This document shows, one piece after another, positions 1 through 45,068 of a DNA stretch of 45,068 nucleotides. The first letter of the stretch is position 1, and each line of letters starts with the position of its first letter. This DNA comes from Sulfuritalea sp. (lineage in GTDB: Bacteria; Pseudomonadota; Gammaproteobacteria; Burkholderiales; Rhodocyclaceae). The notes under the pieces are model-generated. The model was given only the letters and a program-made list of their open reading frames with translations. It did no database searches and had not been told where the DNA came from. The DNA is taken from contig JAIFMO010000076.1 of the NCBI GenBank assembly GCA_020048435.1, positions 1 to 45,068 on the forward strand. The letters run 5' to 3'. Both the position numbers and the translations under genes were made by a program.

Positions 1-2
1 CT

Positions 3-1127
3 GAAGCGCTGAAACCCGCGCTGGCGCTACTGTATGCCCGACGGCTGTTTGCCGGCGGCCAGCGCCTGAAATGGGACCAGTTTCGCTATGGCCCCATCGA
101 GGGCGCCTTTTGGGCGACCATCGGCCACACCTATCTGGCGGCGGTCGGCCGTAAGCTCGCCGACACCGAATTAACGCTCTACACCGCCGTGCCGGGATCA
201 TCCTCGCCGGAAAGCGAATACCTGAAGACGCTGGTGTTCCAGGCCTCGTCGATGGACAAACTGCTGCCGCTCGAAATCGAACTGGCCGAGCGGCTCATCG
301 CCCATTTTCTGCCGCGTTTCGTATTCACCGCCGCCGCGCGGCCCGACAACGTCTATTGGGTCGATTGTGTGCGGCCCGAGCCGCCCGCCCGCCTGGCCCG
401 CGCGCCGGAACCCTCGCCGACGCTGCGTTTTTTCAATTCCATCCCGGCCGTCGAAGCCATCGAGCAGATGAAGGTCCGGCTGACACGCGACGGCATCTTG
501 CCGGCGGAAGTCAATTTCGGTGGCCAGTACGCCAGCGAGGCCGTGTTGTCGGTGCTCGATCACCTCGCCATGTGCTGGTCGCCAAAACCACCGATGCGCA
601 AGGACACCCGCCACCGCGTCAAGTCGCGCCTTACCGTGCTGCACGGCCTGGTGGAATTGCGCTTCCAGCTTGCCGGCCTGGGCGACTGCTCCGCCTGCGA
701 AACCTGGGTGGTCGATGACGTCAGCGTCGGCGGCATGGGCGCCAAGGTGCCGCTTGGCGTGAATGACTGGGTGCGCGTGGGCGCGCTGATCGGCCTGCAG
801 CCCGAAGGCGGCGCCTGGCTGCTCGGCCTGGTGCGGCGGTTTGCGCGCGACAGCGGCTCGGTTGGCTCGGTCGGCATCGAAACCCTGTCCAAGTCGCCGC
901 GCGCCATTACCGCCGACGCCGGCGGCCTCAAAACCGATGGCATCCTGCTTGATCCGCTGGTCCAGGGCGACACCGCGCGGGTGGCGCTGCCGGCCGAGAA
1001 CTGGGAGGCGGATGTCAGCCTGACGTTCCCCCTGGACGGCGTACAGGTGCGGCTGTTTCCCGAAGCGGCGCTGGTCAGCGGGCGCGATGCGGTGATTGCC
1101 CGCTACTTCGTGCAGTCGATGAATTAG
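3..1127 (+). CDS. PilZ-like domain protein, 5' end outside the window
   Basis: The frame is open from base 3 with no stop and no ATG before the ORF-track start at 189 (a GTG), and the peptide encoded by bases 3-188 reads like real protein, so the gene begins upstream of the window. The C-terminal half carries features of a PilZ c-di-GMP-binding domain: a basic RHRVKSR stretch (RxxxR-type) followed about 45 residues later by DDVSVGGMGAK (the D/NxSxxG part). The N-terminal half is unlike anything I recognise. Binding of c-di-GMP is inferred from these two motifs only; the window also encodes several GGDEF/EAL proteins. The gene ends 18 bases before a copy of the dispersed repeat. Confidence 0.6.
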   Translation, partial: EALKPALALLYARRLFAGGQRLKWDQFRYGPIEGAFWATIGHTYLAAVGRKLADTELTLYTAVPGSSSPESEYLKTLVFQASSMDKLLPLEIELAERLIAHFLPRFVFTAAARPDNVYWVDCVRPEPPARLARAPEPSPTLRFFNSIPAVEAIEQMKVRLTRDGILPAEVNFGGQYASEAVLSVLDHLAMCWSPKPPMRKDTRHRVKSRLTVLHGLVELRFQLAGLGDCSACETWVVDDVSVGGMGAKVPLGVNDWVRVGALIGLQPEGGAWLLGLVRRFARDSGSVGSVGIETLSKSPRAITADAGGLKTDGILLDPLVQGDTARVALPAENWEADVSLTFPLDGVQVRLFPEAALVSGRDAVIARYFVQSMN

Positions 1128-1145
1128 CCTGGAACGGGATGCCGT

Positions 1146-1171
1146 GCCGTACCGCTAGCGCCGATTTTTTT
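1146..1171 (+). repeat. Dispersed repeat, short form, copy 1 (intergenic)
   Basis: Left arm GCCGTACCGCTAG, CG joint, then CCGATTTTTTT, with one base changed from the consensus CCGACTTTTT and a longer T run. This is one of only two clear copies that lie outside genes. It directly abuts a second, unrelated repeat-like block. Confidence 0.85.
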
Positions 1172-1240
1172 GCCGCCGGGCCGCCCCAAGGAAAAATTTG
1201 CCTCCTGTGGGGGCAGCGAACAGCGTGAGCTTGGGGGCTC
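1172..1240 (+). repeat. GC-rich imperfect inverted repeat next to copy 1
   Basis: The block has a left arm containing GCCGCCCCAAGG and a right arm containing GAGCTTGGGGGC, which can pair through CCCCAAG/CTTGGGG, with AT-rich sequence (AAAAATTTG) near the left arm. It looks like an extragenic repeat of the kind common in betaproteobacteria, but there is no second copy in this window. It lies immediately upstream of the hydrolase gene, and the ORF track wrongly extends that gene into it from a TTG at 1198. Confidence 0.4.
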
Positions 1241-1248
1241 AATTTCGA

Positions 1249-2175
1249 ATGACGCTGTCGCGCCGACATTTCTGGCTGGCCGCAAGGCTGGCGCTCTATG
1301 CCCTGCTGGCCGTGGGAGGACTTGCCATGATGCAGGATCGCCTGCTCTACTTTCCGGACACGCCACCCATCACCGCCGTGGTGGCCACCGCGCAGCGGGA
1401 CAGCCTGGCCCCCTGGCCCGCCATCGACGACTACCGCGGCCTGCTGCGCGAACCGGCGGGTTCCGCCGACGCCGGCTACGCTTCCAACCTTGCTGGCGGT
1501 ATCCGCGGCACCCTCATCCTCTTTCACGGTAACGCCGGTCATGCCGGCCATCGTGCATGGCTGGCCGACGAGTTTTCCCGGCGGGGCCTGCGCGTGATCC
1601 TCGCCGAATATCCCGGCTATGGCCCGCGTCCCGGCAAGTTGGGCGAAGCCTCGCTGGTCGCCGATGCCGTGCAGACCATTGCACTCGCTCGCCGCCAATT
1701 TTCCGGCCCGCTGCTGCTGGCCGGCGAATCGCTCGGTGCCGGCGTCGCCGCTGCTGCGTTGGCGCAATCCCCGCGGGGCATCGCCGCAATCGTGTTGATA
1801 ACGCCTTGGGACACGCTGGAACACGTCGCACGCCATCACTACCCCTGGGCGCCGGTGGGTTGGCTACTGCGCGACCGTTACGACAGCATTGCCAATCTCG
1901 CCGCCTATCTTGCCGCCAGTCGCGGTCGCATTGCCGTCGTTGTGGCCGCACAAGACAGCATCGTCCCGCCGCGCCTGGGTCATGCCCTGTATGACGCCTT
2001 GCCTGCGGCCAAGTCACCCAAGCGGCTATGGGTCGTGCCCGCCGCCGACCACAACGACTGGTCCGACCGGGTCGACCCGATGTGGTGGCAATCGCTCACC
2101 AACTTCCTGCTCGGCGAAAATCAGGCATCCGAGCCACTCCCGCAGCAACCCCCGGGGCCACCCCCAGCCCGATGA
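1249..2175 (+). CDS. Membrane-anchored alpha/beta hydrolase (YfhR/BEM46-like)
   Basis: A 308-residue alpha/beta-hydrolase of the class with one N-terminal membrane anchor (about residues 8-27) and the catalytic domain on one side of the membrane. Visible motifs are the oxyanion-side HGNAG (93-97), the nucleophile elbow GESLG (Ser161), an acid in AAQDSIVPP (Asp236) and the histidine in AADHNDW (His268). The substrate cannot be told from sequence; relatives are putative esterases or serine peptidases. I chose the ATG at 1249 over the TTG at 1198 because the first 17 track residues are encoded by repeat sequence. The gene converges on rlmI with a single base between the stop codons. Confidence 0.8.
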   Translation: MTLSRRHFWLAARLALYALLAVGGLAMMQDRLLYFPDTPPITAVVATAQRDSLAPWPAIDDYRGLLREPAGSADAGYASNLAGGIRGTLILFHGNAGHAGHRAWLADEFSRRGLRVILAEYPGYGPRPGKLGEASLVADAVQTIALARRQFSGPLLLAGESLGAGVAAAALAQSPRGIAAIVLITPWDTLEHVARHHYPWAPVGWLLRDRYDSIANLAAYLAASRGRIAVVVAAQDSIVPPRLGHALYDALPAAKSPKRLWVVPAADHNDWSDRVDPMWWQSLTNFLLGENQASEPLPQQPPGPPPAR

Positions 2176-2176
2176 A

Positions 2177-3400
2177 TCAGGGCGCCACCTGCACCAGCAA
2201 GCCCTTCAGATATTCGCCCTCGGGAAACGACAGCGCCACCGGGTGATCGGCGGCACCCTGCAAGCGCCTGACGATGGCGGCATCGCGGCGAGCATCAAGC
2301 GCGGCGCCGGCGACGATCTGCTGGAACAATTCAAGCCCGATGCCGCCCGAACAGGAATAGGTCATCAACAGGCCGCCGGGCGCCAGCAGCTTGAACGCAT
2401 TGAGGTTGATGTCCTTGTAGGCGCGGCTGGCCCGCTCGACATGCGCCGCCGAGGGCGCAAACTTCGGCGGATCGAGCACGATCAGGTCGAAAGTTTCATT
2501 GGCATCGCGACGGCGGCGCAATTCTTCATTGACACTAGCCGCCAGCCACTCGGCGCGAGTGCCATCCAACTGCGGGTTGAGCGCCAGATTGTCACGCGCC
2601 AGTGCCAGGGCCGGCGCCGAACTATCGACAGAAATGACTTCGCGCGCGCCACCGGCCAGCGCCTGCAATGAAAAACCGCCGGTGTAGCAGAAGCAGTTGA
2701 GCACCCGCCGGCCCGCCGCCAACCCGCGCAGCAGCAAGCGATTTTCACGTTGATCGAGATAAAAGCCGGTCTTGTGACCGATGGCGACATCGACCACCAT
2801 CCGCACGCCATACTCATCGATGACGACGCGGCTGCCGCCGTCCGCATCCCCCGTCCCCGCGCCAGGCAGCCAGCCACTGTGCGGTTCCAGTCCTTCGCGC
2901 GCGCGCACTTCCGAATCCGAGCGATCGTAGATACGCGCGCAACCGGTTGATTTCCGCAAGGCGTCGGCGATGGCGTCCCGCCATTTTTCGGCGCCGGCGC
3001 TGGTCAGTTGCACCACCACGGTGTCGCCATACTGGTCGGCGATCACGCCGGGCAGGCCGTCCGACTCGGCATGAATCAGCCGCAGGCCATCCTGCCCCTT
3101 GAGTTCGGGAAAGGCGGCGCGGCGTGCCACGGCCGTCGCCACGCGGCGCTTGAAAAAGGCATTATCGATGACCTCGGCGGCATCGAAGCTCCACACCCGC
3201 GCGCGGATTTGCGAGGCCGGACTCCAGGCTGCCTTGGCCAGCACCTGCCCGGCGTATCTGCCGTCGCCGGCCACGACCTCGACGGTATCGCCGGGGCGGG
3301 CACGGCCCTCAAGCTCTGCCACCGAACCGGCGAATATCCACGGATGGCGGCGCAACAGGGATTTCTCCTTGCCCGCATGCAATATCAGTTGTGCGCTCAT
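2177..3400 (-). CDS. rlmI: 23S rRNA m5C methyltransferase RlmI family
   Basis: A 407-residue class I SAM-dependent methyltransferase that matches RlmI (E. coli YccW, about 396 residues), which methylates C1962 of 23S rRNA. An N-terminal PUA-like domain (about 1-75, with HPWIFAGSV) precedes the catalytic domain. SAM-binding motif NCFCYTGGFS lies at 235-244, the DPPKF motif at 310-314 and the TYSCSGG motif with the likely catalytic cysteine at Cys350. A short extra Gly/Asp-rich stretch (AGTGDADGGS) at about 181-190 looks like an in-frame insertion. Its ATG overlaps the xerC stop as ATGA, so the two genes are probably translationally coupled as the end of the dapF operon. Confidence 0.92.
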   Translation of the reverse strand: MSAQLILHAGKEKSLLRRHPWIFAGSVAELEGRARPGDTVEVVAGDGRYAGQVLAKAAWSPASQIRARVWSFDAAEVIDNAFFKRRVATAVARRAAFPELKGQDGLRLIHAESDGLPGVIADQYGDTVVVQLTSAGAEKWRDAIADALRKSTGCARIYDRSDSEVRAREGLEPHSGWLPGAGTGDADGGSRVVIDEYGVRMVVDVAIGHKTGFYLDQRENRLLLRGLAAGRRVLNCFCYTGGFSLQALAGGAREVISVDSSAPALALARDNLALNPQLDGTRAEWLAASVNEELRRRRDANETFDLIVLDPPKFAPSAAHVERASRAYKDINLNAFKLLAPGGLLMTYSCSGGIGLELFQQIVAGAALDARRDAAIVRRLQGAADHPVALSFPEGEYLKGLLVQVAP

Positions 3401-4350
3401 TTTTTTCTGGCCCGCGGATGGGCGACGTCGTAAACCTTCGCCAGATGCTGGAAATCGAGATGGGTATAAATCTGTGTCGTCGCAATGTTGGCGTGACCCA
3501 GCATTTCCTGCACGGCGCGCAGGTCGCCGGAGGATTGCAGCACATGCGAGGCGAAGGAGTGGCGCAGCATGTGCGGATGAACATGCAGGCCCAGCCCCTG
3601 CTTTGTGGCCCAGCGTTCGAGGCGTCGTTCGATGGAGCGGCCCGCCAGGCGCGTGCCGCGGCGTCCGATGAACAGGGCTTGCGCCGCGGGGGACTGCGGC
3701 GCCACCGCCATGCCGCTCCGTTCGGCCAGCCAGTCGTGCAGCGCCGTGGCCGCCTTGGCGCCCAGCGGCACGGTGCGTGTTTTCTGGCGCTTGCCGGTGA
3801 CTGTCACCGTGCCGGAGGCAAAATCGACGCCGCCGAGATCAAGGCTGGCGAGTTCGGCCAGCCGCAACCCGGAGGAGTAGAACAGCTCGAACATCGCCAG
3901 ATCGCGGCTTTCCAGTTCGTCTTCGGCCGCGACTTCAAGCAGGGCCGCGGTCTGGTCGACCGAAAGCGCCTTGGGCAGCGTGCGCGGCTGCCTGGGCGCG
4001 CGCAGGCCGGCGCAGGGGTTGGTGGTGATGACGCCGCGCTTGGCCAGCCAGCGGTAATAGGTGCGCCAGGCCGAGAGCGTGCGCGCCAGCGAGCGGGCAC
4101 TCAGCCCCTGGCCATGCAGTTGCATCAGCACGCGGCGCAGTTGCACGTTGTCGAGCCCGGCGAGTTCGCTGCCATCCGCCTTAACATCGGCCTGACCTTC
4201 ACCCTTGGCTTTGCCCTTACCCTCGCCCCCGATAAGGTCGGCCAGCTTTTGCAGGTCGCGGCGATAGGCGGCGACGGTGTGCGGGCTGGCGGCGCGCTGG
4301 TAGGCAAGGTCGGCGAGAAAATCAGCCGCCGCCTGGCGGGGCGCATTCAT
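3397..4350 (-). CDS. xerC: Site-specific tyrosine recombinase XerC
   Basis: XerC resolves chromosome dimers at dif together with XerD. The 317-residue protein keeps the catalytic set: Arg163 (SGLRLAEL), Lys187 (TGKRQK), His260 and Arg263 (HPHMLRH), His286 (GHANI) and the nucleophile Tyr295 (TQIYTH). The N-terminal core-binding domain contains an unusual low-complexity stretch, GGEGKGKAKGEGQADVKADG, at 41-60, about 20 residues longer than I would expect, and probably in a loop. Gene order dapF-DUF484-xerC is the classical proteobacterial arrangement. It starts 11 bases after the DUF484 stop and its stop overlaps the rlmI start. Confidence 0.93.
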   Translation of the reverse strand: MNAPRQAAADFLADLAYQRAASPHTVAAYRRDLQKLADLIGGEGKGKAKGEGQADVKADGSELAGLDNVQLRRVLMQLHGQGLSARSLARTLSAWRTYYRWLAKRGVITTNPCAGLRAPRQPRTLPKALSVDQTAALLEVAAEDELESRDLAMFELFYSSGLRLAELASLDLGGVDFASGTVTVTGKRQKTRTVPLGAKAATALHDWLAERSGMAVAPQSPAAQALFIGRRGTRLAGRSIERRLERWATKQGLGLHVHPHMLRHSFASHVLQSSGDLRAVQEMLGHANIATTQIYTHLDFQHLAKVYDVAHPRARKK

Positions 4351-4361
4351 TCAGTCGAACA

Positions 4362-5006
4362 TCAGTCGATTACGCGGCCCAGCGCGGCGGCGGCCATTTC
4401 GCCGATGCGTTCGAGGTAAAGCGTGCCCATTTCCGGGTAGAAGCGGTGCGCTTCCTCGCTGGCCAGGGCCAGCACGCCGAAGGTTTCGAGGCCACGCCGC
4501 AGCGGCACTTGCGCCATGGAGCGGACATGGCCGCCACGCTCGCCGAACCAGTCGGCGGTTTCCTGGCCGGCCGAGGGGCCGCAATAGGGGTGCTTGATCG
4601 CGGCCACGGCATCGCGAATGCTGTCATCGGCCGGGGTGAATTCGACGCCCGTGCCGTTGCCGGCCCACAGCCGCACAATCACATGCGGCACGGCGAAAGC
4701 GCCACCGAGATGGGCGTAAATGGAGCGCAGCACCGTCGGCAGATCGGTGGCGGCCGCCAGCGCCACGGCAAGTTCATGCACCTTGTCGCCGATGGCGTCG
4801 TTTTCTTCGCCGAAGCGAATCAGTTCGGCCAGCTTGGTTTCGAGCTGCTTGGTCTTGTCGCGGAGGACGATGATCTGGCGCTCGGTGATCGAGATTGCCT
4901 TGTCGCCGTGCGGGCTGGGAATGTTGATCTGCGAGATGAGTTCGGCGTACTGCTCGAAAAACTCGGGGTGGTTTTTCAGATACTGGGCAACGGCGTTGGC
5001 GTCCAT
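4362..5006 (-). CDS. DUF484 family protein, GAF-like
   Basis: A protein of 214 residues matching the DUF484 family normally found between dapF and xerC. The N-terminus (VAQYLKNHPEFFEQ) is characteristic, followed by a predicted coiled coil with the ITERQIIVLRDK stretch and a GAF-like C-terminal domain (LETFGVLALASEE). Its function is not established; conserved linkage with xerC suggests a link to cell division or chromosome processing. The track starts at 5018 with MRAI; I prefer the ATG at 5006 because GAGAG lies at a good distance upstream of it. It follows dapF by about 20 bases. Confidence 0.85.
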   Translation of the reverse strand: MDANAVAQYLKNHPEFFEQYAELISQINIPSPHGDKAISITERQIIVLRDKTKQLETKLAELIRFGEENDAIGDKVHELAVALAAATDLPTVLRSIYAHLGGAFAVPHVIVRLWAGNGTGVEFTPADDSIRDAVAAIKHPYCGPSAGQETADWFGERGGHVRSMAQVPLRRGLETFGVLALASEEAHRFYPEMGTLYLERIGEMAAAALGRVID

Positions 5007-5025
5007 GATGGCTCTCATTCAGGGT

Positions 5026-5898
5026 TCAAGGTTCAATATTGCCTGGCAGGTCGATTTCACCCTCGAAAACGCTGACGGCGGGGCCGGTCATCAGCACCGG
5101 CGCGTCGATGCCGCCCCAGGCGATGACAAGTTCGCCGCCGCGGGTGGCCACGCGCACGGGCGAGTCGAGCAAGCCGCGACGAATGCCGGCCACCACCGCC
5201 GCGCAGGCGCCCGTGCCACAGGCCAGCGTCTCGCCGGCGCCACGCTCGAAGACGCGCAAGCCGATGGCGTGACGGTCGAGCACCTGCATGAAGCCGGCAT
5301 TGACGCGATTCGGAAAGCGCGGGTGATTCTCGATCAGCGGGCCGATGTGTTCCACCGGCGCGGCGGCTACGTTGTCGACCACCTGCACGGCGTGCGGGTT
5401 GCCCATCGAGACGACGCTGATGTCGACGCTGGTGTTGATGTTTGTGTTGCTGTTAATGTCGCCCACCTGTAGCGGCTGCACGACAGCATCCGAATCGCTG
5501 TCGAAGGGAATCTCGGCCGGCAGAAAGCGCGGCACGCCCATATTCACGGTGATGTCGCCGCTGGCTTCCAGTCGCGGCGAAATGATGCCGGCGCGCGTCT
5601 CGACACGAATCTCCGGCTTGTCGGTGAGGCCGTGGTCATGCACGAAACGCACGAAACAGCGCGCGCCGTTGCCGCATTGCTCGACCTCGCCGCCATCGGC
5701 ATTAAAGATGCGGTAGCGGAAATCGACCCCGGCCCGCGCAGGCTCCTCGACAATGAGAATCTGGTCGCAGCCGACGCCGAAGTGGCGGTCGGCGAGAAAG
5801 CGCGCCTGGGCGGGCGTTGGCACAAAGCGCTGATGTATGGCATCGAGCACGATGAAGTCGTTGCCGAGACCGTGCATCTTGGTGAAGCGGATTTTCAC
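5026..5898 (-). CDS. dapF: Diaminopimelate epimerase
   Basis: DapF converts LL- to meso-diaminopimelate for lysine and peptidoglycan synthesis, in the cytoplasm. Both catalytic cysteines are present: Cys75 in EQCGNGARC and Cys227 in LACGTGACA. The protein is 290 residues against about 275 in the family; the excess is an Asn/Thr/Ile-rich stretch around 147-160 ([14 protein letters not shown]) just before the conserved MGNPHAV motif, and its DNA is less GC-rich than its surroundings. It sits 11 bases after the CoA-binding gene and begins the dapF-DUF484-xerC-rlmI run. Confidence 0.95.
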
Positions 5899-5909
5899 GG
5901 CCGGGTGCG

Positions 5910-6320
5910 TTACAGCAACGAATGTGCGTCTTTCCAGACGCAGCGATCCATGATGACGACGATGCCGGCGGCGCGGGCGCGCCGGGCGGCGGGTTCATTC
6001 ACAACGCCCTCCTGCAGCCACAGCCGCTTGGCACCGATGGCAATGCACTGATCGACAATTGCGTCGACCGCCTCCGGGTTGCGGAAGACATCCACCAGAT
6101 CGGGTATTTCGGGCACGTCGGTCAGCAGAGCATAGGCCTTTTCACCCAGCACCTCCGTCTGCGCCGGGCGCACCGGGATGATGCGGTAGCCCAGCCCCTG
6201 CATCGCCTTGGCCACGCGGTAACTTGGCCGGGCCGGATTGTCGGAAAGGCCGACCACGGCGATGGATTTCACCGCCTGCAGCAGCGCACGGATTTCGTCA
6301 TTCGATGGATTTTCAAGCAT
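5910..6320 (-). CDS. CoA-binding (YccU-type) protein
   Basis: A 136-residue single-domain Rossmann-like protein of the CoA_binding family. The family signature is clear: [19 protein letters not shown] near the N-terminus (residues 20-38), [17 protein letters not shown] (48-64), the DVFRNPE segment and the [14 protein letters not shown] segment. The biochemical role of YccU-like proteins is unknown. It probably shares a transcript with dapF, from which it is separated by 11 bases, and is 90 bases downstream of the acyltransferase gene. Confidence 0.85.
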
Positions 6321-6410
6321 GTGGCTATGGTAGCGAAGATGTCGGCGCCAAATCCCGGAATAGGCGGCTCAATAGCCCCCCATTTCCGCCCAATTCCTCC
6401 CATTTTCCCC

Positions 6411-7280
6411 TCAATAAACGCCCTTTTCCCCGGCTGGGCGAGTCTTGAAGCGCTTGTGCAGCCAGAAATACTGTTCGGGCATTTGCAGCACGGCCGCCTC
6501 GATGAAGGCATTCATGCGCCGCGTGTCGATCTCGATGCCCTTCTCGCCGGGTGCGGGGTAGTCAGCCCAGGCCGGGCCAAGGGCGACCACGTAACCATCG
6601 CCTTCCATGCGTGCGATGACGGGCACCACCGCCGCACCCGTCATGCGGGCAAGGCGCGAAAGGCCGGTGATGGTCGCGGCCGGCACGCCGAAGAAGGGCA
6701 CGAAAATGGTATCGCGCTCGCCGTAGTCCATGTCCGGCAGATAGTAGAAAGGCTGGCCAGCTTTCATGGCGCGGATGGCCGGGCGCGTGCCCTCCTGCCG
6801 CGACAGCAGTACCGACTGACCGAAACGCAGGCGCCCCCGGTAAAGCGCGGCATTGAACAGCAGATTCTTCTGGTTGGCGTAGATGCTCACCATGTCGAGT
6901 TCGAGCGTCAGCCGCGTCCACCCCATGTCGAGGCCGACGAAGTGCGGCACCAGCAGGATCACCGGACGGCCACGGACGGCATCAAGATGCTCGCGCCCCT
7001 CGATGCGCACCAGGCGGCGAATGCGGGCGGCCGAAGCCCACCAGAGCAGGCCGCGTTCGAGAAAACTGCGCCCGAACGCCTCGAAATGCCGTACCGCTAG
7101 CGCCGACTTTTCGGCCACGCTCATTTGCGGGAAACACAGGCCGAGATTGGTCAGCGCGACATGGCGTCGCTCGCGGCCAAAGCGGTGCAGCAGGCGGCCA
7201 AACAGGCGGCCAAGCATAGCGAGCGCCGGCAGGGGCAGCCAGTGCAGCAACCACATGAGCGCGAGGGAAAGACGGGTCAC
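6411..7280 (-). CDS. lpxL: Lipid A acyltransferase, LpxL/HtrB family
   Basis: A 289-residue member of the LpxL/LpxM/HtrB acyltransferase family, which adds secondary acyl chains to lipid A at the inner membrane. An N-terminal hydrophobic anchor (about 5-25) precedes NLGLCFPQMS (45-54), the catalytic HxxxxD motif HFVGLD (His113, Asp118) and the DYGERDTIFVPFFGVPA segment. LpxL versus a paralogue cannot be decided here. A copy of the dispersed repeat encodes KSALAVRH at 58-65, exactly where the family has an alanine/arginine-rich helix leading into HFxAxGRS, so the repeat appears to sit in family sequence without adding length. Confidence 0.87.
   Translation of the reverse strand: MTRLSLALMWLLHWLPLPALAMLGRLFGRLLHRFGRERRHVALTNLGLCFPQMSVAEKSALAVRHFEAFGRSFLERGLLWWASAARIRRLVRIEGREHLDAVRGRPVILLVPHFVGLDMGWTRLTLELDMVSIYANQKNLLFNAALYRGRLRFGQSVLLSRQEGTRPAIRAMKAGQPFYYLPDMDYGERDTIFVPFFGVPAATITGLSRLARMTGAAVVPVIARMEGDGYVVALGPAWADYPAPGEKGIEIDTRRMNAFIEAAVLQMPEQYFWLHKRFKTRPAGEKGVY
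7088..7111 (+). repeat. Dispersed repeat, short form, copy 2 (inside the lpxL-like gene)
   Basis: Consensus left arm GCCGTACCGCTAG, CG joint and CCGACTTTT. It lies antisense to the gene, which reads it as K-S-A-L-A-V-R-H. Confidence 0.9.
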
Positions 7281-7331
7281 ATTAGCGTGCCTGCGGGTTG
7301 GCGGCTCGCCGGCGCGGGGCTATCGGCGCGC

Positions 7332-8246
7332 TCAGGCCGGGCAGCAGCAGACCCGGTTTCTGCCGCCGTCCTTCGCCAGATAGACGGCCTTGTCGGCCAG
7401 CTTGAAAAGATCCTTGGCGCTGGGCGTGGCCGCCGTCATCGCCGCGACGCCCATGCTGGCGGTCATGCGGATCGTCTTTTCTTCGTATTTGATGAGGTGA
7501 CGTTCCAGGGTTGCCCGCATGGATTCCGCCAGTTCGCGCGCGGCGGCCTCGGCATGGCCCGGCAGTAGCGCGACGAATTCCTCACCGCCAAAGCGGCCGA
7601 GCATTCCCCGGTTGGCGGAAACGGCGATCCGCAGGATATTGCTGACTTCGATCAGCACCTGGTCGCCGGCGTCGTGGCCGTGGGTGTCATTGACCCGCTT
7701 GAAGTGATCCAGATCGACGACCAGCAGGCTGAATTCGGTATTCAGCGCGCGCGCCCGCTTGAATTCGGCCTCCATGGCTTCGAGGATGTACCCCTTGTTG
7801 TAGGCCCGGGTCATGGCGTCGGTATGCGCCCGCGATTCCAGCGAGCCGATGTAATGGATTTCCAGTGCCCCTTGCGGCAGAAATTTCAGGATGGTGTCGC
7901 CCACCTTGATCATGTCTTCCTTGCCGAGGGTGACGGAATCACCGCCGCACACCTTGCGATCATTGATATAGGTGCCGTTGGTCGAGCCACCGTCGATCAA
8001 TTTGACGACGCCCCCCTCGTTCTGGATGGTGGCCTGCCGGCGAGATACCTTCGGGTCGTCGATGACGATGTCCGAGGAGGTGTCGCGTCCCACGCTCATC
8101 GAGCGGGCCGACAACTCGTAACGCTTGCCTTGTTGCGTGCCGCGAACAACGATCAGACACGCCGCGCACTGGCTCGCCTTGTTCAATTCGCTGATGAGGA
8201 TATCTTGCGACCCGGCCAACAGGGTAGCGCCGCCGGCGTCCTCCAT
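7332..8246 (-). CDS. FHA-GGDEF protein, predicted diguanylate cyclase
   Basis: A 304-residue soluble protein. The FHA domain (about 35-115) shows GRDTSSDIVIDDPKVSRRQA and the GGSTNGTYIND motif, which recognise phosphothreonine. The GGDEF domain (about 135-300) has the active signature RFGGEEF, so it should make c-di-GMP. The usual RxxD inhibitory site five residues before the signature is absent (the sequence there is ANRGMLGRF), so product inhibition through the I-site is not expected. No membrane segment is seen. FHA control suggests input from a Ser/Thr kinase, none of which is encoded in this window. It stands alone, with 76 bases to the pseudopilin gene upstream in genomic order. Confidence 0.88.
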   Translation of the reverse strand: MEDAGGATLLAGSQDILISELNKASQCAACLIVVRGTQQGKRYELSARSMSVGRDTSSDIVIDDPKVSRRQATIQNEGGVVKLIDGGSTNGTYINDRKVCGGDSVTLGKEDMIKVGDTILKFLPQGALEIHYIGSLESRAHTDAMTRAYNKGYILEAMEAEFKRARALNTEFSLLVVDLDHFKRVNDTHGHDAGDQVLIEVSNILRIAVSANRGMLGRFGGEEFVALLPGHAEAAARELAESMRATLERHLIKYEEKTIRMTASMGVAAMTAATPSAKDLFKLADKAVYLAKDGGRNRVCCCPA

Positions 8247-8322
8247 CAGCGGGATTCCCCACGTTGTTTGAGTGTCATGGCGAAAATTTTATCCCGACTT
8301 CGCTGCTTTCGCGCGATATTTC

Positions 8323-8826
8323 CTATCGGGCTTGACGCCCCCTTGGCAAAGGCGTTGGCGCAAGCGCGAAGACCCAGCCGGAATACCCCTGCGCCTTTTC
8401 GAAGTTTTCCATTCCCGGCGGAAAATTGGCCTGACGGATGGGCGCCGCCGCGCTCAAGCTGTGGATGCCGACGACGCGGCCGGCGGGGTCGCGCATCACG
8501 CCCCAATCGAGTTGCCCGGTCATGGGGTCGGGATAGACGCGGCGCAGATGGCGGCGCACGCCGGGGTAACGCGGGTCCCGCAGCAGCTCCGTCAGTTCTT
8601 TCGGCTCGGTCGGCTGGCCGACGGGCGTGGCGTCGGCATAGCTTTGCAGCGCGGCGCGAAACTCCAGTCCGATGGCCAGCAGTTCGGCTTCGACATCCCG
8701 CCGTTGCAGATTGGCGCCGGCGCCGAGCGAGGCGGTCGCGCCGGCGGCGATGAGGGCGACCATGATCAGCAGGCCGATGTAGGTGAAACCGGACTGCCGC
8801 GTCGGCGTGGAGCTACCACTGCGCAT
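8323..8826 (-). CDS. Type II secretion-like minor pseudopilin
   Basis: Last gene of the secretion-like operon, 167 residues. After a leader of about 13 residues it has the prepilin-type segment GFTYIGLLIMVALIAAG, in which the usual Glu at position +5 is replaced by Gly (GFTYIG), as in some GspK-like minor pseudopilins. The body contains RVYPDPMTGQLDWG, which resembles the PxDP region of GspG-like proteins. I chose the ATG at 8826, which overlaps the previous stop by 14 bases; the track start at 8850 (GTG) would give a leader of 21 residues. No good ribosome-binding site is visible for either. Confidence 0.72.
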   Translation of the reverse strand: MRSGSSTPTRQSGFTYIGLLIMVALIAAGATASLGAGANLQRRDVEAELLAIGLEFRAALQSYADATPVGQPTEPKELTELLRDPRYPGVRRHLRRVYPDPMTGQLDWGVMRDPAGRVVGIHSLSAAAPIRQANFPPGMENFEKAQGYSGWVFALAPTPLPRGRQAR

Positions 8827-9178
8827 AGGGCTGGCGGTTGCGGCCGACACCGTGCGCGCGGCTTTTCAGGTCGGCGACGCGGCCATCGGCGCGTGGCGGT
8901 GGCGCGATCAGCGTCCATTCGGTCGAGTTGTCGGCCACCGGATCGACCGGCAGGGAACGCAGGTAGCGCCGCGACACCAGTTCCTCCAGCGATTCCGGAT
9001 AACGGCCGCAATCGGCGTAAAAGTGGTCGATGGCCGTGCGCGCAATACGCAGGTTCTCGGCCAGCACGGTTTCCTTCGAATTGTCGACGCTCTGAAAATA
9101 GCGGGGCGCGGACAGGGACAACAGCATGCCGAGAATGCTCAGCACCACCAGCAATTCGATCAGCGTGAAGCCTTTCAT
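8813..9178 (-). CDS. Pseudopilin, GspG/PulG-like
   Basis: A 121-residue pseudopilin with leader MKG, cleavage before Phe and the N-terminal helix FTLIELLVVLSILGMLLS including Glu5. The body keeps DCGRYPESLEELV and LPVDPV, which correspond to the GspG YP...GL and DPW regions, but it lacks the GspG C-terminal calcium-site sequence. The track starts at a GTG at 9184. The ATG at 9178 is better: GGAGG lies five bases upstream and the ATG shares a base with the previous stop (TAATG). Confidence 0.8.
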   Translation of the reverse strand: MKGFTLIELLVVLSILGMLLSLSAPRYFQSVDNSKETVLAENLRIARTAIDHFYADCGRYPESLEELVSRRYLRSLPVDPVADNSTEWTLIAPPPRADGRVADLKSRAHGVGRNRQPYAQW

Positions 9179-9666
9179 TACCACCTCCGGTAATCGACGC
9201 CGTTGAGGCCGACCGTGTCCGCGCGGGAGAAGACGTCGTAGACATCCTCGCCCTCCTTCGGCTCGCTGGCCTCGCTGGCATAGCTGCGCTTGCCCCAGGT
9301 CGCGGCCGCGTCGGCCGTGGCGTCTGGATGCAAGGTGTCCGAGTTCATGGGATCGCGGGGAATACGGCGCAGGAAAAACAGCTTGGCACGCTTCGGGTCG
9401 CGCGCGTCGGTCACGCCCTCGGCCAGTACTGCGAGCGATGGCGGGTAACCGCTGCCACCAGCATTGCGCGCGATGCGGCCCTCGTCGGCAGCGCGCTTGT
9501 AGGCGTCGATGGCGTCGCGAATCTCGCGCAAACTCCGCCGCAATTCCTGCTCGCGGCTGCGTTGCACCGAGACTTCCGCCAGCGGCAGGGCAATGCTGGA
9601 CAGCACGCCGAGAATAGCCAGCGTCGCCACCAGTTCGAGCAGGGTGAAACCCCGCTCCTGTCTCAT
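9178..9666 (-). CDS. Pseudopilin, GspG/PulG-like
   Basis: A 162-residue pseudopilin. Leader MRQERG is followed by [20 protein letters not shown] with Glu5. The body has [25 protein letters not shown] and RIPRDPMN, a pattern typical of PulG-like proteins found beside secretin operons. The 3' end overlaps the next pseudopilin by one base, and 10 bases separate it from the secretin gene upstream. Together with its two downstream neighbours it probably forms the tip or body of the pseudopilus. Confidence 0.8.
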
Positions 9667-9676
9667 GTTGCCTGCC

Positions 9677-11494
9677 TCATCGCGGCTGGCTGGTCTCGCC
9701 GGCCGCCGCCACCGGCACCGACAGACTTGCCGGCACCGCTTCGGTGAAGGCGGACAGATCGGGGCCGTGCGCGCGCAGGCTGGATTCCGTGCCCGAATCG
9801 AATTCGGTGCGGGCCAGCGCGGGGCGACTCATGCCACGCACCAGGCGCGGGGTGATCGACAGCATCAGCTCGGTCTTCTGGCCGTCGTCGCTGCGGCTGC
9901 CGAAGAGGCGGCCGACGATGGGCAGGTCGCCCAGCCCGGGAATCTTGTTGGCGCTGCTGCGCTCGGAATCGCTGATCAGGCCGGCCAGCACCTGGTTCTC
10001 GCCGTCCTTGAGGCGCAGCACGGTCGATGCGTTGCGGGTGCCAATCTGGTAGGCCAGGGTGCCGGCCTTGGTCTTGATCTGGTCGACGATGTTGCTGACT
10101 TCGAGGTTGATGCGGATGGCCACCTCGTTGTCGAGATAGATGGTCGGCTGCACTTCGAGCTTGAGGCCGACGTCGATGTACTGCACCGATTCGGCGACAA
10201 AGCCGGTGGCAGTGGCCGTAGTGGTGATGTTGGGCACGCGATCGCCAATAAGAATTTTGGCGGTCTCGCGGTTGCGCGCGCGGATGCGCGGGTTGGCCAG
10301 CAGGTTGGTGTCACTGTCGCCTTTCGACGCCGACAGGGTCAGCGGCGTGATGCTGGCGCCCAGGGTGCGCGAGCTGGCGTTGCGGATGTCGGCCAGGGTT
10401 AGCGCGCCGCCGGCCACCGCCGCCAGCGGCGTCAGCGTCAGCAGGTCGGGCCAACGGATGCCGAGATCGAGCAGGCGGCTGCGCTTCACTTCGAGTATTT
10501 CGACGTCGAGCATCACTTCCGGCTCCGGCAGGTCATGCAGGGTCAGCAGCTTCTCGCTCAACCGCACCACCTCGGGCGTGTCGCGCATGACGATCATGTT
10601 CTGCTTCTCGTCGACAACGACGTCCTTGGCCTTGAGGATGGTGCGCAGGGTGGTGGCCACGGTCTTGGCGTCGGCGTTGGTCAGGTAGAAAGTCTTGACG
10701 GTGAGCGGCTGGTGGTCACGCGCCTTGGCCGGCGTGTTGGGATAGACGAGGATGGTGCCGGCGTCGATGACGCGTTGTTCGAGTTGCTGCGACAGCAGCA
10801 CGACCGTCAGGACTTCCTTCACGGTGGCGCGGCGCAGGAACACCGTGGTCGGCTGGTCGGTCTTGACATCCTTGTCGAAAATGAAATTGATGCCCGAGGT
10901 GCGCGCCAGTACCTCGAAGACCTGCTTGATGCTGGCGTCCTTGAATTCAATCGACACCGGCCGTGCCAGGGCGGCGGCCAGCTTGGCATCGGGAACCGGC
11001 GCGACCAGGCTGGCTTCGATGGCGTCGCGCAGTTTGAGCGCCGCCGCGTTGGTCGGCGCCTCGGTCAATACGGCGCGCAGACGCGACAGGGCCGCGTCGG
11101 CATCGCCCCGCCCCCAGGCGGCTTCGGCCTCGATCTGCCATTGCCCGCGGCGGCGCTCCAACTGGGCCGAGTCGATCAGTTTGCGCGCGCGGGCATTGTT
11201 TGGGTCGAGCGTGAGCGCCCGGGCTGCCAGCGCGTCAGCCTCGGCGCGACGCCCGCCGGCCACCGCCTGCTCGGCCTGTCGCAACCACTGGCTGGCCAGC
11301 TGTTCGCGCGTCGATGCCACCGCCAGGCGCGCTTCCGCGCGGTTGGGCGTCTCGCGCAATGCTGCTTCGAAATGCGGCAGGGCTTCGTCGAGCCGACCCT
11401 GCTCGACAAGCTGCTGCCCCTCGCGGAACGGGCTGGTGGCGACGCAGCCGGCCAGGCTGGCGAGCAGAAGGACTATTGCGAAAGCGTGCTTCAT
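9677..11494 (-). CDS. gspD: Secretin lipoprotein with N-terminal TPR-like region (GspD/PilQ family)
   Basis: A 605-residue outer-membrane secretin. It has a lipoprotein signal with lipobox LAGC (Cys17), then TPR-like helices (about 20-160, e.g. [23 protein letters not shown]), a short secretin/TonB N0-type domain ([19 protein letters not shown]), one N-type domain ([21 protein letters not shown]) and the secretin C-domain ending in [16 protein letters not shown] (near 525) and LSITPRLV. Direct lipidation and TPR repeats in place of the full N1-N3 set are more like MshL/PilQ-type or tight-adherence secretins than classical GspD. The start overlaps the upstream gene as ATGA. Confidence 0.87.
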
Positions 11495-11991
11495 TCTTTG
11501 ATTTCTCCGATGTCGAGCGTGCGCCGCGTCTTGTTGCGGATGTGTTGCAGCGTGAGGTGCGGCGGTTTGATGGCCGCCACCCGATAGTTGTCGCCGAGGG
11601 CGTCGCCCTCGCGCACGACCCAGGTGTCCTCGCCGTGAGCGAGGAAGACAGTCCAGCCGCCCTCATTGCCTTCCGCCAACTGCTTGCCGATGACGCGATA
11701 GGGCAGTGCTTCCGAAAAAGTCGGCGCTAGCGGTACGGCAGTCGGTGGCTCGGCGGGGGCATCGGCGACACGCGGCGGCAGAGCGGCGAAGGGATCGGGG
11801 CCGGGTCTGACCGCGACGGGAAGGTGGCGCGGCGTCAGGGCGCGAAGAAAGACGCCATGATCGGCGCCGCCATCCGGATGCGTGGGGCGAACCGCCGCCA
11901 CGACGGACGTCACCGGCGCGTCACTAAAAACCAGCAACAGCGCGATGCCGGCCAATGCCGCTAGCAGCCAAGGCAGGCGCTTCGTCTTCAT
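11491..11991 (-). CDS. PilP/GspC-like periplasmic linker of the secretion-like system
   Basis: A 166-residue protein with one N-terminal membrane segment (about 7-24), a proline/alanine-rich periplasmic linker and a small C-terminal beta domain (PYRVIGKQLAEGNEG, then VVREGDALGDNYRV and LDIGEI). Such domains in GspC, PilP or MshK-like proteins connect the inner-membrane platform to the secretin, and the gene lies directly before the secretin. A short repeat copy encodes AVPLAPTF at 85-92, at the end of the linker. The ends overlap both neighbours as ATGA. Assignment is from position and topology more than from strong motifs. Confidence 0.6.
   Translation of the reverse strand: MKTKRLPWLLAALAGIALLLVFSDAPVTSVVAAVRPTHPDGGADHGVFLRALTPRHLPVAVRPGPDPFAALPPRVADAPAEPPTAVPLAPTFSEALPYRVIGKQLAEGNEGGWTVFLAHGEDTWVVREGDALGDNYRVAAIKPPHLTLQHIRNKTRRTLDIGEIKE
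11715..11739 (-). repeat. Dispersed repeat, short form, copy 3 (inside the PilP/GspC-like gene)
   Basis: Reverse-complement of the consensus with no mismatch. It lies in sense orientation relative to its gene, which reads it as A-V-P-L-A-P-T-F, the same frame as the dprA copy. Confidence 0.92.
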
Positions 11992-12518
11992 GGCCGGGGC
12001 TCCGCGTGCGATCCGGTGCGTGCTTCGGTGCGTGCTTCGGTGAAAAAGGCCAGGCGCAGGCGCGCCTCGATGCCGCTGCCGGCAGAGTCGCGCTGAATGG
12101 CGAGATCGTCGATGGCCAGGGCCGGGTGCGCGGCCAGCACTTCGGCGAGGAAGGCGCGGAATTCAGGGTAGGGCCCGCGCACCGGCATTTGCAGGGTGGC
12201 GACGGCATGGCGGCCGGCGGCATTGTTGTCGTCGGCGTAGTCGATGCGGCCGAGCGTCAGGCCATGACGGGCCGCTAAGCCGAGAACGTCGCGCTGACGG
12301 GCGTCGAGTTCGGCGCGTGGCACCAGCATGCCACGAAAGGCGCGATGGCGTTCTTCGAGTTGGCGGCTGCCGTCGACCGCCTCCACGGTGAGTGGGGCCG
12401 GGGCCGGCCACAACGTCGCGGCGCTGGCTATGCCAAGCACCGTGGTGGTCAGCAGCACCAGCGGCAGTGCCCGGCCATGACGGCGCAGCCACAGTTCGAC
12501 GCTCAGGCGCGCGCTCAT
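11988..12518 (-). CDS. PilO/GspM-like inner-membrane protein
   Basis: A 176-residue protein with a short cytoplasmic N-terminus, one membrane helix (about 17-36, PLVLLTTTVLGIASAATLW), a coiled-coil-like stretch (QLEERHRAFRGMLVPRAEL) and a small ferredoxin-like periplasmic domain (VATLQMPVRGPYPEFRAFLAEVL), as expected for PilO or GspM. The C-terminus ends with a duplicated four-residue unit, EARTEART, produced by a 12-base tandem repeat at about 12017-12042. It is bracketed by ATGA overlaps with both neighbours. Assignment rests on topology and position between PilN-like and PilP-like genes. Confidence 0.6.
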   Translation of the reverse strand: MSARLSVELWLRRHGRALPLVLLTTTVLGIASAATLWPAPAPLTVEAVDGSRQLEERHRAFRGMLVPRAELDARQRDVLGLAARHGLTLGRIDYADDNNAAGRHAVATLQMPVRGPYPEFRAFLAEVLAAHPALAIDDLAIQRDSAGSGIEARLRLAFFTEARTEARTGSHAEPRP

Positions 12519-13054
12519 GATGCCTCTTTCAGCCGTAGTTCGAGTGAGAAACGCACGGGATGCGCGGCGGCGCCCTCCCCTACGTCCTGTCTCTCCTGCC
12601 CCAGCAGCACCGCATCGGCGACCTCGGGCAAGCGGCGCAGGCGCACCGGCAGTCCGGCCACGAGGCCGGCATCGCGGGCCTGGCCACTGACACGGATCGT
12701 GGCGCGGCGCGGGTCGGCTTCGGCGCTCAGCAGCAGGCCGTCGTCGCGGCTGTCGAAGGTATTTTCCAGTGCGTCGAGCGCGGCCAGCCAGGGAAAGTTG
12801 AGCTTGCCTGTCGCGGCATCGACGGCCTGAATTTCCTCCCTGCCGGGCAGGGGGCGCCGTTCGCTGCTGGCCATCCCGCTAGCCACCATAGAGCCCGCCT
12901 CGGCCGCCGGCGTCAGCAGCCAGGCGGCGCTCGACACGACGAGCAGCAGCGCCCCGGCGCCGCCAGCCAGCCAGCGCGGGCGGGCGGACAAGCGGGCAGA
13001 CAGGCGCGTGGACAGCGAGCGGCGCGGCGTGAAGTCGAGGTGGAGCGGTTTCAT
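12515..13054 (-). CDS. PilN/GspL-C-like inner-membrane protein
   Basis: A 179-residue protein starting MKPLHLDFTPRRS, the kind of short cytoplasmic tail with which PilN binds PilM, followed by one membrane segment (about 29-47) and a periplasmic domain (RATIRVSGQARDAGLVAGLPVRLRRLP, about 118-144) with the PilN/GspL ferredoxin-like fold pattern. The track adds nine residues upstream; I prefer the ATG at 13054, which has a GAGA stretch upstream and gives the typical N-terminus. It overlaps the PilO-like gene as ATGA and starts seven bases after the 203-residue gene. Confidence 0.6.
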   Translation of the reverse strand: MKPLHLDFTPRRSLSTRLSARLSARPRWLAGGAGALLLVVSSAAWLLTPAAEAGSMVASGMASSERRPLPGREEIQAVDAATGKLNFPWLAALDALENTFDSRDDGLLLSAEADPRRATIRVSGQARDAGLVAGLPVRLRRLPEVADAVLLGQERQDVGEGAAAHPVRFSLELRLKEAS

Positions 13055-13061
13055 TGGAATC

Positions 13062-13673
13062 TCAATGGCAGGCGGCGTCACGCAGGGAGCCGACGACCTG
13101 TTGCCGGCGACCGTCGTCGGTGATGCCGGCCTGGCGGCAATCGCGCCGCAGCAGGGTGCTGAAGCGGGCGGCCGAGCGATCCAGCGGTGGATGCACGCGA
13201 ATGCCGCGCCAGCTGCCGCCGGCGATCAGGCCGATGGTGGTGCTCTCGCGCGAGGCGACACAGAAGGTGGTGTCGGGGCCCAGCGCGCCGCAGTGGCGGT
13301 TGTATTCGCGGATGAAGCGCGGCTGCACGCTGCGCAGCCGCCAACCCTTCTCCTCGGCCAGGCGCGGCAGATCGACGGCGAACAGCGTCGGCAAGGCGCA
13401 GGCCAGCCAGCGATCGGCCCCCGGCAGCGGATCGACGCGAATCACCCAGCCGGCGGGATCGTCGCCGAAAAGCTCGGCGTAACGGTCGGCGGCATAGGCG
13501 TCGAGTTCGGCGGCGCTGGCCAGCCCCGCCGGCCGGTCGAGAATCCAGTAACGGGCCAAGGCGTCGGAAATCAGGATATCGAGCAGCGCGCCCGGGCGTG
13601 GTGGCGGCGCCAAGGGCTCGACGCCCTGCCGCGAGACGCGCAGCTGGACGGCTTCAGTGTTGAAGAGTGACAC
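13062..13673 (-). CDS. Unrecognised cytoplasmic protein in the PilM/GspL position
   Basis: I do not recognise this 203-residue protein. It has no signal peptide or membrane helix, is rich in Ala, Arg and Asp, and contains RFIREYNRHCGALGPDTTFCVASREST and a histidine/proline motif RVHPPLDRS. Its place between gspE and the PilN-like gene is where PilM or the cytoplasmic part of GspL would be, so a role in linking the ATPase to the inner-membrane platform is a reasonable inference, but the actin-like nucleotide motifs of PilM are not visible. The start is a GTG overlapping the gspE stop by 20 bases. Confidence 0.7.
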   Translation of the reverse strand: MSLFNTEAVQLRVSRQGVEPLAPPPRPGALLDILISDALARYWILDRPAGLASAAELDAYAADRYAELFGDDPAGWVIRVDPLPGADRWLACALPTLFAVDLPRLAEEKGWRLRSVQPRFIREYNRHCGALGPDTTFCVASRESTTIGLIAGGSWRGIRVHPPLDRSAARFSTLLRRDCRQAGITDDGRRQQVVGSLRDAACH

Positions 13674-15228
13674 GGGCGACCTCCTCCAGGGTGGTGAGAC
13701 CCTCGCGGGCCAGTTGCAGGGCGGCGTCGCGCAGACTGCGCGTGCCCTGGCGGTACGCTTCGGCCTTGATTTCGGCCAGCGGCGCGCGTTGGGCTATCAG
13801 GGTACGCAGACGGTCGTCGAGTGCCAGGATCTCGGCAACCGCCCGACGTCCCCGATAGCCAGTGCCGCGACACTCGCCACAACCCCGGCCCTGGCGGAAG
13901 TTACCCATGTCAGGATGGGCGGCCTCCGCGGACAGGTTGAGGGCGGCCAGCGCGCGTGAAGACGGGGTGACGGGTTCGGCGCACTGCGGGCAGACCGAGC
14001 GCAACAACCGCTGCGCCCAGACGCCGTTGAGCGCCGAGGTAAGGGAATAGGGATCGATGCCCATGTGGGCGAAGCGGCTGAAGACGTCGAAGACATGATT
14101 GGCATGCACGGTCGACAGCACCAGGTGACCGGTCAGCGCCGACTGCACGGCGATCTCGGCGGTTTCGGCGTCGCGGATCTCGCCGATCATGATCTTGTCC
14201 GGGTCGTGGCGCAGGATGGAACGCAGCCCGCGGGCAAAAGTGAGCCCCTTCTTGTCGTTGACGGGAATCTGCAAGACGCCAGCCAGTTCGTATTCGACCG
14301 GGTCTTCGATGGTGACGATCTTGTCGCGGCCGTCGTGAATTTCGGACAGCACGCCGTAGAGCGTGGTGGTCTTGCCGCTGCCGGTCGGACCGGTGACCAG
14401 CAGCATGCCGTAGGGCTGGCTCGCCAGCGCACGCATGCGGGCGAGATCGGCGGCGGCGAAGCCGAGGCCTTCGAGCCGCAGCGATTCGCCATCGGGCACC
14501 AGCCGGCGCTTGTCGAGAATGCGCAGCACGGCATCCTCGCCGTGGATGCTCGGCATGATGGACAGGCGCAGGTCGATGCGGCGGCCCGCCAGCCGCACCG
14601 GGAAGCGGCCATCCTGCGGCACGCGGCGTTCGGCGATGTCGAGTTCGGCCAGTACCTTGAGCCGCGAGATGGCCTGTTCGGCAATTTCGCGACCAACGGC
14701 CCCGCCGACTTTCTCCAGCACGCCGTCGATGCGGTAGCGGATGTCGAGGCCGGCCGGGGTGGCTTCGAAATGAATGTCGCTGACGCCGAGTTTGAGCGCG
14801 TCGTGGATGGTCGAGTTCACCAGGCGGACGACGGGGCTGGCATCCTGGCCGATGCGCGCCAGCGAGACTTCCTCGCCGCGCTCTGCCGTACCGCTAGTCC
14901 CACGGGGATTCCCTTCGGTCACGCCACCGACTTTTTGGGGTGCCGGTTGTGCCAGGGTCGCCAGCGCCGACACGGAGTGCGCCTGACGGGAGAGCCAGGA
15001 GCCGAGATCGGCGGGGTCAGCCGCCAGTGGATCGTCGAATACGGCGATGAGGCGCTGGCCGTCGCGGAACAGGGCGCAGCGGCGCGCCTGCGCCTCGGCC
15101 AGCGGCAGGCGGTCGAAGGCCGGTGTCAGTCGATGCAGTTGCAGCAGCGTCGCGGGCGGGAAATCGGGATCGCGCAGCAGGTCGGCGGCAAGCGTGGCGG
15201 AAAGTGGGAAAGGCAGGGGGGCGTTCAT
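13654..15228 (-). CDS. gspE: Secretion ATPase GspE
   Basis: The assembly ATPase of the type II secretion-like system, 524 residues. After an N1E-like domain (1-95) and a linker come the N2E domain (about 130-240, GVSDIHFEATPAGLDIRYRIDGV), Walker A GPTGSGKTT (280-288), the Asp box, Walker B IMIGEIRD (346-353), the His box (TGHLVLSTVHAN) and the zinc-binding tetracysteine Cys413/416/450/453 typical of GspE rather than PilB-free variants. A long-form repeat encodes KVGGVTEGNPRGTSGTA at 99-115, in the interdomain linker. It overlaps gspF upstream as ATGA. Confidence 0.93.
   Translation of the reverse strand: MNAPLPFPLSATLAADLLRDPDFPPATLLQLHRLTPAFDRLPLAEAQARRCALFRDGQRLIAVFDDPLAADPADLGSWLSRQAHSVSALATLAQPAPQKVGGVTEGNPRGTSGTAERGEEVSLARIGQDASPVVRLVNSTIHDALKLGVSDIHFEATPAGLDIRYRIDGVLEKVGGAVGREIAEQAISRLKVLAELDIAERRVPQDGRFPVRLAGRRIDLRLSIMPSIHGEDAVLRILDKRRLVPDGESLRLEGLGFAAADLARMRALASQPYGMLLVTGPTGSGKTTTLYGVLSEIHDGRDKIVTIEDPVEYELAGVLQIPVNDKKGLTFARGLRSILRHDPDKIMIGEIRDAETAEIAVQSALTGHLVLSTVHANHVFDVFSRFAHMGIDPYSLTSALNGVWAQRLLRSVCPQCAEPVTPSSRALAALNLSAEAAHPDMGNFRQGRGCGECRGTGYRGRRAVAEILALDDRLRTLIAQRAPLAEIKAEAYRQGTRSLRDAALQLAREGLTTLEEVARVTLQH
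14885..14936 (+). repeat. Dispersed repeat, long form, copy 4 (inside gspE)
   Basis: Left arm GCCGTACCGCTAG and right arm CCGACTTTTT are joined by 29 bases beginning TCCCACGGGGATTCCC and ending CGGTCACGCCA. The long form is 27 bases (nine codons) longer than the short form, so exchange of the two would keep the reading frame. It is antisense to the gene. Confidence 0.92.
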
Positions 15229-16409
15229 CGCAGACTCCCGGCAAGGTCGAAGATGGGCAGATAGAGCAGCACGACGATGGTACCGACGACGATGCCGATG
15301 GCCGCCATCAGGATCGGCTCGAAGGCGCGGGCGAAGAAATCGATGCGCCGGGCAATTTCGCTATCGTGGAAGCGCGCCGCCCGCCCCATCATTTCGCCAA
15401 GGCGGCCGCTGCGCTCGCCGACGCGCAGCATGCGCAGCGCCACCGGCGTCACCAGCGCGGCAGCCGCGAAGGCTTGCGACACGCTTTCGCCGCGACCGAT
15501 GGCGGCGGCGGCGGCGCGATAGCGCGGCAGTGTTGCCGCCGTCAGCAGCCCCTCGGCCAGCTGCATCGCCTGCAGGATGGGCAGGCCGCCTTCGAGCAGC
15601 ATGCCGAGCGAGAGATACAGCCGCGCCAGTTCGAAGGTAACGATGGTGTCGCCGATGCCGGGCAGGCGTCGCAGCAATGTCTGCGGCCCATCGCCACGCC
15701 ACCAGCGTTTGCCGGCGAAGAACCCGGCCACCAGCGTGGCGACTGAACCCAGCGCCAGTGGCTGGCCCTGCTTGGCGACGAAGCTGCCCCAGACCATCAG
15801 TTGCCGCGACAGCCAGGGCAGCTCACGGCCGGTGCCCTGATACACGCCGGCGAAGCGTGGCACAACGTGACCGAGCAGGAAGAGCGTTACCAGCAGGCCG
15901 ACTACCGCAAGGATGGTCGGATAGATCAGCGCACTGACGACGCGACCGCGCACGGCGTCGAGGCGGGCCCGGTAGTCGATGTAGCGCGACAGCGACTCGG
16001 GCAGGTTCGAGGTGCGCTCGGCCGCGCGCATCAGCCCGATGTACAACGCAGGGAAGTGCTCGGGCTGCGCCGCGAGGGCGGCCGAAAAGCGCAGGCCCTC
16101 GTCGAGCGCGCGCGCCAGACGTTCGAGCACGAGGCGGCTGTCGGTCCGCTGTTCCTTGTCGTGCAGCGCCTCGATGGCCTCGGTCAGCGACAGACCGGCT
16201 TCGAGCAGCGCCAGCAGTTCCTGGCTGAAGAGTTGCAGGGAAAAGCTATTGCGGCGCGGCCATTGCGGCAGGGTTTGGGTGGCCGCGGTCACCGACAAGG
16301 GCCGCAGGGATTGCGCGCTCACTTGCGCGCGCGCGGCGTCGACATCGGCCGCGTCCACCGTCACGGTGACGACGCCGGCGCTGCCAATGGCCCTGATCGC
16401 GTAAAGCAT
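15225..16409 (-). CDS. gspF: Type II secretion inner-membrane platform protein GspF
   Basis: A 394-residue GspF/PilC family protein. It has the two repeated cytoplasmic helical domains (LFSQELLALLEAGLSLTEAIEAL at about 60-82 and FELARLYLSLGMLLEGGLPILQAM at about 260-283) with three membrane segments, the first at about 165-190 and the last near 368-388. This protein forms the polytopic base on which GspE acts. The start is one base after the gspG stop, and the stop overlaps gspE as ATGA. Confidence 0.93.
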   Translation of the reverse strand: MLYAIRAIGSAGVVTVTVDAADVDAARAQVSAQSLRPLSVTAATQTLPQWPRRNSFSLQLFSQELLALLEAGLSLTEAIEALHDKEQRTDSRLVLERLARALDEGLRFSAALAAQPEHFPALYIGLMRAAERTSNLPESLSRYIDYRARLDAVRGRVVSALIYPTILAVVGLLVTLFLLGHVVPRFAGVYQGTGRELPWLSRQLMVWGSFVAKQGQPLALGSVATLVAGFFAGKRWWRGDGPQTLLRRLPGIGDTIVTFELARLYLSLGMLLEGGLPILQAMQLAEGLLTAATLPRYRAAAAAIGRGESVSQAFAAAALVTPVALRMLRVGERSGRLGEMMGRAARFHDSEIARRIDFFARAFEPILMAAIGIVVGTIVVLLYLPIFDLAGSLR

Positions 16410-16410
16410 G

Positions 16411-16815
16411 TCAGTAAGCGATGTCGGTGTTGTCGCCGCTGCCGCCGGGCGCGCCGTCGCGGCCGAGAGAAATCAGGTCGAAGTCACCCTTGGCGCCGGG
16501 CGTTCGATAGACATAGGGCTTGCCCCAGGGGTCGGCGGGCACGTCCTTCTGCAAATAGGGACCGCTCCATTTGGCCTCGCCGGCCGGCCGTTCGCGCAGG
16601 GCCGCAAGGCCTTGGGACGAGGAAGGATAATGGCCGCTGTCGAGACGATAGGTATCGAGCGCCTTCGCCAGCGCCTCGATCTGGGCGCGGGCCGCCGCTG
16701 TTTCCGACTTGCCGATTTGCGAAAAGTAGCGCGGCCCCACGTAGGCAGCCAGCAGGCCGATGATGGCAACCACTACCAGCAGTTCCAGCAAGGTGAAGCC
16801 GCGCCCTTTTTTCAT
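16411..16815 (-). CDS. gspG: Major pseudopilin GspG
   Basis: A 134-residue protein that is the best match in this operon to true GspG. The leader MKKGRG precedes FTLLELLVVVAIIGLLAAYV (Glu5 present), and the body shows YPSSSQGLAALRERP, GPYLQKDVPADPWGKPYVY, FDLISLGRDGAPGG and a C-terminal DNTDIAY that matches the calcium-binding end of the family. The real start is the ATG at 16815, not the track start at 17064: this ATG overlaps the flavoprotein stop codon as ATGA, which couples translation of the secretion genes to the flavocytochrome genes. Confidence 0.93.
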   Translation of the reverse strand: MKKGRGFTLLELLVVVAIIGLLAAYVGPRYFSQIGKSETAAARAQIEALAKALDTYRLDSGHYPSSSQGLAALRERPAGEAKWSGPYLQKDVPADPWGKPYVYRTPGAKGDFDLISLGRDGAPGGSGDNTDIAY

Positions 16816-18128
16816 GCGAAGGAATCTGCCATCAGGGCGGTGAACCACTTCGTCATCTCTTCGAAGTTGTCCTTCGAGCGCGCCGCCGCCTCGCCCGAAG
16901 ACGCGGCCACCGGTTGCATGGTTTTCGTCAGCGGGTCGTAGGCGAAGGTGGCGGTGAGCCAGGAGGCGGTATCGGCGGTGATCGGCGAGTAGCAGGCCGA
17001 GTTGGTCTGCGGCGCGGCGTCGGGCAGGCGGCCGGAGAGCAGCCGCAGGATGGCGTCGGCGCAAACCTTGGCTTCCTGGTTGGCGATGTGGCCGGCCTTG
17101 GGCTGCGTCGTGGCCGCGGCGTCACCGATGACGTGGATGCCCGGCGCGACTGTCGCCTCGTAGGACAACACGTCGACGCTGGTCCATTTGCCGCCGGCGT
17201 CGGCCAGACCGTTGGCGGCGATCACCTTGCCGGCGCGATGCGGCGGGATGAGGTTGAGGACGTTGCCGCGGATGTTGCCGATATTGGTGTTCACCGTCAT
17301 CGTCGTCGTGTCGACGCTGGCGATGGCAACGCCCGGGTGATATTCGATCACGCCCTGATGCACCACATCAAAGGCATCGGTGAAGGAATGCACTTCGGCG
17401 GTGATGCCGGGGTTGGCGTCGAGCACGATCACCTTCGAGCCGGGGCGGTTGCGCTTGAGCCAGTCGGCGACGAGGCAGGCACGCTCGTAGGGCCCGGGCG
17501 GGCAGCGGTAGGGTTTGGGCGGGATGCTCAAGACGAAGACACCGCCGTTGGGCATGGCGGTGATCATGTTGCGCAGCGCGGTGGTCTGCGGGCCCGTTTT
17601 CCAGGCGTGCGGCGCCTTGGCCTGCGCGGCGGCGGTTTCGAGGCCGGGCAGCAGGTCGAAGTCGACGCCGGGGGCGACGACGAGGCGGTCATAGGCCAGG
17701 CGGCTACCGCCGGCCAGCGTAACGGCGCGCCCGACCGGGTCGATGGCGGTGACGTCGCCCTTGACGACTTTGACCCCGTAGCGACTGGCGAGATTGCCGT
17801 AACCGTACTGGAGCGACGTGACGGTGCGGCTGCCGTTAAGCACCAGGTTGCTCATGATGTTGGAGGTATAGGAGGTATCGCGCTCGACCAGGGTTACATC
17901 GACGCCGGTGCCGCCCCAGTAGCGCAGATATTTTGCCGCGGTGGCGCCGGCCATGCCACCGCCGATGACGACAACACGGCCCTTGATGCCGGTACCGGTG
18001 GGTACGCCGGCCGCCACCGTGGCAGTCCCGCGCTTGCCATCGGCGGCAGCCAGCAGGCTCCAGCCAGCGGCGGTGAGGCTGATGCCGGCGCCGCCGGCCC
18101 ATTTGATGAAATCTCTGCGTTTGACCAT
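16812..18128 (-). CDS. fccB: Flavocytochrome c sulfide dehydrogenase, flavoprotein subunit (FccB/SoxF-like)
   Basis: A 438-residue periplasmic FAD enzyme. A Tat signal (RRDFIK at 4-9, then a hydrophobic stretch to LLAAAD) implies export as a folded flavoprotein. The FAD motif RVVVIGGGMAGATAAK is at 51-66 and a second FAD segment IHVIGDAA at 331-338. The family disulfide that handles sulfide is conserved: Cys209 in YRCPPGPYE and Cys379 in SACYS. Family members oxidise sulfide to sulfur and pass electrons to the cytochrome c subunit encoded just upstream. The track start at 18608 is wrong because it runs through the cytochrome gene; the ATG at 18128 has an AAGGA site. Its stop overlaps gspG. 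Confidence 0.9.
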   Translation of the reverse strand: MVKRRDFIKWAGGAGISLTAAGWSLLAAADGKRGTATVAAGVPTGTGIKGRVVVIGGGMAGATAAKYLRYWGGTGVDVTLVERDTSYTSNIMSNLVLNGSRTVTSLQYGYGNLASRYGVKVVKGDVTAIDPVGRAVTLAGGSRLAYDRLVVAPGVDFDLLPGLETAAAQAKAPHAWKTGPQTTALRNMITAMPNGGVFVLSIPPKPYRCPPGPYERACLVADWLKRNRPGSKVIVLDANPGITAEVHSFTDAFDVVHQGVIEYHPGVAIASVDTTTMTVNTNIGNIRGNVLNLIPPHRAGKVIAANGLADAGGKWTSVDVLSYEATVAPGIHVIGDAAATTQPKAGHIANQEAKVCADAILRLLSGRLPDAAPQTNSACYSPITADTASWLTATFAYDPLTKTMQPVAASSGEAAARSKDNFEEMTKWFTALMADSFA

Positions 18129-18142
18129 GATGGGTTCCTTTT

Positions 18143-18445
18143 TCAACGCTGCGAGGCGAAGTAGTTGGCGATCAGTTGAAGTTGGGCGTCGGTGTAGCCA
18201 CGGGCGTGCATGTCCATCATCTTCGGTGGCGTTTTCCGCTGCATTTCGCGCAATTCGCCGATGATTTCTTTGGCCGACATGCCGGCCAGCCGCTCGAAAC
18301 CGCCACTGCCGTTGGTGCCGTGGCATTGGAAACAGTTGGAGGCGAGTAAGCGCCCGCTGGGCGGGGCCGGGGCCGTGGTCTGGGCGAATGCGGGTGCCGC
18401 CGCCAGGGCCAGTACCAGCCCGCGAATGATCTTGCCGTTGTTCAT
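18143..18445 (-). CDS. Monohaem cytochrome c, likely FccA-type partner of the flavoprotein
   Basis: A 100-residue periplasmic protein with a Sec signal peptide (about 1-23, ending APAFAQ) and a single haem-binding CFQCH motif (residues near 43-47). The probable Met axial ligand lies in PPKMMDMHARG, and the C-terminal helix YTDAQLQLIANYFASQ is typical of class I cytochromes. It lies 14 bases upstream of the flavoprotein gene, which makes it the probable electron acceptor. The ATG at 18445 has AAGGAG six bases upstream; the track start at 18541 adds a basic, unlikely extension. It is the first gene of the long minus-strand operon. Confidence 0.88.
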   Translation of the reverse strand: MNNGKIIRGLVLALAAAPAFAQTTAPAPPSGRLLASNCFQCHGTNGSGGFERLAGMSAKEIIGELREMQRKTPPKMMDMHARGYTDAQLQLIANYFASQR

Positions 18446-18587
18446 GGAAGCTCCTTGTTCTTGTTTCGGGGATGCCGCTCGCTGGCGGCGCTGGGTGGCG
18501 CTCCTGGCGTGGCGCCGTGTTTCGGTTCGCATGATCGCCATCGCGATCCGTCCGCGCTACTGTCGCCAAACCCCAACACTTTGGCGG

Positions 18588-18618
18588 CACGGCCGCATGC
18601 TTTAGCATTGCGGCCGTG
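18588..18618 (+). promoter_or_regulatory. Inverted repeat covering the start codon of the sensor kinase
   Basis: CACGGCCGCA and TGCGGCCGTG are perfect inverted repeats, extended inward by TGC/GCA with one bulged T and a TTTA loop. The GTG start of the kinase gene is the last three bases of the right arm, and no purine-rich ribosome-binding site is visible. The element could be an operator in the divergent region between the cytochrome and kinase genes, or an mRNA hairpin that hides the start codon. Confidence 0.5.
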
Positions 18619-20028
18619 AATCTCTATCCGCGTTCCTTTCTCCGCCTGATCCTGCTCGGCTATGCGCTGGTGGCGCTGCCACTGCTGGCTGCCATCGGCT
18701 ACGTCTCGGTCGGCCTCAACGCCATCGCCGACCGTAGCGCGGCCGCCGTGCAGCAGGCCTCGCTGACGGCCCGGCTTGGCTGGGAACTGCCGGAACAACT
18801 CCAACACATGGAACGCAGCCTGCGGCAGTACGAAGTGCTGCACGACGCCTCGCTGCTCGATGATTACGAAACCTCGCGGCGCGAGTGGCGGCAGAACAGC
18901 GAAGAATTTGCCCGCGTCCCCCTGCTGGCGCCCATCGCGCGCCGCATCGGCGACATGCTGGCAACCGAAGCCGCCGCTCGCCATAAATTTGCGCCGGAGG
19001 CGATCAAGCCGTTGCGCGAAACCGTGACGGCGCTCAAGACGACCACCATTACGCTGCTGAACGAGGCCGGTCGCCTGGTCGACGCCGAGCGTGTCGCCTT
19101 TCGCGGCGAAGCCGAGGCCTTGCGTCACCGGCTCTTTCTCGCCCTGGCCCTGGCGCTCGCGCTGGCTGTCGTCATGTTCTGGTTCGGTCGCCGCGTGCTG
19201 GCGCGCCTGTTGAGCCGAGTCGAACGCGCCGTGATTGCACTTGGCCAAAATCGGCTCGATCGCAGCATCCGCCTCAAGGGGCCGGAAGATCTGCAATGGG
19301 TCGGTCGCCGCCTCGACTGGTTGCGCCGCCGCTTGCTGGCGCTGGAAGAGCAACGCACGCGTATCCTGCGCCATGTCTCGCACGAACTGAAAACGCCGCT
19401 GGCCGCGCTGCGCGAGGGTTCCAGCCTGCTCAACGAAGGCGTGGCCGGCCCGCTATCGCCGCAGCAGGCGAGGATTGCCGGCATCATGCAGGGCAACGCG
19501 CTACGCCTGCAAACCCTGATCGATGGCTTGCTCAAGATGCAGCAGGCAGGGCATGTGCGCGATCGCTTCGAGCCGGTGGCGCTCCGGCTCGACGAACTGA
19601 TCCAGCAGGTGCTGGACACGCATCAGCTTGCCGCGAGGAACAAGCGCCTGCATATTTCCGGTACGCTGGCGCCGCTGACGGTGGCCGGCGGCCGCGAAGA
19701 AATGACGACGATACTCGACAACCTGATTTCGAATGCCATCAAGTTTTCGCCAGAGGATGGGCTGGTGCGGCTGACGCTGACGCGCGCAGGCGATCGCGCG
19801 TTGGTCGACGTGATCGATCAGGGCCCCGGCGTGCCCGAGGCCGACCGCGAGAAAATTTTCGAACCTTTCTACCGTGGCGCCGCTTCCAAGGGCGTGGCTG
19901 GTATCGGTCTCGGCCTGGCCATTACCCGCGAATTTGTCGCCGCCCATCGCGGTTCGCTGGACCTGGTGGCCTCGCCAGCGGGCACTCACTTCCGCGCCGC
20001 GCTGCCGCTCGCCGGGAGCACGACATGA
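18616..20028 (+). CDS. glrK: Sensor histidine kinase, GlrK/QseE-like
   Basis: A 470-residue membrane histidine kinase. Two membrane segments (about 11-33 and 172-190) flank a helical periplasmic domain of about 140 residues, followed by HAMP, the dimerisation domain with HVSHELKTP (His256), and the ATPase domain with NLISNAIKFS, DQGPGVP and GIGLGLAI. Length and the following lipoprotein and regulator genes match the enterobacterial GlrK-QseG-GlrR system. The start codon is GTG; the next in-frame ATG is at about residue 65, too far in. The stop overlaps the lipoprotein gene as ATGA. Confidence 0.88.
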   Translation: MNLYPRSFLRLILLGYALVALPLLAAIGYVSVGLNAIADRSAAAVQQASLTARLGWELPEQLQHMERSLRQYEVLHDASLLDDYETSRREWRQNSEEFARVPLLAPIARRIGDMLATEAAARHKFAPEAIKPLRETVTALKTTTITLLNEAGRLVDAERVAFRGEAEALRHRLFLALALALALAVVMFWFGRRVLARLLSRVERAVIALGQNRLDRSIRLKGPEDLQWVGRRLDWLRRRLLALEEQRTRILRHVSHELKTPLAALREGSSLLNEGVAGPLSPQQARIAGIMQGNALRLQTLIDGLLKMQQAGHVRDRFEPVALRLDELIQQVLDTHQLAARNKRLHISGTLAPLTVAGGREEMTTILDNLISNAIKFSPEDGLVRLTLTRAGDRALVDVIDQGPGVPEADREKIFEPFYRGAASKGVAGIGLGLAITREFVAAHRGSLDLVASPAGTHFRAALPLAGSTT

Positions 20029-20507
20029 GGCCGCGCCGGATTATCGCCATGCTGGCCGTGACGCTGGCCGTGGTATTGGGGCTGGGCGGTTGCGCCGGTT
20101 CGCCCTGGACGGGCGAATCGCAGGAGGTGTTGGGACTGCTCGACTATTACGAGCGCCTCAACGCCATGCCGCCGGACGAGCAGCGCCGCGAGCATGTGGC
20201 GGCCCAAGCCGCCTTCGAGCGGCAACCCGGCGACTTGCAACGCCTGCGTCTGGTCATGTTGCTGGCGCTGCCGCGCGCGCCCTGGCGCGACGATGCACGC
20301 CTGCTGCATCTTCTCGGCGGCCTGGAACCCACGCCCGCCGAGCGGATATCGCCCCGCCGCGAACTGGCGCTGCTGATCCAGAAGCTGGTCGGTGACAGGC
20401 AGCGCCTGCTGCGCGGTGAGCAGAAGAAGGTGGAGGATGCGCAGCAGAAGCTGGATGCGCTGCGCGCCATCGACCGCGAACTCCAGCAAAAGCAATCCGG
20501 CCGATGA
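20025..20507 (+). CDS. Small lipoprotein of the GlrK/GlrR operon (QseG-like)
   Basis: A 160-residue lipoprotein with a signal peptide and lipobox GLGGC, an acidic/leucine-rich body (LLDYYERLNAMPPDEQRRE) and a C-terminal coiled coil of about 35 residues (RGEQKKVEDAQQKLDALR). In enterobacteria the gene between glrK and glrR encodes the outer-membrane lipoprotein QseG, and this protein fits by position, size and coiled-coil content; sequence similarity cannot be judged here. The track ORF beginning at 19296 is mostly a shadow of the kinase gene. Both ends overlap neighbours by ATGA. Confidence 0.75.
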   Translation: MRPRRIIAMLAVTLAVVLGLGGCAGSPWTGESQEVLGLLDYYERLNAMPPDEQRREHVAAQAAFERQPGDLQRLRLVMLLALPRAPWRDDARLLHLLGGLEPTPAERISPRRELALLIQKLVGDRQRLLRGEQKKVEDAQQKLDALRAIDRELQQKQSGR

Positions 20508-21817
20508 GCGCCAGCGAAACGCCGGCGCGGATTCCACGGATACTCGTGGTCGATGACGACCCCGACCTGCTCGAATTGATCGGCATGCGGCTGACGGCGG
20601 GCGGTTACGAGGTGGCGCTGGCCGCCTCCGGCGCCGAGGCGCTCGACATCTTCCGCGCCGAACGGCCCCGCGCCGTCATCACCGACCTGCGCATGGACGG
20701 CATGGATGGCCACGCGTTGTTCGACCGCCTGCACGCCGAAGCGCCGAGCGTACCGGTCATCATCCTCACCGCCCACGGCACCATTCCGGATGCCGTGGCG
20801 GCGACCCAGCGCGGCGTGTTCGGTTTTCTCACCAAGCCTTTTGACGGTCGCGAACTGCTGGCGCGGGTCGGCGAGGCCGTGGCGCTGTCGCCATCCATCC
20901 AGGCGGCCGATGGCGATGCCAGCTGGCGCGCCGACCTTGTTTCCGCCAGCCCGCTGCTGGATGAACTGCTGCGGCAGGCCCGCCGCCTGGCCGCCAGCGA
21001 CGAACCGCTACTCGTTACCGGCGCGCGTGGCACCGGCAAGGAGCAACTGGCCCGCGCCATTCACGCCGCCAGTCCGCGTGCGCGCAAGCCCTTCGTTGTC
21101 ATGCGTTGCGGCCCGCAAGCGGATGTTGCCGACGAGGATGCGTTATTTGCCGAGGCGCTCGCCGCTACCCGTGGCGGCACCTTGTTTCTCGACGACGTCG
21201 ACGCCCTCGCCCCCAGCGTGCAGGTGCGATTACTGCCGTGGGTGCGCGAACCTGGCCTGTTCGCGCCCAAGCGCAACGCAGGTCCCTCCATTCGCGTCAT
21301 TGCCGCGACCTCGCAGCCGCTGGATCAGGCCATCCGCGACGGTGATTTTCGCGCTGACCTGTTCTACGCCCTCAACCAAACCGCGCTGGCGGTGCCCGGC
21401 CTGCCCGAGCGGCGCGAGGATATTCCCCTGCTGGTGACCCATTTCAGCCAGCGCTGGGGCGAGCGCAATCCGGGAATCATGCGTGGCTTTGCCCCGGATG
21501 CGATTGCGCTGTTGCAGGAGGCACCGTGGCCAGGGCATGTGCGTCAACTACGCAACGTCGTCGAACAGGCCCTGGGCCAAACGGTTACGGCAATCATTCC
21601 CGCAACGCTGCTCAGGCGTTTGCTGCGGGAAGACAACGAACGCGAAATGACCGCCTTCGACGATGCACGGCGGGCCTTCGAGTACGAGTATCTGGTGGAA
21701 CTGCTGACCACCACTACCGGCAACGTGGCGCGCGCCGCGCGCATTGCCCAGCGCAACCGCACCGAGTTCTACAAACTGCTGGCCCGCCACAACCTGGAGC
21801 CGGCGGCGTTCAAGTAA
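20504..21817 (+). CDS. glrR: GlrR-like response regulator lacking the sigma-54 GAFTGA loop
   Basis: A 437-residue NtrC-family regulator. The receiver domain has acidic residues VVDDDP, the phosphoacceptor Asp61 (VITDLRM) and Lys110 (FLTKPF). The AAA+ domain keeps Walker A GARGTGKE (172-179) and Walker B GTLFLDD (224-230), but the segment between them is about 14 residues short: where the family has the GAFTGA loop that contacts sigma-54, this protein has only CGPQADVADEDALFAEALAA. One arginine finger remains (FRADLF, Arg282) and the second position is Ala288. The C-terminus (TGNVARAARIAQRNRTEFYKLLARH) is a typical GlrR Fis-type DNA-binding helix-turn-helix. It probably regulates without canonical sigma-54 activation. 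Confidence 0.87.
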   Translation: MSASETPARIPRILVVDDDPDLLELIGMRLTAGGYEVALAASGAEALDIFRAERPRAVITDLRMDGMDGHALFDRLHAEAPSVPVIILTAHGTIPDAVAATQRGVFGFLTKPFDGRELLARVGEAVALSPSIQAADGDASWRADLVSASPLLDELLRQARRLAASDEPLLVTGARGTGKEQLARAIHAASPRARKPFVVMRCGPQADVADEDALFAEALAATRGGTLFLDDVDALAPSVQVRLLPWVREPGLFAPKRNAGPSIRVIAATSQPLDQAIRDGDFRADLFYALNQTALAVPGLPERREDIPLLVTHFSQRWGERNPGIMRGFAPDAIALLQEAPWPGHVRQLRNVVEQALGQTVTAIIPATLLRRLLREDNEREMTAFDDARRAFEYEYLVELLTTTTGNVARAARIAQRNRTEFYKLLARHNLEPAAFK

Positions 21818-21820
21818 GGC

Positions 21821-21851
21821 GCGGTGACGCTCGGGCCGTCGCCTTCACCGC
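21821..21851. terminator. Weak inverted repeat between convergent genes
   Basis: GCGGTGA and TCACCGC are seven-base arms with a 17-base GC-rich loop in the short gap between the regulator and the GGDEF-EAL gene. No T run follows on either strand, so it is at best a weak bidirectional stop or pause signal. Confidence 0.2.
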
Positions 21852-24560
21852 CGCGTTTCAAGCACGGCCAACTGTAGCGCGTGCAGGGCGGCGACCACCG
21901 CATCGCGCAGTTCGATCAGTTCGTCCGCGGCCATTTCGATGCCCTTGCGATTGCCGGCCCGCAGTTGGGCGGCGATGTTGAAGCCGACTTCATGGATTTT
22001 CCGGTGCGGCTCCTCGATCTGCTTGAACTGGGGCAGATGGCGGTACTGAACATAGGCGTCGTCGCGCAGCCAGCGGCCGAAGTTGCAGTTGCGGTGATCC
22101 TGTACGTTTGGCGGCAGGAGCGTGGCATCGGCGCTCTTCACCGCCAGGACGATTCGCCCGACCCAGCGGCGGTGTTCCGCCTCTATCGAGAGCAGGGGGA
22201 AATCGTCGCGCGCCCAATTCTGGCCGGCGGCCTCTATCCACTCAGGATGCTGGCGGAAATCCCGCAGCCATTGCGGCAGGGCTTCTGGCGGCATCGGTCG
22301 GGCAATACCGTAGCCCTGGGCGTGGTCGCAGCCCAGTCGCAACAGCATGGTGCCGTGCCGGGTGCTTTCCACCCCTTCGCCGATGGCGCTGCGCTGGAAG
22401 GCGCGCGCCAGGCCCAACACGCCTTCGGTGATCGCCAGGTCTTCCGGATCGTCGAGCATGTCGCGCACGAAGCTCTGGTCGATCTTCAGCGTGCGGGCGG
22501 CCAGGCGCTTGAGGTAGGTGAGCGAGGAATAGCCGGTGCCGAAATCGTCGATGGCGAACTGGATGCCAAGCTCCTGGCATTGGTCGATGATACGGCTCAC
22601 CATGTCGACATCTGCGAGTGCGGCAGTTTCGAGTATTTCCAGTTCGATACGCGCCGGCGGGATGTCCGGATAGGCAAGGAGCAAGGCCCGCAATCGCGGC
22701 ACGAAGTCCGGCTGCTGCAACTGCAGTGCGGCGACGTTGATGCTGATGTCGAGATGAATATTTTCTGCTTGCCACAACCGCATCTGGCGCAGCGCTTCGC
22801 CCAGCACCCAGTTGCCGAGATCGACGATGAGCGCGTGGTTCTCGATGAAGGGCAGGAAAGTGCCGGGCGCTTGCAGGCCGAGTTCCGGATGCTGCCAGCG
22901 CACCAGTGCTTCGGCGCCGACAACGACGCCGGTGCGCATATTCACCTTGGGCTGGTAATGAAGGCGGAAATCGCCGGCATTCAGGCCAGCCTGGATGCCG
23001 TTGCGCATTTCGTGCTCGTTCACGTTGCGCTGTTCTTCGTGATGGTCGAAGAAGAAATAGCGGTTCTTGCCGGCCTGCTTGGCGGCATACATGGCCTTGT
23101 CGGCATGGCGCAGCAGAATGTCGGTATCGTTGTCGTCGAGCGGAAAGACAACGACGCCGCGCCAGTTCGATCTCGGGCGCAGCTTCGAAGTCGGTCAGGA
23201 TCAGCACGAACTCGTCGCCGCCCAGCCGTGCCACCGTGTCGCCGGAGCGGATCGCCCGGCCCAGGCGCTGGCCCACGTCCACCAGGATCTGATCGCCCGC
23301 CTTGTGGCCATGGGTGTCGTTGATGGGTTTGAAACCGTCGAGATCGAGATAGCAGATGGCGACCAACTGGTTGCGGCGACGGGCCTGGGCCAGCGCCTGG
23401 GTCATGCGGTCGCGCAGCAGCAGGCGATTGGGCAGGCCGGTGAGGGCGTCGTGCTGGGCCATGTGTTCGAGCTGGGCCTGGCGCCGTTCGATGTCGGTGA
23501 GATCGGACAGCACGCCGACATGACCGGTCACGTTGCCAGCGGCGTCGAGCACCGGGGTCAGGTTCAGCATGACGGGGATTTCGTGACCGTCGCGGGTACG
23601 GCGAAATACCTTGCCGTGAAAAGCGCCACTGCCATCCGGCAACGGATCGCCGCCATTTTCTGGCTCGATCGTCGGCGCCAGCAGCGAAAGCGGCTGGCCG
23701 ACGATCTCGTCGAGGCCATGGCCCAGCAGTTGGGTAAAGGCCGGATTGACATAGACGAAGCAGCCTTGCGCATCCATTAGCATGATTGCCTGCTGGCTCT
23801 GCTTGACCGCTTCGCTCATCTGCCGCAACTGGCCGCGGAGGGTTTGCGCCATCTGGTTGAGGGCCTCGGACAGCGCGCCGATTTCGTCGCCGCGATCAAG
23901 GAGCGGGCCGGAGTCGCAACGTCCCGCCGCGATGTCCTTGGCCAACTCCGCCAACCGGATCACGGGCCTGGAAACGTGGCGTGACAGCAGGGCATTGATG
24001 AGAAAAGCGATGACAAGGAAAGCGGCGGAGAAACTTAGCGCCAGCTGAACCAAGGCTTCCATCACCTTGTCGTCGACCACCTGTTGCGGGAAGCCGAGGC
24101 GGATCACCCCGGCATGGGCGCCAGCGGCATCGAAGATCGGGATGGCCACGTCGTAATAGCTGCGACCATCGAAACGCGGGTAAACCTGATTGATGGGCTT
24201 CTTCGCGGCACTTGCGCGGCGCATGACCGCATCGTCGAACACCTTGCCGACCAAGCTGCTGTCATTGTGGAAAAGCGGCTTGCCGGAAAGATCGACGATG
24301 GCGACGTAAGCCAGATGCGGATTGTTTGCCACGATCTGTTTGACCTTCTTCTCCATGCCGGCCAGCGAATCGAGCGGCAGACCGAGATTGAGCAACTCGC
24401 CGATGACGCTGTTGAGGCTCTGGCCGATACCGAGGCTGCCCGTCAACAGCGCCTCGGTGTAGTTCTTGCGGAAATTGACCAGCGTGACGATGGACGTGAC
24501 CAGCAGCGACACGAACAGGATGCCGATCGTGATGAGCAGGATTTTCCGGTTGAGGCGCAT
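21845..24560 (-). pseudogene. Membrane PAS-GGDEF-EAL-CZB gene broken by a deletion near 23160
   Basis: Two overlapping frames encode one protein. The N-terminal part (start ATG at 24560) has two membrane helices around a periplasmic sensor domain, HAMP, PAS (YVNPAFTQLLGHGLDEIVGQPL) and a GGDEF domain with [14 protein letters not shown], which includes an RxxD I-site. After FEAAPEIELA the frame is wrong; the correct sequence resumes in another frame at VVVFPLDDNDTDILLRHADKAMYAAK. About 25 residues of the GGDEF core are missing at the junction, so this is a frameshifting deletion. The remaining EAL domain looks complete ([21 protein letters not shown]). The C-terminus carries a zinc-binding CZB-like domain (HRRW, CNFGRW, HRKIH). 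Assembly error is possible. Confidence 0.82.
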
Positions 24561-24576
24561 GGAGCTTGGTCGCTTC

Positions 24577-25620
24577 TCAGCGGACAATATTTTCCCCGGA
24601 CAACTGGAGCACCTCGACCGGCACAGTGATGCCGAAGCGTTTGGCCTTGACCAGATCGACGGCAAAACCGTAGGTCTTCGGCCATTCCGGCTTGATGTCC
24701 TTGATCGGCGTGCCCTGGAACAGCGCCCTGATCTTCTCCGCGGCCTGCCGGCCGATGCTGGTGTGCGAGGGATAGACGACGGCGGTGGCGCCCCAGTGAC
24801 CCATCACGTCATCCTTGGCGATGCCGATCAGCGGCTTGGTCGCGTGCTTGAAGACCATCTCGGCGAAGGGTTTGCGCGTGCCCATCTGGTCGTTGGGCTT
24901 GATGAAGGCATCGACCAGCGGGTCGAGTTCTTCAATGTGCCTGAGCGCGTTTTCCGCCATCCGCTGGTCGCCATTTTCGCCGGTGATCAGGGGCACGGGG
25001 CGGAACAGCACCTCGATGCCCTTGAATTCCGGGTCGTTGCCGATCAAATCGCGCACCCACTGGTTATAGCTGTGCGACTGCGGCATGTCGGCGTAGATCA
25101 GCCCCAGCCGCTTCACCCTGGGCAGCAACTGCTTGATGAACTTGAACCGCGACTTGACCGGCACGGGATAGCAAATGCCGGTGAAATTGGCGACAGGCGC
25201 GCTGGTGAAATCACCGATGACGCCGATGCCGACCGGATCGGTAGGCGCGGCGAAGATCACCGGTTGCGCCTTGCCGTAGAGCACCTTCTTGCCGACGATG
25301 GTGGCCACCGTGCCGCCCACATAGACCGCATCGTAAGGAATTTTCGCTTCGTCGGCGAGCAGACGTTCGCCCTTGGCCTGGTCGTTGCCGATCACCCGCA
25401 GCTTGACGTTCAGATTGGCGCCATCGACATAACCGAAGCCGGCCAGCGACTTCAGCAGTTCGGTGCGGATTTCGTCGTAAGGGTTGCCGAACTGCGAATC
25501 GAGAATCAGCAGCTTGAAGGTCTTGCCGGGCGCGGGCGCGGCCACACCGGGCGCGGTTGCCAGGGCCAGGCATGCCAGCAGCAGCGGGACCAGCCAGCGG
25601 CCGATCAGGGAAATTGCCAT
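24577..25620 (-). CDS. Periplasmic ABC-type substrate-binding protein (ABC_sub_bind/TrpX family)
   Basis: A 347-residue exported protein with a clear signal peptide (about 1-27, ending GVAA). Family marks include AYVGGTVATI-like DAVYVGGTVATIVG, PVIFAAPTDPVGIGVI and VKRLGLIYADMPQSHSYN; members bind small organic ligands such as aromatic amino acids, and the ligand here is unknown. No permease or ATPase gene lies nearby. Instead the gene is 16 bases upstream of the membrane GGDEF-EAL gene, suggesting that it delivers a ligand signal to that receptor. It is divergent from the FAD oxidoreductase gene. Confidence 0.85.
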   Translation of the reverse strand: MAISLIGRWLVPLLLACLALATAPGVAAPAPGKTFKLLILDSQFGNPYDEIRTELLKSLAGFGYVDGANLNVKLRVIGNDQAKGERLLADEAKIPYDAVYVGGTVATIVGKKVLYGKAQPVIFAAPTDPVGIGVIGDFTSAPVANFTGICYPVPVKSRFKFIKQLLPRVKRLGLIYADMPQSHSYNQWVRDLIGNDPEFKGIEVLFRPVPLITGENGDQRMAENALRHIEELDPLVDAFIKPNDQMGTRKPFAEMVFKHATKPLIGIAKDDVMGHWGATAVVYPSHTSIGRQAAEKIRALFQGTPIKDIKPEWPKTYGFAVDLVKAKRFGITVPVEVLQLSGENIVR

Positions 25621-25742
25621 ATGTCTTCCTCCGGTTGGTGGCGCTGAACTTGCCGCGAATACGCGCCCGCCAGTGTACTCTCGCCATGCACGGCAAGCTT
25701 ACACTGCCACTTTCCCCATTAAACGAGGCCACGAAGCGGGTA

Positions 25743-27365
25743 ATGAAACGTCGCGAATTCCTGTCTTCCTGTCTGGCCGCAGCCGCTACAGCCGCGTGTA
25801 AAACGCCGGTTGCCGGCTTGCTGCCGGGCGAACTGGCGGGCGGCAATCTTGAACGCGGCCATCGTCTGCGCCAGGATGGCTTTCCTCCGCCGACCGAGGT
25901 GCGGCGGGTGCCGGTGTTGATCATCGGCGCTGGCATCGGCGGCCTTTCGGCGGCCTGGAAGCTTGAGCGCGCGGGTTTTCGAGAGTTCGCGCTGATCGAC
26001 ATGGAGGATGCCGTCGGCGGTAATTCGCGCCACGGTGAAAACGCCATTTCGGCTTACCCGCTAGGCGGCCATTACCTGCCGCTGCCGCCGCGCGAGGCGC
26101 GCGCCGTGCGCGAACTGCTGGCCGACCTGAAAGTGCTTCACGGCGACCCCCAGGCCGCGCGGCCGCACTATGACGAAACCCTGCTGTGCGCCGCACCGCA
26201 GGAAAGATTGCACCTGCGCGGGCTCTGGCAGGAAGGGCTGCTGCCACGCCTCGGCGTTGGCCAGAACGAGCGCAATCAATACACGCGCTTCCAGCAGCTG
26301 ATGGCGGAATTCCGCGCGGCGCGCGACAACCAGGGCCGCCGCGCCTTCGCGCTGCCAGCGGCGCTGTCCTCGCCCGAGTCCCGCTGGCGCGCGCTTGACC
26401 ACATCACCATGCGGCGGTGGCTGCTCGACAACGGCTTCGATTCCCCGCATCTGCACTGGTATGTCAACTACGCCTGCCGCGACGATTATGGCTGCACCAT
26501 CGACACCACCTCGGCCTGGGCCGGCATTCACTATTACGCCTGCCGCAACGGCGAAGCGAGCAACGCCACCAGCGATGCCGTGCTGACCACGCCTGCCGGC
26601 AACGGCTGGATCGTGCAGCGGCTGGCCGGGCGTTGCGCCGATCGCACGTTGACCGGCGCGACAGCCTTCCGTATCGACCAAAGCCACCGTACCGCTAGCG
26701 CCGACTTTTTCCTCGCAGGCGAACAGCGTTCGGTGCGCTACGAAGCGGAGCAACTGATCTGGGCGGCGCCCTTGTTCGTGCTGCCGCATGTTGCCGCCAG
26801 CTTGCCGGCGGAGCTGGCCGTCACCGCGCGGGGGGGCAGTTACGCGCCCTGGCTGGTGGCCAACCTGAGCTTGAGCGAACCGCCCCATTCCGGCGCCGGC
26901 GCCCCGCTGTCGTGGGACAACGTGCTCCATGACAGTCCCGCGCTGGGCTACGTTGTCGCCACCCACCAGCGGTTTCGACTCGCCCCCGGCCCGACGGTGC
27001 TGACCTACTACCATGCCCTGTCGGCCGAACCGCCCCGGCAGGCGCGCGAGCGGCTGCTGAACACCACCCGCGAGGATTGGGCGACGCTAATTCTGGCCGA
27101 CCTCGGCCGCGCCCATCCGGAAATCGGCGGCCTGACACAGCGCCTCGACGTCTTCCGCCACGCCCATGCGATGATTCGCCCGCTGCCGGGCATCATCGAG
27201 TCGCCCGCGCGGCAGCGGCTGGCCCGCGGCTGGGGTCGCGTGCAGTTTGCCCACGCCGACGTTTCCGGCCTGTCGCTGTTCGAAGAGGCGAACTATCGCG
27301 GGGTACTTGCCGCCGAGCGGGTGCTGCGCCAGCTCGCCGTGCGCTTCTCCTCGTCGCTCGCTTAG
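25743..27365 (+). CDS. Exported FAD-dependent oxidoreductase, amine-oxidase-like
   Basis: A 540-residue flavoprotein with a Tat-type N-terminus (MKRREFLSSC) and a possible lipobox TAAC, so it is probably exported and perhaps lipid-anchored. The Rossmann FAD motif VLIIGAGIGGLSAAWKLE and the GG-doublet motif DAVGGNSRHG follow at about 59-105. The C-terminal FAD segment GWGRVQFAHADVSGLSLFEEAN matches amine-oxidase-like enzymes. Such genes are often found beside speD and speE-like genes, as speD is here; the substrate is unknown. A short repeat encodes RTASADFF at about 315-322. I chose the ATG at 25743; the track runs in from a false upstream start. Confidence 0.8.
   Translation: MKRREFLSSCLAAAATAACKTPVAGLLPGELAGGNLERGHRLRQDGFPPPTEVRRVPVLIIGAGIGGLSAAWKLERAGFREFALIDMEDAVGGNSRHGENAISAYPLGGHYLPLPPREARAVRELLADLKVLHGDPQAARPHYDETLLCAAPQERLHLRGLWQEGLLPRLGVGQNERNQYTRFQQLMAEFRAARDNQGRRAFALPAALSSPESRWRALDHITMRRWLLDNGFDSPHLHWYVNYACRDDYGCTIDTTSAWAGIHYYACRNGEASNATSDAVLTTPAGNGWIVQRLAGRCADRTLTGATAFRIDQSHRTASADFFLAGEQRSVRYEAEQLIWAAPLFVLPHVAASLPAELAVTARGGSYAPWLVANLSLSEPPHSGAGAPLSWDNVLHDSPALGYVVATHQRFRLAPGPTVLTYYHALSAEPPRQARERLLNTTREDWATLILADLGRAHPEIGGLTQRLDVFRHAHAMIRPLPGIIESPARQRLARGWGRVQFAHADVSGLSLFEEANYRGVLAAERVLRQLAVRFSSSLA
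26687..26710 (+). repeat. Dispersed repeat, short form, copy 5 (inside the FAD oxidoreductase gene)
   Basis: Matches the consensus from the second base of the left arm (CCGTACCGCTAG) to the end of the right arm (CCGACTTTTT). Sense orientation; read as R-T-A-S-A-D-F-F, the same frame as the fmt copy. Confidence 0.9.
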
Positions 27366-27409
27366 ACCTCGGTTAGACTTGGCAAATATCGCTGAAGGAA
27401 AGACAAAAC

Positions 27410-27784
27410 ATGACGAAACTGATAGGCGCGGCACTCCTGATCATGGGCCTGGTAGCCGGTATCACGCTGTTGCTGGCGCCCTTCGGCCGCGCGCCGATCG
27501 AGGCCGGGCCGCTGATGTGGTTCGCGTTTCCGCTGGGTTGCGTTGGCGGCCATGTGTTCCTGATGATGGGCGCCAGCCGCGCGCAAATGGCGATCAGCGC
27601 CCTTATTGTCGGCGGCGCCTTGCTGCTGATTGGCCTGGCGGCCACCGTGACCCAGTTCCTGGTCAGCGGCGGACTGCTGGCGGCCACGGGCGACACTTTG
27701 TCTCTGTGGTATGTGGCCAGCGGCGGGTTTGTTCTCGGCGGCGTCGCCTATTCGCTGCGTGGCTTTGGCAAGGGCGCAGCCTGA
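27410..27784 (+). CDS. Small integral membrane protein between the FAD gene and speD
   Basis: A 124-residue very hydrophobic protein with four predicted membrane segments (about 5-24, 34-52, 60-82 and 98-117). I do not recognise a precise family. By position it resembles the small membrane proteins (for example DUF350-type) that accompany FAD oxidoreductase/speD clusters, but I cannot confirm this from motifs. The ATG has AAGGAAAG upstream at an acceptable distance. It starts 44 bases after the FAD gene, and the ends of this region overlap a spurious longer ORF for speD. Confidence 0.75.
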   Translation: MTKLIGAALLIMGLVAGITLLLAPFGRAPIEAGPLMWFAFPLGCVGGHVFLMMGASRAQMAISALIVGGALLLIGLAATVTQFLVSGGLLAATGDTLSLWYVASGGFVLGGVAYSLRGFGKGAA

Positions 27785-27845
27785 TGGCCGTGCGCTCGTT
27801 TGTTCGCAGCCCGGCGACGACATAACGGGCTCCGTTACGCTCACG

Positions 27846-28214
27846 ATGAAGGGTCTGCACATCCTGGCCGAACTGCATGGCTGCGCGGCCGACGCCGCCC
27901 TCATGCACGCGGCGGCGCAGCTGCGCGACCTCTGCCTCGCGGCCTGCACCGATGCGGGTTTGACGGCTGTCGCAACGGCCTTCCATGATTTTCCTGGCGG
28001 CGGCGCCACCGGCGCCGTGGTGCTGGCCGAGTCGCACCTCGCCATCCATACCTGGCCGGAAATGACGGCGGCGACGCTGGATATTTACGTCTGCAACTTC
28101 AGCCAGGATAATCGCGCCGCCGCCGAGGCCGCCTTTGAGGCGATGCTGGCCGCCTTTCGGCCGGCGCGCGTGGTACGCCGCGACGTCCAGCGCGGCGAAA
28201 TTGAACAGATTTGA
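27846..28214 (+). CDS. speD: S-adenosylmethionine decarboxylase proenzyme
   Basis: SpeD makes decarboxylated SAM, the aminopropyl donor for spermidine. The 122-residue protein is a typical class 1B enzyme: the self-cleavage site is in LAESHLAIHTWPE, with Ser63 (pyruvoyl source), His68 and Cys83 in the same numbering as the Thermotoga enzyme. The family usually has SIHTWPE; here it is AIHTWPE. The ATG at 27846 gives the expected N-terminus MKGLHILAELHGC; the track start at 27711 adds residues that overlap the upstream gene. No speE aminopropyltransferase is in the window. Confidence 0.92.
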   Translation: MKGLHILAELHGCAADAALMHAAAQLRDLCLAACTDAGLTAVATAFHDFPGGGATGAVVLAESHLAIHTWPEMTAATLDIYVCNFSQDNRAAAEAAFEAMLAAFRPARVVRRDVQRGEIEQI

Positions 28215-28290
28215 GCCAGATCAGATTATCGCTGCACAATTCCGGTAGCTTTACCGGCTTTGCCAACAACCGCCCGAGGGAGTGAGCGTC

Positions 28291-29655
28291 ATGAGCTATA
28301 CCCGCATCCTGCTTGAAGAGAACGATATTCCGACACATTGGTACAACATCGTTGCCGATTTGAAGAATCCGCCCGCGCCGCCGCTGGGGCCGGATGGCAA
28401 TCCGGTGGGTCCCGAGCAGATGCTGGCGATCTTCCCCGGCCCGATCCTGGAACAGGAAATGTCGGCCGAGCGCTGGATTCCCATTCCCGACGAGGTCCGC
28501 AAGGCCTACGCCCTGTGGCGCCCGAGCCCGCTGTGTCGCGCCGAGCGCCTGGAACAGGTTCTCGGCACGCCGGCGAAGATTTTCTACAAGTACGAAGGTG
28601 TTTCGCCCGCGGGCTCGCACAAGCCGAATTCCGCCATACCGCAAGCCTATTTCAACAAGATCGCCGGCACCAAGCGGCTGGTGACGGAAACCGGCGCCGG
28701 CCAGTGGGGCTCGTCGCTGTCATTCGCCGGCCAGATGTTCGGCCTGCCGGTGCGCATCTACATGGTGAAGGTCAGCTTCGACCAGAAACCCTATCGCCGC
28801 CTGATGATGCAGACCTGGGGCGGCGAAGTCATCGCCAGCCCGTCAAACCTGACCAAGACCGGCCGCGATCTGCTGGCCCTGAATCCGGACAATCCCGGCA
28901 GTCTCGGCATCGCGATTTCGGAAGCGGTCGAGGAAGTCGTTTCAACCCCCGGCAGCAAGTACGCGCTGGGCTCGGTGCTGAACCATGTGCTGTTGCACCA
29001 GACCATCATCGGCCAGGAAGCCAAGAAACAGTTCGAGAAATTCGGCGAATACCCGGACATGATCTTTGCGCCCTGTGGCGGCGGTTGCAACTTCGCCGGC
29101 GCGACCTTTCCCTTCCTCGGCGATGCAGCGGCCGGCGACAAGCGGGCACAGAAAATCCGCATGGTCGCGGTCGAGCCGGCTTCATGCCCGACGCTGACCA
29201 AGGGCGTCTATGCCTATGACTACGGTGATGCCACCGGCTTCACCCCGCTGATGAAAATGTACACGCTGGGTCACGACTTCATGCCACCGGGCATCCACGC
29301 CGGCGGCCTGCGTTACCACGGCGATTCGCCGCTGATTTCGCAGCTCTATCACGAGAAGCTGATCGAGGCGGTGGCCGTACCGCAGAAGGCGACCTTCGAA
29401 GCCGGCGTGCAGTTCGCCCGCGCCGAGGGCATCATCCCCGCGCCCGAATCGTGTCACGCCATCCGCGCCTGCATCGACGAAGCCTTGCGCTGCAAGGAAA
29501 GCGGCGAGCCGAAGACGCTGTTCTTCAACTTGTCGGGACATGGTCATTTCGACATGTCGTCCTACGAAAGCTATTTCGCCGGCAAGCTCGAAGACTTCGA
29601 GTATCCGGACGCGGCGATCCAGGCTTCGCTGGCGCATTTGCCCAAGGTCGGCTAG
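28291..29655 (+). CDS. trpB: Stand-alone tryptophan synthase beta-like protein (TrpB2 type)
   Basis: A PLP-dependent protein of 454 residues with the longer N-terminus characteristic of TrpB2 ([18 protein letters not shown]). The PLP lysine is Lys111 in the motif GSHKPNSA; the [12 protein letters not shown] segment and the phosphate-binding-type CGGGCNFAG segment also match the family. It converts indole and serine to tryptophan in characterised relatives, often without an alpha subunit. No trpA or other trp gene is close by. I chose the ATG at 28291 over the track GTG at 28282 because GAGGGAG lies eight bases upstream of the ATG. Confidence 0.92.
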
Positions 29656-29666
29656 GAGCGACACGC

Positions 29667-30461
29667 TTGCGCACCTTTTTCTTCCTGCTGGTCTTCGCCA
29701 ACCTGGTATTTTTTGCCTGGGGACGCGGCTATCTGGGCGGGCAGGACGGGGGGCACGAGCCGCAGCGCCTCGCCAACCAGATGGACGCCGACAAATTGCG
29801 CGTGGTAGTCGTCGGCGAACCAGGCGGGCCTTCTTTGGCCAATCCGGCGACTGCGGCCACCACGGCAACCACGGCTGTTCCGGTTACTCCGGTTGCTCCG
29901 GCCGCCTCAACCGCTGCGCCCGTAACCGTTGCCGCAACCGCGGCGACTAGCGCTCCGGCGGTTGCGGCGACCCCGGTCACTGACGCCGCCACGCATGCGG
30001 TGTCGGCCAAGCCGAGCTGCCGTCTGGTCGGCGGCTTGCCGGCCACCGGCGTCGGCACGCTCAAGACAGCGCTGGCAGGCGTTGGTGTGACGGTCGACCT
30101 CAGGCCGCCAGCCGAAACGTCCACCTACTGGGTACACATTCCACCGCAAGCCGGCAAGGAGGCGGCGGAAAAGAAGGCTGCCGAACTCAGGCAGCTTGGC
30201 GTGACTGATTTTTATATCGTAAAAGACGAAGGCCCCAGCCGCTGGGCGCTTTCGCTGGGTCTTTTCAATACCGAGCCGACGGCGAGCGGATTTTTGCAGG
30301 GTCTGGCCAAGCGTGGCGTCAAGTCGGCAAAGATCGAGGTGCGTGAAAAGTCGGCGCCAGCGGCGCAGGCCATCGTTAAAGGCCCGGCAGATGTTCTCGA
30401 CAAGCGCCTGCCGGAAGCCCTCGCCAAACTACAGGGCGCCACCGTCGCCCCCTGCCCGTGA
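29667..30461 (+). CDS. SPOR-domain protein with low-complexity linker
   Basis: A 264-residue protein that starts with TTG, supported by GGAG eight bases upstream and by the immediate membrane segment RTFFFLLVFANLVFFAWG. A long Ala/Thr/Val/Pro-rich linker (about 55-112) leads to a SPOR domain (about 145-220, with STYWVHIPPQAGKEAA, VTDFYIVKDEGPSRWALSLGLF). SPOR domains bind denuded peptidoglycan, commonly at the division site. The track ORF starting at 29451 is an artefact upstream. It follows trpB by 11 bases and precedes coaE, with which it may be cotranscribed. Confidence 0.82.
   Translation: MRTFFFLLVFANLVFFAWGRGYLGGQDGGHEPQRLANQMDADKLRVVVVGEPGGPSLANPATAATTATTAVPVTPVAPAASTAAPVTVAATAATSAPAVAATPVTDAATHAVSAKPSCRLVGGLPATGVGTLKTALAGVGVTVDLRPPAETSTYWVHIPPQAGKEAAEKKAAELRQLGVTDFYIVKDEGPSRWALSLGLFNTEPTASGFLQGLAKRGVKSAKIEVREKSAPAAQAIVKGPADVLDKRLPEALAKLQGATVAPCP
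30346..30370 (-). repeat. Possible degenerate copy of the dispersed repeat
   Basis: AAAAGTCGGCGCCAGCGG followed by CGCAGGC matches the reverse complement of the short form at about 21 of 25 positions, but lacks CTAG and the GTACC core. It encodes EKSAPAAQA in the SPOR protein. It may be a decayed copy or chance. Confidence 0.3.
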
Positions 30462-30558
30462 CGACGGCGGTGAATGAATTTCCCCGCAACCCTGGCCCCG
30501 CTTTCCAACCCCGCTACCCCGCTCCCTCCCGCTCCCGCAGGGGGCAAGGAGTGACGAC

Positions 30559-31218
30559 ATCGCTGCGCCTCCCGCCTTTGCCTTCGTCGTCGGCCTGACC
30601 GGCGGCATCGGCAGCGGCAAAAGCGCGGCGGCGGATTTTTTCGCCGGGCGCGGCGCCAGTGTCGTCGACACCGATGCCATCGCCCACCAGCTCACCGCCC
30701 CCGACGGCGCTGCCATGACGGCCATCCGTGCCAGCTTCGGCGCGTTCATGGCGAAGCCTGACGGGGCGCTGGACCGCGTCGCCATGCGGCAACTTGTCTT
30801 TGCCGATGCAACCGCGCGCCAGCGCCTCGAAGCCATCCTGCATCCGCTGATCCGCGTCGAGGCGGAACGCCAGTTGCGGGCGATGGCCGCCGGGACCGAC
30901 AGCGCCTACGCGGTGCTGGTCGTGCCGCTACTGCTCGAATCCGCCGACTATCGCCAGCGGGTGCAGCGCATTGTTGTGGTCGATTGCGACGAGGAGATGC
31001 AGATTCGCCGGGTGATGGCGCGCGGCGGTCTGGCGCGCGCCGCCGTGGAACGCATCCTGGCGGCGCAAACCACGCGGGCGGCGCGGCGGGCGGCGGCGGA
31101 TGACCTCATCGACAACAGCGGCAGCCTCGACGATTTGCGGCTACGGGTGGCCGGGCTGGACGAACATTACCGCGTGCTGGCCGCGCGCGTCGGCGGAACC
31201 GCAAAAAGTCGGCGCTAG
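30559..31218 (+). CDS. coaE: Dephospho-CoA kinase with no ATG/GTG/TTG start
   Basis: CoaE phosphorylates dephospho-CoA in the last step of CoA synthesis. The P-loop GLTGGIGSGKS is complete, followed by VVDTDAIAHQLT, VVPLLLESADY and the RxxxR-type lid segment (RRVMARGG). The track starts at 30715, after the P-loop, which cannot be right. In frame between the stop at 30475 and the P-loop I find no ATG, GTG or TTG; the best candidate is ATC at 30559, seven bases after AAGGAG. An indel that separates a GTG at 30551 from the frame is the alternative. The stop codon TAG and the last residues (AKSRR) come from a repeat copy. Confidence 0.82.
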   Translation: MAAPPAFAFVVGLTGGIGSGKSAAADFFAGRGASVVDTDAIAHQLTAPDGAAMTAIRASFGAFMAKPDGALDRVAMRQLVFADATARQRLEAILHPLIRVEAERQLRAMAAGTDSAYAVLVVPLLLESADYRQRVQRIVVVDCDEEMQIRRVMARGGLARAAVERILAAQTTRAARRAAADDLIDNSGSLDDLRLRVAGLDEHYRVLAARVGGTAKSRR

Positions 31219-31227
31219 CGGTACGGC
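31203..31227 (-). repeat. Dispersed repeat, short form, copy 6 (supplies the coaE stop codon)
   Basis: Perfect reverse-complement match to the 25-base consensus. The coaE frame enters it and ends at the TAG inside CGCTAGCG. Confidence 0.92.
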
Positions 31228-31239
31228 TGTTGCGTCCGC

Positions 31240-33993
31240 TCAATCCTCGAAGAAACGATAGCCGTTGCGGCCGGCTTCCTTGGCGGCGTACATGGCGCGG
31301 TCGGCCTTCTTCATCAGTTCCTGCACGTCGTCGCTGCCGCCGACCGGGTAGATGGCGATGCCGATGCTGGTGGTGACGTTGAGCAGGTGGTCGCCCACGG
31401 GCACCGACCGGGCGAAGGAGGCGATGATCTTTTCTGCTACCAGAGCGGCATCCCGCGGGTTGGCGATTTCGCTGAGGATGATGACGAACTCGTCGCCGCC
31501 GGTGCGGGCGACGGTGTCGGCCGAGCGCACGCAGTTGTTGAGCCGCGTGGCCACCTGCCGCAGCAGTTCGTCGCCGGCGTCGTGGCCGAGGGTATCGTTG
31601 ATCTGTTTGAAGCGGTCGAGGTCGAGGAACATGACGGCCAGCGAGCGCTGGAAGCGTTTGGCCTGTTCCAGCGCCTGTTGCATGCGGTCGGCCAACAGCC
31701 GCCGGTTAGGCAGGTTGGTCAGCGTATCGTAGTAGGCCAACTGACGAATCTGCAACTCGGTGCGCACCCGTTCGGTGACATCGTGAACGAAGACGATGAG
31801 GACGCCGCCGCGCACGTCGAGGAAGCTGGCGCTGATTTCGACATCGATAAAATGTCCGTCCGAGCAGCGGTGGCGGCTGTCGAAGCGGATCTGGCCATTG
31901 CCGCGGACTTCCGCCATGGTTTTGGCGATTTCCGCCAGCGACTTCTGCGGGGCAAGGTCAGCGCTGCGCATGCGCGTCAGCTCGGCGTGGCTGAAGCCGC
32001 TCATCTTGCAGTAGGCCTCGTTGGCGTCGAGGATGCGGCCTTCGGTGTCGAGCATCAGGTAGCCGTCGTTGGCGGTCTGCACGATGGTCTTGTATTCGAG
32101 CTCGGCCTGCTGCTTGGCCGTGATGTCGCGGTTGCTGGCGCGGCGCCCCATGAAGCGGCCGTCACGGCCATGCACGGCGCGGCAGCCGTGGGCGATCCAG
32201 CGCTCGCCGCCGTCCTTGCGGACGATGCGGAAATCGATGGAGGCAATATCCTCGTGGTGGATGTTGTCGCGGTGGCCATCCATCAGGTGGCGGTCGTCGG
32301 GATGGATGATCCGATAGACCAGTTCGGGGTCGGAGATGAACTCGGCCTGGGTATAGCCGGTGATGTCCTTGCAAGCGGGCGAGATGTAGAGAAACTCGCC
32401 ACCCGGCCCCTGCCAGTATTCCCAGTCGTAGGTGTAGTCGGCGATGGTGCGGAAGCGTTCCTCGCTCTCGCGCAGCGAGGCTTCGGAGAGCTTCTGCAGA
32501 GTGATGTCCATGCCGAAGGAAACAATGCCGGTGATGGTGTCGCCCTGCCGCAGGAGGCTGTTCGTCCAGGAGATGTAACGCTCGTCGCCTTCCTTGGTGA
32601 GGATGGGATTTTCGAAGTGGTCCGGCATGCCGCCCGCCACCAGCCGCTCAAACTCATCCCAGACCTTGGGAAAACGGTTGCGTGGCACCAGCGCCTCGAA
32701 CCAGTTGCGGCCCTTGAGTTCGTCAAGCGTGTAGCCGGTAATCTCTTCAGCGGCGGGGTTGAACACCCTGAGATTGCCCGCGGGATCCAGCTCGACCACC
32801 ATGGTATTGGTGCTACGGATCAGGTTCTCGGCATAGTCGCGCGCTTCGCGCAGGGCCACTTCGGCGGCGCTGCGCTCGGTGATGTCGCGCGCGCTTTCGA
32901 TGATGCCGATGACTTGGCCGTACTTGTCGCGCAGCGGTGAAACCAGCAATTCGACCAGACGCGGTTCGCCGGCGGCGTTGAAGTGCCGATGTACGACGCT
33001 GGTGGATTCGCCGCATTCCAGCACCAGCCGCAGCGGGCAGGGATGCTCACTGCCGTCACACGGGCTGTCGCGATGGTGCGAGATGCGGTGGCACAACAGT
33101 TCGCCGCTCAATTCACCCGCGGCAAACTGGTCCGGCGCATTCTCTCGCGCCGGCCGGTTGGCCATGATCAGGCGGTAATCGTGCCCGATCACCATGATCG
33201 GCTCGGGTGCGCTGTCGATTACCGATTGCAGGAAGTTGCGCTGATCGGCCAGGTCTTCCTGCGTGGCCTCGCGCTGTCGGGCTTCGGCGCGCAGCGCCGT
33301 GTTGGTCAGGGTGATTTCCCGCGTGCGGCTGGCGACCAACTGCCGCAGATGGTGGGTGTAGCGGTGGTTGAGCAGCAGGCGGCCGAGCCCCTGGCAGAAG
33401 AGCAGCAACAGGCGCTCGTGCCACATATTGAAAAAGCCCGGCTCGGGGTGGAAAACGTTGAGCACGCCCAGCACCTGTTGCTCGCAACTGATCGGCACGC
33501 ACAGCAGCGCGCCTTCAATCGGGATTGCCGGTGCGGCATTGGTGCCGAACGGCGTGAAGCGCGGGTCGTCGGCGCAGGAGCGGCAATGGACGATGGCGCC
33601 GCTGGCGGCCGCCTCGCCCATGATGCCTTCGCCCAGCCGGCACGGCGTGCTGGCGCGGCGGATAGGCGGCAGCGGCACATTTTGGGTCGCCGACTGGCCG
33701 AGTCCGCGCAGCATGTCGTCCCAGTCGAGGCCGGCCAGATTGGTCAGCATGTCACCATCGCCATCGTCGCCATCGCCGAGCAGGAAGATGGAGCAGCGTT
33801 CCATGTCCTGATTGGACATCAGTGCCGCCAGCGCCTGCTTGAGCAATTCGGCCTCACCGAGGTCGTTGATGGAAAGCCCCGCCAGATCGGACAGGGCCGA
33901 CAGGCAGTCGAGCAGATTGACGATGTGGCGATTGAATTCGAGCGAGATTTCACCAAACTGGGCGTCGAACGGGCTGGAGGCGAAGTGCGTCAT
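31240..33993 (-). CDS. GAF-multi-PAS-GGDEF diguanylate cyclase
   Basis: A soluble sensor of about 917 residues. A GAF domain (about 40-225, including a Cys-rich CRSCADDP segment) is followed by about four PAS domains, the second beginning YAENLIRSTNTMVVELD and the last VQTANDGYLMLD, and a C-terminal GGDEF domain with RSADTVARTGGDEF: an active signature and an intact RxxD I-site. It should make c-di-GMP under control of several small-molecule or redox inputs. No EAL or membrane segment is present. The track start at 34041 overlaps the HDOD gene; the ATG at 33993, seven bases after the HDOD stop, is more likely. The two genes form an operon. Confidence 0.87.
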   Translation of the reverse strand: MTHFASSPFDAQFGEISLEFNRHIVNLLDCLSALSDLAGLSINDLGEAELLKQALAALMSNQDMERCSIFLLGDGDDGDGDMLTNLAGLDWDDMLRGLGQSATQNVPLPPIRRASTPCRLGEGIMGEAAASGAIVHCRSCADDPRFTPFGTNAAPAIPIEGALLCVPISCEQQVLGVLNVFHPEPGFFNMWHERLLLLFCQGLGRLLLNHRYTHHLRQLVASRTREITLTNTALRAEARQREATQEDLADQRNFLQSVIDSAPEPIMVIGHDYRLIMANRPARENAPDQFAAGELSGELLCHRISHHRDSPCDGSEHPCPLRLVLECGESTSVVHRHFNAAGEPRLVELLVSPLRDKYGQVIGIIESARDITERSAAEVALREARDYAENLIRSTNTMVVELDPAGNLRVFNPAAEEITGYTLDELKGRNWFEALVPRNRFPKVWDEFERLVAGGMPDHFENPILTKEGDERYISWTNSLLRQGDTITGIVSFGMDITLQKLSEASLRESEERFRTIADYTYDWEYWQGPGGEFLYISPACKDITGYTQAEFISDPELVYRIIHPDDRHLMDGHRDNIHHEDIASIDFRIVRKDGGERWIAHGCRAVHGRDGRFMGRRASNRDITAKQQAELEYKTIVQTANDGYLMLDTEGRILDANEAYCKMSGFSHAELTRMRSADLAPQKSLAEIAKTMAEVRGNGQIRFDSRHRCSDGHFIDVEISASFLDVRGGVLIVFVHDVTERVRTELQIRQLAYYDTLTNLPNRRLLADRMQQALEQAKRFQRSLAVMFLDLDRFKQINDTLGHDAGDELLRQVATRLNNCVRSADTVARTGGDEFVIILSEIANPRDAALVAEKIIASFARSVPVGDHLLNVTTSIGIAIYPVGGSDDVQELMKKADRAMYAAKEAGRNGYRFFED

Positions 33994-34000
33994 GAGCGCG

Positions 34001-34891
34001 TCAGCCGCGGGCAAAGGAAGCGGCAACTTCGCGGATGCCATCGAGCTTGTCCAGCAGCCGTTGCCACAGCGGTTCGAGGGTCGCCGCCGTCAGTCCGAGA
34101 TCCGCCAGCATCGCGGGGTCGCAGGCGCCATCGGCATGCAGTGCCACGCCATCGATAATGCGGTTGGCGCAACGGGCGCACAGGCCTTCGAGTTGCACCA
34201 GCGGCCAGTGCTCGCCGCGATAGGCGGGATCGTAGTGGTATTCCATCACCAACAGCAGATCGGTCGGCAGGTGCCACTTGCTGCCCAGCCACACGCCGGC
34301 CTGGTAGTGGTCGATTTCGAGCCGGTCGCGGATGTGCTGGCCGAGCGGTCGTTCGGGGGTGTCGGCGTAGGCGGCCAGGGCGCCGTCCATTTCCACCGGA
34401 TGCAGATGCACCAGCGCCAGCAGGCCGATGTTGTGGAGCAGGCCGGCCATATAAACGCTGTCGCCGCGCGGGCGCAGGGCTGCCGCGACAGCATGGTTCA
34501 AATCGCTGGCCATCAGCGCCGTCAGCGTGGCCGACAGCCAGTAACGCTCGGCGTCGAAACGCGGGCAGCGATCTGTCCGCAGCACCCCCGATAGCGCCAG
34601 GCCGACGGCCACGCTGCGCACCGTCACCATGCCCAGCACCGAAATGGCGTGAGACAGCGAATGGACGCCGCCGCGCTGACCGAAGAAGGCCGAATTGGAC
34701 AGCCCCAGCAGGCGCGCGGCGATGGTTGGCGCCTCGCTCAAGGCATCGGCCAGCGCGCTCTGGCCGATGTTGCGATCCTCGCAGGCCGCGAGAATCCGCT
34801 GGATGTCCGGCGACAGGGTCGGCAATTCCTTCTGCTTCTGGATTTCCTGGCGCGCCTGATCGATGGTCATTTCAAACTCGTGTCCGTCCAT
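34001..34891 (-). CDS. HDOD-domain signalling protein
   Basis: A 296-residue protein covering a single HDOD domain (about 20-215). Typical segments are ELPTLSPDIQRIL, ALSEAPTIAARLLGLSNSAFFG, SLSHAISVLGMVTVRSVAVGLAL and VYMAGLLHNIGLLAL, which contains the non-catalytic HD-like HN pair. HDOD proteins act in signalling, often beside c-di-GMP enzymes, and this gene is upstream of and cotranscribed with a diguanylate cyclase. The ATG at 34891 lies in a 178-base gap shared with topB. Confidence 0.87.
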   Translation of the reverse strand: MDGHEFEMTIDQARQEIQKQKELPTLSPDIQRILAACEDRNIGQSALADALSEAPTIAARLLGLSNSAFFGQRGGVHSLSHAISVLGMVTVRSVAVGLALSGVLRTDRCPRFDAERYWLSATLTALMASDLNHAVAAALRPRGDSVYMAGLLHNIGLLALVHLHPVEMDGALAAYADTPERPLGQHIRDRLEIDHYQAGVWLGSKWHLPTDLLLVMEYHYDPAYRGEHWPLVQLEGLCARCANRIIDGVALHADGACDPAMLADLGLTAATLEPLWQRLLDKLDGIREVAASFARG

Positions 34892-34916
34892 CCAATGATG
34901 AACGGGAGACTATCAC

Positions 34917-34932
34917 GTTCCCCGCGGGGTAC
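34917..34932 (-). promoter_or_regulatory. Palindrome upstream of the HDOD gene
   Basis: CCCCGCGGGG is a perfect ten-base palindrome within a 16-base near-palindrome (GTTC...GTAC). It lies 26 bases upstream of the HDOD start and downstream of an AT-rich stretch that reads TACTATAC on the minus strand, which could be a -10 element, so it may be an operator. The evidence is position and symmetry only. Confidence 0.3.
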
Positions 34933-35069
34933 GCTGTTGTATAGTATTTTCCCATCACGCCGGCCGGGCCTCCGACAACCGCGCACGGGTCGATCAACTG
35001 GAAATGCTGCAAATCAACCTGCCCAACCTGGGCTAGGGTTCCCGGGCATTTGCGGCAAACCGCAGACTT

Positions 35070-37715
35070 TTACTTCTTGTCGCCGCCTTTTTTCGCCGCT
35101 GCTGGTTTTTTCACGGCGGCAGGCTTTTTCGCCGCTGGCTTGGCGCTGGCTTTTGCTGTGCTTGCCGTGCCGCTAGTCCCACGGGGATTCCCTGCGGTCA
35201 CGCCATCGACTTTTTCCGAAGTGGCGGCTTCTGCTGCCACTTTCCCCACCTTTGGCTCTTTCGCCTTGCGTGGCTCGAACTCGAAGCCGACCTTGCCGTC
35301 GGCGCCGCGCACCAGATAGGCTGAAAACTTCTTGCGGGTGCGGTTGGAGACGAAGCCTTTCAGCAGGCTGGTCTTGCCGGTTTCCAGCAGCTTCTGCATT
35401 TCGGCGCGGGACATTTCCTGTTGCAGGATGACCTTGCCAGAGCGGAAATCACAGGTTTTCGCCGCGCCGACGGACTTTTCGCAGACATAAGACATCGGTT
35501 GCTCGAAGACGCGGGCCGCGCACTTGGGGCAGGCGCCGAGCGCTTCCTGGCCGCTGAAATCGACTTCCTCGCCATCGCCTTCGTCGTTGCCGAAGTCGAA
35601 GGAGGGTGCATGATTCTCGTCGAGTTTGATGACGGCGGCGAAAGCACGCCCCATCTTGCTGCGAAAGCCTTGCAGCGGGCCAATCTGGCGGTCACGCAGC
35701 AACTGGTCCATTTCTTCCTGTTCCCACTGGCGGCTGGCGACCACTTTCCACAGCTTGTAGTCACACTTGTCGCACTTGAAGTGCTTGTAGGTTTCGTGGA
35801 TGGCGCCACCGCATTTCGGGCAGGGCGACTTCAGCGTGCCGAAATCGGGATCGGCGAACTCGCCGGTCTTGATGCGCTCGACCATCGCCTGCGTCTGCTC
35901 GGTGATGTGGCCCATGAACTCGTCGCGCTTCAAGCGGCCCTGTTCCATCTCCTTCAGCTTCCATTCCCACAGGCCGGTCAGTTCGGGCGAGCGAATCTCG
36001 TCGACCTGCAATTGTTCCAGCGCAAACAGCAGGGAGAAAGCCTTGGCGGTCGGTTGCAGTTCGCGGCCGTTGCGATGCAGGTATTCCTCGGCAATCAGGC
36101 CCTCGATGGTGGCGGCGCGCGTGGCGGGCGTGCCCAAGCCGCGCTCGGACATGGCTTCGCGCAACTCCTCGTCCTCGATCAGCTTGCCGGCACCTTCCAT
36201 GGCGGAGAGCAGCGTGGCTTCGTTGAAGCGCGCCGGCGGTTTGGTGGCGTTGGCCTTGACCTCGACATCGTTGGCCCAGACGCGCTCTTTCGGCTCGACC
36301 TTGGGCAGCGACGGGGTGGCATCCTCGCCCTGGTCGGCCTTGCCATAGACGGCGAGCCAGCCGGCGGTGATCAGCACCTTGCCCTCGGTCTTGAAGGCTG
36401 CCTTTTCGATACCGCTTTCAATCCGGGTAATGCGGGTGGTGACGTTGTACTCGGCGGCCGGGTAGAAGATGGCGAGAAAGCGGCGGGTGACCAGGTCGTA
36501 GATCTTCTGTTCCGGCTCCGACAGATTCTTGGGTTGGGCGCCGGTGGGGATGATGGCGAAGTGATCCGAAACCTTGGCATTATTGAAGATGCGCTTGGTC
36601 GGATGCACCCAGCCGCTCTTGAGGATGTCGCGGGCGAAACCCGCGTAGCCGGTTTCCTCCAGGTTTTTCAGCGTGTCCTTGACGGTGTTGATGTAGTCCT
36701 CGGGCAGGTAGCGCGAGTCGGTCCGCGGGTAGGTCAAGGCCTTGTGCTTTTCGTAGAGCGCCTGGGCGATGCCCAGCGTGTTGCGCGCCGAAAAGCCGAA
36801 GCGGCCGTTGGCCTCGCGCTGGAGCGAGGTCAAATCGAACAGCAGCGGCGACAGTTCGGTCTTGGGCTTCGATTCTTCCTCGACCACGCCATGCTTGCCG
36901 AGACAGGCCTGGCGAATATTTTCGGCGGCGGCCTTGTCCCAGAGGCGTTCAGCCTTGGCGTGTTCATCATCGTTTTTCTTGAACTTCTCGTCGAACCATC
37001 TGCCCCGATAAGTTCCGGCGACGGCCTGGAATTCGGCCTCGACCTCCCAGTAATCGCGCGACACGAAGGCCTTGATGCGGCGTTCGCGCTCGACCAGGAT
37101 GGCCAGGGTCGGCGTTTGCACGCGGCCGACGGTGGTCTTGTAAAAACCACCCTCCTTCGAATTGAAGGCGGTCATGGCGCGGGTGCCGTTGATGCCGATC
37201 AGCCAGTCGGCTTCGGAACGACAGCGCGCGGCGTCGGCCAGCGGCAGCATCTCGGCGTCGCTGCGCAGGCGGGTGAAGCCGTCACGAATTGCGGCCGGGG
37301 TCATTGATTGCAGCCACAACCGGCGCACCGGTTTGGCGGCTTTTTCGGACAGTGCGTGCTGCACGACATAACGGAAAATCAGTTCCCCCTCGCGGCCCGC
37401 GTCACAGGCGTTGATCAGGCCGGAAACATCCTTGCGCTTCATCAGCCGCGTCAGCAGCCGCAGGCGTTCGGCCGTCTTTTCGATGGGGTTGAGGGCAAAG
37501 CGCGGCGGGATCATCGGCAGATGAGTGAATGTCCACTTGCCGCGCTTGACGTCGTATTCCTCGGGCACCGACAGCTCCAGCAGGTGGCCGATGGCCGACG
37601 AGAGGACGTAGTCGTCGCTTTCGAAGTAGTCGCCCTGCCGCGTGAAACCGCCCAGCACCTTGGCGATGTCCTGGGCGACGGAAGGTTTTTCGGCGATGAT
37701 GAGTTGCTTGGTCAT
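35070..37715 (-). CDS. topB: DNA topoisomerase III
   Basis: A type IA topoisomerase of 881 residues. The Toprim domain shows IIAEKPSVAQD (6-16) and DAGREGE (105-111); the catalytic Tyr329 is in LTYPRTDSRYLPED. C-terminal zinc-binding modules include CPKCGGAIHETYKHFKCDKC and CPKCAARVFEQP. The protein is much longer than E. coli TopB (about 650 residues), mainly from this C-terminal region and a Lys/Ala-rich tail ending KKGGDKK. A long-form repeat encodes KVDGVTAGNPRGTSGTA at about 834-850, within that tail. It is the last gene of the dprA-smg-topB group. Confidence 0.95.
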   Translation of the reverse strand: MTKQLIIAEKPSVAQDIAKVLGGFTRQGDYFESDDYVLSSAIGHLLELSVPEEYDVKRGKWTFTHLPMIPPRFALNPIEKTAERLRLLTRLMKRKDVSGLINACDAGREGELIFRYVVQHALSEKAAKPVRRLWLQSMTPAAIRDGFTRLRSDAEMLPLADAARCRSEADWLIGINGTRAMTAFNSKEGGFYKTTVGRVQTPTLAILVERERRIKAFVSRDYWEVEAEFQAVAGTYRGRWFDEKFKKNDDEHAKAERLWDKAAAENIRQACLGKHGVVEEESKPKTELSPLLFDLTSLQREANGRFGFSARNTLGIAQALYEKHKALTYPRTDSRYLPEDYINTVKDTLKNLEETGYAGFARDILKSGWVHPTKRIFNNAKVSDHFAIIPTGAQPKNLSEPEQKIYDLVTRRFLAIFYPAAEYNVTTRITRIESGIEKAAFKTEGKVLITAGWLAVYGKADQGEDATPSLPKVEPKERVWANDVEVKANATKPPARFNEATLLSAMEGAGKLIEDEELREAMSERGLGTPATRAATIEGLIAEEYLHRNGRELQPTAKAFSLLFALEQLQVDEIRSPELTGLWEWKLKEMEQGRLKRDEFMGHITEQTQAMVERIKTGEFADPDFGTLKSPCPKCGGAIHETYKHFKCDKCDYKLWKVVASRQWEQEEMDQLLRDRQIGPLQGFRSKMGRAFAAVIKLDENHAPSFDFGNDEGDGEEVDFSGQEALGACPKCAARVFEQPMSYVCEKSVGAAKTCDFRSGKVILQQEMSRAEMQKLLETGKTSLLKGFVSNRTRKKFSAYLVRGADGKVGFEFEPRKAKEPKVGKVAAEAATSEKVDGVTAGNPRGTSGTASTAKASAKPAAKKPAAVKKPAAAKKGGDKK
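35164..35215 (+). repeat. Dispersed repeat, long form, copy 7 (inside topB)
   Basis: Same length and structure as copy 4, with four base differences by my reading, including GCCGTGCCGCTAG as the left arm. Antisense to the gene and read in the same frame as in gspE, giving nearly the same peptide. Confidence 0.92.
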
Positions 37716-37768
37716 TGGATTTTCAGTGCTGCGCCGGGAGCGCGGATAAGCGGCGGATGATAAGCGGG

Positions 37769-37788
37769 GCTTGCCGACGAAGGCAAGC
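37769..37788. other. Hairpin between smg and topB
   Basis: GCTTGCC and GGCAAGC form a perfect seven-base stem with a six-base loop in the 117-base gap between smg and topB. No T run follows on the minus strand. It may partly separate expression of topB from dprA-smg or stabilise an mRNA end. Confidence 0.35.
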
Positions 37789-37832
37789 GCCGGCTAGTGT
37801 GTGCCAACCAGCGTGTCCGCCGGTTGATGGAT

Positions 37833-38324
37833 CTAATGCACGGCCTGTAGCGGCGTCGGGTCGCCGAATTCGTCGTCATCCTCGTCGTAGCCGTCGTCGA
37901 GCAGCTCTTCGAGCACCAGCGCATCGATGGGCAGTTGCTGGCGCCAGATCACCATCAGCACGATGACCTTGAATTTGGTCAGAGGCACCATTTCGTCGGG
38001 CATGGCCAGCGCGCGTTCGAGTATCAGTTCGCGCGAAGAAGCATCGATGGCGTCGGCCTGTTCGAGAAAGGCGAGGAAGCCACGACACTCGACGGAGAGG
38101 CGGGCGATTTCCTCGCGGGCGAAAAAGCGCATGCCCGTGCTGGCCGCCAGCGCCGGCGCCAGGGATTCGGCGGAGGCCGCGTCGAAACCGGCCAGCCAGG
38201 CCAGCGCCGCCGAGATGTCGTCGTCGCCAAAGCCGGCGGCCATCAGCCTCTTGGCGAGCGCGGTGGGCTCCGGACAGGCATCCGGCAGATAGTTTTCGAA
38301 GAGGTAGACGAGGATGTCGATCAT
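37833..38324 (-). CDS. smg: Smg family protein (DUF494)
   Basis: A 163-residue protein of the Smg/DUF494 family, recognisable from its start MIDILVYLFENYL and from LTKFKVIVLMVIWRQQLPIDALVLEELLDD near the C-terminus. The role is not established; linkage to dprA and topB is conserved in beta- and gammaproteobacteria. The C-terminus is highly acidic (DDGYDEDDDEFGD). It begins six bases after dprA. Confidence 0.92.
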   Translation of the reverse strand: MIDILVYLFENYLPDACPEPTALAKRLMAAGFGDDDISAALAWLAGFDAASAESLAPALAASTGMRFFAREEIARLSVECRGFLAFLEQADAIDASSRELILERALAMPDEMVPLTKFKVIVLMVIWRQQLPIDALVLEELLDDGYDEDDDEFGDPTPLQAVH

Positions 38325-38330
38325 GTCCGC

Positions 38331-39503
38331 TCAGCTTGGGCGTTGCACACGTTGATAAAGACCGCCTGGCAGTTGCGCGATCTGGCCATTGAGTTCCAAT
38401 GGCAGCAGGATGGCAAGAAGCTGCCCGGGCGTCAAGTTGCCGCGCGCGGAAAGTGCGTCGAGGCTGACGGGATCGTGGCCGATGAGATCGAGCAGCGCCG
38501 CGCTTTCGCTTGTCGTGGCGGCATCTTCCGAAAAAGTCGGCGGTAGCGGTACGGCACCGATCCTGGTTTCCCAGCGCAGTTCCTCAAAAATGTCCTGCGC
38601 GGATTCGACCAGCTTGGCGCCCTGTCTGATCAACTGGTGGCAACCGCGCGCCACCGGTGAATGGATCGAGCCGGGAATAGCGAAAACTTCGCGCCCCGCT
38701 TCGGCGGCCAGTCGGGCGGTGATGAGGGAACCGCTCCGCTCCGCCGCCTCGACGACGAGGCAACCCAGGGCCAGCCCGGCGATGATGCGGTTGCGGCGCG
38801 GAAAATTGGCCGGCAACGCCGCCGTGCCGAGCGGGAATTCGCTGATGATGCAGCCTTTTTCGACGATTTCGCGCGCCAGTTCGGCGTTGCGCGCCGGGTA
38901 GATGCGATCGGCGCCGGTGCCGATCACGGCAATGGTCGAACCCCGTCCCGCTGATTGTTCCGCCGTGCTGCCGGCAAGCGCGCCCCGATGGGCGGCGGCA
39001 TCGATACCCAGCGCCAGTCCGCTGACGATCGTCAATCCGGCGGCGGCCAGCGTTGCGGCAAAGGCTTCGGCATTGGTTTCACCCTGCTTGGTGGCATTGC
39101 GGCTACCGACAATGGCCAGCGCCGGCCAGTTGAGGCAATCGACACGACCCTTGACGTAAAGCAGCACGGGCGGATCGGCGGTCTTGAGCAGGGCCTGCGG
39201 ATACTCAGGATCGGCCAGCGTCAGCACGCGGTTGCCCGCCATGGCAGACCAGGCTTGCGCCGTGGCGATCGCGGCACTGGCGTCGTGGCTCAGCAAGCGG
39301 CCGGCGAGCGTGGCCCCGATCACGCCAGCCAGTGCGCTGATATGCGCGGAGAAAATCGCCTCCGGCGGCCCGAAGGCCTTGAGCAGATGCCGTTGCCCCT
39401 CGCCGCCGATGCCGGGAACACTGGTCAGCCGAATCCAGCCGCCGAGTTCGCTCCCCGATTCGGTCAGGTTTTCACTCCCGGATTCGGGCAATGGGTAAGA
39501 CAC
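38331..39503 (-). CDS. dprA: DNA processing protein DprA
   Basis: DprA loads RecA on incoming single-stranded DNA during natural transformation. The 390-residue protein has the N-terminal SAM-like helical domain (IRLTSVPGIGGEGQRHLLKAFG), the Rossmann core with IVGSRNATKQGE, IVSGLALGIDAAAHRGAL, GTGADRIYPARN and FPRRNRIIAGLA, and a C-terminal winged-helix domain (about 340-385). Two stretches look inserted: GSTAEQSAGRGS after RGALA, and AVPLPPTF (about 317-324) in the linker before the winged helix, the latter encoded by a repeat copy. The start is GTG at 39503. Confidence 0.94.
   Translation of the reverse strand: MSYPLPESGSENLTESGSELGGWIRLTSVPGIGGEGQRHLLKAFGPPEAIFSAHISALAGVIGATLAGRLLSHDASAAIATAQAWSAMAGNRVLTLADPEYPQALLKTADPPVLLYVKGRVDCLNWPALAIVGSRNATKQGETNAEAFAATLAAAGLTIVSGLALGIDAAAHRGALAGSTAEQSAGRGSTIAVIGTGADRIYPARNAELAREIVEKGCIISEFPLGTAALPANFPRRNRIIAGLALGCLVVEAAERSGSLITARLAAEAGREVFAIPGSIHSPVARGCHQLIRQGAKLVESAQDIFEELRWETRIGAVPLPPTFSEDAATTSESAALLDLIGHDPVSLDALSARGNLTPGQLLAILLPLELNGQIAQLPGGLYQRVQRPS
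38531..38555 (-). repeat. Dispersed repeat, short form, copy 8 (inside dprA)
   Basis: Reverse-complement of the consensus with one mismatch that changes CTAG to CTAC. Sense relative to dprA and read as A-V-P-L-P-P-T-F, the same frame as copy 3. Confidence 0.88.
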
Positions 39504-39525
39504 CGCCGCGAGACCGGGCGGCGGT

Positions 39526-40572
39526 TCAGGGGGTTTTCACGATATCGCCGGGTTCGACCATATGCTGCGCTTCCATCACCAGCGCGTAGGCAACGCGGTC
39601 GAACACGCGGAACACGAAGACCAGCCCAAAACGCTCTTCCGGCAACTGGAATTTCTCCTTCTTATCCTTGAAGCGGTCGTTCACTTCGATGCCGGCCTGG
39701 TGTAGCGCCAGCACATGACCGACTTCGAGGCCATCCCGGGTGCCTCGCGACAGCACGGCCACAGAATACTTGCCGCCGAAACGCAGGCCGCCCAGCACCG
39801 AAATGACCGTGGCGCGCATATTCGGCGCGGGCGCGTGCGGCGCATAGCTGGGGACATCGACCGTGGGGGTCGGCAACAGATGCTCGCCAATGCCGATTTC
39901 GCTGGTGGAGTTGGTGACTTCGAGGATCGCCGGATCGCCCTTGCGCATAAGCCTGGCCTGACCGAGTTGCACCGCCTCGTGACCCAGCACCTGCTTGGTT
40001 TCGGGATCGATCAGCGCCTTGCCCGGCCGGAAGATCTGCCAGGACTGCTTTTGTTGATCCTTGATGCCGGTAACGTAGATCTTGCTGCCGGCGCCAACCA
40101 GCAGGCGCTGTTCTTCGAGCGCGATGATGCGTGCCGAGGTGTCGAGGCTGCCGGCTTCGATCACCAGCGGCTTGTCGAGGAAGGGTTCGATCACGGCAGG
40201 CGGAATCGCCGGTATGGCCTGATTGATTTCCTCGTCGTACTGTTTCGGCCCGATGCGGACGACTTCCAGCTTCGGCTCGTCGCCTTCCATCTTCAACACC
40301 AGCACCTGGCCGGGATAGATACGATGCGGGTTCTTCACCTGTTCGGTGTTGAGCCGCCACAGATCAGGCCAGCGGTAGGGGTCCTTGACGAATCTGGAGG
40401 CAACGCCCCACAGCGTGTCGCCGGTGACCACGGTATAGCGCGCCGGTGCGTCGGGCGCCAATACCAGCGGCGCCGGAGGCGGTTTGGTGGCTGCGGCCGT
40501 GTCGGCCAGGACGGCGGCGGACAGGACCGCACTTGAGAATGCGACTAGCAGCGCAGATATAATTCTCGACAT
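39526..40572 (-). CDS. LysM-domain envelope protein
   Basis: A 348-residue exported protein with signal peptide (about 1-23) and one LysM domain (about 46-95, YTVVTGDTLWGVASRFVKDPYRWPDLWRLN) that binds peptidoglycan. The rest is a conserved domain of unknown function (SARIIALEEQRLLVGAGSKIYVTG). The family is normally encoded next to dprA and divergent from def, exactly as here, and its role in the cell envelope is inferred from LysM. It precedes dprA by 22 bases. Confidence 0.88.
   Translation of the reverse strand: MSRIISALLVAFSSAVLSAAVLADTAAATKPPPAPLVLAPDAPARYTVVTGDTLWGVASRFVKDPYRWPDLWRLNTEQVKNPHRIYPGQVLVLKMEGDEPKLEVVRIGPKQYDEEINQAIPAIPPAVIEPFLDKPLVIEAGSLDTSARIIALEEQRLLVGAGSKIYVTGIKDQQKQSWQIFRPGKALIDPETKQVLGHEAVQLGQARLMRKGDPAILEVTNSTSEIGIGEHLLPTPTVDVPSYAPHAPAPNMRATVISVLGGLRFGGKYSVAVLSRGTRDGLEVGHVLALHQAGIEVNDRFKDKKEKFQLPEERFGLVFVFRVFDRVAYALVMEAQHMVEPGDIVKTP
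40533..40563 (+). promoter_or_regulatory. Possible sigma-70 promoter for def
   Basis: TTGAGA and TATAAT are separated by 19 bases, slightly longer than the ideal 17. The -10 match is perfect, and it lies about 110 bases upstream of def, overlapping the start of the divergent LysM gene. Confidence 0.3.
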
Positions 40573-40675
40573 AGGATGACCCTTCCCGGACGGTACCGGA
40601 TTGTTTGCTTCGGGATTGTGCCCCCAATCGCGCGCCGCTTCAATTAATCGTTACCCGAAATAGCTCCCAGAATTC

Positions 40676-41179
40676 ATGGCTCTTCTACCGATCCTGCGCT
40701 ATCCCGACCCGCGTTTGCATACCCGGGCGACCAAAGTGGCGGTTGTCGATGCGGCGATTCAACGCCTGGCGGCCGATATGGCCGAAACCATGTACGAAGC
40801 CCCCGGCATCGGTTTGGCGGCGACCCAGGTCAATCAGCACGTTCAGGTGATCGTCATCGACGTCTCGGAAGACAGGTCGCGGCTGCTGACCCTGATCAAC
40901 CCGGAAATCCTCGAGCGCAGCGGCGAATGCGAGGGTGAGGAAGGCTGTCTTTCGGTGCCCGGCATCTACGAGACAGTGGCGCGCGCCGAGCGTGTCCGGG
41001 TGCGCGCGCTGGGGCTGGATGGCCAGCCATTCGAACTGGCGGCCGAGGGCATGCTGGCGGTCTGCATCCAGCACGAGATCGATCACCTGCAAGGCAAGGT
41101 CTTCGTCGAATACCTCTCGCGCCTGAAGCAGGCGCGCATTCGTTCCCGCCTGGAAAAACGCTCGCGGATTACGGCGTAG
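40676..41179 (+). CDS. def: Peptide deformylase
   Basis: Def removes the formyl group from nascent proteins. The 167-residue protein has the three family motifs: GIGLAATQV (44-52), EGCLSVPG with metal ligand Cys91, and QHEIDHL with ligands His133 and His137 and catalytic Glu134. The start is the ATG at 40676. In most relatives fmt follows directly; here an opposite-strand gene lies in between, and it overlaps the def 3' end by 11 bases. Confidence 0.96.
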
Positions 41180-43640
41180 CTGGCTGCGCGTCGTTCCATG
41201 CCCTGACCCACGCCACCAGTTCGGCCGCCGGAAGCGGGCGGGCGTAGAAGAAGCCTTGCACGTCGCCACACCCCTCCTGGCGCAAGAAATCCGCCTGCGC
41301 CGCGGTTTCCACGCCCTCGGCGATGACCCTGAAGCCCAGGCTGCGACAAAGACCGATGATGGCGCGGGTAATCGCGATGTCTTCAACGGACTCGGGCAGG
41401 TCGCGCACGAAACTGCGGTCGATCTTGAGGCGGTCGGCGCGCAGGAATTTCAGGTAAGACAGCGAGGAATAGCCAGTACCGAAATCATCGATGGCAACCT
41501 CGACGCCGAGTTCGCTCAATACCGCGACCGTGCCCATGCCCTGCTCGGCGTTGGCGAGCAGAAAACTTTCGGTGATTTCCAGTTCGAGTTGCGCCGGCGC
41601 CAGCCCCGTGTCGGCCAGCGCGCGTTCAACCGCATCGACAAAGCCACCGCGTTCGATCTGGAGGCCATCGACATTGACCGAAACCAGGCCGATGGCCAGC
41701 CCGCCATCGTGCCACTCTTTCGCCTGGCGGCAGGTTTCGCGCAGCACCCACTCGCCCAGTGGCACGATGAGTCCGGTGTCTTGCGCCACGGCCAGAAAAT
41801 TGCCCGGCAACAACAGTCCGCGCTGCGGATGGCGCCAGCGCACCAGTGCCTCGGCGCCCGAGACGTGGCCGCGGGCAAGATCGATCTGCGGCTGGTACCA
41901 GACCTCGAACTCGCCGTTTTTCAGGGCTTGCCGCAACCCCTGTTCGAGCGCCATGCGGGCTTTCACGGCCGCCGCCATCTGCTCGTCGTGGAAGCGGAAG
42001 GTGTTGCGACCCTCGCGCTTGGCCGCATAGAGCGCCGTGTCCGCCGCGCGCATCACCTCGATGGCATCGCTGCCGTCGGCGGGGAAGAGGGCAATGCCGA
42101 TACTGGTGGTTACGCGCGCTTCCTGGCCACGCAGGTTATAGGGCATGGCCACGGCATCGATGATCTTGCAGGCGATATTGCTCGCCACCTCGGTCGCGTC
42201 AAGTGCTTCAACGACAACGGCAAATTCGTCGCCGCCAAGACGGGCGACGGTGTCCGCATTGCGCAGGGTTTGCGTGAGTCGATCGGCGACGATTTGCAGC
42301 AGGCGATCGCCAGCCGGATGACCGAGACTGTCATTAACGTTTTTGAAGCCGTCGAGATCGAGCAGCAGCACGGCCAGCGGCTGCTTGTCGCGCTCGGCGC
42401 GATCAATGGCGTGCGAGAGCTGGATACCCAGCAGCGAGCGGTTGGCCAGCCCTGTCAGCGCATCGTAGTGCGCCATCCGCTGCAATTCGGCTTCCGAGCG
42501 TTTGACGTGGCTGATGTCGGTGACCAGGGCAAACGCGCCGACGCTGCTGCCCGCGCCGTCGAGCAGCGTGGCGGCGCTGAAGGAGCAGGGCACCAGCTTG
42601 CCGTCGGGGCGCAGCAATTCCACCTCAAAGGTGTTGGGCTGGCCGCGGGCGCAGAGCGACAGCGCAAGGCGAAAGATTTCGGCATTATTGTCATCGACGA
42701 ACACAAAGGGGTCGTGGCCGACTATCTGCTCGCGGGTCCGCCCGAGAACGGCGCACAGCGCCGGGTTGACCTGCTGGGTCAGGTTGTGACGATCAATGAG
42801 CCAGAAGCCTTCCTGCGTCGTCTCGATCACACTGCGCAGTTTGCCTTCGCTGGCGGCGAGGGCAAGCGCCGTCTCGAAGTGGCGGTTGGCCACCGTTGCC
42901 GTCAGCATCAGGGCAATGAGCAGACCGGTGCCGACGACAACCGAGGAAGCGAGAAAGGTCGGATCGAACGCAACAATCGATGCCGGCGAGCCATCGCGGA
43001 TGAAATACGCGGCGGCCATCGCCGTGTAATGCATGCCGGAAATGGCGGCGCCCATCACCGTGGCGGCCAGCAGGTGACTACCGCGCGAGCGGCCGACGCC
43101 GAAACGAATCGACAAGGCCAGCCAGGCCAGCAGCACCGCCACCACGAGGGAGGCCGTGAAAATCCGCGGGTCGTAGCGGATGAGGCCATCGATGTGCATC
43201 GCGGCCATGCCCGAATAGTGCATGACGCCGATACCGACGCCGAGCAGCAGGCTGCCCCCCGCCAGCCGCGGCCAGGAGGCGCGTTCGCGGCTGATCACCT
43301 CAAGCGCCACCGCGCTGGCCAGCATGCCGGGCGCCATCGACAGCAGGGTGATCAGCGGGTCGTAGCGGACGCCGCAGGGCAGCGTCAGCGCCAGCATGCC
43401 AACAAAATGCATGGCCCAGATGCCGCCGCCCATCGCCAGCGCGCCCGCGAGCAGCCACAGCAGGCGCTCGCGGCGGCGATGGGCCGCCGCGATGCGGCCG
43501 GCCACGTCCAGCGCGGCGTATGAAGCGAAAATGGCGATCAACACCGACGCCGCAACCAGCCAGCCTTCGTAATGGCCCGTGTAGAGCAGGGGCGGCTCGG
43601 GCGGGGCGCTGATGAATTGCAGGCTGTCGAGAATGCGCAT
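41169..43640 (-). CDS. MHYT-PAS-GGDEF-EAL membrane c-di-GMP protein
   Basis: A protein of 823 residues. The MHYT sensor, predicted to have seven membrane helices, shows three motif copies (MHFVGM, MHYSGM, MHYTAM) that probably bind metal and sense a diatomic gas. A PAS domain follows (about 260-370), then GGDEF with [14 protein letters not shown] (active signature plus I-site) and a complete EAL domain ([28 protein letters not shown]). Both activities may be possible. I prefer the ATG at 43640 because the track start at 43712 falls in a repeat. It lies on the opposite strand between def and fmt. Confidence 0.9.
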
Positions 43641-43705
43641 GGTGGCCGTCGATCGAATCGACGAAGGATGCCACAACGGCGCGGGCGCGGTGGCGTTTTC
43701 GTCTT

Positions 43706-43730
43706 GTCCCACGGAGATTTCCTGCGGTCA
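43706..43730 (+). repeat. Isolated core of the long-form repeat, copy 9 (intergenic)
   Basis: GTCCCACGGAGATTTCC followed by TGCGGTCA matches the central part of the long form, but neither outer arm is present. It lies between the MHYT gene and fmt, on the boundary of the gene that interrupts the def-fmt pair. Confidence 0.75.
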
Positions 43731-43773
43731 GGGCTGCCCGGCGGCAACAAAGCTGTCATGGGATAATCCGAAG

Positions 43774-44715
43774 ATGACTTCCACCCCGCTTCGCCTTGCC
43801 TTTGCCGGCACGCCTGAATTCGCCGCCGTCGCGCTTGACGCCATCCTCGCCGCGGGTTTTGACGTGGCGCTGGTGCTGACCCAGCCTGATCGCCCTGCCG
43901 GCCGTGGCCAGCAGGTGCATGCCAGCCCGGTCAAGCGGCTGGCGGAAAAGCATGGCATTGCCGTGCGGCAGCCCGAGCGGCTAAAAGACCCCGCCACCCA
44001 TGTGCCGCTGCTCGACGCCCGGGTCGACGTGCTGGTGGTGGCGGCCTACGGCCTCATCCTGCCGCAGGCCGTGCTCGATATTCCGCGCCTGGGCTGCCTC
44101 AATATCCACGCCTCGCTGTTGCCGCGCTGGCGCGGGGCGGCGCCGATCCAGCGCGCCATCGAAGCCGGCGACAGCGCAACCGGCATCACCGTCATGCGCA
44201 TGGCCGCCGGCCTCGACACCGGGCCGATGCTGTTGAAAGAGGCGCTGCCCATCGCGGCGGACGACAGTGCGGCGACGCTGCACGACAAACTCGCCCGACT
44301 GGGTGGGCGACTGATCGTCGACGCGCTCGGTCGCCTGGACAGCCTGGTGCCGGAAATTCAGCCCGAAGACGGCGTGACCTACGCCAAAAAAATCGAGAAA
44401 GCCGAGGCGCAAATCGACTGGCGCTGGCCGGCGACAAGCATCGAGCGCCGCATCCGCGCCTTCGACCCCTTTCCCGGTGCGCTGGCGACGTTGCGCGGCG
44501 AGACGCTCAAGCTCTGGCGCGCCACCTTGACCGCCGGTGGCGGCCAGCCGGGCGAAGTGCTGGCGGTGAGCGCCGACGGCATCGTCGTGGCCGCCGGCGA
44601 AGCCGCGCTGACCCTCGCCGAGCTGCAAAAACCGGGCGGCCGCCGTATCGCTAGCGCCGACTTTTTGCGCGGCTTCGCGGTGAGCGCGGGTGATCGTTTC
44701 ACCGTGACAGCCTGA
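43774..44715 (+). CDS. fmt: Methionyl-tRNA formyltransferase
   Basis: Fmt formylates initiator Met-tRNA. The 313-residue protein has PDRPAGRG, the catalytic segment [17 protein letters not shown] (Asn110, His112) and DTGPML with Asp148, and a C-terminal OB-like domain. The track start at 43612 is upstream of real sequence; the ATG at 43774 gives the typical N-terminus [14 protein letters not shown] repeat copy encodes RRIASADFL at about 290-298, where the family usually has a similar GxxxxAxDFLRG segment, so the length is unchanged. Confidence 0.95.
44643..44667 (+). repeat. Dispersed repeat, short form, copy 10 (inside fmt)
   Basis: Matches 24 of 25 consensus positions (GCCGTATCGCTAG in the left arm). 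Sense relative to fmt; read as R-I-A-S-A-D-F-L, the same frame as copy 5. Confidence 0.9.
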
Positions 44716-44728
44716 GCGAAACGCCAGC

Positions 44729-45068
44729 ATGGAGCAGGTGGTCGTCTTCATTCGGCACGGTCGCAGCGAGTGGAATGTCGCCGATCGCTTCACTGGCTGG
44801 ACCGACATTCCGCTGACCGAAGCCGGTTTTGCCGAAGCGGCGCGGGCCGGTCGCTTGCTGGCGGACGCCGGTTTCACCTTCGACGAAGCCCATGTGTCGA
44901 TGCTGTCGCGTACGCGGCAGACAGTGGACGCCCTGCTGGCCGCCATGCCGCACCCCGCCGTGCCGTTGTTTGCCAGTTGGCGGCTCAACGAGCGCCACTA
45001 CGGCGCCTTGCAGGGCATGAGCAAGAAAGAGATTTTCGCGGCCTGGGGCGAGCAACAGTCGCGCCGCT
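44729..45068 (+). CDS. gpmA: 2,3-bisphosphoglycerate-dependent phosphoglycerate mutase, 3' end outside the window
   Basis: The frame from the ATG at 44729 is open to the end of the window and was missed by the ORF track. The first 113 residues match GpmA: FIRHGRSEWN with the phosphohistidine at His10, FTGWTDIPLTEAG, MLSRTRQTVDALL and SWRLNERHYGALQGMSKKE. The enzyme interconverts 3- and 2-phosphoglycerate in glycolysis. It starts 13 bases after the fmt stop and is probably cotranscribed with it. Confidence 0.92.
   Translation, partial: MEQVVVFIRHGRSEWNVADRFTGWTDIPLTEAGFAEAARAGRLLADAGFTFDEAHVSMLSRTRQTVDALLAAMPHPAVPLFASWRLNERHYGALQGMSKKEIFAAWGEQQSRR

Follow-up and report, generated by a model that had tools for sequence, protein, structure and literature searches.

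Background

The closest described counterpart of the protein reported here is GlrR (QseF) of Escherichia coli, which has the GAFTGA motif and switches on glmY and rpoE at sigma-54 promoters, glmY by way of three upstream sites (PMC6075780). The published QseF consensus reads TGT-N12-ACA (PMC6075780). Enhancer-binding proteins that have abandoned sigma-54 are already known. The NtrC proteins of Rhodobacter capsulatus and Caulobacter carry a deletion of loop 1 and act on sigma-70 promoters, that of Caulobacter being thought still to use ATP binding and hydrolysis, and Caulobacter NtrX is without the GAFTGA motif (PMC10274813). VpsR of Vibrio cholerae is a GAFTGA-less protein working with sigma-70 (PMC10274813, PMC3162934), and TyrR, DhaR and HupR, relatives of the enhancer-binding proteins in which GAFTGA is altered or deleted, are reported to be sigma-70-dependent (PMC3162934).

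We report a computational analysis of a loopless GlrR/QseF-like response regulator encoded by Sulfuritalea sp., within a stretch of 45,068 nucleotides that is called the window hereafter. The protein resembles E. coli GlrR in its domain order, in the gene order kinase-lipoprotein-regulator, in an identical helix-turn-helix (HTH) segment, NRTEFYKLL, and in the DNA word TGTC-N10-GACA; it differs in that the loop and the hydrolysis residues have been lost, a single promoter site is present and the neighbours are fccAB and gsp genes. The NtrC proteins of R. capsulatus and Caulobacter belong to another subfamily with a separate deletion, and nitrogen targets are theirs; R. capsulatus NtrC binds ATP without need for hydrolysis, and the clade of the window regulator keeps Walker A and mostly loses the Walker B Glu. 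Amongst the structural matches listed, VpsR (7v2b) has the highest query TM-score, 0.58. VpsR binds c-di-GMP and is not known to belong to a kinase-lipoprotein operon. Brucella NtrX (5m7n/5m7p) is the best PDB match by sequence and, amongst the listed fold matches, by E-value; its aligned sequence is likewise without GAFTGA and it was crystallised with ATP and ADP, though it is only about 32% identical and has another operon and other targets. TyrR, DhaR and HupR have other domain architectures or come from other lineages, and we know of none of the three that is derived from GlrR.

What appears to be new here is a clade of GlrR descent together with its predicted operator, symmetric promoters and targets. 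Our literature search, which had most subscription journals outside its reach, found no description of such a clade, nor of a regulator for the flavocytochrome c sulfide dehydrogenase (FCSD) operon in this group; a regulator, an operator and promoters can now be proposed for one such operon. Most accounts of the passage from sigma-54 activator to sigma-70 regulator draw on isolated cases; here one clade retains intermediates, and the ancestral loop-bearing form survives in relatives, at least two genomes having it together with the derived form. With intermediates and ancestor surviving, an unaltered DNA word and a promoter geometry that is legible in the sequence, the switch is directly testable.

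Results

The regulator and its operon

Pfam assigns to the regulator a receiver (residues 13-122, 3.3e-30), a Sigma54_activat domain (146-295) and an AAA lid (302-381), so that the AAA+ domain spans 146-300 and is followed by a Fis-type HTH at about 388-437. A preliminary description, made from the letters of the window, had called this reading frame a GlrR-type regulator; the frame is real and its product GlrR/QseF-like, the top NCBIfam model being that of GlrR (NF011695) at 422 bits, a score below the curated cutoff of 763 for this GlrR/QseF equivalog. The features of the locus are collected in Table 1.

Table 1. Features of the regulator locus, in window coordinates
Feature	Position	Strand	Basis or remark
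Type II secretion-like operon: gspG, gspF, gspE ... gspD, pseudopilin	9178..16800	-	starts 11 nt after fccB
fccB-like flavocytochrome c sulfide dehydrogenase flavoprotein	16812..18128	-	PF21706, 1.3e-35
fccA-like monohaem cytochrome c, 100 aa, divergent, candidate target	18143..18445	-	opposite strand to the kinase gene
-10-like GATCAT on the fccA side, 24 nt outside the operator	18531..18536	-	offset scan
Candidate operator TGTC-GCCAAACCCC-AACA, one mismatch to TGTC-N10-GACA	18561..18578	.	sequence comparison
-10-like TAGCAT on the kinase side, 24 nt outside the operator and 7 nt ahead of the GTG	18603..18608	+	offset scan
GlrK/QseE-like sensor histidine kinase, cognate, GTG start, HisKA + HATPase_c	18616..20028	+	Pfam, synteny
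Small lipoprotein in qseG position, lipobox LGGC	20025..20507	+	translation; synteny with E. coli glrK-qseG-glrR
Loopless GlrR/QseF-like response regulator, 437 aa	20504..21817	+	ORF call, Pfam, NCBIfam, AF2 model
Receiver phospho-acceptor D61	20684..20686	+	Asp in all of 33 loopless and 54 loop-bearing proteins
Walker A GARGTGK	21020..21040	+	Lys179 in 33/33 of loopless clade
Residues 208-231: helix 208-221, then Walker B strand; GAFTGA loop 1 gone	21125..21196	+	alignment, model
Second arginine-finger position, Ala289	21368..21370	+	Arg in 54/54 loop-bearing vs 1/33 loopless

In an alignment of 148 orthologues, from the window's family and beyond, the segment from the pre-loop position to Walker B measures 24 residues in the window regulator versus 38 in 116 loop-bearing orthologues; exactly 14 residues, GAFTGA amongst them, are therefore missing, as against the earlier estimate of about 14. 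In the AF2 model of the protein (mean pLDDT 85.5) the unbroken helix runs directly into the Walker B strand (226-230), a plain helix-to-strand connection in which no displaced loop 1 was found. A displaced GAFTGA-like loop, an alternative raised in the preliminary description, is absent from both alignment and model and was rejected. That description also had both Walker motifs kept, which is true of Walker A but not of Walker B: the latter reads LDDV (D230-D231) and, because D231 stands at the position of the catalytic Glu (DD, not DE), is only half kept. The arginine finger that it gave as Ala is the second one, the first (R283) being retained, and the receiver, with D61, T89 and K111 all in place, is intact as it had stated, as is the DNA-binding domain.

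The kinase, lipoprotein and regulator genes form one operon in the E. coli order, the lipoprotein frame overlapping the genes on both sides, and in the loopless loci compared the kinase gene adjoins the regulator. No match to the lipoprotein was found in Pfam or NCBIfam.

A single, ancient clade of loopless regulators

A GlrR match at 1e-80 occurs in 206 of 399 genomes of the window's GTDB-type family, 28 of which carry the loopless form, as counted from alignments. In a tree built without the loop columns, all 33 loopless proteins sampled fall into one clade (SH-aLRT 100) and, since every member shows the same deletion or degeneration, the loss goes beyond chance. A rooted tree, including E. 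coli GlrR and with two other regulators as outgroup, nests this clade inside loop-bearing GlrR on a stem of 0.91 changes per column (a quick tree), the nearest sister being poorly supported (74-76). The loss is ancient and clade-wide. Named members come from Rhodocyclaceae, Sterolibacteriaceae (Sulfuritalea, Sterolibacterium), Azonexus and Sulfurisoma sediminicola, whose orthologue is 76% identical to the window regulator.

Two genomes, G125 and G205, encode both the loopless and the loop-bearing form. The loopless protein is accordingly a paralogue lineage, and the idea that it is GlrR itself minus the loop was dropped. Near-full-length but degenerate loops persist in some members (33 residues in L044, L046, L129 and L144; 36 in L048), which suggests that the loop decayed before it was deleted.

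Mean pairwise identity is higher amongst the loopless than amongst the loop-bearing proteins in the receiver (77% vs 63%) and in the HTH (76% vs 70%), and lower in the AAA+ core (48% vs 70%). Within that core the clade retains the Walker A Lys throughout and arginine finger 1 in 32/33, and has the Walker B Glu in 6/33 and the second finger in just one protein. As six loopless proteins retain the Walker B Glu, hydrolysis may survive in a side branch. In the Azonexus-type branch (L007, L053, L137-L140) Walker B reads KD, QD or QN, the first Asp being lost as well, and in L140 it reads RQ, a further decay of the ATPase site. Each domain gives a dN/dS of 0.01-0.33 in all loopless pairs compared (<0.35), and RpoN was found in 8/8 loopless genomes tested, so that the loss of the loop is not a by-product of the loss of sigma-54; the window's own genome encodes RpoN and other NtrC-family regulators. 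Taken together, the conservation pattern, dN/dS and RpoN indicate a protein in use, with its input and DNA contacts strongly constrained and its ATP-hydrolysis machinery not.

Two further genomes of the window's genus, G001 and G002, have neither a GlrR match at 1e-80 nor a close FCSD match, the regulator and its putative target being jointly absent.

A predicted operator and two predicted symmetric promoters

All fcc-linked loopless loci carry TGTC-N10-GACA between fccA and the kinase gene, 40-45 nt upstream of the kinase start, with one mismatch in the window and in L047 and a perfect palindrome in L043, from the cultured Sulfurisoma sediminicola BSN1; no exact palindrome was found upstream of the kinase in the loop-bearing loci examined. 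Of the fccAB promoters examined, 13/13 have the operator where the genome encodes a loopless regulator and 0/17 where it does not, the loci compared being related sequences and not independent events. The E. coli glmY region holds three sites, TGTCGCTAAAAAGAGACA, TGTCGCCAGAAAGCGACA and TGTCGTGATTTACAGACA, that represent the same word, and these as well as the palindrome match the published TGT-N12-ACA in sequence. In the loopless loci L037, L042, L044-L046 and L123 no standard operator was found in the locus DNA searched. A pattern search of the window's genome returned one high-scoring site, the local operator, and weaker matches, sought as further targets, were no commoner than in a backwards control, for which reason a local regulon is assumed.

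Hexamers resembling -10 elements lie 24 nt out from the operator on both sides, TAnnAT towards the kinase and [GC]AnnAT towards fccA. When offsets were scanned in 15 loci, A..AT occurred at +24 in 13/15 on the kinase side, the remaining two having it at +26, and in 14/15 on the fccA side; other offsets gave 0-3 loci. Of the palindrome-like matches in the control loci (168 in 1.09 Mb), none showed the two-sided arrangement. The kinase-side -35 matches at 3.6 of 6 positions, versus 2.5 at random, and some members of the clade have a recognisable one, such as TTGACC in L033 and L036. On the fccA side the -10 has G or C in place of the initial T and the -35 is weak, and for these reasons the sequence does not fix the sigma factor there. 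If the hexamers are -10 elements, the operator covers roughly positions -54 to -37 of each promoter, and the kinase mRNA is almost leaderless. Upstream of the kinase gene, sequences resembling sigma-54 promoters occur about as often as chance predicts (1/25 on the forward strand, expected 0.09 per sequence), and sigma-54 promoters at the putative targets were therefore rejected.

The putative targets

In loopless loci fccAB is usually followed by type II secretion genes, an order common to the Sulfurisoma-type and the deep Azonexus-type branches. None of the loop-bearing loci examined has fccAB beside the kinase, and the twelve best FCSD relatives within the family all come from loopless genomes. 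At a guess, the secretion genes are co-transcribed with fccAB or export the flavocytochrome. The linkage of fccB to type II secretion is kept in most fcc-carrying loopless branches, which hints at one functional unit.

Sulfuritalea-type genomes have the same bidirectional operator about 4 kb upstream, where it heads a longer operon of a membrane protein (no Pfam match), a multihaem cytochrome c, a FAD/4Fe-4S oxidoreductase, kinase, lipoprotein and regulator, with another multihaem cytochrome gene across the operator. Locus L038 has lost fccAB, and across its operator stands a gspE-like gene. Given these loci and L048, the notion that the target is always fccAB was dropped; the common theme is electron transfer by c-type cytochromes, joined in one branch by type II secretion. 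The antiquity and extent of the loss, the paralogue status, an identifiable operator and likely targets had all escaped the preliminary description.

Discussion

We think it likely that a duplicated GlrK-QseG-GlrR system has abandoned sigma-54 and that its output half, the regulator, now acts in a sigma-70-type manner at two divergent promoters. The regulator very probably binds the predicted GlrR-type word beside two back-to-back ordinary promoters, and is most likely a phosphorylation-controlled regulator of the sigma-70 type, an activator rather than a repressor. The kinase would phosphorylate D61, and the phosphorylated dimer would use the conserved HTH to bind TGTC-N10-GACA, a site covering roughly -54 to -37 of either promoter and centred near -45, where the dimer could recruit sigma-70-type polymerase to the fccAB(-gsp) promoter and also to that of its own kinase-lipoprotein-regulator operon. 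The AAA+ domain would then be a scaffold for dimerisation or nucleotide binding and would no longer drive remodelling with ATP. The nature of the targets leads us to guess that the signal is either reduced sulfur or the redox state of the electron-transfer chain in the periplasm. We also lean towards a wider account, in which a duplicated sigma-54 activator changed its polymerase partner and kept its DNA word, distant multiple enhancers gave way to a single palindrome set symmetrically near -45 of a divergent pair of sigma-70 promoters, the AAA+ motor degenerated step by step, and the circuit was fixed on the fccAB-type II secretion operon and, in Sulfuritalea-type genomes, serves multihaem cytochrome operons that have this same bidirectional promoter.

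The fixed geometry bears on the sign of the regulation. A protein with the same operator and targets that represses one or both promoters, phosphorylation relieving or imposing the block, is in our estimation unlikely: the operator lies upstream of, not over, the -35 and -10 elements on either side at the same fixed spacing, which fits contact with polymerase better than occlusion, and the fccA side is without a good -35, as expected of an activator-dependent promoter. Nevertheless, the palindrome abuts the -35 region of the kinase promoter (the TTGACC of L033 and L036), GAFTGA-altered proteins of the TyrR/PhhR kind can repress (PMC3162934) and some sigma-70 genes are repressed by Caulobacter NtrC (PMC10274813). 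The same palindrome might instead serve another regulator of the fcc region, the loopless GlrR acting elsewhere; just one high-scoring site exists in the window's genome. We hold this to be very unlikely, as the site is close to the E. coli GlrR enhancers and NRTEFYKLL is unchanged, its presence tracks the loopless regulator, and in Sulfuritalea-type genomes, where the kinase is distal in a longer operon, it is that operon which the operator heads.

Continued use of sigma-54, by a contact that has moved or in partnership with another enhancer-binding protein, would draw on the RpoN and other NtrC-family regulators of the genome and on the retention of the Walker A Lys and the first arginine finger. 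The modelled structure has no loop 1, however, most of the clade is without the Walker B Glu and the second finger, sigma-54 promoter-like sites stay near chance, and a single promoter-proximal operator at fixed spacing replaces distant multiple enhancers, all of which makes this reading highly improbable. The earlier expectation that the protein no longer remodels sigma-54 polymerase is well supported by these losses and by the drift of the AAA+ core, and the sigma-70-type role it suggested gains computational support from GlrR-type palindromes 24 nt from -10-like elements on both sides and from the lack of enrichment of sigma-54 promoters. That drift, with only 48% identity within the clade, and the two other genomes of the genus without GlrR at the threshold used could also be read as signs of a decaying pseudo-regulator with no regulatory function. 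We give this hardly any credence in view of the low dN/dS in every domain of all loopless pairs compared, a receiver and HTH better conserved than in loop-bearing GlrR, and an operator conserved together with the regulator. An activator of the sigma-70 type thus remains the reading that we prefer.

Neighbouring gene and other operator-like sites

The regulator gene is adjoined by a GGDEF-EAL gene (21845-24665, minus strand) with an apparent frameshift near 23.1 kb that puts the GGDEF and EAL-CZB parts in different frames, either a real lesion or an assembly error. Some operator-like sites of other genomes, L203 and L207 among them, were set aside as apparently lying within coding sequence. In genome G011 two operator-like palindromes (L206, L211) precede related small genes whose products start MN(H/R)EQWLQKR, in similar sequence context, and may be extra targets or a repeated element. 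In genome G095 the operator-like sequence TGTCGGGCAGCAGCGACA (L209, C1:1511048), with TATAAA at 24 nt, lies 7 kb away from the main operator, upstream of a lipoprotein gene, and is a possible second target in Sulfuritalea.
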